Part shown: one piece after another, positions 1 through 64,000 of the stretch
How positions within the stretch are numbered: position 1 is the stretch's first letter
Layout: the number at the start of each line of letters is the position of its first letter
NCBI RefSeq assembly: GCF_000003855.2
Contig: NW_003101667.1
Location: 1,103,638 to 1,167,637, forward strand
From: Blastomyces gilchristii SLH14081
Taxonomy: Eukaryota > Ascomycota > Eurotiomycetes > Onygenales > Ajellomycetaceae
DNA length: 64,000 nt
Direction of reading: 5' to 3'
The notes under the pieces: generated by a model
Seen by the model: the letters and a program-made list of their open reading frames with translations, nothing else
Databases searched by the model: none
Told to the model about the DNA's origin: nothing
Translations under genes and position numbers: made by a program

Positions 1-1030
1 CTAATTGCTTTCTTTTAGAAGTGATATTCTCATTTCATCAAGGTTTGAAATACTCAGAAGACTTTTTCTTTGAAATATTTTCTTCAATACTTGTTAGAAG
101 AATAGATGTAATCAGCTTTACTCTATTCTCAAGCATTTCATTTGAGATATCTTGACTTTGATTTCAATAGAGCTTACTCTGACTTTCAGATTTCAGCTGT
201 TTTACTCTTTCTTTGACTGCTTTTCAATCAGCTTTTTCAAAGTTATACTGATTAGAGAGAAGAGGATTTTCACTTCTTTGTTTTTCACTCAGTTCAATAT
301 CAAATTGAATGATCTCATGACTCAATCCTGAGGTTTCATTTGAATCAATAAACCAGTTTATAAGTCTGTTTTTAATTAGACTTTGTGATATGAAAGTTAG
401 ATCTATAATAGATTTCTGTTTCATGCCTCTTCTAAGAAATGTTTGTTGATCAGACTTGTTAACTAAATCTATTGAATGCTTAAAAGTTCATTCAACCAGT
501 TTATCTACTCTTACTACTCTTATGCACTCTGAGTTTCATCAGAAATAATGTGCATTGAAGTCTTCTGCAATTATAGAGTTTTTTAAGAAAGTTATATTCA
601 AAAATTCTCTGTCAATTGTTCAGGTATTGTTGTTTTCTTTCAATGACTTTTCATTATAGATATTTATAAGTTGAATAGTATTAAACTCATTCTCTTTATC
701 TATAATATCACTCACTAGAATATCAGAGTCAGATATAATATCAAATGTCAAATTAAATTGATATCTTGATCTTTTTCTCTCATAGATTGCTACTCTTGAT
801 TTTATCTCAGATTTTTCAGAAAGAAAGCAGTAATAGCTTGAATGAGAAATGATGTACTTTTGCTCAGTATCAAAGTTCAGTTCTTGAAGAAGTACAAAGT
901 CAACTTTTTATTCAAATGCAATCTGAAGACAAGAATAAATGCAATTTGAGTTTCTATTCACATTATTTTGAATAAATGTGATTTTTGAAGAGTTTTTAAA
1001 CTTTTTTTATTGTTTTTATTGTATATTCAT
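1..1030 (-). pseudogene. LINE ORF2 fragment (endonuclease domain)
   Basis: This is the N-terminal part of LINE ORF2, an apurinic-like endonuclease (EEP fold) that nicks the target. The ATG is at 1028-1030, 29 bp after the ORF1 stop, as in the other copies. Readable pieces include the N-terminal 'VDF.LLQEL' motif near 870-910 and the region ending in 'KQKSIIDLTFISQSL' near 365-425. The frame is interrupted by TGA and TAA stops at positions where related copies have Trp or Gln. It cannot encode a functional enzyme. Confidence 0.75.
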
Positions 1031-1059
1031 ACTAAAAGAGAGTATAGATAGAGTAGAAT

Positions 1060-2441
1060 CTAATCACTATCATCAGATAGTAGATTATAACTATTTTGAA
1101 AAGTAGGAATCTCAACTGCTTACATTATATCTAGTTTATCACCAGAGTCATTTCTCAATTCTCTAATCTTAACAGGAGTTTGAGGATTTAAATTCTGTTT
1201 ACACTTAGCTGGAGAATTGAAGTTTGAAGATCTAGATAGTTGAGACTTTCTTCTTTTTAAGCTTACAGTTGCAGATTTACTAGCTTGACTTTTCTCTTCA
1301 GTTTTAGATTCACTTTGAGCTTCATCTTTTCTCCAGTTCTTTTGAGTTCTTGGAGTAAATACACATTCTTTTGAGCTAGATGCATGTTTTTCTTTGCAAT
1401 TGAAGCACTTAAGCAGAGTATATTGACATATTGTACCTCTTTTTAAGCATGTTTCACATTTATGCTCACTAGTTTTGTGATCTCTAGCACAGAATGCGCA
1501 TTTTGAGTCTCTGAAATAAGAGATTGCAAAGTATCTATATCTTTGACAGTTTGAACACTGTGTTTGAGCTTTGAGATTCATTCTTGAGTCTTTGTATTCA
1601 TGAACTCTCATTTTCAAATCTGCTACTCTTACTTCAGAGATTCTTGATTGTTCAAGTGTCTTTGTATACACTAGAACAGAGACATTTCTTCTACTCTGTC
1701 TGAACTCAATTGAATTAAGTTATACAGGCTCTTTTCTCAGTTAAATAGAATTATATTCTTCTACTTCATTTTTAAGAAGTAGCATTTCTTTCTCACAGTC
1801 AAAGATTTCAACTGAAATATCATGAAGAATGAATTTATCTCACTTTTCATCTCTCTCAGATAGAATTGTTGTGTTTAACAAAGATTCTACTGCTGATTTT
1901 CAGAGATTCTCATTCTGAATAAGAAATTCTGCACTGAATTCAGGCATTGTGGTCAGAATGATGGAGTTTTCAAAGAAGAATGGCTCAATTGAAGCTATAA
2001 CTGGTTTTTGAACTTCAATATCAGTCATTAACTGAGAAGAGAACTGCTGATTGATTTCATTTCTAATTCTGAAAATGAGATTTGAGTTTAGCTTGTTTCT
2101 CTGTAAGATATCGTGATTTAAGACTTTGAGAATAAGTCTTCTACTTCTGGAGATTTGAAGATTTTTCTCTTTTTGCATTTTTTTCTTCACTCTTCTATCA
2201 ATAGAAGTATGAGCAGTATTCTTCTCAGTTTCCCAGAATTTTGAGCAGGTTTTGAGACAGCAGATTTAGAGACAGCAGGTTTAGAGACAGCAGATTCAGC
2301 TGCTTGAGCATATGTTTTCTTCTGATTTAAAGAAGAAGAGGAAGAAGAAGTAGAAAAGAAAGAAGAGCAAACTGAAGAGTCAGTGATTGTATTAGAAATT
2401 TTCAAAGTTTTTTGAACTGTGTTTGAAATTCCAAGTTTGAA
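1060..2441 (-). pseudogene. LINE ORF1 (zinc-knuckle gag-like) remnant
   Basis: ORF1 of the LINE encodes an RNA-binding gag-like protein. The 183-residue open piece at 1120-1671 carries the Cys cluster: CSNCQRYRYFAISYF followed by CAFC and further C-x2-C pairs. The first knuckle has lost its His and last Cys (both changed to Tyr), whereas the copy at 54028 keeps C-x2-C-x4-H-x4-C. Upstream pieces at 1900-2190 and 2187-2492 continue the same protein in other frames; the last runs past the truncation into Gypsy sequence. The stop at 1060-1062 is conserved in all three copies. Confidence 0.75.
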
Positions 2442-4150
2442 TAAGATATGTCTTTCAATATAACAGACATCTATTGAATGAACTGAGAACACTGGCTCTT
2501 AAATTTGAAGATATTAGTTGATCAAGATAGAACAACTTATAACACTATATATGCTTCTCTGATTAGAACACTCTCTCTCTGAACTGCTACTGACACTGAC
2601 ACTGACACTGACACTGACACTGACACTGATATGTCAACTTCTCTCAAACCTACACTGAATGAATTATGTCATGTAACAGCTCAAACTGATGAACTTCTTC
2701 AAGCACTCACTGAAGCAGTATATTAAGAAGCACTCTGATTCCCCTCAGAAATATGTATAAGAACTGACATCTCAGAATGCTTAATTGATGATAATAATAC
2801 TCTGCAGTTTCATGAATGATGTTAAGTCTCTCACTCTGAACTCTTCCACACCCGGATAATACAAGAGATGCATGATTCATGTATAATCAGTCATTCAGAT
2901 TATAAACAATTATACTGAATAATCTCTCAAGAGTTCTACTGACCTGAGATATCAAACAGTATCAGATGTTTTATTTGAAACTGCAACTGTTGTTCTTTCA
3001 TCATCTTATAAAAGAACTGTAGAAAAGGCCTACTGAAATCACTTAATATCTCTGATAGAATCTAGTGAGATATAGTAATTGACTTTGCTGTTGATCTCTC
3101 TGAGAGCAAGAGTTGTAAGAATGTTCTGATCATTATGAACTGATTGAGTAAAGATGTAATATTAGAATCTTATAATAAGATGAATACTGAATAAGTGGCT
3201 GAAGTCTTTCTATAAAGCCTGTTCTATCAGATGTATGAATTACTGAGATCTATAGTATTGAATTAAGACTGTCAATTTATAAGCACTCTCTGAATAAGAA
3301 TCTGTCAAGTTCTTAAGAGTACACACTGTTTGTCAACTATCTATCATTCTGAGACTGATGATGCATCAGAATGAATAATTCAGACTGTAAAGAATTATCT
3401 TTATAAGTTCTGTAACTACTTATAAGTTGATTGACATAATTTTCTTCTACATACAGAGGTCACTATCAATGACTGAGATGCTGTTTTAACAGATGTAAGC
3501 CTGTTCTTTCTTATACATAGTTATCACATGAAAGTGTTGAATCTTCTAGAGATTACACAGTTCACACTGAACTTCTGCAGTCTGATTCAGATCACTGGTA
3601 ACATAGTAATACAGCTTCAAAACACTCATAACTGAGCAGAAGCCTTGATGGCACGTGTTAAACAAGATTAAGAGAACTGAATTAATATTTACTGAGACCT
3701 TATCAAGCAATATAAGATAGAAGATCTGATATAATTGAATCTTAAGAATATACAGATCACACACTTATCTTGCACACTGAATTACTGTTATATAAAGTAT
3801 AAAGTGATAGAAGTTCTAGACAGTTATAGCTACTGTCTTAACACATTATCAGAGATCTATAATGTCTTTCATATAAGCTTACTCTGCTGTGCTGTCACTG
3901 ATTCACTCTCTTCTCAACTGACTTTCAACTGACAGCCGTCAGAGATCATAGAAGAAGATAACAAACTTGAATGAGAGATTGAAGATATTCTTGATAAGAG
4001 ACTCTGTGACCACAGCTGATAATATCTTGTGAAATAGGTCAGCTATAATCATCTGACCTGAACTCTGAGCTCTGTGTTATCTGAGACAGCAGCTCTTAAC
4101 TGATGAGAACTACATGTCTGTGACTCTATATAACTTCTGAAAAGAGAGAG
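2442..4150 (+). pseudogene. Gypsy-C pol remnant: integrase and chromodomain
   Basis: Read across stops, the plus strand gives the RNase H-integrase linker with a Asp/Thr hexamer repeat (2589-2630), then the integrase core around 3060-3500 (degenerate 'CQFVS' and 'ETD' motifs). A C-terminal barrel at 3735-3932 (KYKVIEVLDSYSYCLN) is followed by a chromodomain around 3950-4090 (WEIEDILDKRL and a degenerate 'YLVKWV'). The chromodomain would tether integration to chromatin. TGA stops stand at Trp positions throughout. Confidence 0.8.
2589..2630 (+). repeat. Hexanucleotide repeat (ACTGAC)n in pol
   Basis: About seven tandem copies of ACTGAC, in the pol linker before integrase. They read as alternating Asp/Thr in one frame. 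Gypsy-A (around 15645-15665) and Gypsy-D (around 48180-48200) have only two to four units at the same place. Confidence 0.9.
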
Positions 4151-4154
4151 TTAA

Positions 4155-4424
4155 TGTGATAAGCTGTACCTGATCAATTATATAGACTATTTTATTACAC
4201 TTTACAGATTTCATCAAAAGCTTCGATTCTCAGTCATCAATTCTCAGCTGAAAAACTCATGAAATTTCTATTCTTTCATCTCAAAGCCTCACTGTGTACA
4301 TGTATAAATATTCACTCTGATTGCTAATTTTCACACTTTCTCTTTCTTTCCTTCTCTAATGTTTTTCACTTTGTTATATAAGACCTATATATTATACCGA
4401 TCTATTCAGTGTAGGCCTCTTACA
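4155..4424 (+). repeat. Gypsy-C 3' LTR
   Basis: 270-bp LTR running from TGTGATAAGC to GCCTCTTACA. It matches, in inverse orientation, the LTRs of Gypsy-A (272 bp) and Gypsy-D (310 bp). A TATA-like TGTATAAATATT lies near 4300-4312. The last ~40 bp keep GGCC and CCG, whereas the front part is mutated. Confidence 0.9.
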
Positions 4425-5414
4425 TAATGAAATTATAACTTCTACTATAATTAACTAGTAAATAACTGATTGCTTACTAGTGTGATACTAATACATCTCT
4501 CTTATACAGATTTAATATGAAAAGTTTCAAGTCACTTCAGTTAAAAAGATATATTCATTATAATTAAGAATCTCTGTTTTTTATTATTAATATTAATATT
4601 CTGATATTCAATGTTATAAATATATATAATCAGATTTGAATAATTTTTAATATATTAAGATAGATAAGACTTTATAGCAGAGACTATCTATCTCTTGAAT
4701 TATAATACTCTCAGAGTTAAGTTAACTATTAACTCAAGTAGTAATAAGATACAGTACTACTAGTTTCTCACTGATACTTAACTAACATATAACTAGTATA
4801 TATTATAATGTAAAATAGTGATTTAATACTTAACTTTCATGTGAAGAAAGTAGTCTTTTAATATATAAATCTATATAAAAAACTTTCATATACTCAGTAA
4901 GTATTAAAATAATTATTATATTAGCTAGACAATGATCTGATACTAATTAATAACTAATTAATATACTAGAATATCTCTGATATTTTTCAATCTTATATTA
5001 TCTATATTTACTATACATCTGAAAGCTTCACTTATCTGTTTCTTTCAATATTAACAACTGTTAAAATAAATACATTCTATCTAAAACAGCTGATATAGAA
5101 TGAGATGCAGATTTAAGATAAATTATACAGTAGCTATTTTATAACAAGCACTTGATAAACACACTGTAGTAAGTATCTAACTAGTATATAAGTAGTATAA
5201 GAGTAGTTAATAACTAATATAATCTAGATATTAATCATATTCAAGAATAAGAAAAGTTAGTGTATTAATTATACAGTGTTATCTTTGATATTCTTATTTT
5301 AATTGATCAGTAAAATAAACTCTATATTGTATTAAGATTATATAAAGTATATTATTATCTATTATCTGCTCTATTCTGAATATTAATTAGTATCACATGT
5401 AATATTGTTTATAT
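4425..5414. other. AT-rich spacer, no gene seen
   Basis: About 1 kb of very AT-rich sequence with many TAACTAGT-like words and no readable protein homology. It continues at 26879 on the far side of Gypsy-A, so it is older sequence, probably a decayed repeat. The last five bases (TATAT, 5410-5414) are the Gypsy-A target duplication. Confidence 0.6.
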
Positions 5415-5686
5415 TGTAAGAGGCCTACACTGAATAGATCGGTATAATATTTATAGATCTTATATAACAAAGTGAAAAACATTAGAGAAGAAAAGAAAGA
5501 GAAAGTGCAAGAATCAGTGATTAGAGTGAATATTTATACATGTACATAGTGAAGCTTCAGAGTGAAAGAATAGAAATTTCATGAGTTTTTCAGCTGAGAA
5601 TCAGTGACTGAGAATCAGAGCTTTCAGTGAAATCTGTAAAGTGTACTAAAATAGTCTATATAATTGATTGAGTGCAGCCTGTCACA
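5415..5686 (-). repeat. Gypsy-A 3' LTR
   Basis: 272 bp, TGTAAGAGG...GCCTGTCACA on the plus strand. The polypurine tract (read on the minus strand as tctgaaaagagagggctaa) abuts it at 5687-5705. The outer ~45 bp keep GGCC and CGG; the inner part (U3) is mutated relative to the partner LTR. Confidence 0.92.
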
Positions 5687-5689
5687 TTA

Positions 5690-6379
5690 GCCCTCTCTTT
5701 TCAGAAGTGATATAGAATTGTGAGCATGTAGTTCTCATCAGTCAAGAGCTGCTGTCTCAGATAATATGAAGCTCAGAGTTCAGATTGAGTGATCATAGTT
5801 AACTTATTTCACAAGATATTATCAGCTGCAGCTGTAGAGTCTCTTATCAAGAATATCTTCAATCTCTCATTCAAGTTCATTATCTTCTTCTATGATCCCT
5901 GATAACTGTCAGTCAGAAGTCAGTTAAGAAGAGAATGAATCAGTGACAGTGTGATAAAGCAAGCTCGTATAAAAGACATTATGAATTTCTGATAATATGT
6001 TAAGACAGTAGTTATAACTGTCTAGAACTTCTATCACTTTATACTTTATATAACAGTAATTCAGTGTGTGAGACGAGTGTGTGATCTGTATATTCTTGAG
6101 ATTCAATCATATCAGATCTTCTATCTTATATTGCTCAGCAGAGTCTCAGTGAACATTGATTCAGTTCTCTTGATCTTGTTTAGTACTTGTCATGAAGACT
6201 TCTGCTCAGTCACAGATATCTTAAAGCTTCATTACTATGTTATCAGTGATCTGAATCAGACTGTAAGAGTTCAGTGTGAACTGTGTAATCTCTAGAAGAT
6301 TCAACACTTTCATGTGATAACTGTGTGTAAGAAAGAACAGGCTTATATCTGTTGAGACAGCATCTTGATCATTGATAGT
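5690..6379 (-). pseudogene. Gypsy-A integrase C-terminus and chromodomain remnant
   Basis: The minus strand reads the integrase tail at 5924-6106 (KYKVIEVLDSYNYCLNILSE) and the chromodomain around 5800-5935 (ELEWEIEDILDKRL-like). It is the same protein as the Gypsy-C and Gypsy-D copies. Stops replace Trp and Gln. The open frame at 6068-6295 on the plus strand is an antisense shadow. The coding sequence continues at 14819 beyond LINE-B. Confidence 0.75.
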
Positions 6380-7080
6380 CAGCAGCGCTCCACCACGAAC
6401 TCGCTCAATTTTTCGAATAAGAACCCGCCGATAGATCCATCGAAAAGCCCTCGATCATACGAGCATTTTGACCCCATCGCCGACCGCATACCCCGTGTGG
6501 TGGTGGAGTTATCCAGCCAAATGTGAACCAGACGTTGTTTGAAACTCCTGTGTGAGATTATCCCTCATTCACCCCTACCACACCACAACCCCGGGCCAAA
6601 GTGCCATACAAATTGTAAGGCGAAGAGACATAGCCATATGCGCCAATCTTCTTGATTTTGGAAGATCCCCAATCTGTAATTGTGGAGATATCTGAGAAGC
6701 AACTTCCACGAAAACCCTGTCTATCTTTGATGTTCCAAAACATCAACGCCAAGTCCCACCCACGTACCGCCCTTCCCAATCTGGCCCACCTCCGGCAGAA
6801 AAATACAAAAAGATACCTCGGCAATAGTATCAAGCACATAATCAACGGACACATCTGAAGTGCATCCTCCGCGAAAAACCCTCTCTGTCTTTGGTGTACC
6901 AAGACATCAACAACAAGTCCCATCCTTGTACCACCCCTTCCGATCTGGCCCATCCCCGGCAGAAAAATACAAAGAGATACCTCAGCAACTGTACTCAATA
7001 CATAATCAGCAGACACAATAACTATAAAATCAGTATATTCCAAGGTCTGACTGAGCCTTTGATCCCTGCACAGTGAGATA
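6380..7080 (+). promoter_or_regulatory. GC-rich LINE 5' region with tandem units
   Basis: The first ~650 bp of LINE-B are GC-balanced and rich in CpG, unlike the rest of the element. Two related units (about 6735-6850 and 6900-7015) share 'TCTGGCCCA...CGGCAGAAAAATACAAA.AGATACCTC'-type blocks. The same region is at the 5' end of LINE-C (about 56690-57344). By analogy with promoter monomers of other LINEs, this is likely the element's promoter; that role is inferred. The open frames crossing it are fortuitous. Confidence 0.6.
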
Positions 7081-7916
7081 TATTAAATCTAGTTTTAATA
7101 TCTCAATATTCAATAGATTCTGCAAGAGATTGAGAACAGCAATACTAGGTTTCTATTGAATTTGAGAATTAACTCTATATTAATATAATCATTGACAAAG
7201 TCTTCTATTTTGAGATATAAATAACTAGTTTCTCTACATCCCGCTGACAATATTTACATTATTATATAGAAACAGACTTATATTCTCTATAATATCAAGA
7301 CTCTGAAGAGAGAAAGTCTTGATAGAGAGTATATAGTAGTGTATATCTTAGCAGTTTCTATCTCATTCTTCTGCAGCAGTTAATACAAAAAAAAAAGATC
7401 TTAGAAATAGTTTTTTACTTCTCTTGAAAAAGTAAGATGTTTTTCTCTGAGTTTTATACAATATTCTTATAAAGAATTAAAAACAGAGTTGTTTTCTGTT
7501 ATAATTTCATATTCTTTTAAGTAAGAATTACTTTTTCAGTGACTAAAGAGCTTTTATTAATACTTAATTCTTTTTTATACTCTTTATTAACTGATTTGAG
7601 TTGCACACTTGTTGTGTGAGAAGAATTGAATAATTTAGAATAAAATTGAATAGTTTTAATCAATTTTGCTGCAAAAAATTGATTTATTTTTTATCAGTTT
7701 TTCTCTTAAAAACTGTCATATTATCTGATTTATTATCAATTGATATCATACTTTTTCTCACTGTATCTCAAGAAAGAGATTGTAAAGATTTTATTAATTT
7801 ATCTTAAAAATCAATCTTAGTTTATTAGATTCTCTTTAAAAATCTAACCTAGTTACTGAACTAGTGTGAAAAAAAATCAGATATTTTATACATAGAAGTC
7901 TTTTATTCTTCTTTTA

Positions 7917-8042
7917 AAACAGTCTGACCAACTTTTCAATTGAAAACAGACTTAGAAATCTCTTAATTGAAACAGTCTGACCAACTTTTTAAAAGAGTTT
8001 AATAAATATCTCAATTGAAACAGTCTGTTCAACTTTTCATTG
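7917..8042 (+). repeat. LINE leader tandem repeat, three ~50-60-bp units
   Basis: Three tandem units built around 'AACAGTCTGACCAACTTTT' lie immediately before ORF1. LINE-C has only two units at 55640-55725. Confidence 0.85.
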
Positions 8043-8052
8043 AGTGAGAATA

Positions 8053-9405
8053 ATGAGTTCAAAAATACACTCAGTTGATGTGGAAAAAGATGCTTTCTCA
8101 AATGCTATTCCTGAGATTGAAATTCTGAAGAGAAGAAAGAAAGAAGAAATAGAGCAACAACAAGTTCTTGAAATACAGAAACTTGAAAAAGCAAGCAAGA
8201 TTCTTAGAAAGCAGTGTCTGAGTGAGATGAATGAAGAAGTTCTGTTAATTCTTCATACTCAGGCTAGACAACTACAGGAGATGATCAAGTTTAAACTTGG
8301 AATTTCAAACACAGTTTAAAAAACATTGAAAATTCCTAGTATAATCACTGACTCATTATTTTACTCTTCTTCTTTTTCTACCTCTTCTTCTTCTTTAAAT
8401 CAGAAGAAAATATATGCTCAAGCAGCTGAATCTACTGTCTCTAAATCTGCTATCTCAAAATCTGCTCAAAATTCTGAGAAAACTGAGAAGAATACTGCTC
8501 ATACTTCTATTCATAAAAAAGTGAAGAAAAAAATGCAAAAAGAGAAAAACTTTTAAATCTTCAGAAATAGAAGACTTATTCTCAAAGTCTCAAATTAGAA
8601 CATCTTACAAAGAAACAAGCTAAACTCAAATCTCATTTTCAGAATCAGAAATGAAATTAATCAGCAGTTCTTTTCACAGTTGATGACTGATATTGAAGTT
8701 CAAAAACTAGTTATAGCTTCAATTGAGTCATCATTCTTTGAAAACTTCATCATTCTGACTACTATGTCTGAATTCAGTGCAGAATTCCTTATTCAGAATG
8801 AGAATCTCTGAAAATCAGCAGTAGAATCTTTGCTAAACACAATAATTCTATCTAAGAGAGATGAAAAGTGAGACAAATTCATTCTTCATGATATTTCAGT
8901 TGAAATTTTTGACTGTGAAGAAGGAATACTACTTCTCAAAAATGAATTAGAAAAATACAACTCTATTTAACTAAGAAAAGAGCCTGTATGACTAAATTCA
9001 ATTGAGTTCAGACAAAGTAAAAGAAATGCCTCTGTTCTAGTATATATAAAGAGCCCCGGTGGCCGAATGTGTAATGCGGCCACCCGGTAGCGCCTTGGCT
9101 TGGAAACCAAGGCGCGTGGGTTTCGAAATCTGCAGGAAATACATTAAATCCAGAACTCAAGCAACTTAAAATTCTATGAAGACGAGATGTACAATTTGCT
9201 TCAATGAATCACTCTATGTTCCTGGGCTGGGAAGTTATTATCGCATGTATCTAATTGTCACTCCTTTGTATTTTCCTTATGTTCTTGTTATCTTGGGCGT
9301 GGTCTCAACACCCTGTATTTCCTCCTGTATAATCAACACTTGACCTGTATTTAACATCACGCAAGGACTCATCATAAGCTCCGCTTGCATATGAGTATAA
9401 TGGAA

Positions 9406-9437
<32 letters not shown>

Positions 9438-10049
9438 GTATATATAAAGATACTTAAACAGTCAAAGATCTCTGAAGTAAGAGTAGCAGATTTGAAAATG
9501 AGAGTTCATGAATACAAAGACTCAAGAATGAATCTCAAAGCTCAAACACAGTGTTCAAACTGTCAAAGATACAAATACTTTACAATCTCATATTTTAGAG
9601 ACTCAAAATATGCATTCTGTGTCAGAGATCACAAAACTAGTGAGCATAAATATGAAATATGCTCAAAAAGAGATAAAATGTGTTAATATACTCTGCTTAA
9701 GTGCTTCAATTGCAAAGAAAAACATGCATCTAGCTCAAAAGAATGTATATTTACTTCAAGAACTTAAAAGAACTGAAGAAAAGATGAAGCTTAAAGTGAA
9801 TCTAGAACTGAAGAGAAGAGTCAAGCCAGTAAACTTATAACTATAAGCTTAAAAAGAAGAAACTCTCAACTATCTAAATCTTCAAACTCTAATTCTTCAG
9901 TGAAATGTAAACAGAATTTGAATCCTCAAACTTCTGTTAAGATTAGAGAATTGAGAAATGACTCTGATAATAAGCTAGATATAATGCAAGCAGTTAAGAT
10001 TCCTACTTTTCAAAATAGTTATAATCTACTATCTGATAATAGTGAATAG
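8053..10049 (+). pseudogene. LINE-B ORF1 (zinc-knuckle gag-like), disrupted
   Basis: The protein begins MSSKIHSVDVEKDAF (an upstream in-frame ATG exists at 8044). A charged, coiled-coil-like stretch follows (residues ~20-80), then a Ser-rich linker, then Cys clusters at 9540-9710: CSNCQRYKYF, CAFCVRDHKTSEHKYEIC, CFNCKEKHASSSKEC. These are nucleic-acid-binding knuckles; the first has lost its His and final Cys to Tyr. A SINE with its TSD interrupts the gene at 9053-9450, and stops at 8317, 8554 and others break it further. The end at TAG 10047-10049 matches the other copies. Confidence 0.8.
9053..9436 (+). mobile_element. tRNA-derived SINE, copy 1
   Basis: 384 bp, flanked by a perfect 14-bp duplication AGTATATATAAAGA (9039-9052, 9437-9450) within LINE ORF1. 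The head is tRNA-like: A box TGGCCGAATG and a decayed B box GTTTCGAAATC. The body matches copies 2 and 3, and the tail is (AAT)n. Some transitions are present, but it remains GC-rich compared with its host LINE. Confidence 0.93.
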
Positions 10050-10078
10050 ATTCTACTCTATCTCTACTCTCTTTTAGT

Positions 10079-13000
10079 ATGAATATATAACAAAAACAAT
10101 AAAAAAAGTTTAAAAACTCTTCAAAAATCACATTTATTTAAAATAATGTGAATAGAAACTCAAATTACATTTATTCTTGTCTTCAAATTATATTTGAATA
10201 AAAAGTTGATTTTATACTGCTTCAGGAACTGAATTTTGATGCTGAGTAAAAATACATTATTTCTCATTCAAGCTACTACTGCTTTCTATCTCAAAAGTCT
10301 GAGATAAAGTCAAGAGTAGTAATCTATGAAAGAAAGAGATCAAGATATCAATTTAATCTAAGATTTAATATTATATCTGACCCTGATATTCTGATGAGTG
10401 ATATTATAGATAAAGAGAATGAGTTTGATATTATACAGCTCATAAATATCTATAATGAAAAGTCATTGAAGAAAAATAACAATATCTGAACAATTGATAG
10501 AGAATTTCTGAACATAACTTCATTAAAAAACTCTATAATTGCAGAAGATTTCAATGCATATCATCTCTGATAAAATTCAGCATGCAAGAGAGCAGTAAGA
10601 GCTGATAATCTGATTGAATAAACCTTTAAGCATTCAATAGATTTAGTTAATATGTCTGATCAACAAACATTCTTTAGAAAAGACATGAAACAGAAATCTA
10701 TTATAGATCTAATCTTTATATCACAAAATCTAATGAAAAAAAGACTTGTAAACTGATTTATTGATTCAAATAAGACATCAGAATCAGATCATGAGATTAT
10801 TCAATTTAATATTGAACTGAGTGAAAAACAAATGAGTGAAAATCCTCTTCTCTCTAATCAGTTTAACTTTGAAAAAGCTGATTGAAAAGCAGTTGAAGAA
10901 AGTATAAAACTGTTAAAATCTGAAAGACAGAGTGAGCTATATTGAAATTCTGATCAAGATATCTCAAATGAAATGCTTGAGAATAGAGTGAAGCTCATTA
11001 CATCTATTATTCTAATAAGTGTTAGAGATAATATTTCAAAGAGAAAATCTTCTGAGTATTCAAAACCTTGATGAAATGAGAATATCTCATCTAAAAGAAA
11101 AGAATTAGCTATTACTAGAAGAGATTGAAAGAATGATATAATATCTGATAAAGAGTTCAAAGCTGTCAGAAATGAATATTTTTCAGATATTAAAAGAGCT
11201 AAAACAGACTGCTGAAATAAATTTCTTGAAGAAGTATAAGAAAAGGAAGTTTTTAAAGCTTTTAACTATACTAAAACAAGAAGTGTAGCAAAACTTTCAG
11301 CCTTAGAATATGAGTTTCAGAATGAATCATATACAGTAAACACTTTTGAGAAAAAATGTCAAGCTTTTATAAGAATTCTCTTTCAAAACTCATCAGATTC
11401 AGATTCAGAGAAAGAGAATATATCACTTCTCAACTACATTGATGAAAATGACTGGGAATAGCCTGATCTTATATAAGATGAATTAGAGTTAGCTATCTTC
11501 TCAAGTTCTGTTAAAACTACTGCAGGGCCTGATTCAATTAATCACTTAATTATTTAAAATACATATTCCTACTTAAAGAATGAATATTTTGAGCTCTTTT
11601 TCAATCTCTTGAAAAATGAATATCATTCTGAATGCTGGAGAGAAGTCACTGAAGTGATTCTTGTAAAATCTAATAGAAAGACATTAATTTCTAAGTCATA
11701 TAGAGTAATATCTCTATTAAACTGTCTAGAAAAGGTTTTGAAAAAGATAATAGCTACTTAACTATCTTTTATAAGCTCTATTAATAAGTCTCTTTTATTT
11801 AGTGAATAAATGAGAGATAGAAAACAATGTTCTATAATTGACACTGTTCTCTCAGTTATTTATAATATTCAAATAGTAAAGCATGAAGATCTGATCTCAA
11901 CTACAGTTTTTATTGATATAAAAGAAGCATTTGATTATGTTTCAAAGTCAAAGTTAATTCAGACTTTGAAGATGTTAAAACTGTCACTTTCTCTAATAAA
12001 ATGAGTTAACTATTTTATATCTAACAGAATCATACAACTTTTCTTTGATGGAGTGAAATAAGACAAGACTGAGATAAAAATAGAAGTACTATAAGAATCT
12101 TCAATCTCATTTATTTTATTTGCAATATACACTGCATATCTATTCAAAGATAGAAATATGAAAATAGTGTGATCTCTGAGTTATATAGATGATATTAATC
12201 TAGTCTACAGCTCAAAAACTATCAAAGAGAATTTGAAAGTGATTGAAAAAGCTGCAAAGAAAATCTTTGTCAGAGCAGATATCAATTAAATTCAATTTAA
12301 TATGAATAAAACTGAGTTAATTCATTTCTTTTCTAGATTCAATGAGAAAGAACTATCCCTAACTCTTTTAAATAGAGAGATTAAACTCAGTTTAAATGTC
12401 AAATGATTAGAAGTATAGTTAAACTTCAAGTTGAATTTTAAATATCATATTCAACAAAGAACTGTCAAGGCAGAAAGACTATTGAACAACATAATCAGAC
12501 TATCAAATACAGAGAGAGGTCTATTCTTCCAGGCTATGAGACAGTTATATATACTCTGCATTACCTCAGTAGCTGATTATGAAGTTCAAGTTTGATGAAA
12601 TAATTAAGGAAATTTCACTGAACTCTTTCAAAGTCTGCAAAACAGAGCTTTGAGAAGAATTCTGAGAGCATTCAAATCATCTTCTATTAAAGTAATGAAA
12701 ATTGAAGCTTCAATTCTTTCTTCTGCTATTAGATTTGAAAAGACCTGTATGAACTATACTCTGAGAGTTATAAAGATGAGCTTAAATTATATAATCAGAG
12801 AAAGAGTCTCTTCTTCATTTTCATCAATTAACTCTGGAAATGAACTGGATTAGAATAGATTTCTTGATTGAAATGAAAATAATTCTTCAAAGAAAATGCC
12901 TTCTCAACTGTACAGACTGTGCACCCCGGTGGCCGAATGGTTAATGCGGCCACCCGGTAGCACCTTGGCGTGGGAAACCAAGGCGCGTGGGTTCGGAACC

Positions 13001-13274
13001 CGCAGGGAATACATTAAATCCGGAACTCAAGCACCTCAGGTTTCTAATAAATACAGAGGTGTACAAATCGCTCCAATGAATCGCTCTATGTTCCTGGGCT
13101 GGGAAGTTATTATCGCATGTATCTAATTGTCACTCCTTTGTATTTTCCTATGTTCTTGTTATCTTGGCGTGGTCTCAACACCTGTATTTCCTCCTGTATA
13201 ATCAACACTTGACCTGTATTTAACATCACGCAAGGACTCATCATAAGCTCCGCTTGCATATGAGTATAATGGAA

Positions 13275-13306
<32 letters not shown>

Positions 13307-14431
13307 TACAGACTATGCTTACTGATTAAAAATCAATTTTCTTCTTTAAATATTGAAAAAGTTGATCATGAGAAGTTATCTCTCTGAAGAGAAAAGCTTG
13401 AATCTCTTATAGACTTACAAATAAGTGAACTATCTAAAGAGAAAGAATATGAACAGTATTTGAAGAGAATTTCTATAATTAATATAAAAGACTCTATTCT
13501 GATTTATTCAGATGACTCAAAAAATGAGAATTTGAATAGATTAGATGCAGGCATTGCTTATACTGAAGATAACATTAATTTTATCTCAGATTTCTGAAAT
13601 TTAGGCTGTGAATCTGAAGTCTTTGACACTGAACTATTTGCAATAGTGAAAGCTTTCAAACTTATTGAAATAAAATCTCATAAAAGAGAAAATAGTTTGA
13701 AAGAGACATGAATATTCTCTGATAGTCAAGCTGCTTTAAAAAGACTTAGAAATAGTCAGATTCATAATAGTTAAATAAATCTTGAACTGATTTTAAACTC
13801 TGTTTTAAAAATTCAAAAGAGAAGAATATCAAAACTAATAATTCATCTGCATTGAGTTCCTGCTCATATGAATATTCATGACAATGAATTGACTGATTGA
13901 GTTGTAAAAAAGGGTTCAGAATTAAGCAGATCTATTTAAAAAACAGTGTTCTGGTCTTTTATAAAGAGAAAGATAAAAGAATCTTATTTAAATAAGTAGA
14001 ATGAAAGCTGGCAGAAACAAAAGAACAGCATACATTATTCAAGATTTGAGACAAAATCAAAGTGAAAATCTTGTTTAATTAAATGTAAAAAGAAAATATT
14101 CTCATCTATAATTCAGCTGAAACTAGAACATGATTATTTCAAATCCTATATATAAAGACTTGATAATAGATTTGATTCAACAGAGTACTCATTCTGCAAT
14201 GCAAATGAAAATCCTGAGTATATTGTAATGCATTGTGCATTATACAATAGTCTCAGAGTCAGATTAAAGAAGAAGTATGATCTAAATCAATTAAATATGA
14301 GATTCTTATTCTCAACTGAGACAGGAATTAAATACTTAATAGACTTTCTATCAGAAACTCAAGCAGCTACAAGAAAATGACTGAATTCAGAAATATCTGA
14401 ATATGAAGAGAAGGAAATTGATCAGATATAG
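10079..14431 (+). pseudogene. LINE-B ORF2 (endonuclease, RT, RNase H), disrupted
   Basis: Starts at ATG 10079, 29 bp after ORF1. Domains in order: endonuclease at 10.1-10.75 kb (readable 'VDFILLQELNFDAE', then a degenerate 'AGDFNAHHP' near 10545-10570). Reverse transcriptase follows at 11.5-12.3 kb ('FIDIKEAFDYVSKSKLI' and a catalytic block read as SYIDDINLVYSS, normally YMDD), then the thumb/'TSVADYEVQV' region at 12.55 kb. RNase H is at 13.5-13.95 kb ('ILIYSD', 'FSDSQAALKRL', 'HLH-VPAHMNIHDNEL'), and a C-terminal 'FCNANENPEYIVMHC' Cys/His motif at 14.19-14.24 kb. Without the SINE it is about 1,320 codons. Conserved Trp codons are TGA and several Gln codons TAA/TAG. Confidence 0.85.
12923..13304 (+). 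mobile_element. tRNA-derived SINE, copy 2
   Basis: 382 bp, flanked by a 14-bp duplication with one transition (TGTACAGACTGTGC at 12909-12922; TGTACAGACTATGC at 13305-13318) in LINE ORF2. RNA polymerase III promoter boxes: A box TGGCCGAATGG at 12930-12940, B box GGTTCGGAACC at 12990-13000. The ~50-bp gap fits a class II (Leu/Ser-type) tRNA with a long variable arm. The tail is (AAT)n after TATAATGGAAGAATAAT. The open frame over it is fortuitous. Confidence 0.95.
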
Positions 14432-14727
14432 TCTGTTAAAACAGCTATATACTATCTTTTGATAATTTATTTTGTTACAGTCTCTCTTTATTTTACTTTA
14501 CTTTTTCCTTTCTATTCTTTTCTATCTATCTATTTAATGTGTCTATCTTTAAGACTGTGTTCTCTTTTCTTTTGTCATGATATTGTCAAAAGATTTCAAA
14601 GTATCAGAAGATGTTAAAATACTGCAATTTGTAAACAGTTTTTGTATTCTGAGCTGAAATTTTCTGATTTTATATATCTGAAATTGGTGAATGTATAATA
14701 GTTAACTTTATAGATATAGGAAAAACC

Positions 14728-14748
14728 CTGAGAAATTTTAGTTCTCAG
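14728..14748 (+). other. LINE 3' UTR stem-loop (decayed)
   Basis: CTGAGAA ... TTCTCAG inverted repeat about 55 bp before the LINE-B 3' end. The same hairpin is longer and perfect in LINE-C (49712-49733) and in the LINE tail at 26457-26479. Possibly a recognition structure for the LINE reverse transcriptase. Confidence 0.6.
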
Positions 14749-14804
14749 TTAGATGTCATAGTCTCTGACTGCATACATCTATAATTGAAGAATAATAATA
14801 ATAA

Positions 14805-17400
14805 TGATCATTGATAGTGACCTCTGCATGTAGAAGAAGATCATATCAATCATCTTATAAATGATTACAGAACTTATGAAGATAATTCTTTACAGTCTGA
14901 ATTATTCATTCTGATGCATTATCAGTCTCAGAGTTATAGGCAGTTAACAAACAGCATATAATCTTGAGAACTTGACAGATTCTTATTCAGAGAGCACTCA
15001 TGAATTGACAGTCTCAATCTGATACTATAGATCTCAGTAATTCATACATTTGATAGAACAGACTCTGTAGAAAGACTTCAGTAACTTGTTCAGTATTCAT
15101 CTTATTACAAGGTTTTAATATTACATCTTTACTGAATCAGTTCACAATAATCAGAACATTTCTACAATTCTTACTCTCAGAGAGATTAATAGCAAAGTCA
15201 ATTATCACATCTTATCAGATTCTATCAGAGACATCAAGCAGTTTCAGCAGGTCTTTTCTACAATTCTTTCATGAAGTGATAGAGAAATAACAGTTACAGT
15301 TTCAGACAAAGTATCTGATACTGTTCAATATCTCAGATCAGTAGAATTCTTGAGAGATTATTTAATATAGTTATTCACAACCTGAATGATCAGTTATACA
15401 TGAATCATACATCTCTTGCATTATTCAGGTGTGTAGAGGTTTGAACTGAGAGACTCAATATTATTCACAGAATTGCAAAGTATTATTGTCATCAATTGAA
15501 CATTCTGAGATATCAGTCTTTATATGTAGTTCTGAAGGAAATCAAGACACTTCTTATTATACTGCTTCAGTGAGGACCTGGAGAAGTTCATCAGCTCAGG
15601 CTGTTATATGTCACAGTTCATTCAGTGTGAGAGAAGTTGAGATATTGATATCAGTGTCAGTGACAGTTCAGAGAGAGAATGTTCTAATCAGAGAAGCATG
15701 TATAGTGTCATGAGTTATTTCATCTTGATCAACTAATATCTTCAGATCTAAGAGTCAGTGTTCTCAGTTTATTCAACAGATGTCTGTTATATCAGAAGGC
15801 ATATCTTACTCTCATTGTGAGAGAGCATCTATCATTGAGTTCTGACTGCTGAGGTGATGGTGTATAGTGAAATGAAAACAGCTTAATAGCTCAGATTTTC
15901 ACATCTGACATTCAGTAAGCTTACAGATGATTATGAAATGCTTGAGATTCTTATGATCTGTGATTATCTCAAATTTGAAGACACTTCAGAGTTCAGAGTC
16001 TCATTCTTCTAAACAGTGTACAATTGTAAGAAGTTTCTTATCATAGATCTTGTAATTGTATTCAGCAAGACTCAGTTTCTTAGACATAAAGATATATAAT
16101 TGTAAGACATCTTCATCATCATATTGCAATATAGCTTCTTCTGTAATATAGTCAGAGAAATTGACTTTAATAACTATCTTATGATCAGAATCAAATATTA
16201 TCAGCAGAGAGATATTAATGAATATCTTCTTTATTTATGTGAATACAGCTTTAATGTCTGCTGATCACTGAAATACTGAATTCTTCTTGATAAGTTCTGT
16301 AAGTGATCTCATGATATCTGAGAAGTTTCATATAAATCATTAATAGAAGTTAGCAAATCTAATAAAGCATTATACATCTTTCACAGTACATGAAGCTTCT
16401 CACTTAAGAATAGTGAAGATCTTCTCAGAATTCATTTGAATTCTCTTATCAACTTCTATGATAAAATCTAGGTATTTTATACTCTTGACTTCAAAATCAC
16501 ACTTATTAATATCTATTGATAGTTCTGTCTCTTATAATCATTATAATATTCTTCACACATGTTCTTGATGTTTCTTTCTGAATTCATCAGTGAAGATAAG
16601 AATGTCATCTAGATATGTAGATACAAACTTATTAAGAAAATCTCAGAGTGCTCTGTTGATATACTTCTGAAATGTACTGAGAGCATTAATCAGTTCAAAG
16701 AATGTGACTACTTATTCAAAGAGGTCATAACATATTCAGAATGCTGTAAGTCATTCATCTTCTTCAGTAATACAAATCTTATGAAATGTGATAATGATAT
16801 CTAGCTTTATAAATCATTGAGCTCATCTGATACATGCTAGAGTTTCATTGATAAGAGATAAGAAATAATGATCTTTCTTTGTCAATCTGTTCAGATCTCA
16901 ATAGTTCACACAGAGTCAGAGTTCTTTATCTGATTTCTTTGCAAAGAGAATAGAAGCTGCAGTAAAAGAGTTACTAATATATATAAATCTCTTATTCAAC
17001 AGATCATTGAGTGTCTTCTAAAGAAGAAGAAGTTCATCTTGAGACATATTATAAAGGAGATCTCATGATGACTCAGAGTTCTTATCATTCTTCTTTTCTA
17101 ACTTGATACTGTGATTCACTTCTGAGCCTTGTAAAGAGAGAATATTTATAATATTATCTTATCAGAAGACATCTAGATATTCATGATATTATTAAGAGAG
17201 TTTTGTGTGAGAATCTGTTATTATAGTACAGAATAACTTCTCTAGAGCTTTCTTGATATCAGTCAGACTGATGAAATAGATTGATATATAATTCTGTTAT
17301 CAGTGACTTTGTCAGTGATCTCATTGATGACTTCTTTTTCAGAGTATTTTATAAGTGTTAGCAGAGATCTGTGTAAGATTCATAGTCTTATGAATATCAT
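14805..17400 (-). pseudogene. Gypsy-A pol remnant: RT, RNase H, integrase
   Basis: The minus strand reads the reverse transcriptase around 16.3-17.1 kb; the catalytic block TYLDDILIFTDEF is intact at about 16590-16620. RNase H follows at 15.8-16.3 kb and integrase core at 14.82-15.45 kb, continuing left of LINE-B. The hexamer linker is at about 15645-15665. Many TGA/TAA/TAG stops. The open frame at 15486-15713 on the plus strand is antisense to this. Confidence 0.8.
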
Positions 17401-18384
17401 CTTCATGAATTCTATCATTGTTAGAGAATATTAAACTTCTATTTTAAGCATTCAATAAGATGTCTTGTTCAGATAGTCAGATAAGTTCTAGCATAAGATT
17501 ATAGTCAAGATTATCAACTTCATATGCATAGACATCTTCACATTGATGTTCTCTGATATCTATGTTTAGTTTCATCATGTAACAGGTGTGAATGTCTTTT
17601 AAATCATCAAATTCTGCAAGAAGTCAGAGTCTTGATAAGAGAATACACTGAAGATTATAATGTCTTATAACTGAAGATTTAATCATTGCATAATGACATA
17701 GACTGCTGTCTATCATAATCTTCATATTATACATGTTATCTATCACAGTAGATACAAGAATTGTATTCATTGTCATTTTCTCTTCAAATTGTTGTCATTC
17801 AACCTCTTTAAGCTCCTGCTTGTGAATTTGAACAGAAGCTAATCTTTTCCCTCTTTCATCAGAGTATTCTCATAGTTATCTTTCAAATCTTTCTCTAATG
17901 TAACATGATTGATGTGAACAGACACTGATCTGTTCTTTAAGCAAGAAGATACTGATCTTTCTCTTGAGTGAGAAGACATGTAGACTGATTAGCAGTTGAA
18001 AGCAATGTGTTCTGATCAGTTATAATTAATGCATATCTCTCATTGACATCAGTCAGCAACTTCTTCAGAAGTGATTCCAGAAACTTGAAAGTCTGTTCAG
18101 ACAGCAGAGACCCTTGCTTATATATAGATATTCAAGTCTACTCAGTTCATAGCATCTGCATCATTGTTGTTATTCCTCATTACAGATGTATGAGTAACTG
18201 AGATGTAATATCTTCTATCACTGTTCTGTATACTCTTGAGCTTGATAAGACAGTCATTCAATGTTCAGAGTTGTACACAGAAATCTTCATAAGTCTCGTC
18301 TTTGTCTACACTTATAAGAATCTGTAAGAGTTTGAAAGTTAATGTCTTCTTAAGTATACTGATCTTTATTCAATTCTCTCAAGA
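17400..18384 (-). pseudogene. Gypsy-A gag/protease remnant
   Basis: Minus-strand reading gives the C-terminal gag with a zinc knuckle around 17.99-18.07 kb (CINCN.SEHIAFNC, C-x2-C-x4-H-x4-C in the better preserved Gypsy-D copy) and the aspartic protease region at about 17.4-17.8 kb. Gypsy-B is inserted at 18385 with a CAAGA target duplication (18380-18384); gag continues at 25511. Confidence 0.65.
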
Positions 18385-18641
18385 TGTAAGAAATCCCGCT
18401 CCTCGCGGATTCTTTACCCCTATTCCTATCTCTCGCGTAACCAATAGGGCTAGCGGCCCTTGACTACACACAACTATATAGACTGGAGTTCGCGAATACT
18501 ATTTGCAACTCAGCTTGAATGCTATTATATACTTGATCTCTATATTTATCTTTCTACTGTGAACACTTCTAGTAGTTAACAGTACATATCACATCAAGCT
18601 GCAAACACCTGAATAATCACCTGCAAGCACTTATTCTTACA
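18385..18641 (+). repeat. Gypsy-B 5' LTR
   Basis: 257 bp. The first ~110 bp (U3) keep CpG and CC runs (CCCGCTCCTCGCGG); the last ~110 bp have lost them (ACTGTGAAC where the 3' LTR has ACCGCGAAC). TATA-like ACTATATAGACTGG lies at about 18471-18484. Confidence 0.95.
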
Positions 18642-18673
18642 TTTCAAGCTCAGTCAGTCAGCAATCACCTGTT

Positions 18674-19635
18674 ATGACTGGAAGAACTAGAAACTCGCAT
18701 GCTCCAACCCCTGCGAACCCTACTGCAGGCACCCAGGAGCAGCCACCTGAACCATGGATAATCCCTGTGGAAGAAGTCCCAGGGGACTTACCAACCACTC
18801 GCGGGACACCATCCTCTGCATCTGTGACAGAGGAACCCTCCGAACCCATGAACAAACCAATCTCAGTGAAGAACATTCTTGAGCATCTCTTACAGAATCA
18901 AGCTATTTTTCTACAAGGAATGCTTGCTGCCTGCAAACACTCTCAAACTGAGTCTCTAGACATGATCTCCAGAGACACCTGCAAACTGAAAAGAAACTTT
19001 CTCAAGTCATGATCACTTAAGGTCATCTATCAAACCACAATCTATAAAAGCTTTTGCAAGTTTGCATTTGAAATTGACTTGCAAACCCAGCTGTGTGACA
19101 TGAAAGATGAAGAAGCTGTCATCTATGCAATGACAGGCCTCTATTACACTGAAGCCAAGAACTGGTTGAACCATCTAGGGAATGATCATGAGAGATCCCG
19201 ATGATCTGTTCTCAAGACCTATCTAGAGAACAAGTTGAGGGACTCCGCGAGCCAGACAGAGAACACCTGGGCCGCGATCACCAACATTAGAATAAAGGCA
19301 TGCAGGACAAGCTCATTGAGCAAGGCTCTAAGCCCTTGGCTCTGAAGGAACTGATGACTCTCATCCATCACTTGCAGATCACTGTGAGAGCCACAGACCC
19401 GCAGAGAGTGGACCATCAACCAGCTTCACAAGGGCCAGGACAACAGAGAACAGGTTTGTCAGGAAAAGATGACAAGACACAGAGAGATTCATGTCTGACT
19501 GCTGAGCAGAAAGAGAGAGCTTCACAAGCTTCTGTGAACAGAGTGTATAACAGAGAGATTAAGGAAAAGAGACTCTGCTTCATCTGTTCTAAATCAGAAC
19601 ATCTCTGTGCAAACTGTCTGAACAAATCAAAATAG
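18674..19635 (+). pseudogene. Gypsy-B gag (capsid and zinc knuckle), disrupted
   Basis: Opens MTGRTRNSHAPTPANPTAG, a Pro/Thr-rich N-terminus, 33 bp after the LTR. The first open stretch ends at 19012 with TGA in place of Trp. Capsid-like sequence continues around 19020-19300 ('AMTGLYYTEAKNWLNHLGN'). The second open stretch (19300-19635) ends with a zinc knuckle CFICSKSEHLCANC at 19576-19617, an intact C-x2-C-x4-H-x4-C. The 5' half is much less mutated than the rest of the element. The minus-strand frames here are shadows. Confidence 0.85.
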
Positions 19636-22600
19636 GAATTTGAGAAGTCATGGACAGAGTCAGCAACAGCCTTCTTAAGAACCTTGAAGCTGACACCTGA
19701 ATCTGTTACTCTCTCAATGAAAATGCTTGCTTGTGAGAAGAGACTGCACTGCAGTACTGCTGTCCTGCAAGCATGGAAAGCATTGATGAACTCAGGATCT
19801 CAGGTCACTGTGATGTTTCTAAAGCTTGTGAAGCAAATGAGCTGAAAGATGAAGACTGAGAACCTGCTCTTATAATAAGCAGAGTGTGAGAACTCAGACC
19901 TGAGAACTGAGAGACTTACAAGAGTCACCTTTGAATTGCAAGATCTCTCTGAAACCTGAAGAAGATTTATGAAAACTGTAATTATTGCAGACATCACAGA
20001 TGACATATATTTAAGACTTGTATGACTTCAAAGACATAATTCACACATAGCTGTCTGTGAGTCAGGTTTATACTTCTGATCAGTATTGACAGACTCACTC
20101 ACAGAGATAGAAGCAGTTAATGCTGCAGAGTTGATTAGAGAAGACAAGCTCATCTATGTAATAACTTTACAAGTGTCTGAGAATCTTATGATTATGAAAA
20201 CTGAGCTTCAGATATCAGAGGAATACTGAGATCTCACAGAGATGTTCAGCTCAGCTAAGACAGCTGAGCTTTCTTCTCACTGTGAGAAGAATCTGATAAT
20301 AGATTTGATAGAAGAACAGAAACTCTTCTGAGAATCAATCTATAAGCTCTCTCATCACAAGACAGAGGTCTTGCAAACCTATGTGAAGAAGAATCTGAAG
20401 AATGACTTCATCTGATCTTCACAGGTCTTCACAAAAGTCTCTGTGATATTTATAAAGAAGAAGAATGAAGATCTCAGATTATATGTAGACTATTATAATC
20501 TAAACTCTAAGATAATAAAGAGTCACTATTCTCTGTCTCTGATTGAGAATGTAATCAATCATCTCATGAAAGCTGTTATATTCATATAACTGAATATGAT
20601 CAATGTATATACACAGCTGCAAATACAGTCTGAGAATGAATGAAAGACTGTCTTTAGAACTGCACTGAAATTGTTTGAATATCTAGTGATGTCTTTTGAT
20701 CTGACTAATACTCTCACAGTATTTCAGTCTTTCATCAATAAAACACTTCATGTATATCTGAATGTCTTCATGATAATATATCTGAATGATGTGATGATGT
20801 ATTTCATGAAGAAGAAAGAACACACTGAGCATGTGTGAAGTGTGTTAAAGGTCTTAGATGAGGCAGAACTGTATGTTAAGCTTATAAAGTGCAACTTCAG
20901 TGCTCACTGAATTAATTTCCTAGAATATGTAATCACTGTGAATAATATTCAGATGAAATCTTCACAGATTAAAACTATTCTATCATGACTGAAGTCAACT
21001 AGTATTCATGAGATTCAGATCTTTCTGAGCTTTGTGAATTTCTATAGACAGTTTATCTTTGTATTCATGAGAATCTTCTTAGTTCTTACAGACATGCTGA
21101 AGAATGAAAATAAGAAGAAGTCATTCTATGAATAAAGAATGAAAAGGTTGTTGAGAAGAAAGAACTGTAAGAACTTTCTTATCTCAGAAGTTCACAGAGT
21201 CTTTGCAAGATTGAAACAGATATTCATGAATGCAGTGATACTGTTTCACTTTGATTTCTTGCTCTTAACTAGATTGAAGACAGATGTCTTCTTCTTTACA
21301 ATTTCAGAAATAGTCTTATAACTATAGTCAAATGAGAACTGAGTTTCAGTGGCCTTTTTCTCACAGAAGATGCAACCTGTAGAGATCAACTATGACATTC
21401 ATGATTAGAAGCTTCTCATGATAGTGAAATTCTTCTATCACTGATATCACTACTTTAAGAACCTCATGATAGTGATTACTGTTAGAACTGATCATGACAG
21501 CTTGAAACAGTTTACTTCAATCAAGAAACTCTCACAGCAGCAGGTTCACTGAGCTCAGAGACTGAGTGAGTTCTGATTCAAGATAGAATATATCAAGGAA
21601 ACTAAGAACTCAGCAGACAGACTCTCTCACAGACCAGACTATGTTAAGAAGATCAGGGCAACAGACACAGAGAAGCTAGAGAAGATAGAAAAGCTTCATG
21701 AGATGCTCAGACTGAGTGTTACAAAGAGATTGACTGAAGAGTCTCTCAATCCCTCATAAGAGAAGAAAGAGAAGAGAGAAGAGAAGTCTGTACAACTACT
21801 CTCTATGACACTGAGAGTCAACACTCTGGAAATCTCTGTGAGAATTCTTGAAGAGAGTATCTATAATCTGAAGAGTTTGCAGGCTTTGAGAAGCACTGTG
21901 AAAGACCTGATATAAGAGAAAACAGAGTATAAGTCTTCACAAGATCTTCTATTCAGATTGTCTGAACTACAACTGGAGAATGAATATGCTCAGTATATTC
22001 AGAAACTGCTCACAGCAGGGATCAACCCTGCAGAAATAAAGAATTGAAGAGACTTAAATAATCTCTTATGAAGAGAGGGCTGAATTTATATGCCTGTAAA
22101 TGAGTTTCTATGTGTAGAACTTATTAAAAGGTATCATGACTCTTCTCTAGCAGGTCATTTTACAGACACTAGAACTCATGAGCTGCTCACAAGGAAATAC
22201 TTCTGACTGAAGATGCAAGGACTTGTAAAGAAGATAGTGAATTCTTATGCTGTTTATCAGGATTTGCAGGTAGTGCAGTTCAGATTATATAAAGAACTTA
22301 CTTCTCTACTCATCTCACAGAAACCTTGGAAACAGCTAGGAATGAATACTCTTGTGAGCCTCTCTGAAAGCAAGGACATATATAATGCCTGCTTTAACAG
22401 TGTGCTGATGATAGTGAATTACTTCATTAAGATGGCACACTTTATATTCATCTGCAAGGACTTGAAGTCAAAGAATTTGACTCACATCTTTGTCTGCAAT
22501 GTGATCTGATTGCATGAGTTGCCTGCAAATATTGTCTTAGATAGAGAATCAATCTTCACAGAAGAGTTCTGATCTGATCTGATAACTATACTGAAGATCT

Positions 22601-23400
22601 CATGAGATCTAAGCATGACTTTTCATTAACAGACAGATGATCAGACAGAACATCTGATAAGTATATTGAAACAGTATCTGCAGTGCTTTATCAATTACAA
22701 TCAGAATGACTGAGTGTATTAATTATCACTTATGAAGTTTATATACAACAACTCAAAGTATGTCAGTACAGATAAAACTCTCTTTGAGATACTCACTGAG
22801 ACTCATCTGTGAATAATCTTGATGAACCTGTGAGAGTACACTATAGAGTGTGATGATGTCTGTGAATGAGCTGAGAGAATTCAGAAGATTCAGGAGAAAG
22901 TCTGTGAATTCTTGAGAAAGACTCAAGAGTATCAGAAGAGATACTATGACTTCAAGTATATTATGAAGAGTTTTAAGAAAGATGATAGAGTCTGACTGAG
23001 TCTAGAAAATATCATCACATAGAGATTTAGTAAGAAGCTGAATCTCTTGTAGACAGAATCTTGTAAGATTATGAAGAAAGTTAGCTCACAGTTCTACAGA
23101 TTGAAACTGTTATCTGAGTTACAGATATACAATATTTTTCATATCTCTTTGCTCTGTGAATATAAGAAATTCTCAGAAGAGAACTCTATGACTCATCACT
23201 CTGTCTGCAAAGTACTAGAGAGTGAAAGAGAATATCAGATCAAAGAGATTATTGACTCAGAGAAGTGAGATCATGAGCTCTGATTCAAGGTTCAGTGATA
23301 AGAGTATTCTGACAAGATGAATGAGTTCACTTGAGAATCATCTGAGCAGATAAGATATCTGTAGAAGCTGAGACATGACTTTCATACTGTGAATTCTGAT
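19636..23400 (+). pseudogene. Gypsy-B pol (protease, RT, RNase H, integrase, chromodomain), disrupted
   Basis: Domains read across stops: protease-like 'NSGSQVTVMFL' near 19790 and RT from 20.4 kb ('LRLYVDYYNLNSKI', catalytic YLNDVM where YLDD is expected, near 20777). RNase H follows at 21.2-21.6 kb, the integrase HHCC region at 22.13-22.28 kb ('RYHDSSLAGHF'), the integrase core at 22.3-22.8 kb, and the C-terminal barrel ('LQIYNIFHISLL') at 23.1 kb. A chromodomain start (YQIKEIIDSEK) lies at about 23233-23268. The Asp-to-Asn change in the RT active site alone would kill activity. Confidence 0.85.
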
Positions 23401-25248
23401 AAGCTAGAATGATATAGTCTTCACTAAGAACCTGATTGTGATAAAGACATTAACACTGTTATTTGCAAACCCTAGTCTATAAGATGATGAATTTCTACTG
23501 AGATGAACAGTCTGCAGTGTACATAAGAGAAGAAGAAAACATATTCTTATTAAAGCTAAAAAACAAGAAAATAAACAGAACTGTGAATGCAATTTAGAGA
23601 TTAATAAAGAAAAAATAAAGAAAACTCACACTCACATTATTAATATTCATAACACTCAATCTCTTCACAACTATCAATTTCTTTCTTCAAAGAAGTAGAG
23701 AGTATCATATCTGTGATACAGACAATTATTGCATTTGACATGAAGACTGTCAGAAATGCACAGACTTCAGAGAAGCCAGACATCAGAGTGTATACAGTTG
23801 CAGCAGAGTCTTGAAGACTGATCATCTGTGTGTGTGATCAGATACTTCTCATGAAGCTGTGTCTGCTCTTTCAGTTATGCTGAAGTATTCAGCTCAGAAA
23901 CAATGAAGACACAGAGAGAGGGCTTATCTACTCAGGCCAACTTTCATCATGAATTCATAGCATTCACATTGCCTTGACTACTCAGATTTTGCAGGTACTC
24001 AGGGACTCATCTCTCATTGACAATGAGATTGTGGAAATGCGCTGTGGTGTGAGGACCATTGATAGAGAACCTAGGCATATTCATATATACCTGGTCAGAG
24101 ATTGTGCAGGCAGGGAAGAGATGATCATAGGCCTGCAGAGCTGCAGAAGACACTGGCAACACCAGAAGCTTTGCAAGAACTGTCAGCTAGAATCTGTAAG
24201 AAATTACTTGTGAGAAGACTTATAGCAAAGAGAGGAACTGTGCTGCTTGAAGCCAGGGACTGGCCTGGGGAAGAGATGAGGTGAGCTGCTGGCCTGAAGA
24301 TCAGGTGCAGTGATGAGACTGAGAGAGATGAAGACATGATTGTGAGCAGCAGTGTTCCTGCTTCATCAGCCAGTAAAAAGTGATTAGAGGAGTTGCAGAG
24401 ACACTCATAAGAAGCTCAGCAGTGGCCAGACATTATGTACAAAGATGTTGAAATTGAAAAAATTTTTATTCTTGAGAAGTTCTTGAATCAATATATGAAC
24501 ATTGTCAGGAACACTCTCTCTCTATCATCTGAGTGAAAACACTTCACAGATGAATAAGAATACTCACAGTTTGTGAGAATGAGAGCTGTTACAGAAAAAG
24601 GAAAAAGAAGATGAGATTTTACAGACAGATCTGAGATATTTATACTACTCTAGAGAGGTTTACTTACACTGTGAGTGATTCTGTGAAACAGCCAGATCAC
24701 TCTAGTAAACAAGAGTGATTGTGAATCACAGACCTGAATCTTTCTATGTGATTATAAAGAGTGATTGCAGACTGTGAATATCTTGATTCTACAATTCTAC
24801 AGAGTTGATGAAAGAATGGAAAATTCCTCACAATTCTACAGTGTTAAAGAGCAATGATTTGTGAGAATGAATGAAAGATCAACTCATGAATGTTTCTCTT
24901 TGATGAGAGTGATCTCACAGAGAGTGATTCATCTGTGAGATGAATCTATGTAATGATCACACAAGAATCTTGTGAAAATGATTGAGAGTCAATCAGAACC
25001 CTTCTGTATGAAAGGTGTGAGATAAATCTGTGTGATAGTCAGAGAAGAATCTGTAGGTCACAAAGAATCTCACAGAACAAGGAACTGAGTGACAGACTCT
25101 TTTCTCTTTATGATAACAAGGGATTTTTCCTCACTGAGGTTTTTTACAGATATGAAGGATTTTTAGTGAGTATCACTGCAGTGCTGAGCTGACTATGAAG
25201 TCACTCAGTGAAAGGCTTCACAGATGAAGTCTTAGAGAGGGGGAAGTA
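23401..25248 (+). other. Gypsy-B 3' internal region, content unknown
   Basis: About 1.85 kb between the chromodomain and the 3' LTR. An open stretch at 23974-24213 (79 residues) and an overlapping one at 24102-24284 are the most protein-like pieces. I do not recognise them, and the minus strand is also open at 24125-24337 and 23404-23825. Composition between 23.95 and 24.4 kb is less AT-rich than its surroundings. It could be a captured host sequence, an extra ORF, or non-coding. Confidence 0.5.
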
Positions 25249-25505
25249 TGTAAGAAATCCTGCTTCTCACAGATTCTTTATCTCTATTCCTATCTCTTGT
25301 ATAATCAATAGAGCTAGTGGCCCTTGGCTACACACAACTATATAGACTGGAGTTCGCAAATACTATTCATAACTCAGCTTGAATACTATTATACACTTAA
25401 TCTCTACATTTATCTTCCTACCGCGAACACTTCTAGTAGTTAACAGTACATATCACGCCAAGCTGCAAACACCTGAATAATCGCCTGCGACCACTTATTC
25501 TTACA
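25249..25505 (+). repeat. Gypsy-B 3' LTR
   Basis: 257 bp. The mutation pattern is the reverse of the 5' LTR: the first half is mutated (CCTGCTTCTCACAG), while the second half keeps ACCGCGAAC, CACGCCAAG and CGCCTGCGACC. Confidence 0.95.
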
Positions 25506-26378
25506 CAAGATTGATCATCTACTTCTAGAATCTTAGTGTCAAAGTCAGAGATAAGTATTATGAGAGAAGTGTTTCTCTGTCAGATACTCTGTAATCAGTC
25601 TAATACTTTCTGTTGCATAGCAGTGTCTCAGAACAGAATATCAAGATATTTGATGATATTGTCAGATATTTGCAATACTGGTTCACATGCTTTCATTCAT
25701 GAATGAAACTTCTGTTTCATGCGATCTTTCAATTGTTCATTGATATATCAACCTTGATTGATTAGTGAATCAATGACATCTTCATCTACACTTAGTTTCA
25801 CAAGCATTTCCAGCCTTCATGATGAGTAGAGAGTGAGATCAGAAGTATTAAAATATGTGAGAGCATCTACGCATTTCTTCAGCACTTGTATTGTGTTTAT
25901 ATTCAATTCTGTCAGTGTTAAAATTACAGAGATTTCTTGTTGAGTTAATTATTGAATTTTCTCATATTGATGTTGTTGATTTGCATGCATATCAGCTATT
26001 TATTATTATTGTAATTTCAACATTGCTCAGAGTCACTGTGATATTGCATCTATGCTTGCATTCAAGAGTTCTCTCATGTTATCATTAGACATGATTATAT
26101 TATTCATTGAATGTATGATATCTGTGCAATCTGAAGAAGTGTAATTATATGAATATCTTATACATCTAGAGTGTCAGAACTCTCAGATCTTTCACTGATA
26201 TTCTCTTTGTAAGATCTTGTTACAGAGTTAGAATAACTGATGAGTAAGCTTCTATCTGAGAACTCAGTGTTTACTTAACTGATTGCTCATTTTTCTATTT
26301 CTTATGCATTATTACATGTTCAGATATCTTCTCAATAAATAATCATTTCTAATAAGAAGACAATGAACATTTTTCAAG
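25506..26378 (-). pseudogene. Gypsy-A gag N-terminal part
   Basis: Continuation of Gypsy-A gag between Gypsy-B and the 5' LTR. It is nearly co-linear with Gypsy-D 58.56-59.38 kb, which confirms that the two flanks of Gypsy-B belong together. No intact reading frame; domains were not individually recognised. The plus-strand open frame at 25891-26088 is antisense. Confidence 0.65.
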
Positions 26379-26873
26379 TGTAAGAGATCTACACTGAATT
26401 ATTATTATTATTATTCTTCAATTATAGATGTATGCAGTCAGAGACTATGACATCTACCTGAGAACCTTTAGTTCTCAGGGTTTTTCCTATATCTATAGAG
26501 TCAACTATTATACATTTATCAATTTCAGATATGCAAAATCAGAAAATTCCAGCCCAGAATACAAAAACTGTTTACAAATTGCAGTATTTCAACACCTTCT
26601 GATACTTCGGTCTACACTGAATAGATCAGTATAATATTTATAGGTCTTATATAACAAAGTAAAAAACATTAGAGAAGAAAAGAAAGAGCAAGTGCAGAAA
26701 TCAGTGATCAGAGTGAATATTTATACATGTATGTGATGAAGCTTCAGAGTAGAAGAATAGAAATTCCATGGGTTTTTCAGCTGAGAATCGGCGACCGAGG
26801 ATCGGAGCTTTCAGCGGAATGTGTGAAGTGTAATGGAGTAGTCTATATGATTGATCGGGTGCAGCCCGCCACA
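26379..26873 (-). repeat. Gypsy-A 5' LTR, split by LINE tail
   Basis: Starts TGTAAGAGATC at 26379 and ends GCCCGCCACA at 26873. Removing the LINE tail and one TSD leaves an LTR of ~272 bp. The outer ~140 bp (U3) keep CGGCGACCGAGG-type CpG sites, which the 3' LTR has lost; the R/U5 side is mutated. The open frame at 26727-26936 is fortuitous. Confidence 0.93.
26400..26610 (-). mobile_element. LINE 3' tail, strongly 5'-truncated insertion
   Basis: 211 bp matching the 3' end of LINE-C (49654-49860), including the (ATT)n tail and the CCTGAGAAC/GTTCTCAGG stem-loop. Flanked by a perfect 12-bp duplication TCTACACTGAAT (26388-26399, 26611-26622). This is a dead-on-arrival LINE copy. Confidence 0.95.
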
Positions 26874-26878
26874 TATAT

Positions 26879-28047
26879 CATTTATTATATGAATGATTCT
26901 GATCTTATACTTAGTATATTACTAGCTCTTTATTAGTCACTGACTAGTCTATTATTAATAATCTCTCTCTTCAGTACTCTTTCTTAACTTCTCATAGATC
27001 AAAGAACTCTGTTATAAATATAATACAATAATCTTTACTCAAATTCATGAGAGTTTGATTAATATAAATAGAATTTCTATCTTTATTTATAAGAAGCAGT
27101 TATTTCACTGTTCAGAGAAAAGAGATTTTACTGATATAATTTATCAATATAAGCAAGATTGAGAAGATAATAATATAAGTACTAGTCATTCATTGATCAC
27201 AGATCAGTTATTAATTAGTTAAACTAATCAATTATAACTTTATATTCAGTGAATTCATTAGAATAATAATGAATTCATGATTTTCTATACATTCAAAGAA
27301 CAAATTAAGATTCTTATAATATTAAAATTATTTGAAATTAATATATTATTGAAATGAATTCAGTATTAATATATAAATGAGATTATTCTTATAACAATGC
27401 TATCAGAGTATAATAAAAGTAAGTTTTAATAATTTATAACTAGTATATAACTGATATCTAATTAGTTAAGCACTAGGTTTTACTCTTCTATATATTATTG
27501 TCAATACTGAAACAGCTCTTATATATAAGAATATGTTTCTGAAACTGTTTTCTCTGATTAAAGAGATAATAGAATAGAATATAACTTTTTAACATTTATA
27601 TAATACAGAATTTCATGCTATTGTGATGAATATAAATATAAAAGAAACATTGAACCTTTCATAGTTTCAAGTAGTCAAATGAAGGCCATAAAAAGCAAGA
27701 TTTATGACTTTTTCCCTCTTACTCATTGAGACCGATTAGATATGCGGCCCTCTTATTGATCTCATAGAAAATATCAGGCCACTGAAAGAGAAAATTTAGC
27801 ATTTTCATCAAGCTACAGACACTCAATTGCTACAAATATTCAGTCATTCCCCAGCTTCTTACTAAGACAGTATTTGCCATTTAATGCATATCACAGCAAA
27901 TGAAATCATTCTCACCAGGACAAACAGAGTCTATATATTTTCAGTGCGCTCACGGGTGGCAACATGTCAGCCAACGTATTCTATCTAACTCAATCAAATC
28001 AGTAATTTCTACAAGAGATGAAAAGCTTACTCAGCAACATAATCCCC
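26879..28047. other. AT-rich spacer passing into balanced sequence; no intact gene seen
   Basis: 26879-27640 is AT-rich like 4425-5414, and the two were contiguous before Gypsy-A inserted. From about 27650 the composition becomes normal, with CG and GG words. I see no long reading frame. The right edge (27999-28047) could be the last codons of the interrupted Cys-rich gene on the minus strand. Confidence 0.5.
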
Positions 28048-28052
28048 GAATA

Positions 28053-28133
28053 TGTTAGAGGTCCCGGGTTGATCGGCTCTTCTATCAGCAGTGCGCTGGT
28101 GATGACTGAGCTCTTTTGCCTCAGTAGCCTACA
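28053..28133 (+). repeat. TRIM 5' LTR (81 bp)
   Basis: TGTTAGAGGTCCCGGG...AGTAGCCTACA. It is followed by GGTTATAGCCCGG, complementary to the anticodon-arm half of initiator tRNA-Met, the primer type used by Copia-group elements. Differs from the partner LTR by a few transitions. Confidence 0.9.
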
Positions 28134-30714
28134 GGTTATAGCCCGGATGACACGTTTTTCTTTTTAGAATGTTACACCAACATTTTCACGCGGGTAGTTC
28201 ACCTTTTTTGAAAAGACTCTCACTTCTTACTAGAGATATTTCATTCTCCCTGAATTCACCGGTCAGCATATTGATATTCTTTTTTTTTTCAAAGAGAAGA
28301 TGCGTTCTTCATTGTGAAGAACATCACCTGTTTTTACATATCTAGAAGAAGCAGAGCTATCTCAATATAAGTAATACATCTGTTACTTCAGAGTTCAGCT
28401 CAAGGCTCAGAATCACTCACTCTACTAGATATCTTATTGATAGAATAATCACTTATTATGAGAAGAATTCCGAGTTGCAAGATGAGAGTGATGTCAGTTT
28501 TCACCAGAGTATGAAATTTAATAATGAGACAATAGAAGTGCTTCAGAATAAAGAAAAGCAGAGTTAATATTCATCTGTAGAATCTGTTCATTTCAACTCA
28601 ATAAATTCTTCACTATTTCTCATCTTCAGAATGCTAACATTTAATGATAATCTGAATTAACTCATCTATTGTATCACAGACAATCTTATAAATCTTATAC
28701 AGATAATGCTTCAGAATCAACTGACTGTAACTGTATTTATATAACATCTTACTACATCTGTCTCTGTATAAAGCTTATAAGATATCATAAGAGATCAGTT
28801 GTAGAAATATTAGAAGAAAGTTAAATATACTCTAGATATCAAATCAGTGACTATATTTAACAGCTCTAATTATAAAGCCTGATGTATTAATATGTTAACT
28901 GATACAGAAGTTATTGATGAAACTGACATTCTATTGAAGACTCAATGAGAATTCTCTTTTACATATCATATTAATTTTAAGAAGTGAAAGATTCATTTCA
29001 AGTCTCTATACAGATATATACTGTCAAGCCTTGTTGAAAACCTTCAAACTACTATTAAAATCTTAGAAGCTGATAATGTTGTGACTCTGTGAGACAAGAT
29101 GAATGTTGAATACATAATATCACTGACTGAAGAACATGTTAACATCTTTAAGAAATTGACAAGATTACAGGTCAAGAATGATGATTATCTTATTTTTCAG
29201 ATATATTTTCACTATCTTATTACTTATTACAAAGAGCTCTGTCAGAGTACTGAAGATGTATATTATAACCTTTTTCTGAACAATCTACAAGATTATCAAA
29301 GATTATTTGTCAAGACATATCTGAATGAGTTTTTCTTCACTGATTAAGAACTCATTGTTAACATTGATATCAATGATTTGATGAAGAAACTGATCAATTG
29401 TACATTTCAGAAGATCATCAGTGAATTAAAAAAAGCAGGCTCAGACTGACTCTGAGACTGTGAAAAAGGATGAGAATAAAGGCTCAGATGTACAGAAGTG
29501 CATTCACTGTAAAAGAGATGAATATACAGTTAACAGGTATTTCATCTTACACTCTGATAAAAAGAGAAAGAAGAAGAACAAAAAGAAAGACAAGAAGAAT
29601 GATGATAAAAAGAAAGAGAAGAAGAATGACTTGATAAGTTCTCAATCATTAGCAAATGCAGTAATTACAAAGATTGAGTTCTATTTCTCTTTCACAGTCA
29701 TCAGAAAAGCATTTTCTAGATCTTGATATTTAGACACATGTATAAGTCTGAATATAATTAGTGAGCTTTATTCTTTTTCAAATATCAAACCTTTTAATAA
29801 TAACATCGATGTCAATTCTACAACTAAGAGAACTGAGTTTGTCAAGAAGATTGAAACTGTCATCTTGAAGATTGAGAGTAATAATGTTAACTTGCAGAGT
29901 GTTCACTATATCTCTAATATTACAGTTAACCTGCTCTCATTTGCAAAGCTTGAAGATCAGTGATTTCAATTTACATTGCCTTTTACTATTCTCTTATTTT
30001 TCATTTGCAAAGCTCTGAATAATGTCATTTTTCATGCAGTTCAGATCACTTAGAACAACATATATAAGATCACTAAACAGAAGTTCAATGAGAATTCTAA
30101 TCATCTAAGTAAGGCAGTCAAGTATATTATAATGTCTCATAAGTACAATTTTGACTGAAAAGTTGATTTTTCTGTGACTGCTGCTACTACTGTTAATACT
30201 ATTAATTCTGCAGACACACAGATATCAAAGATATCAAAGACTCTTTTAAATTGATATTATAATCTTAAGCCTGTTCATGCTGATGCTATAATTACTATAA
30301 CTAAGAATCTTCATATCATAGTCACAATTAAAGATTCTAAGACTAAGTTCTTTTATAATGAATGTGTCAAGACAGGTATAACATGAGATTATTTGAAAAC
30401 ATCAATGCCTAGATCTATTAGACTCATTGAAAAGATTCATATTAATCTTGTAGATAATAGATATATATTGAAAGACCTGTCTGATTACTCTTTAGAGTTC
30501 TATCAGAAAATTAAATACTAAATACTTATCATCTGTGATGCAACTTAATATCATTGAGTATATTTTTTAAAGTTCAAGAATGAAGCTGTTCAATACTTTG
30601 AGTTATGACTCAGATTTATAGATAATCTTGATTATACTGCTCCTGCTTTTCTACAGACTGATATTAACAGTGTTTTTCAATTCACATATATGCACACAGT
30701 TATGAATTTATATA

Positions 30715-31091
30715 TTGCCACGGTGGCCGAATGGTTAATGCGGCCACCCAGTAGCACCTTGGTGTGGGAAACCAAGGCGCGTGGGTTCGAAACCCGCAGG
30801 GGATACATTAAATCCGGAACTCAAGCACCTCAGGTTCCTAATAAATACTGAGGTGTACAAATCACTCCAATGAATTGCTCTATGTTCCTGGGCTGGGAAG
30901 TTATTATCGCATGTATCTAATTGTCACTCCTTTGTATTTTCCTATGTTCTTGTTATCTTGGTGTGGTCTCAACACCTGTATTTCCTCCTGTATAACCAAC
31001 ACTTGACCTGTATTTAACATCACGCAAGGACTCATTATAAGCTCCGCTTGCATATGAGTATAATGAAAGAATAATAATAATAATAATAATA
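30715..31091 (+). mobile_element. tRNA-derived SINE, copy 3
   Basis: 377 bp, flanked by a perfect 13-bp duplication ATGAATTTATATA (30702-30714, 31092-31104) in Copia-A pol. A box TGGCCGAATGG at 30724-30734 and a perfect B box GGTTCGAAACC at 30784-30794. Ends in (AAT)n. The best preserved head of the three copies. Confidence 0.95.
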
Positions 31092-32879
31092 ATGAATTTA
31101 TATAGTATCAAATTAGAATTAACAATACTATATTTATCACATCAAGATAATGTTTCTAAGTGTGAGATTCAGACTATTATAAGACAGATTAAAGCTGCTC
31201 TTTTAAAAGATAATCTCTCTAAGAAGTTCTGAGTAGATGTTCTAGAGACAGTTATTGCAATAATTAATAATACTCTTACATCTACAGTTCTTTACAACTC
31301 AAAATTCTGACCCTCTACTGCAGAGACTTCTGTGATTTTAAGTTTATATAAGATGTCTTAATGTGCTCTTACAAATGCTTCACTGAATGTAAAGCATTTT
31401 TATCAATTGAGTATAAAGGTTTTTGCTCAGTTGCATAAATCTCAAAAGTCTGTGAATAAGCTTTCTTTATATGCTGATTTCTATTATATCATTGAATTCA
31501 GTGACACATTGATCTATCATCTATGAAATCTCAAATCTGACAAGATTATTGCCAGTAGTAATATGAGGTTTCTGATTGCTGAAAAATTGAAATCAGCTAT
31601 ATCTGTGACACTCACTAATTATATCACTGAATCTATTAATTATATCACTGAACTGAAACCTGGTATTTATCTAATTAATAATAAAGATGCTTCTGACATT
31701 GATAATCTGAATTCTATATAATTGCAGTCTGCAAAATTGCTGACTACATATACTTCAAGTTCTATTACAGATAATCTCTCAAAATTCTATAAGAATGTCA
31801 CATCACAGTTAGAGAAGATAGAGAATTATTGAAAGAAGTTTATATAATATAAGATTATCAATCTGAAGAGTTATAATATATGAAGTTTAATGCTGAAATC
31901 TGATGTTCTAAAGAGTGAATTAACTACTTCAGATTATTAAGTGTTTCTTGAGAAAGATAGGCTTACAGATCTGAATACTGATTCTGATAATATTCTTAGA
32001 AAATTATGTTAAGTGATTTATAATAACTGACTTAAGAAGAATTCTAGAGAAGAGATCTATACTTCTGTCATCACTGATACTGCTAATTATATTCTTTTTA
32101 TCATAGCAGTACTACATGATTGAACACTCTGTTAAGTGAATATAGTAATAATATATCTGCATGAGTATCTCACTAAGAAGGTCTATATAAGATAATTCAT
32201 CAGATTTGAGACAGGTTCACTGAAGATACTTATCTGCATAATTAAGAGTAGTTCATACAGTCTAAACTCTGTGATAAAGATCTGATATAATTACTTAACA
32301 GCTCTGTTGAGTGATCTTGAATTTGCAGTCAGTGTCTATGATTCAGTACTCTGATATCATTCATCTAAACATTATCTATATATAATAATTTACATTGATA
32401 ATTTCAACGTTCTATATGAAGTCTCTGAGAATGCTAATTGATTAGTAGATATACTTAGTAAGAAATTGAAAGTCAAGAATCTATATTAATCAACTAAGTA
32501 TTTGAGTATAAAAGTTAATTATTTTAACAAAGAAATTGAGTTAATACATCATCAATATATTAAATGTCTTATTAAAGATTTTTATCTTAATAACATAGTT
32601 GTTATCAGAACACTAATGAAGAATGATTTCTGTATAGATAATTTCTCAATATCTGAGAAAGAGACTAGTTTTACAATTTAGTAATATTAATATAATATAA
32701 GCTGTTTACAGTATCTTGCAGTTAAAACACACTCTGATATCACTTACACTGTCTCACTACTCACTTAACAGAATATTGATTCAATATCTCAATATTGAAA
32801 GACTCTGTTACATATTATACATTATTTAGAAGAGATACTGAATGTAGGCATTTACTACAGACACAGCTCACACACTGAT

Positions 32880-32965
32880 TCTTCTATTCTCATTAATTCT
32901 TTCATTCTTATCAATTATTCTATTCTCATTAATTCTTTCGTTTTCACTGATTCTTTCGTTCCCTT
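32880..32965 (+). repeat. In-frame tandem repeat before Copia RNase H
   Basis: Imperfect units around 'TTCTATTCTCATTAATTC' and 'TCTTTCGTT' code for repeated Ser-(Phe/Ile)-Leu-Ile-Asn/Thr-Asp-type residues between RT and RNase H. Confidence 0.65.
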
Positions 32966-33564
32966 TGATTTCTCTGATAATTTTTACTTACTCTTTGACT
33001 ACTCAGATTCTGATTGAGCAGGCCTCTTAAATAATGATAGAAAATTAATATTCAGTTATATTTTTAAGCTTGCAGATAATCAATCTGATTTCATGATGTT
33101 CAGTAAAGTAGTTCTGCATATCTCTAAGCTTTAATAAGACTGAATATATAACTCTTAGTGAGACAGTCTGTGAAGTAACATGAATCTGAAATCTTATAAT
33201 TGAGCTTGACTTTATTATTATATCTCTGATACAGAATCTTATCAATAATAAGAGTATCATAGATCTTATGAAGATAACAGGTATTATAGCTCAGAGTAAG
33301 CACATTGACACATATTTTCATTTTTCATGTTGACAGTTGAATAAGAGAGTCATTGATTTGAAATATATTTCTACTGCTCAGATAATAACAGATGAACTTA
33401 CTAATTCTTTAGACACTATAATATTTATATAATTCATGATTTTATTAGGTCTTACAGACAGAAAAGTCAGAAATACTTAATTTTACATTTGTATTTAGTT
33501 TTTGACAGACTATCTTAATGAATTGAGTGTTTTTGTATGTAATTCTTATTATCTCAAGAGGGAG

Positions 33565-33577
33565 TGTTGACCGTTAC
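33565..33577 (+). repeat. Copia-A LTR, left piece
   Basis: TGTTGACCGTTAC directly follows the polypurine tract CAAGAGGGAG. The last 8 bases (ACCGTTAC, 33570-33577) are one side of the hAT target duplication. Confidence 0.85.
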
Positions 33578-33979
33578 TAGACTGGCCGGCGGGACTATGA
33601 ATTTCACATTTAATCTCATTTGATCTGATCTCATACATTTCTTGACATGAGTCTCACCAGGACCAAGCATTAAAAAAACCTGAAAATGAACCATTTCTCA
33701 AAGAAATAGCATGAAAAATAACCAGATTTAATTCAAGAACAGTGAAATGAAAGTAATTTCTCAGAATAAATAGTAAAAGATGATTATTCTTTCAAAATCA
33801 GAATGAGACTGAGACTGAAGATCAAATTCAGTCTCATTCAATTCATTGAGTGATTACTTATATAATCAGAATTTAGTAATAATTATTAATAATGCTTATG
33901 AAATAACTAAATACATTCTTGTGTAAGTTTATTCTTTACTTTCTCATGAAAAGTACACTTCTCTGATATACTGTAATCA

Positions 33980-35000
33980 GAGATATTAAACTGTCTGATA
34001 ATTTCATGTTTTACAATCATGAGTTTCTTGATTATTTCTTCTTATAATTGTTCTCAGTAATAGTGATAAATATCTTAGCTTGAGTTAAACTTTTACTTCA
34101 TTCTCACCTCTGTCAATGAAATTATCAGAATATCACACACTATCAGTGCAATAGTTGAATATATACTCTTAACAATTTTTCATAACTCTAGAATTGATTT
34201 AGCATGTAAATTTGTCAGATCATCTTGAAGATAGCAGTCAAATTCAGTTTTATAAGTATATAGTTTTATCTGATTTTCAGTTGTAATCAATATATGCAAG
34301 TTCTATTTCAAAGTTAGTATTATAGTTCTATATAATATAAAGTGTTATCAAAGATCATTACTTACTAGAGAATTGTATTTCACTGTCTTTACATCTCTAA
34401 CATCTGCTTATTCAAATCTCTAATAGTTGATATTATAGTAGTCTCAGACTAATTTAATATGTGAGTCTCATTTCTCCTCTGTTCAATCTTGAGAAGTGTA
34501 GATATTAACTCAATAAGAGAGATCTAGTAGAGCTGCTATAGTATAGTACTCTGTAAAAGATTGTTCAGTTTTACTGTAGTAATATGTCAGTTTATCTCTT
34601 ATAGTAATAATAGCCTGCACTATAGTATTATCTCAGACTGAATTTCTTTTTGAATGATTCAACTGCTTCTTAAGATAAGTAAATAAACTGTTATATACTC
34701 ATCAGACTGACTGCAGTATTGATGTATAAGTGATTGAAACTGTCTTAGTTATCTTATAAAACTGAAACAGTAAATGAATCACATATTTCAACTGAGTTCA
34801 CTTCATATCAGAAAGTTTCAATATTTAAATCTTTTCTCAATCAGAGTATTATACTCAATAATTAATCATCTGATACAATTGAAAAGTCTGAATAGTTATT
34901 TCATATATTAAACTTCATTATATGCTAACATTCTGTATCATATTCAGTTATATGACTGATTTGTTTATTTATTGAATATTATAAAATCATTATTATTATT
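33980..35000 (-). pseudogene. hAT transposase, C-terminal half
   Basis: The minus strand reads, across stops, a typical fungal hAT C-terminus. Around 34.6-34.9 kb is the 'FYKITKTVSITYTSILQSV.WVYNSLFTYL' stretch (last catalytic region). Near 34.56-34.6 kb is 'LTYYYSKTEQSFTEYYTIAALLD'. At about 34.0-34.2 kb is the dimerisation domain, 'STIALIVCDIL' followed by a degenerate 'KFNSS.DIYHYY' corresponding to the RLFNSARDICHYRRG-type signature. Stops sit at Trp, Gln and Arg positions. The start was not located; coding probably extends to about 36.3 kb. Confidence 0.8.
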
Positions 35001-36840
35001 TAGAGAAGATACAAATTATATTAACAATGTTTTGAATCTGTGATATTTAAATTATTAGTCAATCTATTCAAAATTAACAGTAGTATTATTAAAAAGTGTT
35101 ATCAAAAAGCATTATCAAAAAGTATTATTAAAAAGCAATATTAAAAAGTGTTAATAAAAAAACATTCTCTTTTACAGAGTAAATGTAAAAGTTACTTAAG
35201 TAATCACTTTCATCTCATTCTCATTCTAAGAATTAGTCATCTCATTATTCTTTATCTTGATATTAAGATTCTTTATCAGTGTTTATATCACAAGTTGAAT
35301 CATATGAGTAATGCAGAGAATATGATCTTATTTATCATTTCAGAAATGCAAAGCTAATTTTTACTCTAAGCTCTTCATCATAGTGTAGTTATTCACAGTG
35401 TTATCAGTTATAATTATAAGAAGACTGAGACTAATATCTTAATAATCATTTTTAATCACAGTTATTAATATCTCTGTTATATAATTCTCAGTATGACTAC
35501 TGATCAATGATTTAAATTCAATTAATGTCTCTTAATAAGTTCAGTTCTCATCAATGTAATAATATATAACTGTTATAAATGCAAGATTGTTTGTACTAGT
35601 TCATGTATTCACTGTAAGAGACACTCTTCAATGATTCTTCAACTCTGATTCTAGATATTATATATTAACTTTATAGTGTGTCTCAATATTGAATCAAAGA
35701 CATGATCAATGTGAAATATGAAGATTTGAATTAAGCATTTAAAGAAGTGTTCAGAATTCAGAGTTTTCAATTGATTAAAGAGAAAGATTCAGAGATATAC
35801 ACATGTGAAGTAATTATTCACAGAAGTTATTAGATGAGAGTTGCGAAATCAGAGTACTGATATATAATTATTTTCACATGATTTTCTTCAAATTAGAAAG
35901 TTAGTGTTATCAAAAATTATTATCTGATAGAGTAACTTATCAGCTTAGTAGTAATTTTCTAATTATTTTTCTTTTATTATCTGCATTCTGATAACTTCAG
36001 ATGTCAGAAAATTCTGCCAAAGCTATAATCAGTTTATAATAAATATTTCTGAATAAAGTTATAGTGATTATAGTAGAGAAATGACTCTTCAGTAATCTGT
36101 AATACAATCTGTTGATAATTATTTTATAGTTCATCTCAGTATTTGTGTTGAGTTTTAAATAAATTTCATGACCTGAAATCAGATGTGAAGAATGAAGTGA
36201 TTATTTATTATAATTAAAAGAGAGTATTCTGTATTGAATTATAAATAATATAGACTTTGTAATTCACAGTGATTTCTTAAAGAGTTTATAAATCTTTAAT
36301 AGAAGTGAAAGAAGTGAAAGAAGTGAATTCAGAAGATATAATAAAGATTTAAGAAAGATAATAATTTATTTTCAATAAAGATAATAACTGATCACTGATA
36401 TATATAAGAAGAATTATTATAAGAGAAAATAATTATCTTTCTTAACTTAGTTATATTTTTAGTACTAACTCAGATTGAATATTATCAATATATAAAAGTA
36501 AATAAACAATCTTGATTAATCTCTGTCATATTTCTTGAAATATATTAATATTGTGAAAGAGAGTATTATTAAATTATATTATCAGATAATATTATTAAAA
36601 ATATATTAATATTATAAATATCAATATTGAAAAAATATTGATATATATATATTATAGTGATTTGTAAATCATGATAGTTAAATATATATATATATATTAT
36701 TTCTGATATTAATAATTGATTACAACTTGTATAATAATTTTTGAAAACTTAAAATTAATTTCAATTATTAACTAATAGTTATCAACTTATAACTAATTAA
36801 TATAAAAAGAAAAAAACTTTTTCTACTTATTATCTTTCTT
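35001..36840 (-). other. hAT-1 middle part, probable N-terminal transposase coding, unreadable
   Basis: Very AT-rich sequence co-linear with 60.6-62.34 kb of hAT-2. The N-terminal transposase should lie here, but I cannot read a BED finger or the first catalytic Asp with confidence on either strand. Confidence 0.4.
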
Positions 36841-37640
36841 CTCTTTCTCATTCTTCTTATTATTCTTTACAATTCACTTCTGATTCTTATTCTTCTTCTT
36901 CTTCTTCTCATCTGAGATGATAATCATCTTAAAATCTCTCTCTACTGCTTTCTCAGAGAAGGGTTTCTACTGCTTCCTCTCAGCTAGATCAATCTATATC
37001 TTAAAATCTCACATTTTCTGATCTACTGTCTCAGGTTTCATCTCAGCAGTAAGCAGATTGATATACTCAGAGAGCAGAACTGTCTTCTCAATGTTCTGAA
37101 TCATGAAGTGCATTTGAGATCTGAATAAGATCATAATTCTCTTCTTCTCTGTCAGCTTCTGCTAATCAATTAGAGAATAGAAGTATTATCAAAACTTGTT
37201 ATCTCTTAATAAAAAACTTATCAGTTTTAACTTCTTTGTCTCTCACTTTAACACTCTCTCAATCTTCTTCTACTATTACTTATTTACAGTAATACTCTTC
37301 TTCTCTCTCTCTCTCTTTATCTTAGTCTCAAATTATTCTCAGAACTTCTTCTGATCTTATTACTACTGTATGAGACTCTTCACTATCTTCTTTTTCAATC
37401 TCTCACAGACAGTGTCATCTGTATTATTTCTATACTTAGTTCAGTCTAAATCTATCAGAAGTATTACTTAAAATTATTATCATTCTACTCTCTTACAGAG
37501 TCTCTTCAAGGTATTATAACATGTCTTATAATCTGTCTTCTCTCACTTAAACATCTTCTTCTTCTCTCTCTTCAACCTGTGACAGTACTCATATGCCTTG
37601 ATAATTCACAGAATCATAGAATATTTGAAGAAGAATGACA
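36840..37640 (-). pseudogene. Lys/Glu-rich reading frame in hAT-1, unrecognised
   Basis: The minus strand gives a charged sequence, in hAT-2 still open at 62404-62634 (76 residues, MIQNIVKTALLSEHVNLLIT ... ending in a Lys tract). The hAT-1 copy shows the same protein broken by TGA stops. A 'CERLKKKIVKSL' piece lies further upstream. It could be an N-terminal extension of the transposase, a second protein of the element, or the remains of an older insertion. Its bidirectional low complexity creates Ser-rich shadows on the plus strand. Confidence 0.5.
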
Positions 37641-37692
37641 TAATTAATTTTAATAAGTATTGAAGAGAAGTGAAGACAGAGAAGACAGCTAG

Positions 37693-37756
37693 CAATAATA
37701 TAATAATGATAATGATAATGATAATGATGATAATAATAGTAATAGTGATGATAATA

Positions 37757-37795
<39 letters not shown>

Positions 37796-37796
37796 G
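37693..37796. repeat. (AAT/GAT)n microsatellite in hAT-1
   Basis: Tandem ATAATG/ATAATA units, about 100 bp; the homologous tract in hAT-2 is at 63228-63340 and has a different unit order. Confidence 0.9.
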
Positions 37797-37799
37797 AGA

Positions 37800-39340
37800 G
37801 AGTGTATTAAAATATATTATTAACTTATCAAATATAAAGAGACTTAAAGAAAATATTAACAGCTTTCAGAGATGTACAGAAACAGCTACAGTATTATATA
37901 GCAATATTATCTTTATTCAATGCATGCACTATTGATATTCTTTATATACAGTTATTATATAATCTATATCAGAGATATATGCAGAAAACAGATCTTTATT
38001 ACTAGAGAGAATGATTACAGTAATTCTCTATTTTCATATTATAAAGATAAGTTATTCTCATTTCTTTCTTCTTTTTTTTCTCTTCTTCTTCAACTCATCA
38101 CTAATTTCAAGCTGATATGAAAACTATTAAAATACTCTTAGAAATCCTCAAATTGAAGAGTATAGACTAATTAAATTTCAAATGCAGAAGAATTAAATTA
38201 TATTCAATAATACTAATTATTCATTCTCTCTTAATAAAATAACAGTTACATCTTTCTTTCCTCTCTTCAAATAAAACATAATCTGTAAAAAGTAAGTATC
38301 ATGTCAGATCATAATAATCAATACAGTCTCAGTATACAGAGCTGTATACATACAGTATGTACTGAACTGAGAGACTGTATGAGTTGTAAACTAATGATAG
38401 TATCTCAAGAAGAGTCATGCAGTGTAAGATAGCTATAACTCTTAGTTATATATATAGAGAATAAATCACTACAGTAAGTGCATATATATTATATAAAAGT
38501 AATACTTTTTAATAATACTCAGTCTCTGATATTATGAAAATAGAGTCTCTTTGTAAGATCTGTTTTTATCAGAAGTTGAGAAATCTTATATTTCTCAAGA
38601 TTATCTTCATATATCTTATTCATGAAATCAATGAAGAGAATTATTAATTTCAGTGTTCTACTCTTAATATTATTTAAGTGATAGCAGAGTTCACTCTGAT
38701 CATACTTTTTAAGTGTATATTTTCTAATTATTCACATTTATACAGATATATACTAATTATTTATTAAATAATATTCAGATAATAACTTATTACAGCTGTA
38801 TTACTCTTACTATAAAAGATATATAGTTAATAATAAATATTACAAAGACTCTGAGAAGTAAGTATTTTAAAAGTACTGTAGTTCTACTATCTTAATTTTT
38901 ATTGTTTTTTTTTATTTTTTTATTTTTTGATTTTTTATTGTGATTTTTTCTTGTTTTTGTTTTATTTTTTATTTTTTTGTTGTTTTTTTATATTTTATAT
39001 TTTTTTTATAATTAAAATTATATAAATTATAATCTGTGTTTAGAAAAGTAATAATATTTAATAATACTCTCTATTGAATTTTCAATAAATAAGTACTATG
39101 TTATGATATTATGTAAGTAAGAAATGATTTTATAATCTTATTTAATATCATTCTCAATAATGAGATCAGAATGAAAATGTGATTAAGAATTTAAATATAT
39201 TCTTTATCTGAGACTAGATTTTTATTTAAAAAGTGAATCTGAGATCTTTAATATTTGAAATAACATGATTTGAAATTAATGTAATGAATACAAATCATGA
39301 TCAGAAGTAATGCTTTTAGGCAATGTGACAACTGTAAAGT
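37800..39340. other. hAT-1 5' side, non-coding, AT-rich
   Basis: No gene recognised. Includes a T-rich tract at about 38897-39007 with many TTTTTATT words. Co-linear with hAT-2 from 63345 to the window end. The small open frame at 37920-38120 also exists in hAT-2 (63478-63663) with similar sequence, but I see no domain in it. Confidence 0.5.
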
Positions 39341-39386
39341 TTGGTCCTGGTCCCAGACACGGTCACACGGTCAGTCTAGCCGTTAC

Positions 39387-39493
39387 AGCCGTTGCGGCTA
39401 TTGGCTGTGGCGATCTCCCTAGATCATGTGACCCACCACTATATTAAGCTCTTTGTAGATAGATCTATCAATACAACCTTCAACTATTCTACA
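39387..39493 (+). repeat. Copia-A LTR, right piece
   Basis: Continues the LTR after the hAT: AGCCGTTGCGG ... CAACTATTCTACA. TATA-like CTATATTAAG near 39440. Together with 33565-33577 it makes 120 bp. It is immediately followed by a primer-site motif GGTTATGAG. Confidence 0.85.
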
Positions 39494-39742
39494 GGTTATG
39501 AGACTGTTAAGCGTGAGCCCCGCTGTGGTCAACATGCATGGGTTCGATCCCAGAATGGACTTCAAAAAATCCCAAACAAATACCCTGGACATTTAAAACA
39601 GTGCCAAGAGACATCCTAGGAGTGTGCCCTAGGAGTAAGCCCTTGAAAGAATGAGCCCTAGGAGTGAGTTCACTGAGAGGAGCCACTGAGAGGAGCCACT
39701 GAGAGGAGTACTGTACTCTGTGGTAGCTGGTCCGAGGGGGGG
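39494..39742 (+). other. TRIM internal region
   Basis: 249 bp with primer site GGTTATGAGACTG at the left and polypurine tract GAGGGGGGG at the right. It contains a B-box-like GGTTCGATCCC near 39541-39551, three CCTAGGAGT words (39616-39675) and three ACTGAGAGGAGCC-type tandem units (39669-39710). No protein is recognised; the open frames here are short and cross into the LTR. Confidence 0.7.
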
Positions 39743-39823
39743 TGTTGGGGGTCCCGGGTTGATCGGCCCTTCTACCAGCAGTGCGCTGGTGGTGACTGAC
39801 CTCTTTTGCCCCAGTAGCCTACA
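39743..39823 (+). repeat. TRIM 3' LTR (81 bp)
   Basis: TGTTGGGGGTCCCGGG...AGTAGCCTACA, preceded by the G-rich polypurine tract and followed by the GAATA duplication. Confidence 0.9.
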
Positions 39824-39828
39824 GAATA

Positions 39829-40114
39829 CTGTCCTGTTCCTGTGCAAACGCTCCTCCACCCGCAATAAGAATCATGCGTCACGCACGGGTAGCCGAACAT
39901 GCAGCCCCAGACATTGGGTGGCATCCCATGGACATGGCCAGTTATCCGGAGATCCCTGGACGGCATGGCCCTTCCACTTATTCGTGCACTCATTGCGATC
40001 GATGCAGATGCAGTCTGGGCGCGAGCCCCATTCGGATCTCGCATCGCAGCGGCCGTTTATGGCCAGGATCGGCGTTACGAGGAGAGAGGAGAGGGATAGG
40101 GGGGTGAGTTTCAT
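39829..40114 (-). pseudogene. Small secreted Cys-rich protein gene, frameshifted and cut by the retroelement
   Basis: The ATG at 40112-40114 opens a typical signal peptide (MKLTPLSLSSLLVTPILA), then a Cys/Trp-rich mature part with C-x-C and 'NWPCPWD'. The first frame closes at 39872. The +1 frame (open in 39772-40044) continues the Cys-rich pattern: 'NVWGCMFGYPC', 'YCGWRSVC'. A single extra base in the CCC run near 39925 explains the switch. The reading then meets the GAATA target duplication and enters the LTR; the original 3' end is on the far side, with a stop at 27999-28001. About ten Cys in total. I do not recognise the family; effector-like or antimicrobial roles are possible but unproven. 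The frameshift could be a sequencing error. Confidence 0.6.
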
Positions 40115-41015
40115 ATTGATGTTACGATGGTTGGATCTCTATGTCGGTATTACAGATGTATACGGAAATAGGGGGTTGGAACAGACACCGGATAAAAGGT
40201 CCTGACGAATAGGCTGCGCTGCGAAAGAAACTATCTTCTAAATTCAAATAAGAATGACCGTATGCGGGGGATTTCAACTGTTTAAATAAATCTCAAGCTA
40301 CATACAGACCGCCAGCTCGTATTCTTCATTGTGCCCTCTCAGCTTGCTCGAGCATCCGCCAGCCCGTAGGAGCAGAGCCTCAACATGCCCCGAAAATTTT
40401 CACCTATCACTGGCTCATCAGGCTCCTGCGAAGATCCTTTCCCTCAGCTCCACTAAGCTCTTGGCCGGGACAGTGGGAGCCACTGATAATGACATGCCCC
40501 AAGAATACGCTAAGTTTTTTCAAGGAATTGCGGTACTGCATGGGCTTCGCTGAGCCTGCACTATTCCTTTCAGAAGATAGTATGTTTTTTTAAGGGAGGT
40601 CATGCTTTGGTATCCCACTTACAGCCCCAGATCCTGGCAGGGAGGATCAAGAAAGAGCTTCTACCGGTTATCCTGTCTGTCTGAAGGTGTTCTGAAAGGA
40701 GCGGGCAAAGGTGGTTGGTGACCGGAGTGCCTGGAAAGATTTGGTAGAAAGCTTTACAGAGTATACTCCATGATGCTGTCTAACAGCCATAGTATACATT
40801 AATGACAGAAAATATACCCTGCAGGTAACAGAGAAAAAGGAAACAAGGAAAACACAGCGAAATGGCCCGTCATTGAATAAAACAAACCCCTAATCCTCCA
40901 TGAAGCGAGCGGACCAATGTTTTGAAGAACACATATCGCTAGAACATAAACTCCCAACGACCAAATGGGAAACATAACATAACAACCTTGGAAACGTCCC
41001 AAATCTCTAAATCAT
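40115..41015. other. Intergenic, GC-balanced
   Basis: 900 bp between the Cys-rich gene and the 600-residue gene. A 74-codon open frame at 40329-40553 (plus) has no recognisable domain, and a 67-codon one at 40799-41002 (minus) looks fortuitous. It probably holds the Cys-rich gene's promoter and the downstream region of the next gene. Confidence 0.5.
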
Positions 41016-42818
41016 TTACTCGAAAATCGCCGTCTCATACAACTTCTTATCCCCATATTCATCTGTCACCCTATACAGACGCTTGGTGTGTTCGCTGCTC
41101 GAGCGACTCACAGAAAAGCCCCCCACGTATTTCCCGGGAGGATCCTGAATCTTGCCCGCAGCACTATACGCCTCGATGGTCGCTCGCACGGGGTGAAATT
41201 CCGACTTAAGCATGGACGGGAACAAACACAAGCCGGTTGCCTTTGTCCTTTCCTCGATGTTGTCAATGCAGATGAGATACCGAAGCCCGCGCTTCCGGTG
41301 GTAGTGCTTGAATTCACGGACATCGTCTGGAAGCAGTGGGAAGGTCTTCGCGGCCGGCATGGCGTCCCATAGGTAAGGTAATGGGATTATAGCGCTAACT
41401 TGGTTCCAACCCGGGTGCAGACTATACTTGGTTGTTCTAACTGGGCTGTTGAAGGTGAATGGGCTGACGAGGTTTTCTTTTGTGTGCCATTGCATCAGGG
41501 GCTTGGAGCCGGGGTAGCCGCTGATGAGGAAGTAGAGGTGCTCCTTCTCTTTGAGCTTAACTTCGATTTCCTTGGCTGTGGGCAAGACGGTGCGGACGAA
41601 ATTGGAGAAGGATATGGATTTTGGGGGATCCAAGTCGGCGGAATCTCCGTCTGTATTAGGGTGGGGTTTGGAGACAGCTCTGGGAATTACATCCGCGAAA
41701 ATTCCTTCTTTCTTCTTCTCCGGCTCCTGCTTTGACGCCTTGTGCTTCATTTGGGTGTCTTCGAACATATATACTTCTTTCGGAATATCACTTGGCGCCA
41801 AATACTTTCTGGCCATATCATCCTTTGTGAGGCCGAGTTCCTCGAACAACTTTTCCGCCACAACGATATTACCCGCTTTAGGGGGTTTCTGTGGACGCAG
41901 ATAAATTTTCGGATCGCAAAGTACTCTCCACTGGCGGTCCAGTTCTTTGAAATCCAGGCCCTCCTTAACGCCTTCTAGAAGCTTAGAAAGCGCACCCGAG
42001 CGCAATTGATTCAAACATCCAATGAAAGCAGACGCTGCGACATGGGTCTGCATGTTATGTCGCTTTGTTCCGGGAGAAGCTTGAGAGAATAGCAGGTCTC
42101 CATGTGACTTCCGCACCTCAAGAAGCCACCCAATGGCCCCCTTATGAGCATCAGCATATGGAAGGCGGTTCTCGAGTAACATACCTGCCACTTTACGAAC
42201 AGTTTCCATGTCGTAATCTTCCAGGATACGCTGTAACATTTCCCTCTGCTCGTCCGTGGATGGCAGCGTGCGCGCCATAGCTGGGGTAACCACCCGCCGA
42301 TTAGATGGGATATCAAATGCCATGTGCGAGAAGTCTCCCTTCTCCTTGGATCCCAAGTAGGGGCGTCTATCGCCGGTGATTCTATATTCTTTCCCCACAG
42401 TTCCATCTTCAAAGAGCTTGCAGATGGCGCTGACGGGGGCTCGGAAGATGACCGAGAGAGACTTGTCCTCTTCCCAGAATAGCGGGACGAGCTTCCCCGT
42501 TGAGTCATCGACGATGCAAAGGTCCCCGTAGCGATTCATGAAGTGGGCACACGTATTGCATCTGAATTCCTGGCGGTACTCGGGCGGGAAAGCATATTCG
42601 AAGACTGTGTTCATTTTGATTGTAGAGTTTTTCATGTTGACATGGAAAACGGGGGCAGCTGGGCGGGATTTCAAAACATCGGCTGCGCGTTTCGCCATCC
42701 GCTGATATAGACGCTTTGGGTCGATGTGGCCCCCCTTAAGCCGCACTTGAAGTTTGTCCTGGCGAGCTGGGAGAGTAGGCCCATCGGTAGGGGTAACATC
42801 TACCCATTCATCGTCCAT
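41016..42818 (-). CDS. Conserved-looking hypothetical protein, 600 residues, intronless
   Basis: A single open frame from ATG 42818 to TAA 41016 in GC-balanced DNA; it is the only long intact gene in the window. It starts MDDEWVDVTPTDGPTLPARQ and ends LYETAIFE. Residues 87-101 contain a C-x2-C-x-H-x8-C cluster (CNTCAHFMNRYGDLC) that may bind a metal. The centre is helix-rich and charged (residues ~180-340), followed by a Lys/Glu-rich linker (~350-375). A C-terminal part has repeated aromatic motifs (WHTKENLVSPF, SLHPGWNQVS). No signal peptide or membrane segment. I do not recognise the family and assign no function. A TATATA stretch lies about 45 bp upstream (near 42863). Dense overlapping frames on both strands here are shadows. 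Confidence 0.85.
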   Translation of the reverse strand: MDDEWVDVTPTDGPTLPARQDKLQVRLKGGHIDPKRLYQRMAKRAADVLKSRPAAPVFHVNMKNSTIKMNTVFEYAFPPEYRQEFRCNTCAHFMNRYGDLCIVDDSTGKLVPLFWEEDKSLSVIFRAPVSAICKLFEDGTVGKEYRITGDRRPYLGSKEKGDFSHMAFDIPSNRRVVTPAMARTLPSTDEQREMLQRILEDYDMETVRKVAGMLLENRLPYADAHKGAIGWLLEVRKSHGDLLFSQASPGTKRHNMQTHVAASAFIGCLNQLRSGALSKLLEGVKEGLDFKELDRQWRVLCDPKIYLRPQKPPKAGNIVVAEKLFEELGLTKDDMARKYLAPSDIPKEVYMFEDTQMKHKASKQEPEKKKEGIFADVIPRAVSKPHPNTDGDSADLDPPKSISFSNFVRTVLPTAKEIEVKLKEKEHLYFLISGYPGSKPLMQWHTKENLVSPFTFNSPVRTTKYSLHPGWNQVSAIIPLPYLWDAMPAAKTFPLLPDDVREFKHYHRKRGLRYLICIDNIEERTKATGLCLFPSMLKSEFHPVRATIEAYSAAGKIQDPPGKYVGGFSVSRSSSEHTKRLYRVTDEYGDKKLYETAIFE

Positions 42819-43588
42819 GATTTCAATCGTTTGATATAAGCTTCCCGGTGATAAAAAGTCGCTATATATGCTTTAAACACATAGACACGTAGGTTAAATG
42901 GTGAAAGAAGCTCGGTAAAGCGTCGGCTCTGCTAGCGCGGGAGAGCCAGCTTCCTCAGAGGACAGGATAATATGTGAATAGAAATGTAAAACTCTCAGGA
43001 AGAAGACATTTCTAACGAGGCATGACTCTCATTTATATATGTAGAGGAAGAAGAGGCAGCAGTTCTTGCTATGACTCTTACTAAGGCTTAGATGACAACA
43101 GAACCAACCTTCAGGTCAACATGCGGGCGAGGAAGAGTTAGATAATTCTTGGCCGCATTCTTCCTAAAAATAGCGGCATGACTTGGCCCGATCCTGCCAA
43201 CGACAGACAATCGAATTAGGGGTGAATTGTCGAACAAGTGCGTAACGCAGTATATGGAAGAGGTATCACCCCATCATTCAAATAGGCATGTAGCGCGATT
43301 CTCTGCTCTCTAAGTACGGATCATGATCGAAGATATTTAGAAGAGGAGTTGCCTCAAGAGGCAAAAGATAGTTATGTTGGCGCATATACGCAGGAAAATG
43401 CCAAGCAGATGAGTCGCAGTCCCCATCCAACTCCGACCAACCCCGCAATGAGGCGGTACAAATTGCCGGAATAGGAAATATCCCATCAACTTGACACGAG
43501 AACAGATTCAAATCTCTGTGCTGAAAAAATAAAAATAAAAATAAAAATAAATAAAATAAAATAAATCTCCTTGAGCTAATTGCCCTAA
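42819..43588. other. Intergenic, GC-balanced
   Basis: About 770 bp upstream of the 600-residue gene and downstream of the acetyltransferase-like pseudogene. Contains an A-rich AAAAATAAAAATAAA tract at 43527-43565. The 104-codon minus frame at 43278-43592 has a hydrophobic start (FYLFLFLFLFF) produced by that tract and is probably not a gene. Confidence 0.55.
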
Positions 43589-44403
43589 TCACTCCAGCGC
43601 CACATAAATCCTCGAAACCTTCTGATCAGCATAATTAAGCGTGACCTTCTCTCCAAGTGACTCCCCGGCAAATTCCTTCAAATTAATCTGACACACCACT
43701 TCTGCCTTATACTGCTGTGGTGGGGTGTGTCCACACATGGAATACAGCATCGCTGAAACTCTCGATCTTGATCCCCTTGTACCCTTTACCTGCCAATTCA
43801 TGCATGAGCCAGTGAGCCAGAATCTTCATCAGTCCCATGCCGTTATAATCCTCGCGCGTGGCAGTCGAGTTGCGCTGGACGATCTTGCCCGGTCCGCTGG
43901 GTATTCGGGCATCCGAGTTTTTAGTGTCCAGGCCGTCGATTTGGCCCATGATGAACGGGAGTGATGGGACGATGGAGAAGATGTGCATCATCTTTTCCAT
44001 GTCCAGAGGGTGGAAGGCGTCGTAGGAGAGGGCGATTGAGACGAGGGGAAAGTCCATTTGTTCGAGGAGGGATGCCTGTGTCGTTGCTTCCCCGTTCGGC
44101 ATCTGTGGTGGGCTTTTGCCAGTACAATTTCCCACCTGTCTTTGAGGACTCGGGATTCTTGAATTTGTACTCTGTATCGAAGATGCCGTAGGATAGACCG
44201 GACTCTTCCTGACGGCGTATCAGGTGGTCAAAGGCGGGGAAGAAATCATGAATGGCCCAAGGTAGGGATTCAGGGTATAGGTTTGGCCAAACAGGGGAGA
44301 GAAAGGTGTTGCTGTGGCAGTGTATAGCTTTGGCCCATTCAATGTGCTCTAGGCCCAGGGGGCGGATTTCGAAGGGCGGTGGGAGGGGGGTGGGTTTAGA
44401 CAT
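43589..44403 (-). pseudogene. Fungal acetyltransferase-like (GNAT-type) protein with two frameshifts
   Basis: Three overlapping open frames join into one protein of about 270 residues. 44403 down to ~44105 gives MSKPTPLPPPFEIRPLGLEH...TGGKLYW. The +1 frame from ~44115 to ~43715 gives 'LLEQMDFPLVSIALSYDAF...ATREDYNGMGLMKILAHWLM...FHVWTH'. The next +1 frame to 43589 gives 'AEVVCQINLKEF...VSRIYVALE'. This resembles a family common in Aspergillus/Penicillium relatives; 'GMGLMKILAHWL' occupies the place of the acetyl-CoA loop of GNAT enzymes (family from memory, function inferred). Both breaks need one extra base: near 44125-44135 in a G run and near 43728 in a C run. Base composition shows no dense C-to-T mutation, so this is simple indel decay or sequencing error. 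Confidence 0.75.
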
Positions 44404-45272
44404 GTCTGGGTTTCCCGTTATTCTGTTTTCTGTCTTTTACTTTTGTGACGTTTTCATAGTACTTGGGCGATATGATGGGACTCAGTTAAGAAGAGGGATT
44501 CGGTGTAGTCGAGGGAGGCGGACGCTGTAACATATATACCATCACATATCGGCTGGATTAAACATCACTGCATCAAAGTCCGCCCATAAGCACCAGCTGA
44601 ATGCCATTCAGCTAGTCAAAACTGCCATGAAACGGCTGCCTGCCGTTGTCTCTTTGGCCTGGACACATATCTTCCCCAACCCACGGGACAGGCTTCCCTT
44701 GGCGAACAAAAATATACGAGTCAACAAATAGAGAGGAGGGATGACGGGCTTCTCGATAAGTAGAAGTTTAGTCAATTAACCACCACAGAGGGGATAGGGG
44801 TAACAATCAATGAATCAGAATAAATTCTGGAAAGAGATGATTTCGTCTTCCCGACCCTAAAATACAAGACCTCTCCTCGGCTAAATTTGTTAAAATGTTT
44901 CCGGCTTCCCGTGTATACACTGGTCAACCCACGGAGATATTTCTCGAGAATGAGGTAAGCTCCGGAGCTAAAACTACCTTCCCTGCACAACCGCTTGCAG
45001 GTGTTGGTGAATATCACCGCTTTGTAAGGAGTAGATGGCTCATCATGACATGTCGATTTGCAGAATGTGATTAGAAACAACCGGCACTAAAGTCAAAGTC
45101 CTCTGGCTTTTGGATATTACCACCCAATGTGTTTACTCAACCTAGGGGCGGGGCGGAGCGGGGCGGAGCGGAGAATATAAACCCATACCCTTATGTCAGA
45201 GTCTGCTAGTTGTGAGGGCTGGGAATATCAGTCACGGATAGTCCGCGTGCTATATATGTGGGATGGTTAATC
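44404..45272. other. Intergenic; one weak open frame
   Basis: A 102-codon minus frame (44772-45080, MFLITFCKSTCHDEPSTPYK) has an ordinary composition but no recognised domain, and a gene is not supported otherwise. A G+C-rich tandem tract GGGGCGGGGCGGAGC (about 45146-45173) precedes AATATAAAC and could be a promoter element. Confidence 0.45.
45146..45173. repeat. GC-rich GGGGCGGA tandem tract
   Basis: About 28 bp of GGGGC/GGAGC pentamer-like units followed by AATATAAAC. Unlike anything else in the window. Confidence 0.8.
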
Positions 45273-45374
45273 TGTTGTATTCGTGTGGGAAGAGCTAGCT
45301 ATATATATATTACATATGAGATCACGTGTAGGCGGAGCGGTCGCTATGGCAACGCCACTGGGGCGGACGCTGCA
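45273..45374 (-). repeat. Copia-2 3' LTR (about 102 bp)
   Basis: Bounded by TGTTG (plus strand) and CTGCA, adjacent to the polypurine tract. The partner LTR is not in the window, so the outer limit is tentative. Confidence 0.6.
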
Positions 45375-45805
45375 CCCCCCCTCGCATCGCCATGCGAGAT
45401 CTCAAAAATCATAAAAAAGATCAATCATCTCTTACAAATCTAGCTATGTCATTCTTGAATTCATTCAAATCATGCTACCTGTATTGAGTTTGAGTATTCC
45501 ATCTCTCTTCATCTATAAAACCTAGTAAATCAAGAAATTGATAAAATACAATTATGTTTAAGAGTTTAGTTAATTCATCTGCTGCTATTTCTTCAGTTGA
45601 GATATAATTAATTGAGATTATATCATTGTTCAACTGACTGCAGATGTAATGAAATCAGATATTAATATACTTACTTCTTACAGTGATTATAGTCACTGTA
45701 ATAAGATTAATTATCTTTTTATTATTTATCTTAATTAGTAGAAAGTCTTCTGTTTCAATGAAGCTCAGATTTATTATTATACTTTTTAATTATATTACTT
45801 TATAT
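45273..45805 (-). mobile_element. Copia-2 3' end (RNase H end plus LTR), cut by hAT-2
   Basis: On the minus strand the C-terminal RNase H of a Copia element reads across 45805-45480 ('SKYINIWFHYICSQLNNDI', 'ISTEEIAADELTKLLN'). A polypurine tract GCGAGGGGGGG (near 45375-45385) and an LTR of about 102 bp (45374 down to 45273, TGCAGCG...CAACA) follow. The 5-bp flank is TAATC (45268-45272). The rest of the element should lie right of the window, beyond hAT-2. It is a different family from Copia-A by LTR sequence. Confidence 0.75.
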
Positions 45806-46179
45806 TAGACTGGCCGGCAGAATCATGAATTTCACATTTGATCTTATTTAGTCTGATTTTATACATTTCTTGACATGAGTCTCATCAGAACCAAGTCTTA
45901 AAAAAATCTGAAAATAAATTATTTCTGAGAGAAATGATGTGAAAAATGACCAGATTTAATTCAAGAACAGTGAAATGAAAGTAATTTCTCAGAATAAACT
46001 GTGAAAGATGATTATTCTTTCAAAATCAGAATAAGACTGAAACTGAAGATTAAAATCAGTCTTATTCAATTCATTCAGTGATTGTTTATATAATCAGAAT
46101 TTGATAATGATTATTGATAACACTTATGAAATAACTAAATACATTCTTGTACAAGTTTATTCTTCACTTTCTTATGAAA

Positions 46180-46362
46180 ACTACACTTCTCTGATATACT
46201 GTGATCAGAGATATTAAACTGTCTGATAATTCTATATTTTATAATCATGAGTTTCTTGATTATTTCTTCTTATAATTGTCTCTGATAATAGTGATAAATA
46301 TCTCAACTTGAGTTGAACTTTCACTTCATTCTCACCTCTGTCAATAAAATTGTCAGAATATC
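46180..46362 (-). pseudogene. hAT-2 transposase, C-terminal end
   Basis: Minus-strand remnant of the dimerisation domain, same as hAT-1 33980-34130. The gene continues at 59696-60560 on the far side of Gypsy-D ('YYSKTEQ...' region near 60110). Confidence 0.7.
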
Positions 46363-46672
46363 TGTAAGAGGCCTACACTGAATAGATTGATATTATATTG
46401 ATAGGTCTTATATAACAAAGAGAAAAACATTAGAGAAGAAAAAGAAAGAGAAAGTGTAAGAATCAGCAATTGAAGTGAATATTTATACATGTATGTGATG
46501 GTGTACACAGTGAAGCTTCAGAGTGGAAGAATCTATACATATTCATAGCAGCTGAGAATCAGTAATTGAGAATGGCTGAGAATTGAGGTATACACATTTG
46601 AGAATGAAGTGATTGAAATCTGTGAAGTGTAACAGAATAGTCTATATAATTGATCAGGTGCAGCTCATCACA
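46363..46672 (-). repeat. Gypsy-D 3' LTR
   Basis: 310 bp. Its U3 side (toward 46672) has lost almost every CpG that the 5' LTR keeps. The polypurine tract is at 46673-46691 (minus strand tctgaaaagagagggttaa). Confidence 0.93.
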
Positions 46673-49653
46673 TTAACCCTCTCTTTTCAGAAACAGTTCT
46701 TATCAGTCAAGAGCCTCTGTTTTGAATAATGCAGAACTCAGAGTTCAGGTCAGATGATCATATCTGACTCATTTCATGAGATATTGTCAGCTGCGGCTGT
46801 GAAGTCTCTCATCAAGAATATTCTCAATCTCTCACTCAAGCTCATTATCTTCTTCTATGATACCTGGTGGCTGTCAGTTGAAAGTCAGTTGAGAAGGAAA
46901 CAGGTCAGTGACAGTGCAGCAGAGCAAGCTTGTGTGAAAGACATCATGAATCTCTGATAGTGTGTTAAGACAGTAGTTGTGACTATCTAGAACTTCTATC
47001 ACTTTATACTTGACATGGCAGTAATCCAGCATACAAGATGAATATGTAGTTTATATATTCTTAAGATTCAATCATATCAGATCTTCTATCTTATATTGTT
47101 CAGTGAGGTCTTGATAAACATTGATTTGATCTTCTTAATTCTGTTTAGCACTTGCCATGAAGACTTCTGCTCAATCACAGATATCTCAGAGTTTTATTAC
47201 TATATTATCAGTGATCTGAATCAGACTGCAGAGATTTGATATGAAATGTGTGATTTCTAGAAGATTCAGTACTTTTATATGATATTCATGTGTGAGAAAG
47301 AATGAGCTTATATCTATTAAAACAGCATCTTAATCATTGATAGCAATCTCTGTATGTAGAAGAAGATCATGTCAATCATCTTATAAGTGATTGCAGAACT
47401 TATAAAGATAATTCTTCACAGTCTGAATTATCTGCTCTGATGCATCATTAGTCTCAGAGTGATAGACAGTTGACAGACAGTGTGTAATCTTGAGAACTTG
47501 ACAGATTCTTGTTCAGAGAGTACTCACAAATTGACAGTCTTAATCTGATACTATAGATCTCAGTAATTCATGCATCTGATAGAATAAGCTCTGTAGAAAA
47601 GCTTCAGTGACTTGTTCAGTATTCATTTTATTACAAGGTTTCAATATTACATCTTTACTCAATTGATTCACAATGACCAGAATGTTTCTACAACTCTTAC
47701 TCTCAGAGAGATTGATAGTGAAGTTAATTATCACATCTCACCAGATTCTATCAGAGATATTGAGTGATTTCAGCAGATCTTTTCTACAGTTCTTCTATAA
47801 GATGATAGAAGAACAATGATTACAGTTTCAGATGAAGTGTCTGATACTGTTTAATATCTCAGACTAGTAGAATTCTCAGAAGATCATTCTATACAGTTAT
47901 TCACAGCCTGAATAATCAGTTATATACAAATCATGCATCTCTTGCATTATCTGAGTGTGTAAGAATTTGAAGTGAGAGACTCAGCATCATTTATGAAATT
48001 GTAGAATATTATTGTCATCAATTGAATATTCTGAGATGTCAGTTTTTATACATAGTTCTGAAGAGAATTGAGATGCTTCTTGATATACTGCTTTGATAAG
48101 TGCTTGAAGAAGTTCATCAGTTTGAGCTGTTATATATCATAATTCATCTAGTGTAGGTTCAGAAGAAGTTGAGATATTAATGTCAGTGTCAGTGTCAGTT
48201 CAGAGAGAGAGTGTTCTAATTAAAGAAGCATGTATAGTGTTATGAGTTGTTTCATCTTGATCAACTAATATCTTCAGATCTAGAAGTCAGTGTTCTTGAT
48301 TTATTCAATGAGTATCTGCTACATCAGAAGGCATATCTTGCTCTTATTATAAGAGAGCATCTGTCATTGAGTTCTGGCTGCTGGGATAATAGTGTATTAT
48401 AAAATGAAAGCAGCTTAAGAACTCAGATCATCATATCTGTCATTCAGTGAGTTTATAAGTAGTTGTGAAGTATTTGAGATTCTTATAATCTGTGATTATC
48501 TCAAATTTGAAGACACTTCAGAGTTCAGAGTTTCATTCTTCTAAACAGTGTATGATCACAAGAAGTTCCTTGTTATAGATCTCATAATTGCATTCAGCAG
48601 GACTCAGTTTCTTAGATATGAAGACATATGATCATAGAATATCTTCATCATTATATTGCAATATCACTTCTCCTGTTATATAGCTAGAGAAATCAGCCTT
48701 AACAACTGTCTTGTGATCAGAATCAAATGTTATCAGCAGAGAGGTATTAATAAACATCTTCTTCATCTATATAAATGCAGCTTCAGCATTCACTGATCAT
48801 TGAAATACTGAGTCTTTCTTAGTGAGATCTGTAAGTGATCTCATGATATCTGAGAAGTTTTATATAAATCACTGATAGAAGTTAGCAAATTCAATGAAGC
48901 TTTATACATCTTTCACAGTACATGAAGCTTTTTAACTCTTAACTTCAAAATCACACTTGTCAATATCAATTGATAGTTCTGCTTCTCATAGTCATTGTAA
49001 TACTCTTCATACATGCTCTTGATACTCTTTTCTGAATTCATCAGTGAAGATGAGAATATCATCTAAATAAGCAGATACAAACTTATCAAGAAAATCTCAG
49101 AGTACTCAGTTGATATACTTCTGAAATGTACTGAGAGTGTTAGTCAGTTCAAAGAGTGTGACTATTTATTCAAAGAGATTATAATGTGTTTAAAATGCTG
49201 TAAGCTATTCATCTTCTTCAGTGATATAAATCTTATGAAATGCAGTGATGATATCTAGCTTTGTAAATTATTGAGCTCATCTGATTCATGCTAGGGTTTC
49301 ATTGATGAGAGATAAGAGATATCAATCTTTCTTTATCAATCTGTTCAGACCTCAGTAGTTCACACAGAATCAAAGTTCTTCATCTGGCTTCTTTACAAAG
49401 AGAATAGAAGCTGCAGTGAAAGAGTTACTAATATATATGAATTTCTTATCTAACAGATCATTGAGTGTCTTCTGAAGAAGAAGAAGTTCATCTCAAGACA
49501 TATTATAAAGAGGGTCTTACAGTGACTCAGAGTTCTTATCATTCTTCTTTTCTAACTTAATACTGTGATTCACTCCTGAGTCTTATAAAGAAGATATATT
49601 CATAATGTTATCTTATCAGAAGACATCTAGGTATTCATGATATTATTGAGAGA
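46673..49653 (-). pseudogene. Gypsy-D pol: RT, RNase H, integrase, chromodomain remnant
   Basis: The RT catalytic block AYLDDILIF is readable at about 49045-49075. The integrase core is open at 47540-47734 (MIINFTINLSESKSCRNILV..., first catalytic region, ending IVSD). The integrase tail and chromodomain lie at 46.95-46.78 kb. Other frames are broken by TGA at Trp. The plus-strand frame 46754-46957 is antisense. Confidence 0.8.
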
Positions 49654-49711
49654 TTATTATTATTATTATTCTTCAATTATAGATGTATGCAGTCAGAGAC
49701 TATGACATCTA

Positions 49712-49733
49712 CCTGAGAACTTTAGTTCTCAGG
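49712..49733 (-). other. LINE-C 3' UTR stem-loop
   Basis: Perfect 9-bp stem CCTGAGAAC/GTTCTCAGG with a 4-nt loop, about 60 bp from the LINE 3' end. Conserved in position in all three LINE 3' ends in the window. Confidence 0.75.
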
Positions 49734-50041
49734 GTTTTTTCTATGTCTGTAAAGTTAACTATTGTACATTCATCAATTTCAGATATGCAAAATCAGAAAA
49801 TTCCAGCTCAGAATACAAAAACTGTTTACAAATTGCAGTGTTTTAACATCTTTTAATACTTTGAAACCATTTGACAATATCATGACAAAAGAAAAGAGAG
49901 AAAGAACACAGTCTCAAAGATAGACACATTAAATAGATAGATAGAAAGAAATTGAAAGGAAAAGATACAGAAAAAGATAAAGTAAAGAGAGACTATAACA
50001 AAACAAATTATTAAAAGAGAGTGTATAGCTGTTTTAACAGA

Positions 50042-53000
50042 CTATATCTGATTGATTTCCTCCTCTTCATATTCAGATAATTCTGAATTTAGCCATTTTC
50101 TTGTAGCTGCTTGAGTTTCTGATAGAAAGTCTATTAAGTATTTAATTCCTGTCTCAGTTGAGAATAAGAATCTCATATTTAATTGATTTAGATCATACTT
50201 CTCTTTCAATCTGGCTCTGAGACTATTGTATAATGCACAGTGCATTATAATATGCTCAGGGTTCTCATTTGTATTGCAGAATGAGCATTCTATTGAGTCA
50301 AATCTATTATCAAATCTTTGTATATAAGATTTGAAATAGCCATGTTCTAGTTTCAGCTGTATTATAGATGAGAATATTTTCTTTTTACATTTAATTGAAC
50401 AAGATTTCCACTTGGGTTTTGTTTCAAATCTTGAATAATGTATACTCTTCTTTTGTTTCTGCCAGCTTTCATTTCACTTGTCTAAACAAGATTCTTTTAT
50501 TTTTCTCTTTATAAAAGACCAGGACACAATTTTTTGAATAGATCTGCTTAATTCTGCACCCTTTTTTGCAGCTGAATCAGCCAATTCATTGTCATGAATA
50601 TTCATATGAGCAGGAACTCAGTGCAGATGAATTCTCAGCTTTGATGTTCTTCTCTTTTGAATTTTTAAAACAGAGTTTAAGATCAGTTCAAGATTCATTT
50701 GATCATTATGAATCTGACTATTTCTAAGTCTTTTTAAAGCAGCTTGACTATCAGAGAATATTCATGCCTCTTTCAAACAATTTCCTCTTTTATGAGATTT
50801 TATTTCAATGAGTTTGAAAGCTTTCACTATTGCAAATAGTTCAGCATCAAAGACTTCATATTCAGAGCCTAGATTTCAGAAATCTGAGATAAAATTAATA
50901 TTATCTTCAGTATAAGCAATGCCTGCGCCTAATCTATTCAAGTTCTCATTTTTTAAGCCATCTGAATAAATCAGAATAGAGTCTTTTATATTGATTATAG
51001 AAGTTCTCTTCAAATGCTGTTCATATTCTTTCTCTTTTGATAGTTCACTTATTTGTAAGTCTATAAGAGATTTAAGCTTTTTTCTCCAGGGAGATAACTT
51101 CTCATGATCAACTTTTTCAACATTTAAAGAAGAAAATTGATTTTTAATTAGAGAGCATAGTCTGTACAGTTGAGAAGGCATTTTCTTTGAAGAATTATTT
51201 TCATTTCAATCAAGAAATCTATTTCAATCCAGTTCATTTCCAGAGTTAATTGATGAAAATGAAGAAGAGACTCTTTCTCTGATTATATGATTTGAGCTCA
51301 TCTTTACAACTCTCAGAGCATAGTTCATACAGGCCTTTTCAAATCTAATAGCAGGAGAAGGAATTGAAGCTTCAATTTTCATTGCTTTAATAGGAGATGA
51401 TTTGAATGCTCTCAGAATTCTTCTCAAGGCTCTGTTTTGCAGACTTTGAAAGAGTTCAGTGAAATTCCCTTGATTATTCCATCAAACTTGAACTTCATAA
51501 TCAGCTACTGATGTAATACAGGCTATATATAACTGTCTCATAGCCTGGAAGGATAGACCTCTCTCTGTATTTAATAGTCTGATTATGTTGTTCAATAGTC
51601 TTTCTGTCTTGACAGTTCTCTGTTGAATGTGATATTTAAAATTCAACTTGGAGTTTAACCATACTCCTAATCATTTGACATTTACACTGGGTTTAATCTC
51701 TCTATTTAAAAGAGTTAGAGATAGTTCTTTCTCATTGAATCTAGAAAAGAAATGAATTAACTCAGTTTTATTCATATCAAATTGAATTTGATTGATATCT
51801 GCTCTAACAAAGATTTCCTTTGCAGCTTCTTCAATTACTTTCAAATTCTCTTTGATAGTTTTTGAGCTGTAGACTAGATCAATATCATTCATATAACTTG
51901 GAAATCGCACTATTCTCATATTTCTATTTTTGAATAGATATGCAGTGTATATTGCAAATAAAATGAGTGAGATTGAAGATCTCTGTGATACTTCTATTTT
52001 TATCTCAGTCTTGTCTTGTTTCATTCCATCAAAGAAGAGTTGTATAATTCTTTTAGATATAAAACAGTTAACTCATTTTATTAGAGAAAGTGGCAGTTTT
52101 AATATCTTCAATGTCTGAATTAACTTTGACTTTGAAACATGATCAAATGCTTCTTTTATATCAATAAAAACTGCAGTTGAGACCAGATCCTCATGCTTTG
52201 CTATTTGAATATCATGAACAACTGAGAGAACAGTGTCAATTGTAGAATACTCTTTTCTACCTCTCATTTGTTCACTGAATAAAAGAGAATCACTTATAGA
52301 GCTTATAAAAGATAGTCAAGTAGCTATTATCTTTTCTAAAACCTTTCCTAGGCAGTTCAATAGAGATATTACTCTATATGACTTAGGAATTGAAGTTTTT
52401 CTATTAGGTTTTGCAAGAATCACTCCAGTGGCTTCTCTCCAGCATTCAGAATGATATTCATTTTTCAAGAGATTGAAAAAGAGCTCAAAATACTCATTCT
52501 TTAAGTAGGAATATGTATTTTGAATAATCAAGTGATTAATTGAATCAGGACCTGCAGCAGTTTTAACAGAACTTGAGAAGATAGCTAACTCTAATTCATC
52601 TTGTGTAAGATCAGGCCATTCTCAGTCATTTTCATCAATATAGTTGAGAAGTGATATATTCTCTTCCTCTGAATCTGAATCTGAATCTGGTGAGTTCTGA
52701 AAGAGAATTCTCATGAAAGCTTGACATTTTTCCTCAAAAGAGTTTGCTGTATATGATTCATTCTGAAACTCATATTCTAGAGCTGGAAGTTTTGCTACAC
52801 TTCTTGTTTTAGTATAGTTAAAAGCTTTAAAAACTTCCTTTCCTTGTGCTTCTTCAAGAAATTTATTCCAGCAGTCTGTTTTAGCTCTTTTAATATCTGA
52901 AAAATATTCATTTCTCTCAGCTTTGAACTTTTCATCAGATATTACATCATTCTTTCAATCTCTTCTAGCAGTAGCTAATTCTTTTCTTTTAGATGAGATA

Positions 53001-54004
53001 TTCTCATTCTATCAAGATTTTGAATACTCAGAAGATTTTCTTTTTGAAATATTATCTCTAACACTTGTTAGAATAATAGATGTAATAAGCTTCACTCTAT
53101 TCTCAAGCATTTCATTTGAGATATCTTGATCAGAATTTCAATATAGCTCATTCTGTCTTTCAGATTTTAACAGTTTTATACTTTCTTCAACTGCTTTTCA
53201 ATCAGCTTTTTCAAAGTTATACTGATTAGAGAGAAGAGGATTTTCACTCATTTGTTTTTCACTCAGTTTAATATCAAATTGAATAATCTCATGACCTGAT
53301 TCTGATGTCTCATTTGAATCAATAAATCAGTTTACAAGTCTTCTTTTCATTAGATTTTATGACATGAATGTTAGATCTATAATAGACTTCTGTTTCATGC
53401 CTTTTCTAAAGAATGTTTGTTGATCAGACTTATTAACCAAATCTATTGAATGCTCAAAGGTTCATTCAACCAGATTATCAGCTCTCACTGCTCTCTTGCA
53501 TTCTGAATTTCATCAGGGATGATGTGCATTGAAATCTCCTGCAATTATAGAGTTTCTTAATGAAGTTATGTTCAGAAATCCTCTATCAATTGTCCAGATA
53601 TTGTTATTTTTCTTCAATGACTTTTCATTATAGATATTTATAAGCTGTATAGTATCAAACTCATTTTCTTTATCTATAATATCACTCACCAGAATATCAG
53701 AGTCAGACATGATATCAAATCTTAGATTAAATTGATATCTTGATCTCTTTCTTCCATAGATCACTACTCTTGACTTTATCTCAGACTTTTGAGGTAAAAA
53801 GCAGTAGTAGCTTGAATGAGAAATGACATATTTTTACTCAGCATCAAAATTCAGCTCCTGAAGCAGTATAAAATCAACTTTCTGTTCAAATGCAATCTGA
53901 AGACAAGAATAAATACAATTTGAGTTTCTATTCACATTATTTTGAATAAATGTGATTTTTGAAGAGTTTTTAAACTTTTTTTGTTGTTTTTATTGTATAT
54001 TCAT
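50042..54004 (-). pseudogene. LINE-C ORF2 (endonuclease, RT, RNase H), disrupted
   Basis: ATG at 54002-54004, stop at 50042-50044, about 1,320 codons. Endonuclease 53.9-53.4 kb ('SIIAGDFNAHHP' at 53513-53550, the catalytic GDFN block). RT 52.6-51.7 kb ('VFIDIKEAFDHVSKSKLI', catalytic region read as SYMNDIDLVYSS, so the first catalytic Asp is Asn). RNase H 51.0-50.5 kb ('ILIYSDGLKNENL', 'NELADSAAKKGAE'). C-terminal Cys/His motif 'CSFCNTNENPEHIIMHC' near 50235-50295, ending EEEINQI. Conserved Trp positions are TGA, for example the 'H.VPAHMN' site near 50610. Confidence 0.87.
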
Positions 54005-54027
54005 ACTAAAAGAGAGTAGAGAAGAAT

Positions 54028-55641
54028 CTAATCACTATCATCAGATAGTAGATTATAACTGTTCTGAAAAGTAGAAATCTCAACTGCTTGCATTATATCT
54101 AGTTTATCATCAGAGTTATTTCTCAATTCTCTAATCTTAACAGAAGTTTGAGGATTCAAATTCTGTTTACATTTCACTGGAGAATTGAAGTTTGAAGACT
54201 TAGATAATTGAGAGTTTCTTCTTTTTAAGCTTGCAGTTGTGAGTTTACTGGCTTGACTCTTCTCTTCAGTTCTAGATTGACTTTGAGCTTCATCTTTTCT
54301 CCAGTTCTTTTGAGTTCTAGAAGCAAACATACATTCTTTTGAGCTAGATGCATGTTTTTCTTTGCAATTAGAGCACTTAAGCAGAGTATATTGACAAATT
54401 TCATCTCTTTTTGAGCATGTTTCACATTTATGCTCACTAGTTTTATGATCTCTGGCACAGAATGCACATTTTGAGTCTCTAAAACATGAGATTGCAAAGT
54501 GTTCATATCTTTGACAGTTTGAACACTGTGTTTGAGCTTTGAGATTCATTCTTGAGTCTTTGTATTCATGAACTCTCATTTTCAAACCTGCTACTCTTAC
54601 TTCAGAGATCTTTGACTGTTTAAGTGTTTTTATATATACTAGAACAGAGGCATTTCTCCTGCTTTATCTGAACTCAATTGAATTTAGTCATACAGGCTTC
54701 TTTCTCAGTTGAATGGAGTTGTATTCTTTCAATTCATTTTTGAGAAGTAGCATTTCTTCTTCACAGTCAAAAATTTCAACTGGAATATCATGAAGAATGA
54801 ATTTGTCTCACTTTTCATCTCTTTCAGATAGAATTGTTGTGTTTAGCAAAGATTCTACTGCTGACTTTCAGAGATTCTCATTCTGAATAAGGAATTCAGC
54901 ACTGAATTCAGGCATTGTAGTCAGAATGATGAAGTTTCCAAAGAATGATGACTCAATTGAAGCTATAACTGATTTTTGAACTTCAATATCAGTCATCAAC
55001 TGAGAAAAGAACTGCTGATTAATTTCATTTCTGATTCTGAAAATGAGATTTGAGTTTAGCTTGTTTCTTTGCAGAATGTCCTGGTTTGAGACTTTGAGAA
55101 TAAGTCTTCTATTTCTGAAGATTTGAAAGTTTTTCTCTTTTTGCATTTTCTTTTCCACTTTTCTATGAATAAAGGCATGAGCAGTATTCTTCTCAGTTTT
55201 CTCAGGATTTTGAGCTGGTTTTGAGACAGCAGGTTTAGAGACAGCAGATTCAGCTGCTTGAGCATATGTTTTCTTCTGATTCAAAGAAGAAGAAGAAGTA
55301 GAAAGAAAGAAAGAAGAAGAGCAAGATGAAGAGTCAGTGATTGTACTAGGAATTTTCAAGGTTTTTTGAACTGTGTTTGAGATTCCAAGTTTGAACTTGA
55401 TCATCTTCTGTAGTTGTCTAGCCTGAGTATGAAGAATTAACAGAACTTCTTCATTCATCTCACTCAGACACTGCTTTTCAAGAATCTTGCTTACTTTTTC
55501 AAGTTTCTGTATTTCAAGAACTTGTTGTTTCTCTATTTCTTCTTTCTTTCTTCTCTTCAGAATTTCAATCTCAGGAATAGCATTTGAGAAAGCATCTTTT
55601 TCCACATCAACTGAGTGTATTTTTGAACTCATTGTTTTCAC
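54028..55641 (-). pseudogene. LINE-C ORF1 (zinc-knuckle gag-like), nearly intact
   Basis: Two long open pieces, 54868-55641 (257 residues, MKTMSSKIHSVDVEKDAF...) and 54028-54585 (185 residues), with a mutated stretch between. An N-terminal coiled-coil-like region (residues ~20-85), a Ser/Ala-rich linker with 'AVSKPAVSKPAQN' repeats and a basic region come first. The Cys clusters follow: CSNCQRYEHFAISC (intact C-x2-C-x4-H-x4-C), CAFCARDHKTSEHKCETC, CSNCKEKHASSSKEC. This would package the LINE RNA. It is the best template for the family's ORF1. Confidence 0.85.
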
Positions 55642-55725
55642 TCAATGAAAAGTTGGTCAGACTGTTTCAATTGAGATATTTCTAAGTCTGTTTTCAATTG
55701 AAAAGTTGGTCAGACTGTTTCAAAA
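55640..55725 (-). repeat. LINE-C leader tandem repeat, two units
   Basis: Two copies of the 'AGTTGGTCAGACTGTTTCAA' unit before ORF1; LINE-B has three. Confidence 0.85.
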
Positions 55726-55768
55726 GAAGAATAAAAGACTTTTGTGTATAAAACACCTGATTTTTTTC

Positions 55769-55868
55769 NNNNNNNNNNNNNNNNNNNNNNNNNNNNNNNN
55801 NNNNNNNNNNNNNNNNNNNNNNNNNNNNNNNNNNNNNNNNNNNNNNNNNNNNNNNNNNNNNNNNNNNN
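55769..55868. other. Assembly gap, 100 N
   Basis: Exactly 100 N, the usual placeholder for a gap of unknown size. By comparison with LINE-B 7855-7870 the flanks nearly meet. The open frame running through it is meaningless. Confidence 0.95.
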
Positions 55869-56689
55869 CTAGTTCAGTAACTAGGTTAGATTTTTGAAGA
55901 GAATCTAATAAACTAAAATTGATTTTTAAGATAAATCAATAAAATCTTTACAATCTCTTTCTTGGGATACAGTGAGGAAAAGTATGATATCAATTGATAA
56001 TAAATCAGATAATATGACAGTTTTTGAGAGAAAAACTGACAAAAAATAAATCAATTTTTTACAGAGAAATTGATTAAAACTATTCAATTTTATTCTAAAT
56101 CATTCAATTCTCCTCACACAACAAGTGTGCAACTCAAATCAGTTAATAAAGAGTGTAAAAAAGAATTAAGTATTAATGAAAGCTCTTCAGTCACTGAAAA
56201 AGTAATTCTTACTTAAAAGAATATGAAATTATGACAGAAAACAACTCTGTTTTTAATTCTTTGTAAGAATATTGTATAAAACCCAGAGAAAAACACCTTA
56301 CTTTTTCAAGAGAAGTAAAAAACTATTTCTAAGATCTTTTTTTTGCATTAACTGCTGCAGAAGAATGAGATAGAAACTGCTAAGATATGCACTACTGTAT
56401 ACCCTCTATCAAGACTTTCCCTCTTCAGAGTCTTGATATTATAGAGAATATAAGTCTGTTTCTATATGATAATATAAATATTGTCAGCGGGATGTAGAGA
56501 AACTGGTTATTTATATCTCAAAATAGAAGACTTTGTCAATGATTATATCAATATAGAGTTAATTCTCAAATTCAATAGAAACCTAGTGTTGCTGTTCTCA
56601 ATCCCTTGCAGAATCTATTGAATATTGAGGTATTAAAACTAGATTTAATATATCTCACTGTGCAGGGATCAAAGGCTCAGTCAGACCTT

Positions 56690-57344
56690 GGGGTATACTG
56701 ATTTTATAGTTGTTGATGTGCTGTTGACTCGTTGTCCACTGATTATGTATTGAATGCTGTTGCCGAGGTATCTTTTTGTATCGTTCTGCTGGGGATGGGC
56801 CAGATTGAGAGGGGTAGTACAGGGGTGAGACTTGGTGTTGAAGTCTAGATACACTGGCAGCGGACCGTGGAGGTTGCACTTCAGAAGAGTCCGTTGATTA
56901 TGTGCTTGATATTATCGCCGAGGTATCTTTTTGTATTTTTCTGCCGGGGATGGGCCAGATTGGGAAGGGCGGTACGAGGGTGAGACTTGGCGATGGTGTT
57001 TTGGAACATCAAAGATGGACAGGGTTTTCGCGGAGGTCACTCCTCGGATATCTCCACAACTACAGGTCGGGGATCTTCCAAAATCGAGAAGATTGGTGCA
57101 TATGGCTAGGTCACTTCACCTTACAATTTGTATGGCACTCTGGCCCGGGGTTGTGGTGTGGTAGGGGAGAACGGGGGATAATCCCACACAGGAGCTTCGA
57201 ACAACGTCCGGTTCACGTTTGGCTGGATAACTCCACCACCACACGGGGTATGCGGTCGGCGATGGGGTCAAAATGCTCGTATGATCGAGGGCTTTTCGAT
57301 GGATCTATCGGCGGGTTCTTATTCGAAAAATCGAGCGAGTTCGT
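56690..57344 (-). promoter_or_regulatory. GC-rich LINE-C 5' region with tandem units
   Basis: Counterpart of 6380-7080. Two related units (about 56740-56850 and 56900-57000) with GGGATGGGCCAGATTG and AGGTATCTTTTTGTAT words. It keeps CpG sites that the body has lost. The 160-codon plus frame at 56902-57384 is antisense and fortuitous. Confidence 0.6.
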
Positions 57345-57357
57345 TATTATTGAGAGA

Positions 57358-59385
57358 GTTTTGTGCAAGAATCTGTTATTGTAGTACAGAATAACTTTTC
57401 TAGAGCTTTCTTGATATCAGTCAGACTGATGAAATAGATTGATATATAATTCTGCTGTCAGTGACTTTGTCAGCAGTTTTGATGACTTCTTTTTCAGAGC
57501 ATTTTATAAGCATTGACAGAGATCTGTGTCAGATTCATAGTCTTATGAATATCATCTTCATGAATTCTATCATTATTAGAAAATATTAAACTCCTGTTTC
57601 AAGTGTTCAATAAGATACCTTGTTCAGATAGTTAGGCAAGTTCTAACATCAGATTATAATCAAGATTATCAACTTCATATATGTAGATGTCTTCACACTG
57701 ATGTTCTCTGATATCTATGTTTAGTTTCATCATGTAACAGATGCAAACATCTTTTGAATCATTGAATTCTGTGAGAAGTCAGGGTTTTGATAAGAGAATA
57801 CACTGAAGATTATAATATCTTACAACTGAAGATTTTATCATTGCATAGTAGCATAGATCACTGTCTATCATGGCTTTCATATTATACATGTTATTAACCA
57901 CAGTAGATACAAGAATCACATTCATTGTCATTTTCTCTTCAAATCATTGTCATCTGATCTCTTCAAGCTTCTGTTTGTGAATTTAAACAGAAGCTAATCT
58001 TTTCTCTGTTTCACTAAGATATTCTTGTAGTTATCTTTCAAATCTTCCTTCACTGCAATGTGATTGACATGAACAGACACTGATTCATCTTTCAAACAAG
58101 AAGACACTGATCTTTCTCTTGATTGAGAAGGCATATAGGTCAATCAACAGTTAAAAGTAATGTGTTCTGATCAGTTACAGTTAATGCATATTTTATGTTG
58201 ACATTAATCAGCAACTTCTTCAGAAGTGATCTCAGGAACTCAGAAGCCTGTTTGAACAGCAGAAACTCTTGCTTGTGTGTAGACATTTAAGTCTACTCAA
58301 TCCATGATATTTGCATCATTGTTATTCTTCAGTGCAGATGTGTGAGTGACTGAGTTATTTCTCAGCACAGGTGTGTGAGTGTAATGTCTTCTGCCACTGT
58401 TCTGTATACTCTTGAGCTTGATAAGACAGTCATTCAATGTTCAGAGCTGTGTGCAGAAACCTTTATAAGTCTGGTCTTCATCTACACTTACAAGGGTCTG
58501 TAAGAGTTCAAAAGTTAATGTCTTCTTGAGTATACTAATCTTCATTTGATTCTCTCAAGATTGATCACCTGCTTCTAGAATCTTGGTGTTGAAGTCAGAA
58601 ATGAATGTTGTAAGAGAAGTGTTTCTCTATCAGACACTCTGTAATCAATCTAACACTTTCTGTTGCATGGCAGTGTCTCAGAATGGAACATCAAGATGTT
58701 TGATAATATTGTCAGGTATTTACAATACTGATTCACATGCTTTCATTCATGAATAAAACTTCTGTTTCATGCGATTCTTCAATTATTCATTGATATATCA
58801 ATCTTGATTGATTAATGAACTGATAGCATCTTCATCTACACTCAGTTTCACAAGCATTTTCATTCTTCATGATGAGTAGAGAGTGAGATCAGAAGCATTA
58901 AAATATGTAGAAGCATCTAAGCATTCTTTCAGTACTTTTATATTCAATTCTGTAGATATTGAAATTGCATGAGTTTCTTGTTATAATAATCATTGAATCT
59001 CTTCATATTGGCATTGTTAAGTTGCATGCATATCAGCTATTTGTTATTGTTGTAATTTCAACATTACTCAGAGCCACTGTGGCATCATGTCTATACTCAC
59101 ATTTGAGAGTTTCATATTATCATTAGACATGGTTATATCAATCATTGAATGTGTAATTGTATGAATATCTCATACATCTAAGGTCAGAACTCTCAGGTCT
59201 TTCACTGACATTCTCTTTGTAAGATCTTATTACAGGGCCAGAGTGACTGATGAGCAAGCTTCTATCTGAGAACTCAGTGTCTGCTTAACTGTTTAACTGT
59301 TTCTCTATTTCTTACATATTATTATGTGTTCAGATATCTTGATGAGTAATCATTTCTAATAAGAAGACAATGAACATTTTTCTAG
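57358..59385 (-). pseudogene. Gypsy-D gag, protease and RT start, remnant
   Basis: The minus strand reads a gag zinc knuckle near 58140-58200 (CINCN.SEHITFNC; Trp is TGA) followed by 'MPSQSRERSVSSCLKDESVSVHVNH'. The protease region is at about 57.5-57.9 kb and the RT start at 57.36-57.5 kb, continuing left of LINE-C. It aligns base by base with Gypsy-A 17.2-18.38 plus 25.51-26.37 kb. Confidence 0.75.
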
Positions 59386-59695
59386 TGTAAGAGGCCTACA
59401 CTGAATAGATCAGTATTATATTGATAGGTCTTATATAACAAAGAGAAAAATGTTAGAGAAGGAAAAGAAAGAGAAAGTGCAAGAATCAGTGATTGAAGTG
59501 GATATTTATATGCATATGTAGTGGTGTACACAGTGGAGCTTCGGAGCGGAAGAATCTATACGCGTTTGTGGTGGCTGAGGATCAGCGATTGAGAATGGCC
59601 GAGAATCGGGGCATACGTGTTTGAGAATGAAGCGGTTGGAATCTGTGAAGTGTAACGGAATAGTCTATATGATTGATCGGGCGCAGCCCGCCACA
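59386..59695 (-). repeat. Gypsy-D 5' LTR
   Basis: 310 bp. The outer ~165 bp (59530-59695, U3) keep many CpG (CTTCGGAGCGG, CGCGTTTG, GGGCGCAGCCCGCC); the inner part is mutated. TATA-like ATATTTATATG near 59502-59512. Confidence 0.93.
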
Positions 59696-62600
59696 ATACA
59701 TATATTATCAGTGTAATAGTTGAATATATACTCTCAACAATTTTTCATAACTCTAGAATTAATTTAATGCATAAATTCATCAGATTATCTTGAAGATAAC
59801 AGTCAAATTCAGTTTTATAAGTATATAGTTTTATCTGATTTTCAGTTGTAATCAATGTATATAAGTTCTGTTTCAAAGTTAGTATTATAGTTCTATATAA
59901 TATGAAGTATTATTAAAGATTGTTACTTACTAGAGAATTGTATTTCACTGTCTTCATATTTTAAATATCTGCTTATTCAAATCTCTGATAGTTAACATTG
60001 TAGTAGTTTCAGACTAATTTAATATATAAGTTTCATTTCTTCTCTGTTCAATCTTGAGAAGTGTAGATATTAACTTAATAAGAGAGATTTAGTAGAGCTG
60101 CTATAGTATAATACTCTGTAAAAGATTGTTCAGTTTTACTGTAGTAATATATCAGTTTATTTCTTACAGTAATAATAGCCTGTGCTATAGTATTATCTCA
60201 GACTGAATTTCTTTTTAAGTGATTTAACTACTTCTTAAGATAAGTAAATAAACTGTTATACACTTATCAGACTGACTGCAGTATTAATATATAAGTAATT
60301 AAGACTATCTTTATTATCTTATAAAACTGAAACAGTAAATCAATTATATATTTCAACTGAGTTCACTTCATATTAGAAAGTTTCAATATCTGAATCTTTT
60401 TCTAATCAGAGTATTACACTCAATGATTAATTATCTGATACAATTGAAGAGTCTGAACAGTTATTTTATATATTGAACTTCACTATATTCTAATATTCTG
60501 TATTATATTCAGTGATATAACTGATTTATTTATTTGTTAAATATTATGAAATTATTATTATTATTTAGAGAAGATACAAATCATATTAACAATGTTTTGA
60601 ATCTGTGATATTTAAATTATTAGTCAATCTATTCAAAATTAATAGTAGTATTATTAAAAAGCATTATTAAAAAGTATTATTAAAAAGTATTATTAAAAAA
60701 TATTATCTTTTATAAAGTGAATATAAAAGTTACTTAAGTAATCACTTTCATCTTATTCTCATCTCAAGAATCAGTCATCTTATTATTCATTATCTTGATA
60801 TTAAGATTCTTTATTAGTATTTATATCACAAGTTAAATTATATGAGTAATACAGAGAATATGATCTTATTTATTATTTCAGAAATGCAAAGTCAATTTTT
60901 GCTTCAAGCTCTTTATTATAGTGTAGTTATTCACAGTATTATCAGTTGTAATTATAAGAAGACTGAGACTAATATCTTAATAGTTATTTTTAATCACTGT
61001 TATTAATATCTCTGCTATATAATTCTCAGTATGACTACTGATCAATGATTCAAATTCAATTAATGTCTCTTGATAAGTTCAGTTCTTATCAATATAATAA
61101 CATATAACTCTTATAAATACAAGATTATTTATACTAGTTCATGCATTCACTGTAAGAGATACTTTTTGATAATTCTTCAACTCTGATTCTAGATGTTATA
61201 TATTAACTTTGTAGTATATCTTAAGATTGAACTGATAACATAATCAATGTGAAATAGAAAGATTTAAATTAAGTATTTAAAGAAGTATTCAGAATTCAGA
61301 GTTTTCAATTGATTAAAGAGAAAGATTCAGAGATATATATATATGAAGTAATTATTTATAGAAGTTATCAGATGAGAGTTGTGAAATCAGAGTACTAATA
61401 TATAATTATTTTCACATGATTTTCTTCAAATTAGAAAGTTAGTATTACTAAAAATTGTTATCTGATAGAGTAACTTATCAGCTCAGTAGTAATTTTCTGA
61501 TTATTTTTCTTTTATTATTTATATTCTGATGACTTCAGATATCAGAAAATTTCATCAGAGCTATAATCAGTTTATGATGAATATTTCTGAATGAAGTTAC
61601 AGTGATTATAGCAGAGAGATGACTCTTTAGTAATCTATAATACAATTTATTGATAATTATTTCATAGTTCATCTCAATGTTTGTGTTGAGTTTTTCATAA
61701 ATTTTATAACCTGAAATCAGATATGAAGAATGAAGTGATTATTTATCATAATTGAAAGAGAGTATTCTGTGTTGAATTGTAAATAATATAGACTTTGTAA
61801 TTCACAGTGATTTCTTAAAGAGTTTGTAAATCTTCAATAGAAGTGAAAGAAGTGAAAGAAGTAAATTTAGAAGATATGATAAAGATTTAAGAAAGATAAT
61901 AATTTATTTTTAATAAAGATAATAACTAATCACTGATATATATAAGAAGAATTATTATAAGAGAAAATAATCTTCTTTCTTAGCTTAGTTATAATTTTAG
62001 TACTAACTCAGATTGAATATTATTAATATATAAAAGTAAATAAATAATCTTGATTAATCTCTGTCATATTTCTTGAAATATATTAATATTGTGAAAGAGA
62101 GTGTTACTAAATTATATTATCAGATAATATCATTAAAAATATATTAATATTATGAATATCAATGTTGAAAAAATGTTGATACTTATATATTATAGTGATT
62201 TGTGAATCATGATAGTTAAATATATATATATATATATATTATTCCTGACTTGATTACAACTTGCACAATAATTTTTGAAAACTCAAAAATAATTTTAATT
62301 ATTAATAATTATGAACTTATAACTAATTAATATAAAAAGCAAAAAACTTTTTCTACTTATTATCTTTCTTCTCTTTCTTATTCTTCTTATCATTCTTTAT
62401 AATTCACTTCTCATTCTTCTTCTTCTTCTTCTTCTGCTCATCTGAGATGATAACTATCTCAAAATCTCTCTTCACTATCTTCTCAGAGAAGAGTTTCTGC
62501 TGCTTTCTCTCAGTCAGGTCAATCTGTGTCTTAAAATTCTGCATTTTCTGATCTGCTGTCTCAGGTTCCATCTCAGTGATAAGCAGATTGACATGCTCAG

Positions 62601-64000
62601 AGAGTAGAGCTGTCTTCACAATATTCTGAATCATGAAGTGTATTTAAGACCTGAATAAGATTTTAATTCTCTTCTTCTCTGCCAGCTTCTGCCAATTAAT
62701 TAGAGAACAGAAGTATTATCAAAAATCATTATCTCTTAATAAATAAAAAACTTATCAGTTTTGACTTCTTTATCTCTTACTTTAATACTCTCTCAATCTT
62801 CTTCTACTGCTGCTTATTTACAGTAACACTCTTCTTCTCTCTCTCTCTTTTCATCTTAGTCTTAAATTATTCTCAGAACTTCTTCTGATCTTATCACTGC
62901 TGTATAAGACTTTTCACTATCTTCTTCTTCAATCTCTCACAGACAGTGTCATCTGTATTATTTCTATACTTAGTTCAGTCTAAATCTATCAGAAGTGTTA
63001 CTTAAAATTGTTATTATTCTACTTTTTTACAGAGTCTCTTCAAAGTATTATAACATGTCTTATAATCTGTCTCTTCTTACTTAAACATCTTCTTCTTCTC
63101 TTTCTTCAATCTGTGACAGTACTCACATGTCTTGATAATTCACAGAACTGCAGAATATTTGAAGAGAGATAATATAATTAGTTTCAGTGAGTGTTAAAGA
63201 GAGATAAAGACAGAAGAGACAGTCAGAAATAATATGATAATAATAGTGATAATGATGATAATAATGATAATAATGATAATAATAGTGATAATGATAATGA
63301 TGATAATAATAATGATAATAATGATAATGATGATAATAAAAGAAAAAGTGCATTGAAATATATTACTGACTTATTAAATATAAAGAGACTTAAAGAAAAT
63401 ATTAACAGCTTTCAGAGATGTATAGAAACAGCTACAGTGTTACATAGCAATATCATCTTCATTCAATACATACACTGTTGATATTCTTTGTATACAGTTA
63501 TTATATAATCTGTATCAGAGATACATGCAGAAAACAGATCTTTGTTACTAGAGTAAATAATTACAGTAATTCTCTGTTTTCATATTATAAAGATAAGTTA
63601 TTCTCATTTCTTTCTTCTCTCTTTTCTCTTCTTCAATCAATCACTAATTTCAAGCTAGTATGAAAACTATTAAAACACTCTCAGAAACTCTCAAATTGAA
63701 GAGTATAGACTAATCAAATTTTAAATGCAGAAGAAATCAAATTATCTTTCACAGATTTAATTATTCGCTTTCTTTTAAATAAAACAGCAGTTGCATCTCT
63801 CTCTTCTCTCAATCAAATGAAACATAGTCTGTGAAAAGCAAGTATCACATCAGATCATAATAATCAACACAGTCTCAACACACAGAGCTGTATATATGTA
63901 GTGTGTACTGAACTGAGAGACTGTATGAGTTGCAAACCAGCAGCAGCATCTCAGAGAGAGTCATGCAGTGTGAGAAAGCTGCAACTCTCAGTCACATGCA
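59696..64000 (-). pseudogene. hAT-2 body: transposase remnant and unrecognised Lys-rich frame
   Basis: Co-linear with hAT-1 34130-38480. The transposase C-terminal half is at about 59.7-60.56 kb (minus). The Lys-rich frame is open at 62404-62634, better preserved than in hAT-1. A microsatellite is at 63228-63340. The His/Tyr-only frame over that microsatellite is an artefact. No other gene is seen. Confidence 0.65.
63228..63340. repeat. (ATAATG/ATAATA)n microsatellite in hAT-2
   Basis: About 110 bp of ATAATGATA-type units, homologous in position to 37693-37796. Confidence 0.9.

Follow-up and report, generated by a model that had tools for sequence, protein, structure and literature searches.

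RIP in Neurospora crassa mutates C to T on both strands, lets short repeats escape and, in compound synthetic repeats, places its mutations around the repeat centre; 155 bp of homology can suffice as a trigger, and in one construct about 130 bp at one end are mutation-poor (PMC4858203, for the parts of the article available). The same direction, escape of short repeats and centring are seen in the elements described here, which differ from the N. crassa case in that natural LTR pairs are mutated reciprocally and in that two of three families (M and C) are spared more at the 5' than at the 3' edge. Ascobolus MIP is likewise a homology-directed cytosine modification of repeats, but it is methylation and not mutation (PMC4858203 and PMC4165359, available in part). 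In Podospora, the LTRs of full crapaud copies are hit by RIP while solo or fragment LTRs mostly escape, likely by size, and 5'/3' LTR reciprocity is not described in the accessible portion of that report (PMC10787394). De novo RIP in Zymoseptoria tritici resembles our case in being uneven along TEs, with LTR ends standing apart; fresh RIP, however, is concentrated there in the distal 5% of TEs (PMC10294615, in the portion available), the opposite of the accumulated pattern found here. That distal concentration counts against the explanation preferred below, though saturated interiors could account for it. A literature search, conducted mainly outside subscription journals and on partly available texts, found no earlier report of the reciprocal LTR pattern.

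The window analysed in this work is a 64,000-nucleotide stretch of Blastomyces gilchristii DNA, and the focal element that it contains (family F) has the following features.

18380..18384, no strand: left target-site duplication, CAAGA (5 bp)
18385..18641, plus strand: 5' LTR of the Ty3/Gypsy element, spared over its outer ~110 bp and mutated further in
18475..18482, plus strand: TATA-like box TATATAGA at LTR base 91, a motif match alone
18642..25248, plus strand: mutated internal region, oriented by its plus-strand motifs
25249..25505, plus strand: 3' LTR, mutated over its inner ~150 bp and spared farther out
25506..25510, no strand: right target-site duplication, CAAGA (5 bp)

The LTRs, of 257 bp each with termini TGTAAG...CTTACA, the target-site duplication and two plus-strand motifs found by eye, a zinc-knuckle-like CX2CX4HX4C stretch at 19576 and an RT-like YLNDV stretch in the internal region, mark this as a Ty3/Gypsy element; Pfam searches of its stop-free pieces gave weak, unrelated matches and no relevant hit. 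CpG o/e is 0-0.13 throughout the interior (19001-25000). The two LTRs differ by 28 transitions, all in the RIP direction, and by one transversion (base 243). As the original prediction had it, the changes in U3 (about 110 bp) are transitions that lie nearly all in the 3' LTR (bases 1-110: 13 sites, the 5' LTR having one, at base 79); past about base 145 the polarity flips, the 5' LTR being mutated at 9 sites and the 3' LTR at one (base 151) over bases 146-241. Bases 120-137 are of mixed polarity (1 and 3 sites).

Reciprocal LTR mutation is real and general, and not a product of chance. Family F was studied as a set of 29 aligned LTR pairs, the focal one included, from copies selected for their resemblance to the 3' end of the focal element; of the 29 5' regions retrieved, one (L040, partner L011) lacked an LTR where one was expected and was left out. 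All 29 pairs have a 5-bp target-site duplication by manual reading, after a one-base shift in 28 cases (the unshifted automatic test recovered the focal one only), and when pooled they show the same polarity. Among discordant sites, the mutation lies in the 5' LTR at 1 of 118 in bases 1-25, at 22 of 56 in bases 101-125 and at 67 of 71 in bases 226-250. Individual pairs show more noise: a single switch, placed where it fits best, accounts for 75% to 100% of a pair's discordant sites, at positions ranging from 21 to 210. The discordance fraction climbs smoothly along the LTR, with a change spread over more than 100 bp, and the slope is significant inside U3 alone (LR chi2 31.6, n=318) and reaches chi2 38.1 inside R-U5; the switch just downstream of the TATA-like box that had been proposed for the focal pair is thus replaced by a gradient. 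Sparing in F is symmetric (logit-linear reach of 125 bp on the left and 116 bp on the right), and the family has a uniform U3 (in 56 LTRs, bases 1-150 show a gap rate of 0.000).

The reciprocal pattern is also present in a second Gypsy family (M, 11 pairs) and in a Copia family (C, 7 pairs). Family M is represented in the window by the following features.

46363..46675, minus strand: true 3' LTR; 0 CpG in this copy
47456..47698, minus strand: integrase (rve) remnant that sets the orientation of M (E 1.7e-4; 27.6 bits, under the curated cut-off of 32.6)
59386..59698, minus strand: true 5' LTR; 13 CpG kept, all within the outer ~165 bp

The integrase remnant corresponds to C16:1151093-1151335 on the minus strand of the contig and is accompanied by a weak SH3_Tf2-1 match on the same strand. 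M is strongly asymmetric, with about 160 bp spared at the 5' edge and about 30 bp at the 3' edge. At the true 5' edge CpG is intact in 10 of 11 copies at 10 bp and in 7 of 11 at 157 bp, unevenly in between (1 of 11 at 81 bp), while the CpGs at 170, 186 and 188 bp of the 5' LTR are intact in 0, 1 and 1 of 11, the TATA lying downstream at 189. At the true 3' edge the figures are 7 of 11 at 14 bp and 5 of 11 at 26 bp; from there to 126 bp no site reaches the required minimum of two intact CpG. C leans as M does, and in these two families a bias favours the upstream end. The slope inside U3 is also found in M (chi2 14.6); it reaches significance neither in C nor inside the R-U5 of M. Four of the seven 5' LTRs of C (pairs B, D, E and G) differ at bases ~86-91 from their own 3' LTR, which would represent post-insertion hits about 50 bp upstream of the TATA. 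A further candidate Copia, at C50, has 149-bp LTRs that are 100% identical and unmutated, and is uninformative.

Transitions outnumber transversions by 663 to 3 in the 29 F pairs and by 444 to 25 in the 11 M pairs, an excess of C-to-T and G-to-A changes between copies that points to a targeted mutator and not to slow decay. In the cases examined, the ~382-bp repeat described below (best 40 hits) and the CpG content of the gene block, mutation is limited to repeats above a minimum length. A polarity gradient is present at element edges in all three families. In F LTRs the contexts mutated are CpG (228 of 507, rate 0.45), CpC (170 of 553, 0.31), CpA (85 of 657, 0.13) and CpT (18 of 958, 0.02), over few distinct sites, an order CpG > CpC > CpA >> CpT that differs from N. 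crassa RIP. Since the N. crassa-type CpA preference is found neither in these LTRs (few distinct sites) nor in the indices of the window, we call the process RIP-like and not N. crassa-type RIP; CpA preference is not shared by all fungi. The enzyme may be a methyltransferase of the RID/Masc1 type: PF00145, the DNA C5-methylase domain, has four matches at three loci in the genome.

CpG is also kept in the following repeats of the window.

6395..7000, plus strand: LINE D copy b (6395-14809), 5' end; CpG kept over ~600 bp
9054..9436, plus strand: SINE-like ~382-bp repeat, 13 CpG kept
12924..13305, plus strand: SINE-like ~382-bp repeat, 16 CpG kept
30711..31093, plus strand: third copy of the SINE-like ~382-bp repeat, 11 CpG kept
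56739..57344, minus strand: LINE D copy a (49653-57344), 5' end; CpG kept over ~600 bp

The best 40 genome hits of the SINE-like repeat at 12924..13305, itself included, are 98-100% identical, and over these hits this high-copy repeat escapes mutation; the three window copies are mutually just 89-96.5% identical. CpG o/e is 0.54-0.94 in the gene block at 39-45 kb, versus about 0 across most of the repeats. The F, M and LINE stretches mostly have TA/AT of ~0.7 and (CA+TG)/(AC+GT) of ~1.5, from which the AT-rich stretches at 34-38 and 60-63 kb depart (0.83-1.07 and 0.99-1.48). A tRNA scan of the 64-kb window gave none, and a 600-aa ORF had no Pfam match.

These observations are best read, with more confidence than doubt, as the trace of a RIP-like C-to-T mutator that is directed by homology and loses strength where homology ends. 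Such a mutator would attack both strands of repeated DNA and act poorly near the end of a homology stretch, so that each retrotransposon would keep its outermost ~30-160 bp and the mutation rate would increase inward from the element edge; the two LTR copies would be mutated in opposite halves because U3 is outermost in the 5' LTR and U5 in the 3' LTR. Homology, rather than transcription or chromatin, would then set the edge. The original prediction had offered RIP-like sparing of about 110-140 bp per edge as one of two readings; it is the better of the two, with the correction that sparing is graded and unequal at the two ends of M and C. In support, F, with its uniform U3, is symmetric, and M, with an indel-variable U3, has long 5' sparing, which may come from U3 length variants that shift inward the point at which shared homology effectively ends. 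Across the wider M family the gap rate is 0.24, 0.14 and 0.12 in bases 51-100, 101-160 and 161-210, against 0.005 in bases 1-50 and 0.013-0.015 in bases 211-313, with indels in 7 of 12 LTRs in bases 51-100. The copies sampled from F, M and C (the most similar ones) show no excess of transversions in U3 by which its divergence could explain the 5' sparing; this counts against a homology edge, yet in the wider M family U3 does diverge through indels. The asymmetry of M and the divergence among the three SINE-like copies also count against such an edge, as does the lack in F of any LTR clean at both edges (0 of 97 listed on contigs C1-C6, from 97 left and 85 right edges), a difference from crapaud, since solo LTRs should be clean; in this listing clean solo LTRs of F are rare or absent. 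An LTR pair is a built-in ruler, two identical copies in which a given base is near the edge in one and deep inside in the other, and provides a natural in vivo readout, without crosses, of the way in which a mutator aimed at repeats detects that homology has ended. Elements of these families cannot be soundly dated by LTR divergence, and fragments from their edges (5' LTR U3 and 3' LTR U5) are still recognisable in otherwise erased copies.

The second reading of the original prediction, a mutator, RNA-guided or transcription-coupled, for which the mutated interval is the transcribed one, running from the R of the 5' LTR to that of the 3' LTR, appears quite unlikely to us, and its sharp form is unsupported. 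The 50% crossover, counted from the 5' edge, does track the TATA, being at ~120 bp in F (TATA at 91), ~200-225 bp in M (TATA at 189; the two preceding bins have just 18 and 4 discordant sites) and somewhere in 125-188 bp in C (TATA at 140). These are not the constant distance, whatever the U3 length, that had been named as speaking against transcription, and a crossover that moves with U3 length, as it does in all three families, counts against a homology edge; U3 length is confounded with LTR length over the three families (257, 271-295 and 313 bp), so the shift neither proves nor excludes a transcription link. With six parameters each, a step at TATA+30 (NLL 372.6) beats a per-family symmetric-edge ramp (NLL 397.3); separate ramps (NLL 376.7, nine parameters) are no better than that step, and free steps are (357.7, nine). 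A common gradient for all families (four parameters, AIC 754.7) nevertheless beats the TATA+30 step (five parameters, AIC 779.7), and is itself bettered by per-family free steps (AIC 747.5). The symmetric fixed-distance edge model is adequate for F and rejected for M and C; the sharp TATA+30 step was rejected as well, with an NLL in F of 206.1 versus 194.7 for a free step, and conflicts with the gradient inside U3. Indeed, no sharp end is found at the TSS (placed from TATA-like motifs) or poly(A) site: the gradient runs within U3 of F and M, mutated 5' LTRs already make up more than a third of the discordant sites at bases 101-125 of F, M has lost its CpGs at 170-188 bp, upstream of the TATA, and C has apparent 5' LTR hits upstream of its own in four of seven pairs (by eye). 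In addition, LINE D is spared over ~600 bp at its 5' end, where a LINE transcript is expected to begin. A looser version, in which transcription would set at least the 5' limit through an RNA- or transcription-guided cytosine mutator working inward from about the promoter, with ~50-100 bp of upstream bleed and sparing that follows U3 length, seems to us equally unlikely; were the crossover really to track promoters, RIP linked to transcription would become testable.

Active promoter chromatin, open or hypomethylated, could instead shield the 5' LTR and the LINE 5' ends from a RIP-like mutator, with some edge sparing at all ends. This is in line with the longer sparing at the 5' end of M, C and the LINE, but the identical U3 of the 3' LTR is unprotected, F is nearly symmetric, the LINE is also explained by 5' truncation, and its 3' end may never have had CpG; we hold this explanation to be unlikely, if slightly less so than a transcript-bounded mutator. 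A process without RIP, in which methylated CpG of silent repeats deaminates slowly and methylation fades at the edges, would account for the near-zero CpG o/e of repeats and for the indices of ~0.7 and ~1.5, values which on the known thresholds are those of CpG-decay products rather than of classical CpA RIP. It is improbable, and a little more so than the transcription-based readings, because the transition:transversion ratio in F is too lopsided and because CpC and CpA are also mutated and CpT is not (few sites). As for an artefact of alignment, assembly or sampling, the selection of copies by their similarity to the focal 3' end is a point in its favour, but we give it practically no credence: the target-site duplications are intact, the three families agree, and so do exact-pattern counts that are independent of similarity to the other end of the focal element. 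These counts gave 197 clean left and 162 clean right edges of F for 0 in the reversed control, and among the edges listed on contigs C1-C6, 17 clean left and right edges are spaced one element length apart.

The two 257-bp LTRs of the focal Ty3/Gypsy element (family F; 18385–25505, plus strand; TSD CAAGA) differ by 28 transitions and one transversion, and this transition excess points to a fast, targeted process. The derived base lies in the 3′ LTR at 17 of the transitions and in the 5′ LTR at 11. The original prediction that the two LTRs are mutated in opposite halves describes this pair accurately overall, and the best single switch, placed at bases 137–158, explains 25 of the 28 transitions, but base 79 is already reversed and bases 120–151 are mixed.

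This reciprocal pattern is confirmed and general, being found in 29 family F pairs, in exact clean-edge strings and in two other families, M (Gypsy) and C (Copia). For family F, the best 40 of 1632 candidate 3′ ends scored gave 30 loci, focal element included; 5′ regions were taken for the 29 other loci, of which 28 were paired and one was dropped, making 29 pairs with the focal one and excluding ten further 3′ ends among the matches listed. Each CpG site was counted once, and TG/CA double hits were excluded. The mutation lies in the 5′ LTR at 1/118 discordant sites in bases 1–25, then at 8/76, 4/66 and 5/16, at 22/56 in bases 101–125, then 12/19, at 54/82 in bases 151–175, then 10/11 and 47/49, and finally at 67/71 (226–250) and 2/2 (251–257). 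Single pairs are noisier: the best switch fits 12/16 sites in the worst pair, 19/19 and 21/21 in the top two, and its position ranges from 21 to 210. In the 5′ LTR, CpG is intact in 29/29 copies at 13 bp, 20/29 at 50, 14/29 at 52, 28/29 at 70, 17/29 at 107, 13/29 at 109 and 0/29 at 175; in the 3′ LTR, by distance to the right edge, it is intact in 27/29 at 17 bp, 26/29 at 23, 11/29 at 31, 16/29 at 49 and 4/29 at 81.

A similarity-independent check used genome counts of the exact clean-edge strings (197 left, 162 right) with a reversed control (0). Among the first 100 matches listed for each side, those on contigs C1–C6 (97 left, 85 right) include no LTR with both edges clean; in 17 cases a left and a right clean edge, oriented as in the element, are separated by 7210–7221 bp, and the sole nearby match to inner–inner spacing, offset 6073 bp, misfits the element. 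For the remaining clean edges there, no clean partner lies one element length away, which truncated copies and an exact-match test would lead one to expect. The clean-edge offset is about 7213 bp in other family F elements genome-wide versus 7089 bp in the focal copy; the others being about 124 bp longer, the focal element probably carries a small internal deletion.

Family M (window 46363–59698) was oriented by a minus-strand integrase remnant (E 1.7e-4, under the curated family cut-off) together with a weak SH3_Tf2-1 hit, likewise on the minus strand, which make 59386–59698 its 5′ LTR. In eleven pairs (the window's own and ten out of eleven further pairs matched by coordinates), the true 5′ LTR keeps CpG to about 157 bp, with intact sites in 10/11 copies at 10 bp, 8/11 at 43, 4/11 at 66, 1/11 at 81, 10/11 at 92, 7/11 at 157, 0/11 at 170 and 1/11 at both 186 and 188; the true 3′ LTR keeps CpG only near its edge (7/11 at 14 bp, 4/11 at 17, 5/11 at 26). 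A TATA-like motif, TATAAATA, lies at base 189, so that the losses at 170–188 are upstream of it. Three additional 5′ LTRs have CpG within the first ~150 bp alone (5, 16 and 10 sites), and six 3′ LTRs besides the window copy at 46363 have 0–3 in that interval; this comparison covers the LTRs assignable to one side, all but two. In family C (seven pairs out of a larger number present), the TATA is at 140, or at 164 where a 24-bp duplication is present, and mutations fall in the 5′ LTR at 5/44 discordant sites upstream of it and 17/22 downstream. This duplication is a tandem one in the Copia U3 of a few copies (L121:1610–1904, L122); the majority form lacks it.

Models were compared by AIC on 942 discordant sites. 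Against a null of 1223.4, AIC was 781.1 for a shared exponential, 767.4 for a shared linear gradient, 754.7 for separate left and right linear gradients and 757.6 for separate exponentials, whose parameters diverged in the fit; step models gave 779.7 (TATA+30 with free 3′ limits), 783.3 (common fixed distance) and 747.5 (free per family). Family-specific linear fits (summed NLL 353.6, 12 parameters) reached 731, which indicates that the families differ, with left/right reaches of 125/116 (F), 247/176 with weak right amplitude (M) and 189/24 (C). In rate space, NLL was 397.3 for symmetric ramps and 372.6 for TATA steps with 6 parameters, and 376.7 for separate ramps and 357.7 for free steps with 9. 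A gradient is required by the family F data. Anchoring to the promoter competes well as a description of where the left and right gradients cross, but not as a sharp boundary. Symmetric sparing at both edges is ruled out by families M and C.

Mutated family F sites rank CpG (228/507) > CpC (170/553) > CpA (85/657) >> CpT (18/958), with few distinct sites, whereas Neurospora prefers CpA; the window's dinucleotide indices match CpG loss in most repeat stretches. Judged from these sequence contexts, the mutator appears RIP-like rather than textbook CpA RIP. The genome has four C5-methylase matches at three loci, candidates for RID/DIM-2-type enzymes:
C1:2818034, DNA C5-methylase domain
C10:1955341, DNA C5-methylase domain
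C11:898335, DNA C5-methylase domain
Blastomyces LTR elements are described as susceptible to RIP, which would make their estimated ages too high (PMC11540331), and a Gypsy expansion is described (PMC4595289).

Of the two readings originally offered, we favour sparing of element edges by a RIP-like mutator as the probable one. The sparing (~30–160 bp) is comparable in size to Neurospora figures, where a homology of only 155 bp can trigger RIP, compound synthetic repeats carry their mutations around the repeat centre, and one construct was mutation-poor over ~130 bp at one end (PMC4858203). An effect of homology edges would also cover the behaviour of two further features:
9054–9436, 12924–13305 and 30711–31093, SINE-like repeats of ~382 bp with (AAT)n at the end
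6395–7000 (plus) and 56739–57344 (minus), CpG-rich LINE D 5′ ends of ~600 bp with internal tandem-like repeats, in CpG-poor surroundings
The SINE-like repeats apparently escape the mutator by size: the best 40 of 1139 candidates are 98–100% identical. The three window copies share 89–96.5% identity. CpG retention at LINE 5′ ends, which would follow from 5′ truncation, falls gradually (13, 6, 3, 6, 5, 2, 1 and 12, 2, 2, 5, 4, 2, 0 per 100 bp) and is weaker in a third, partial copy (L008); at the 3′ end, which may have lacked CpG from the outset, it was seen in 0/5 matches. For family M, copies with unlike U3s would share homology only from R inward, while the U3 of the 3′ LTR would have shared sequence on both flanks; the indel-rich U3 (7/12 LTRs) may thus account for the longer 5′ sparing, and the homogeneous U3 and symmetric pattern of family F agree with this account. 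Edge sparing is opposed by the free-step fits and by the missing LTRs clean at both edges. The other reading, a mutator bounded by the transcript, is weakened and now seems improbable, yet stays alive, given that the position of the crossover tracks the length of U3 in 3/3 families, across which U3, LTR and R+U5 lengths are confounded.

Length polymorphism by indels among family M copies affects U3 (LTR bases 51–210, reference 59386–59698), R–U5 being nearly indel-free:
L027, L071, L092 and L097, loci with family M LTRs
4152, 5689 and 26873, family M LTRs in the window
The LINE assignment comes from a single match to Exo_endo_phos_2 within the element body (E 1.4e-5, 25.4 bits, slightly under the cut-off of 27.4). 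LINE D ends 3′ in a TAA tail resembling the (AAT)n end of the SINE-like repeats, and its copy a contains an assembly gap of 100 N (55769–55868). Within the 74.8-Mb genome, the window (C16:1103638–1167637) is mostly repeat DNA with CpG o/e ~0; the exception is a gene block at 39–45 kb, with a 600-aa ORF (41016–42818, minus strand) that shares 92% identity with a protein of Blastomyces percursus and 87% with a B. parvus protein. Blastomyces belongs to the Onygenales. One copy of an 82-bp repeat pair (28053–28134 and 39743–39824, 91% identity) borders this block. A dispersed, possibly MITE-like repeat of ~400 bp has copies 91–96% identical (L038:410–811, L090:1106–1500, L093:1876–2256).
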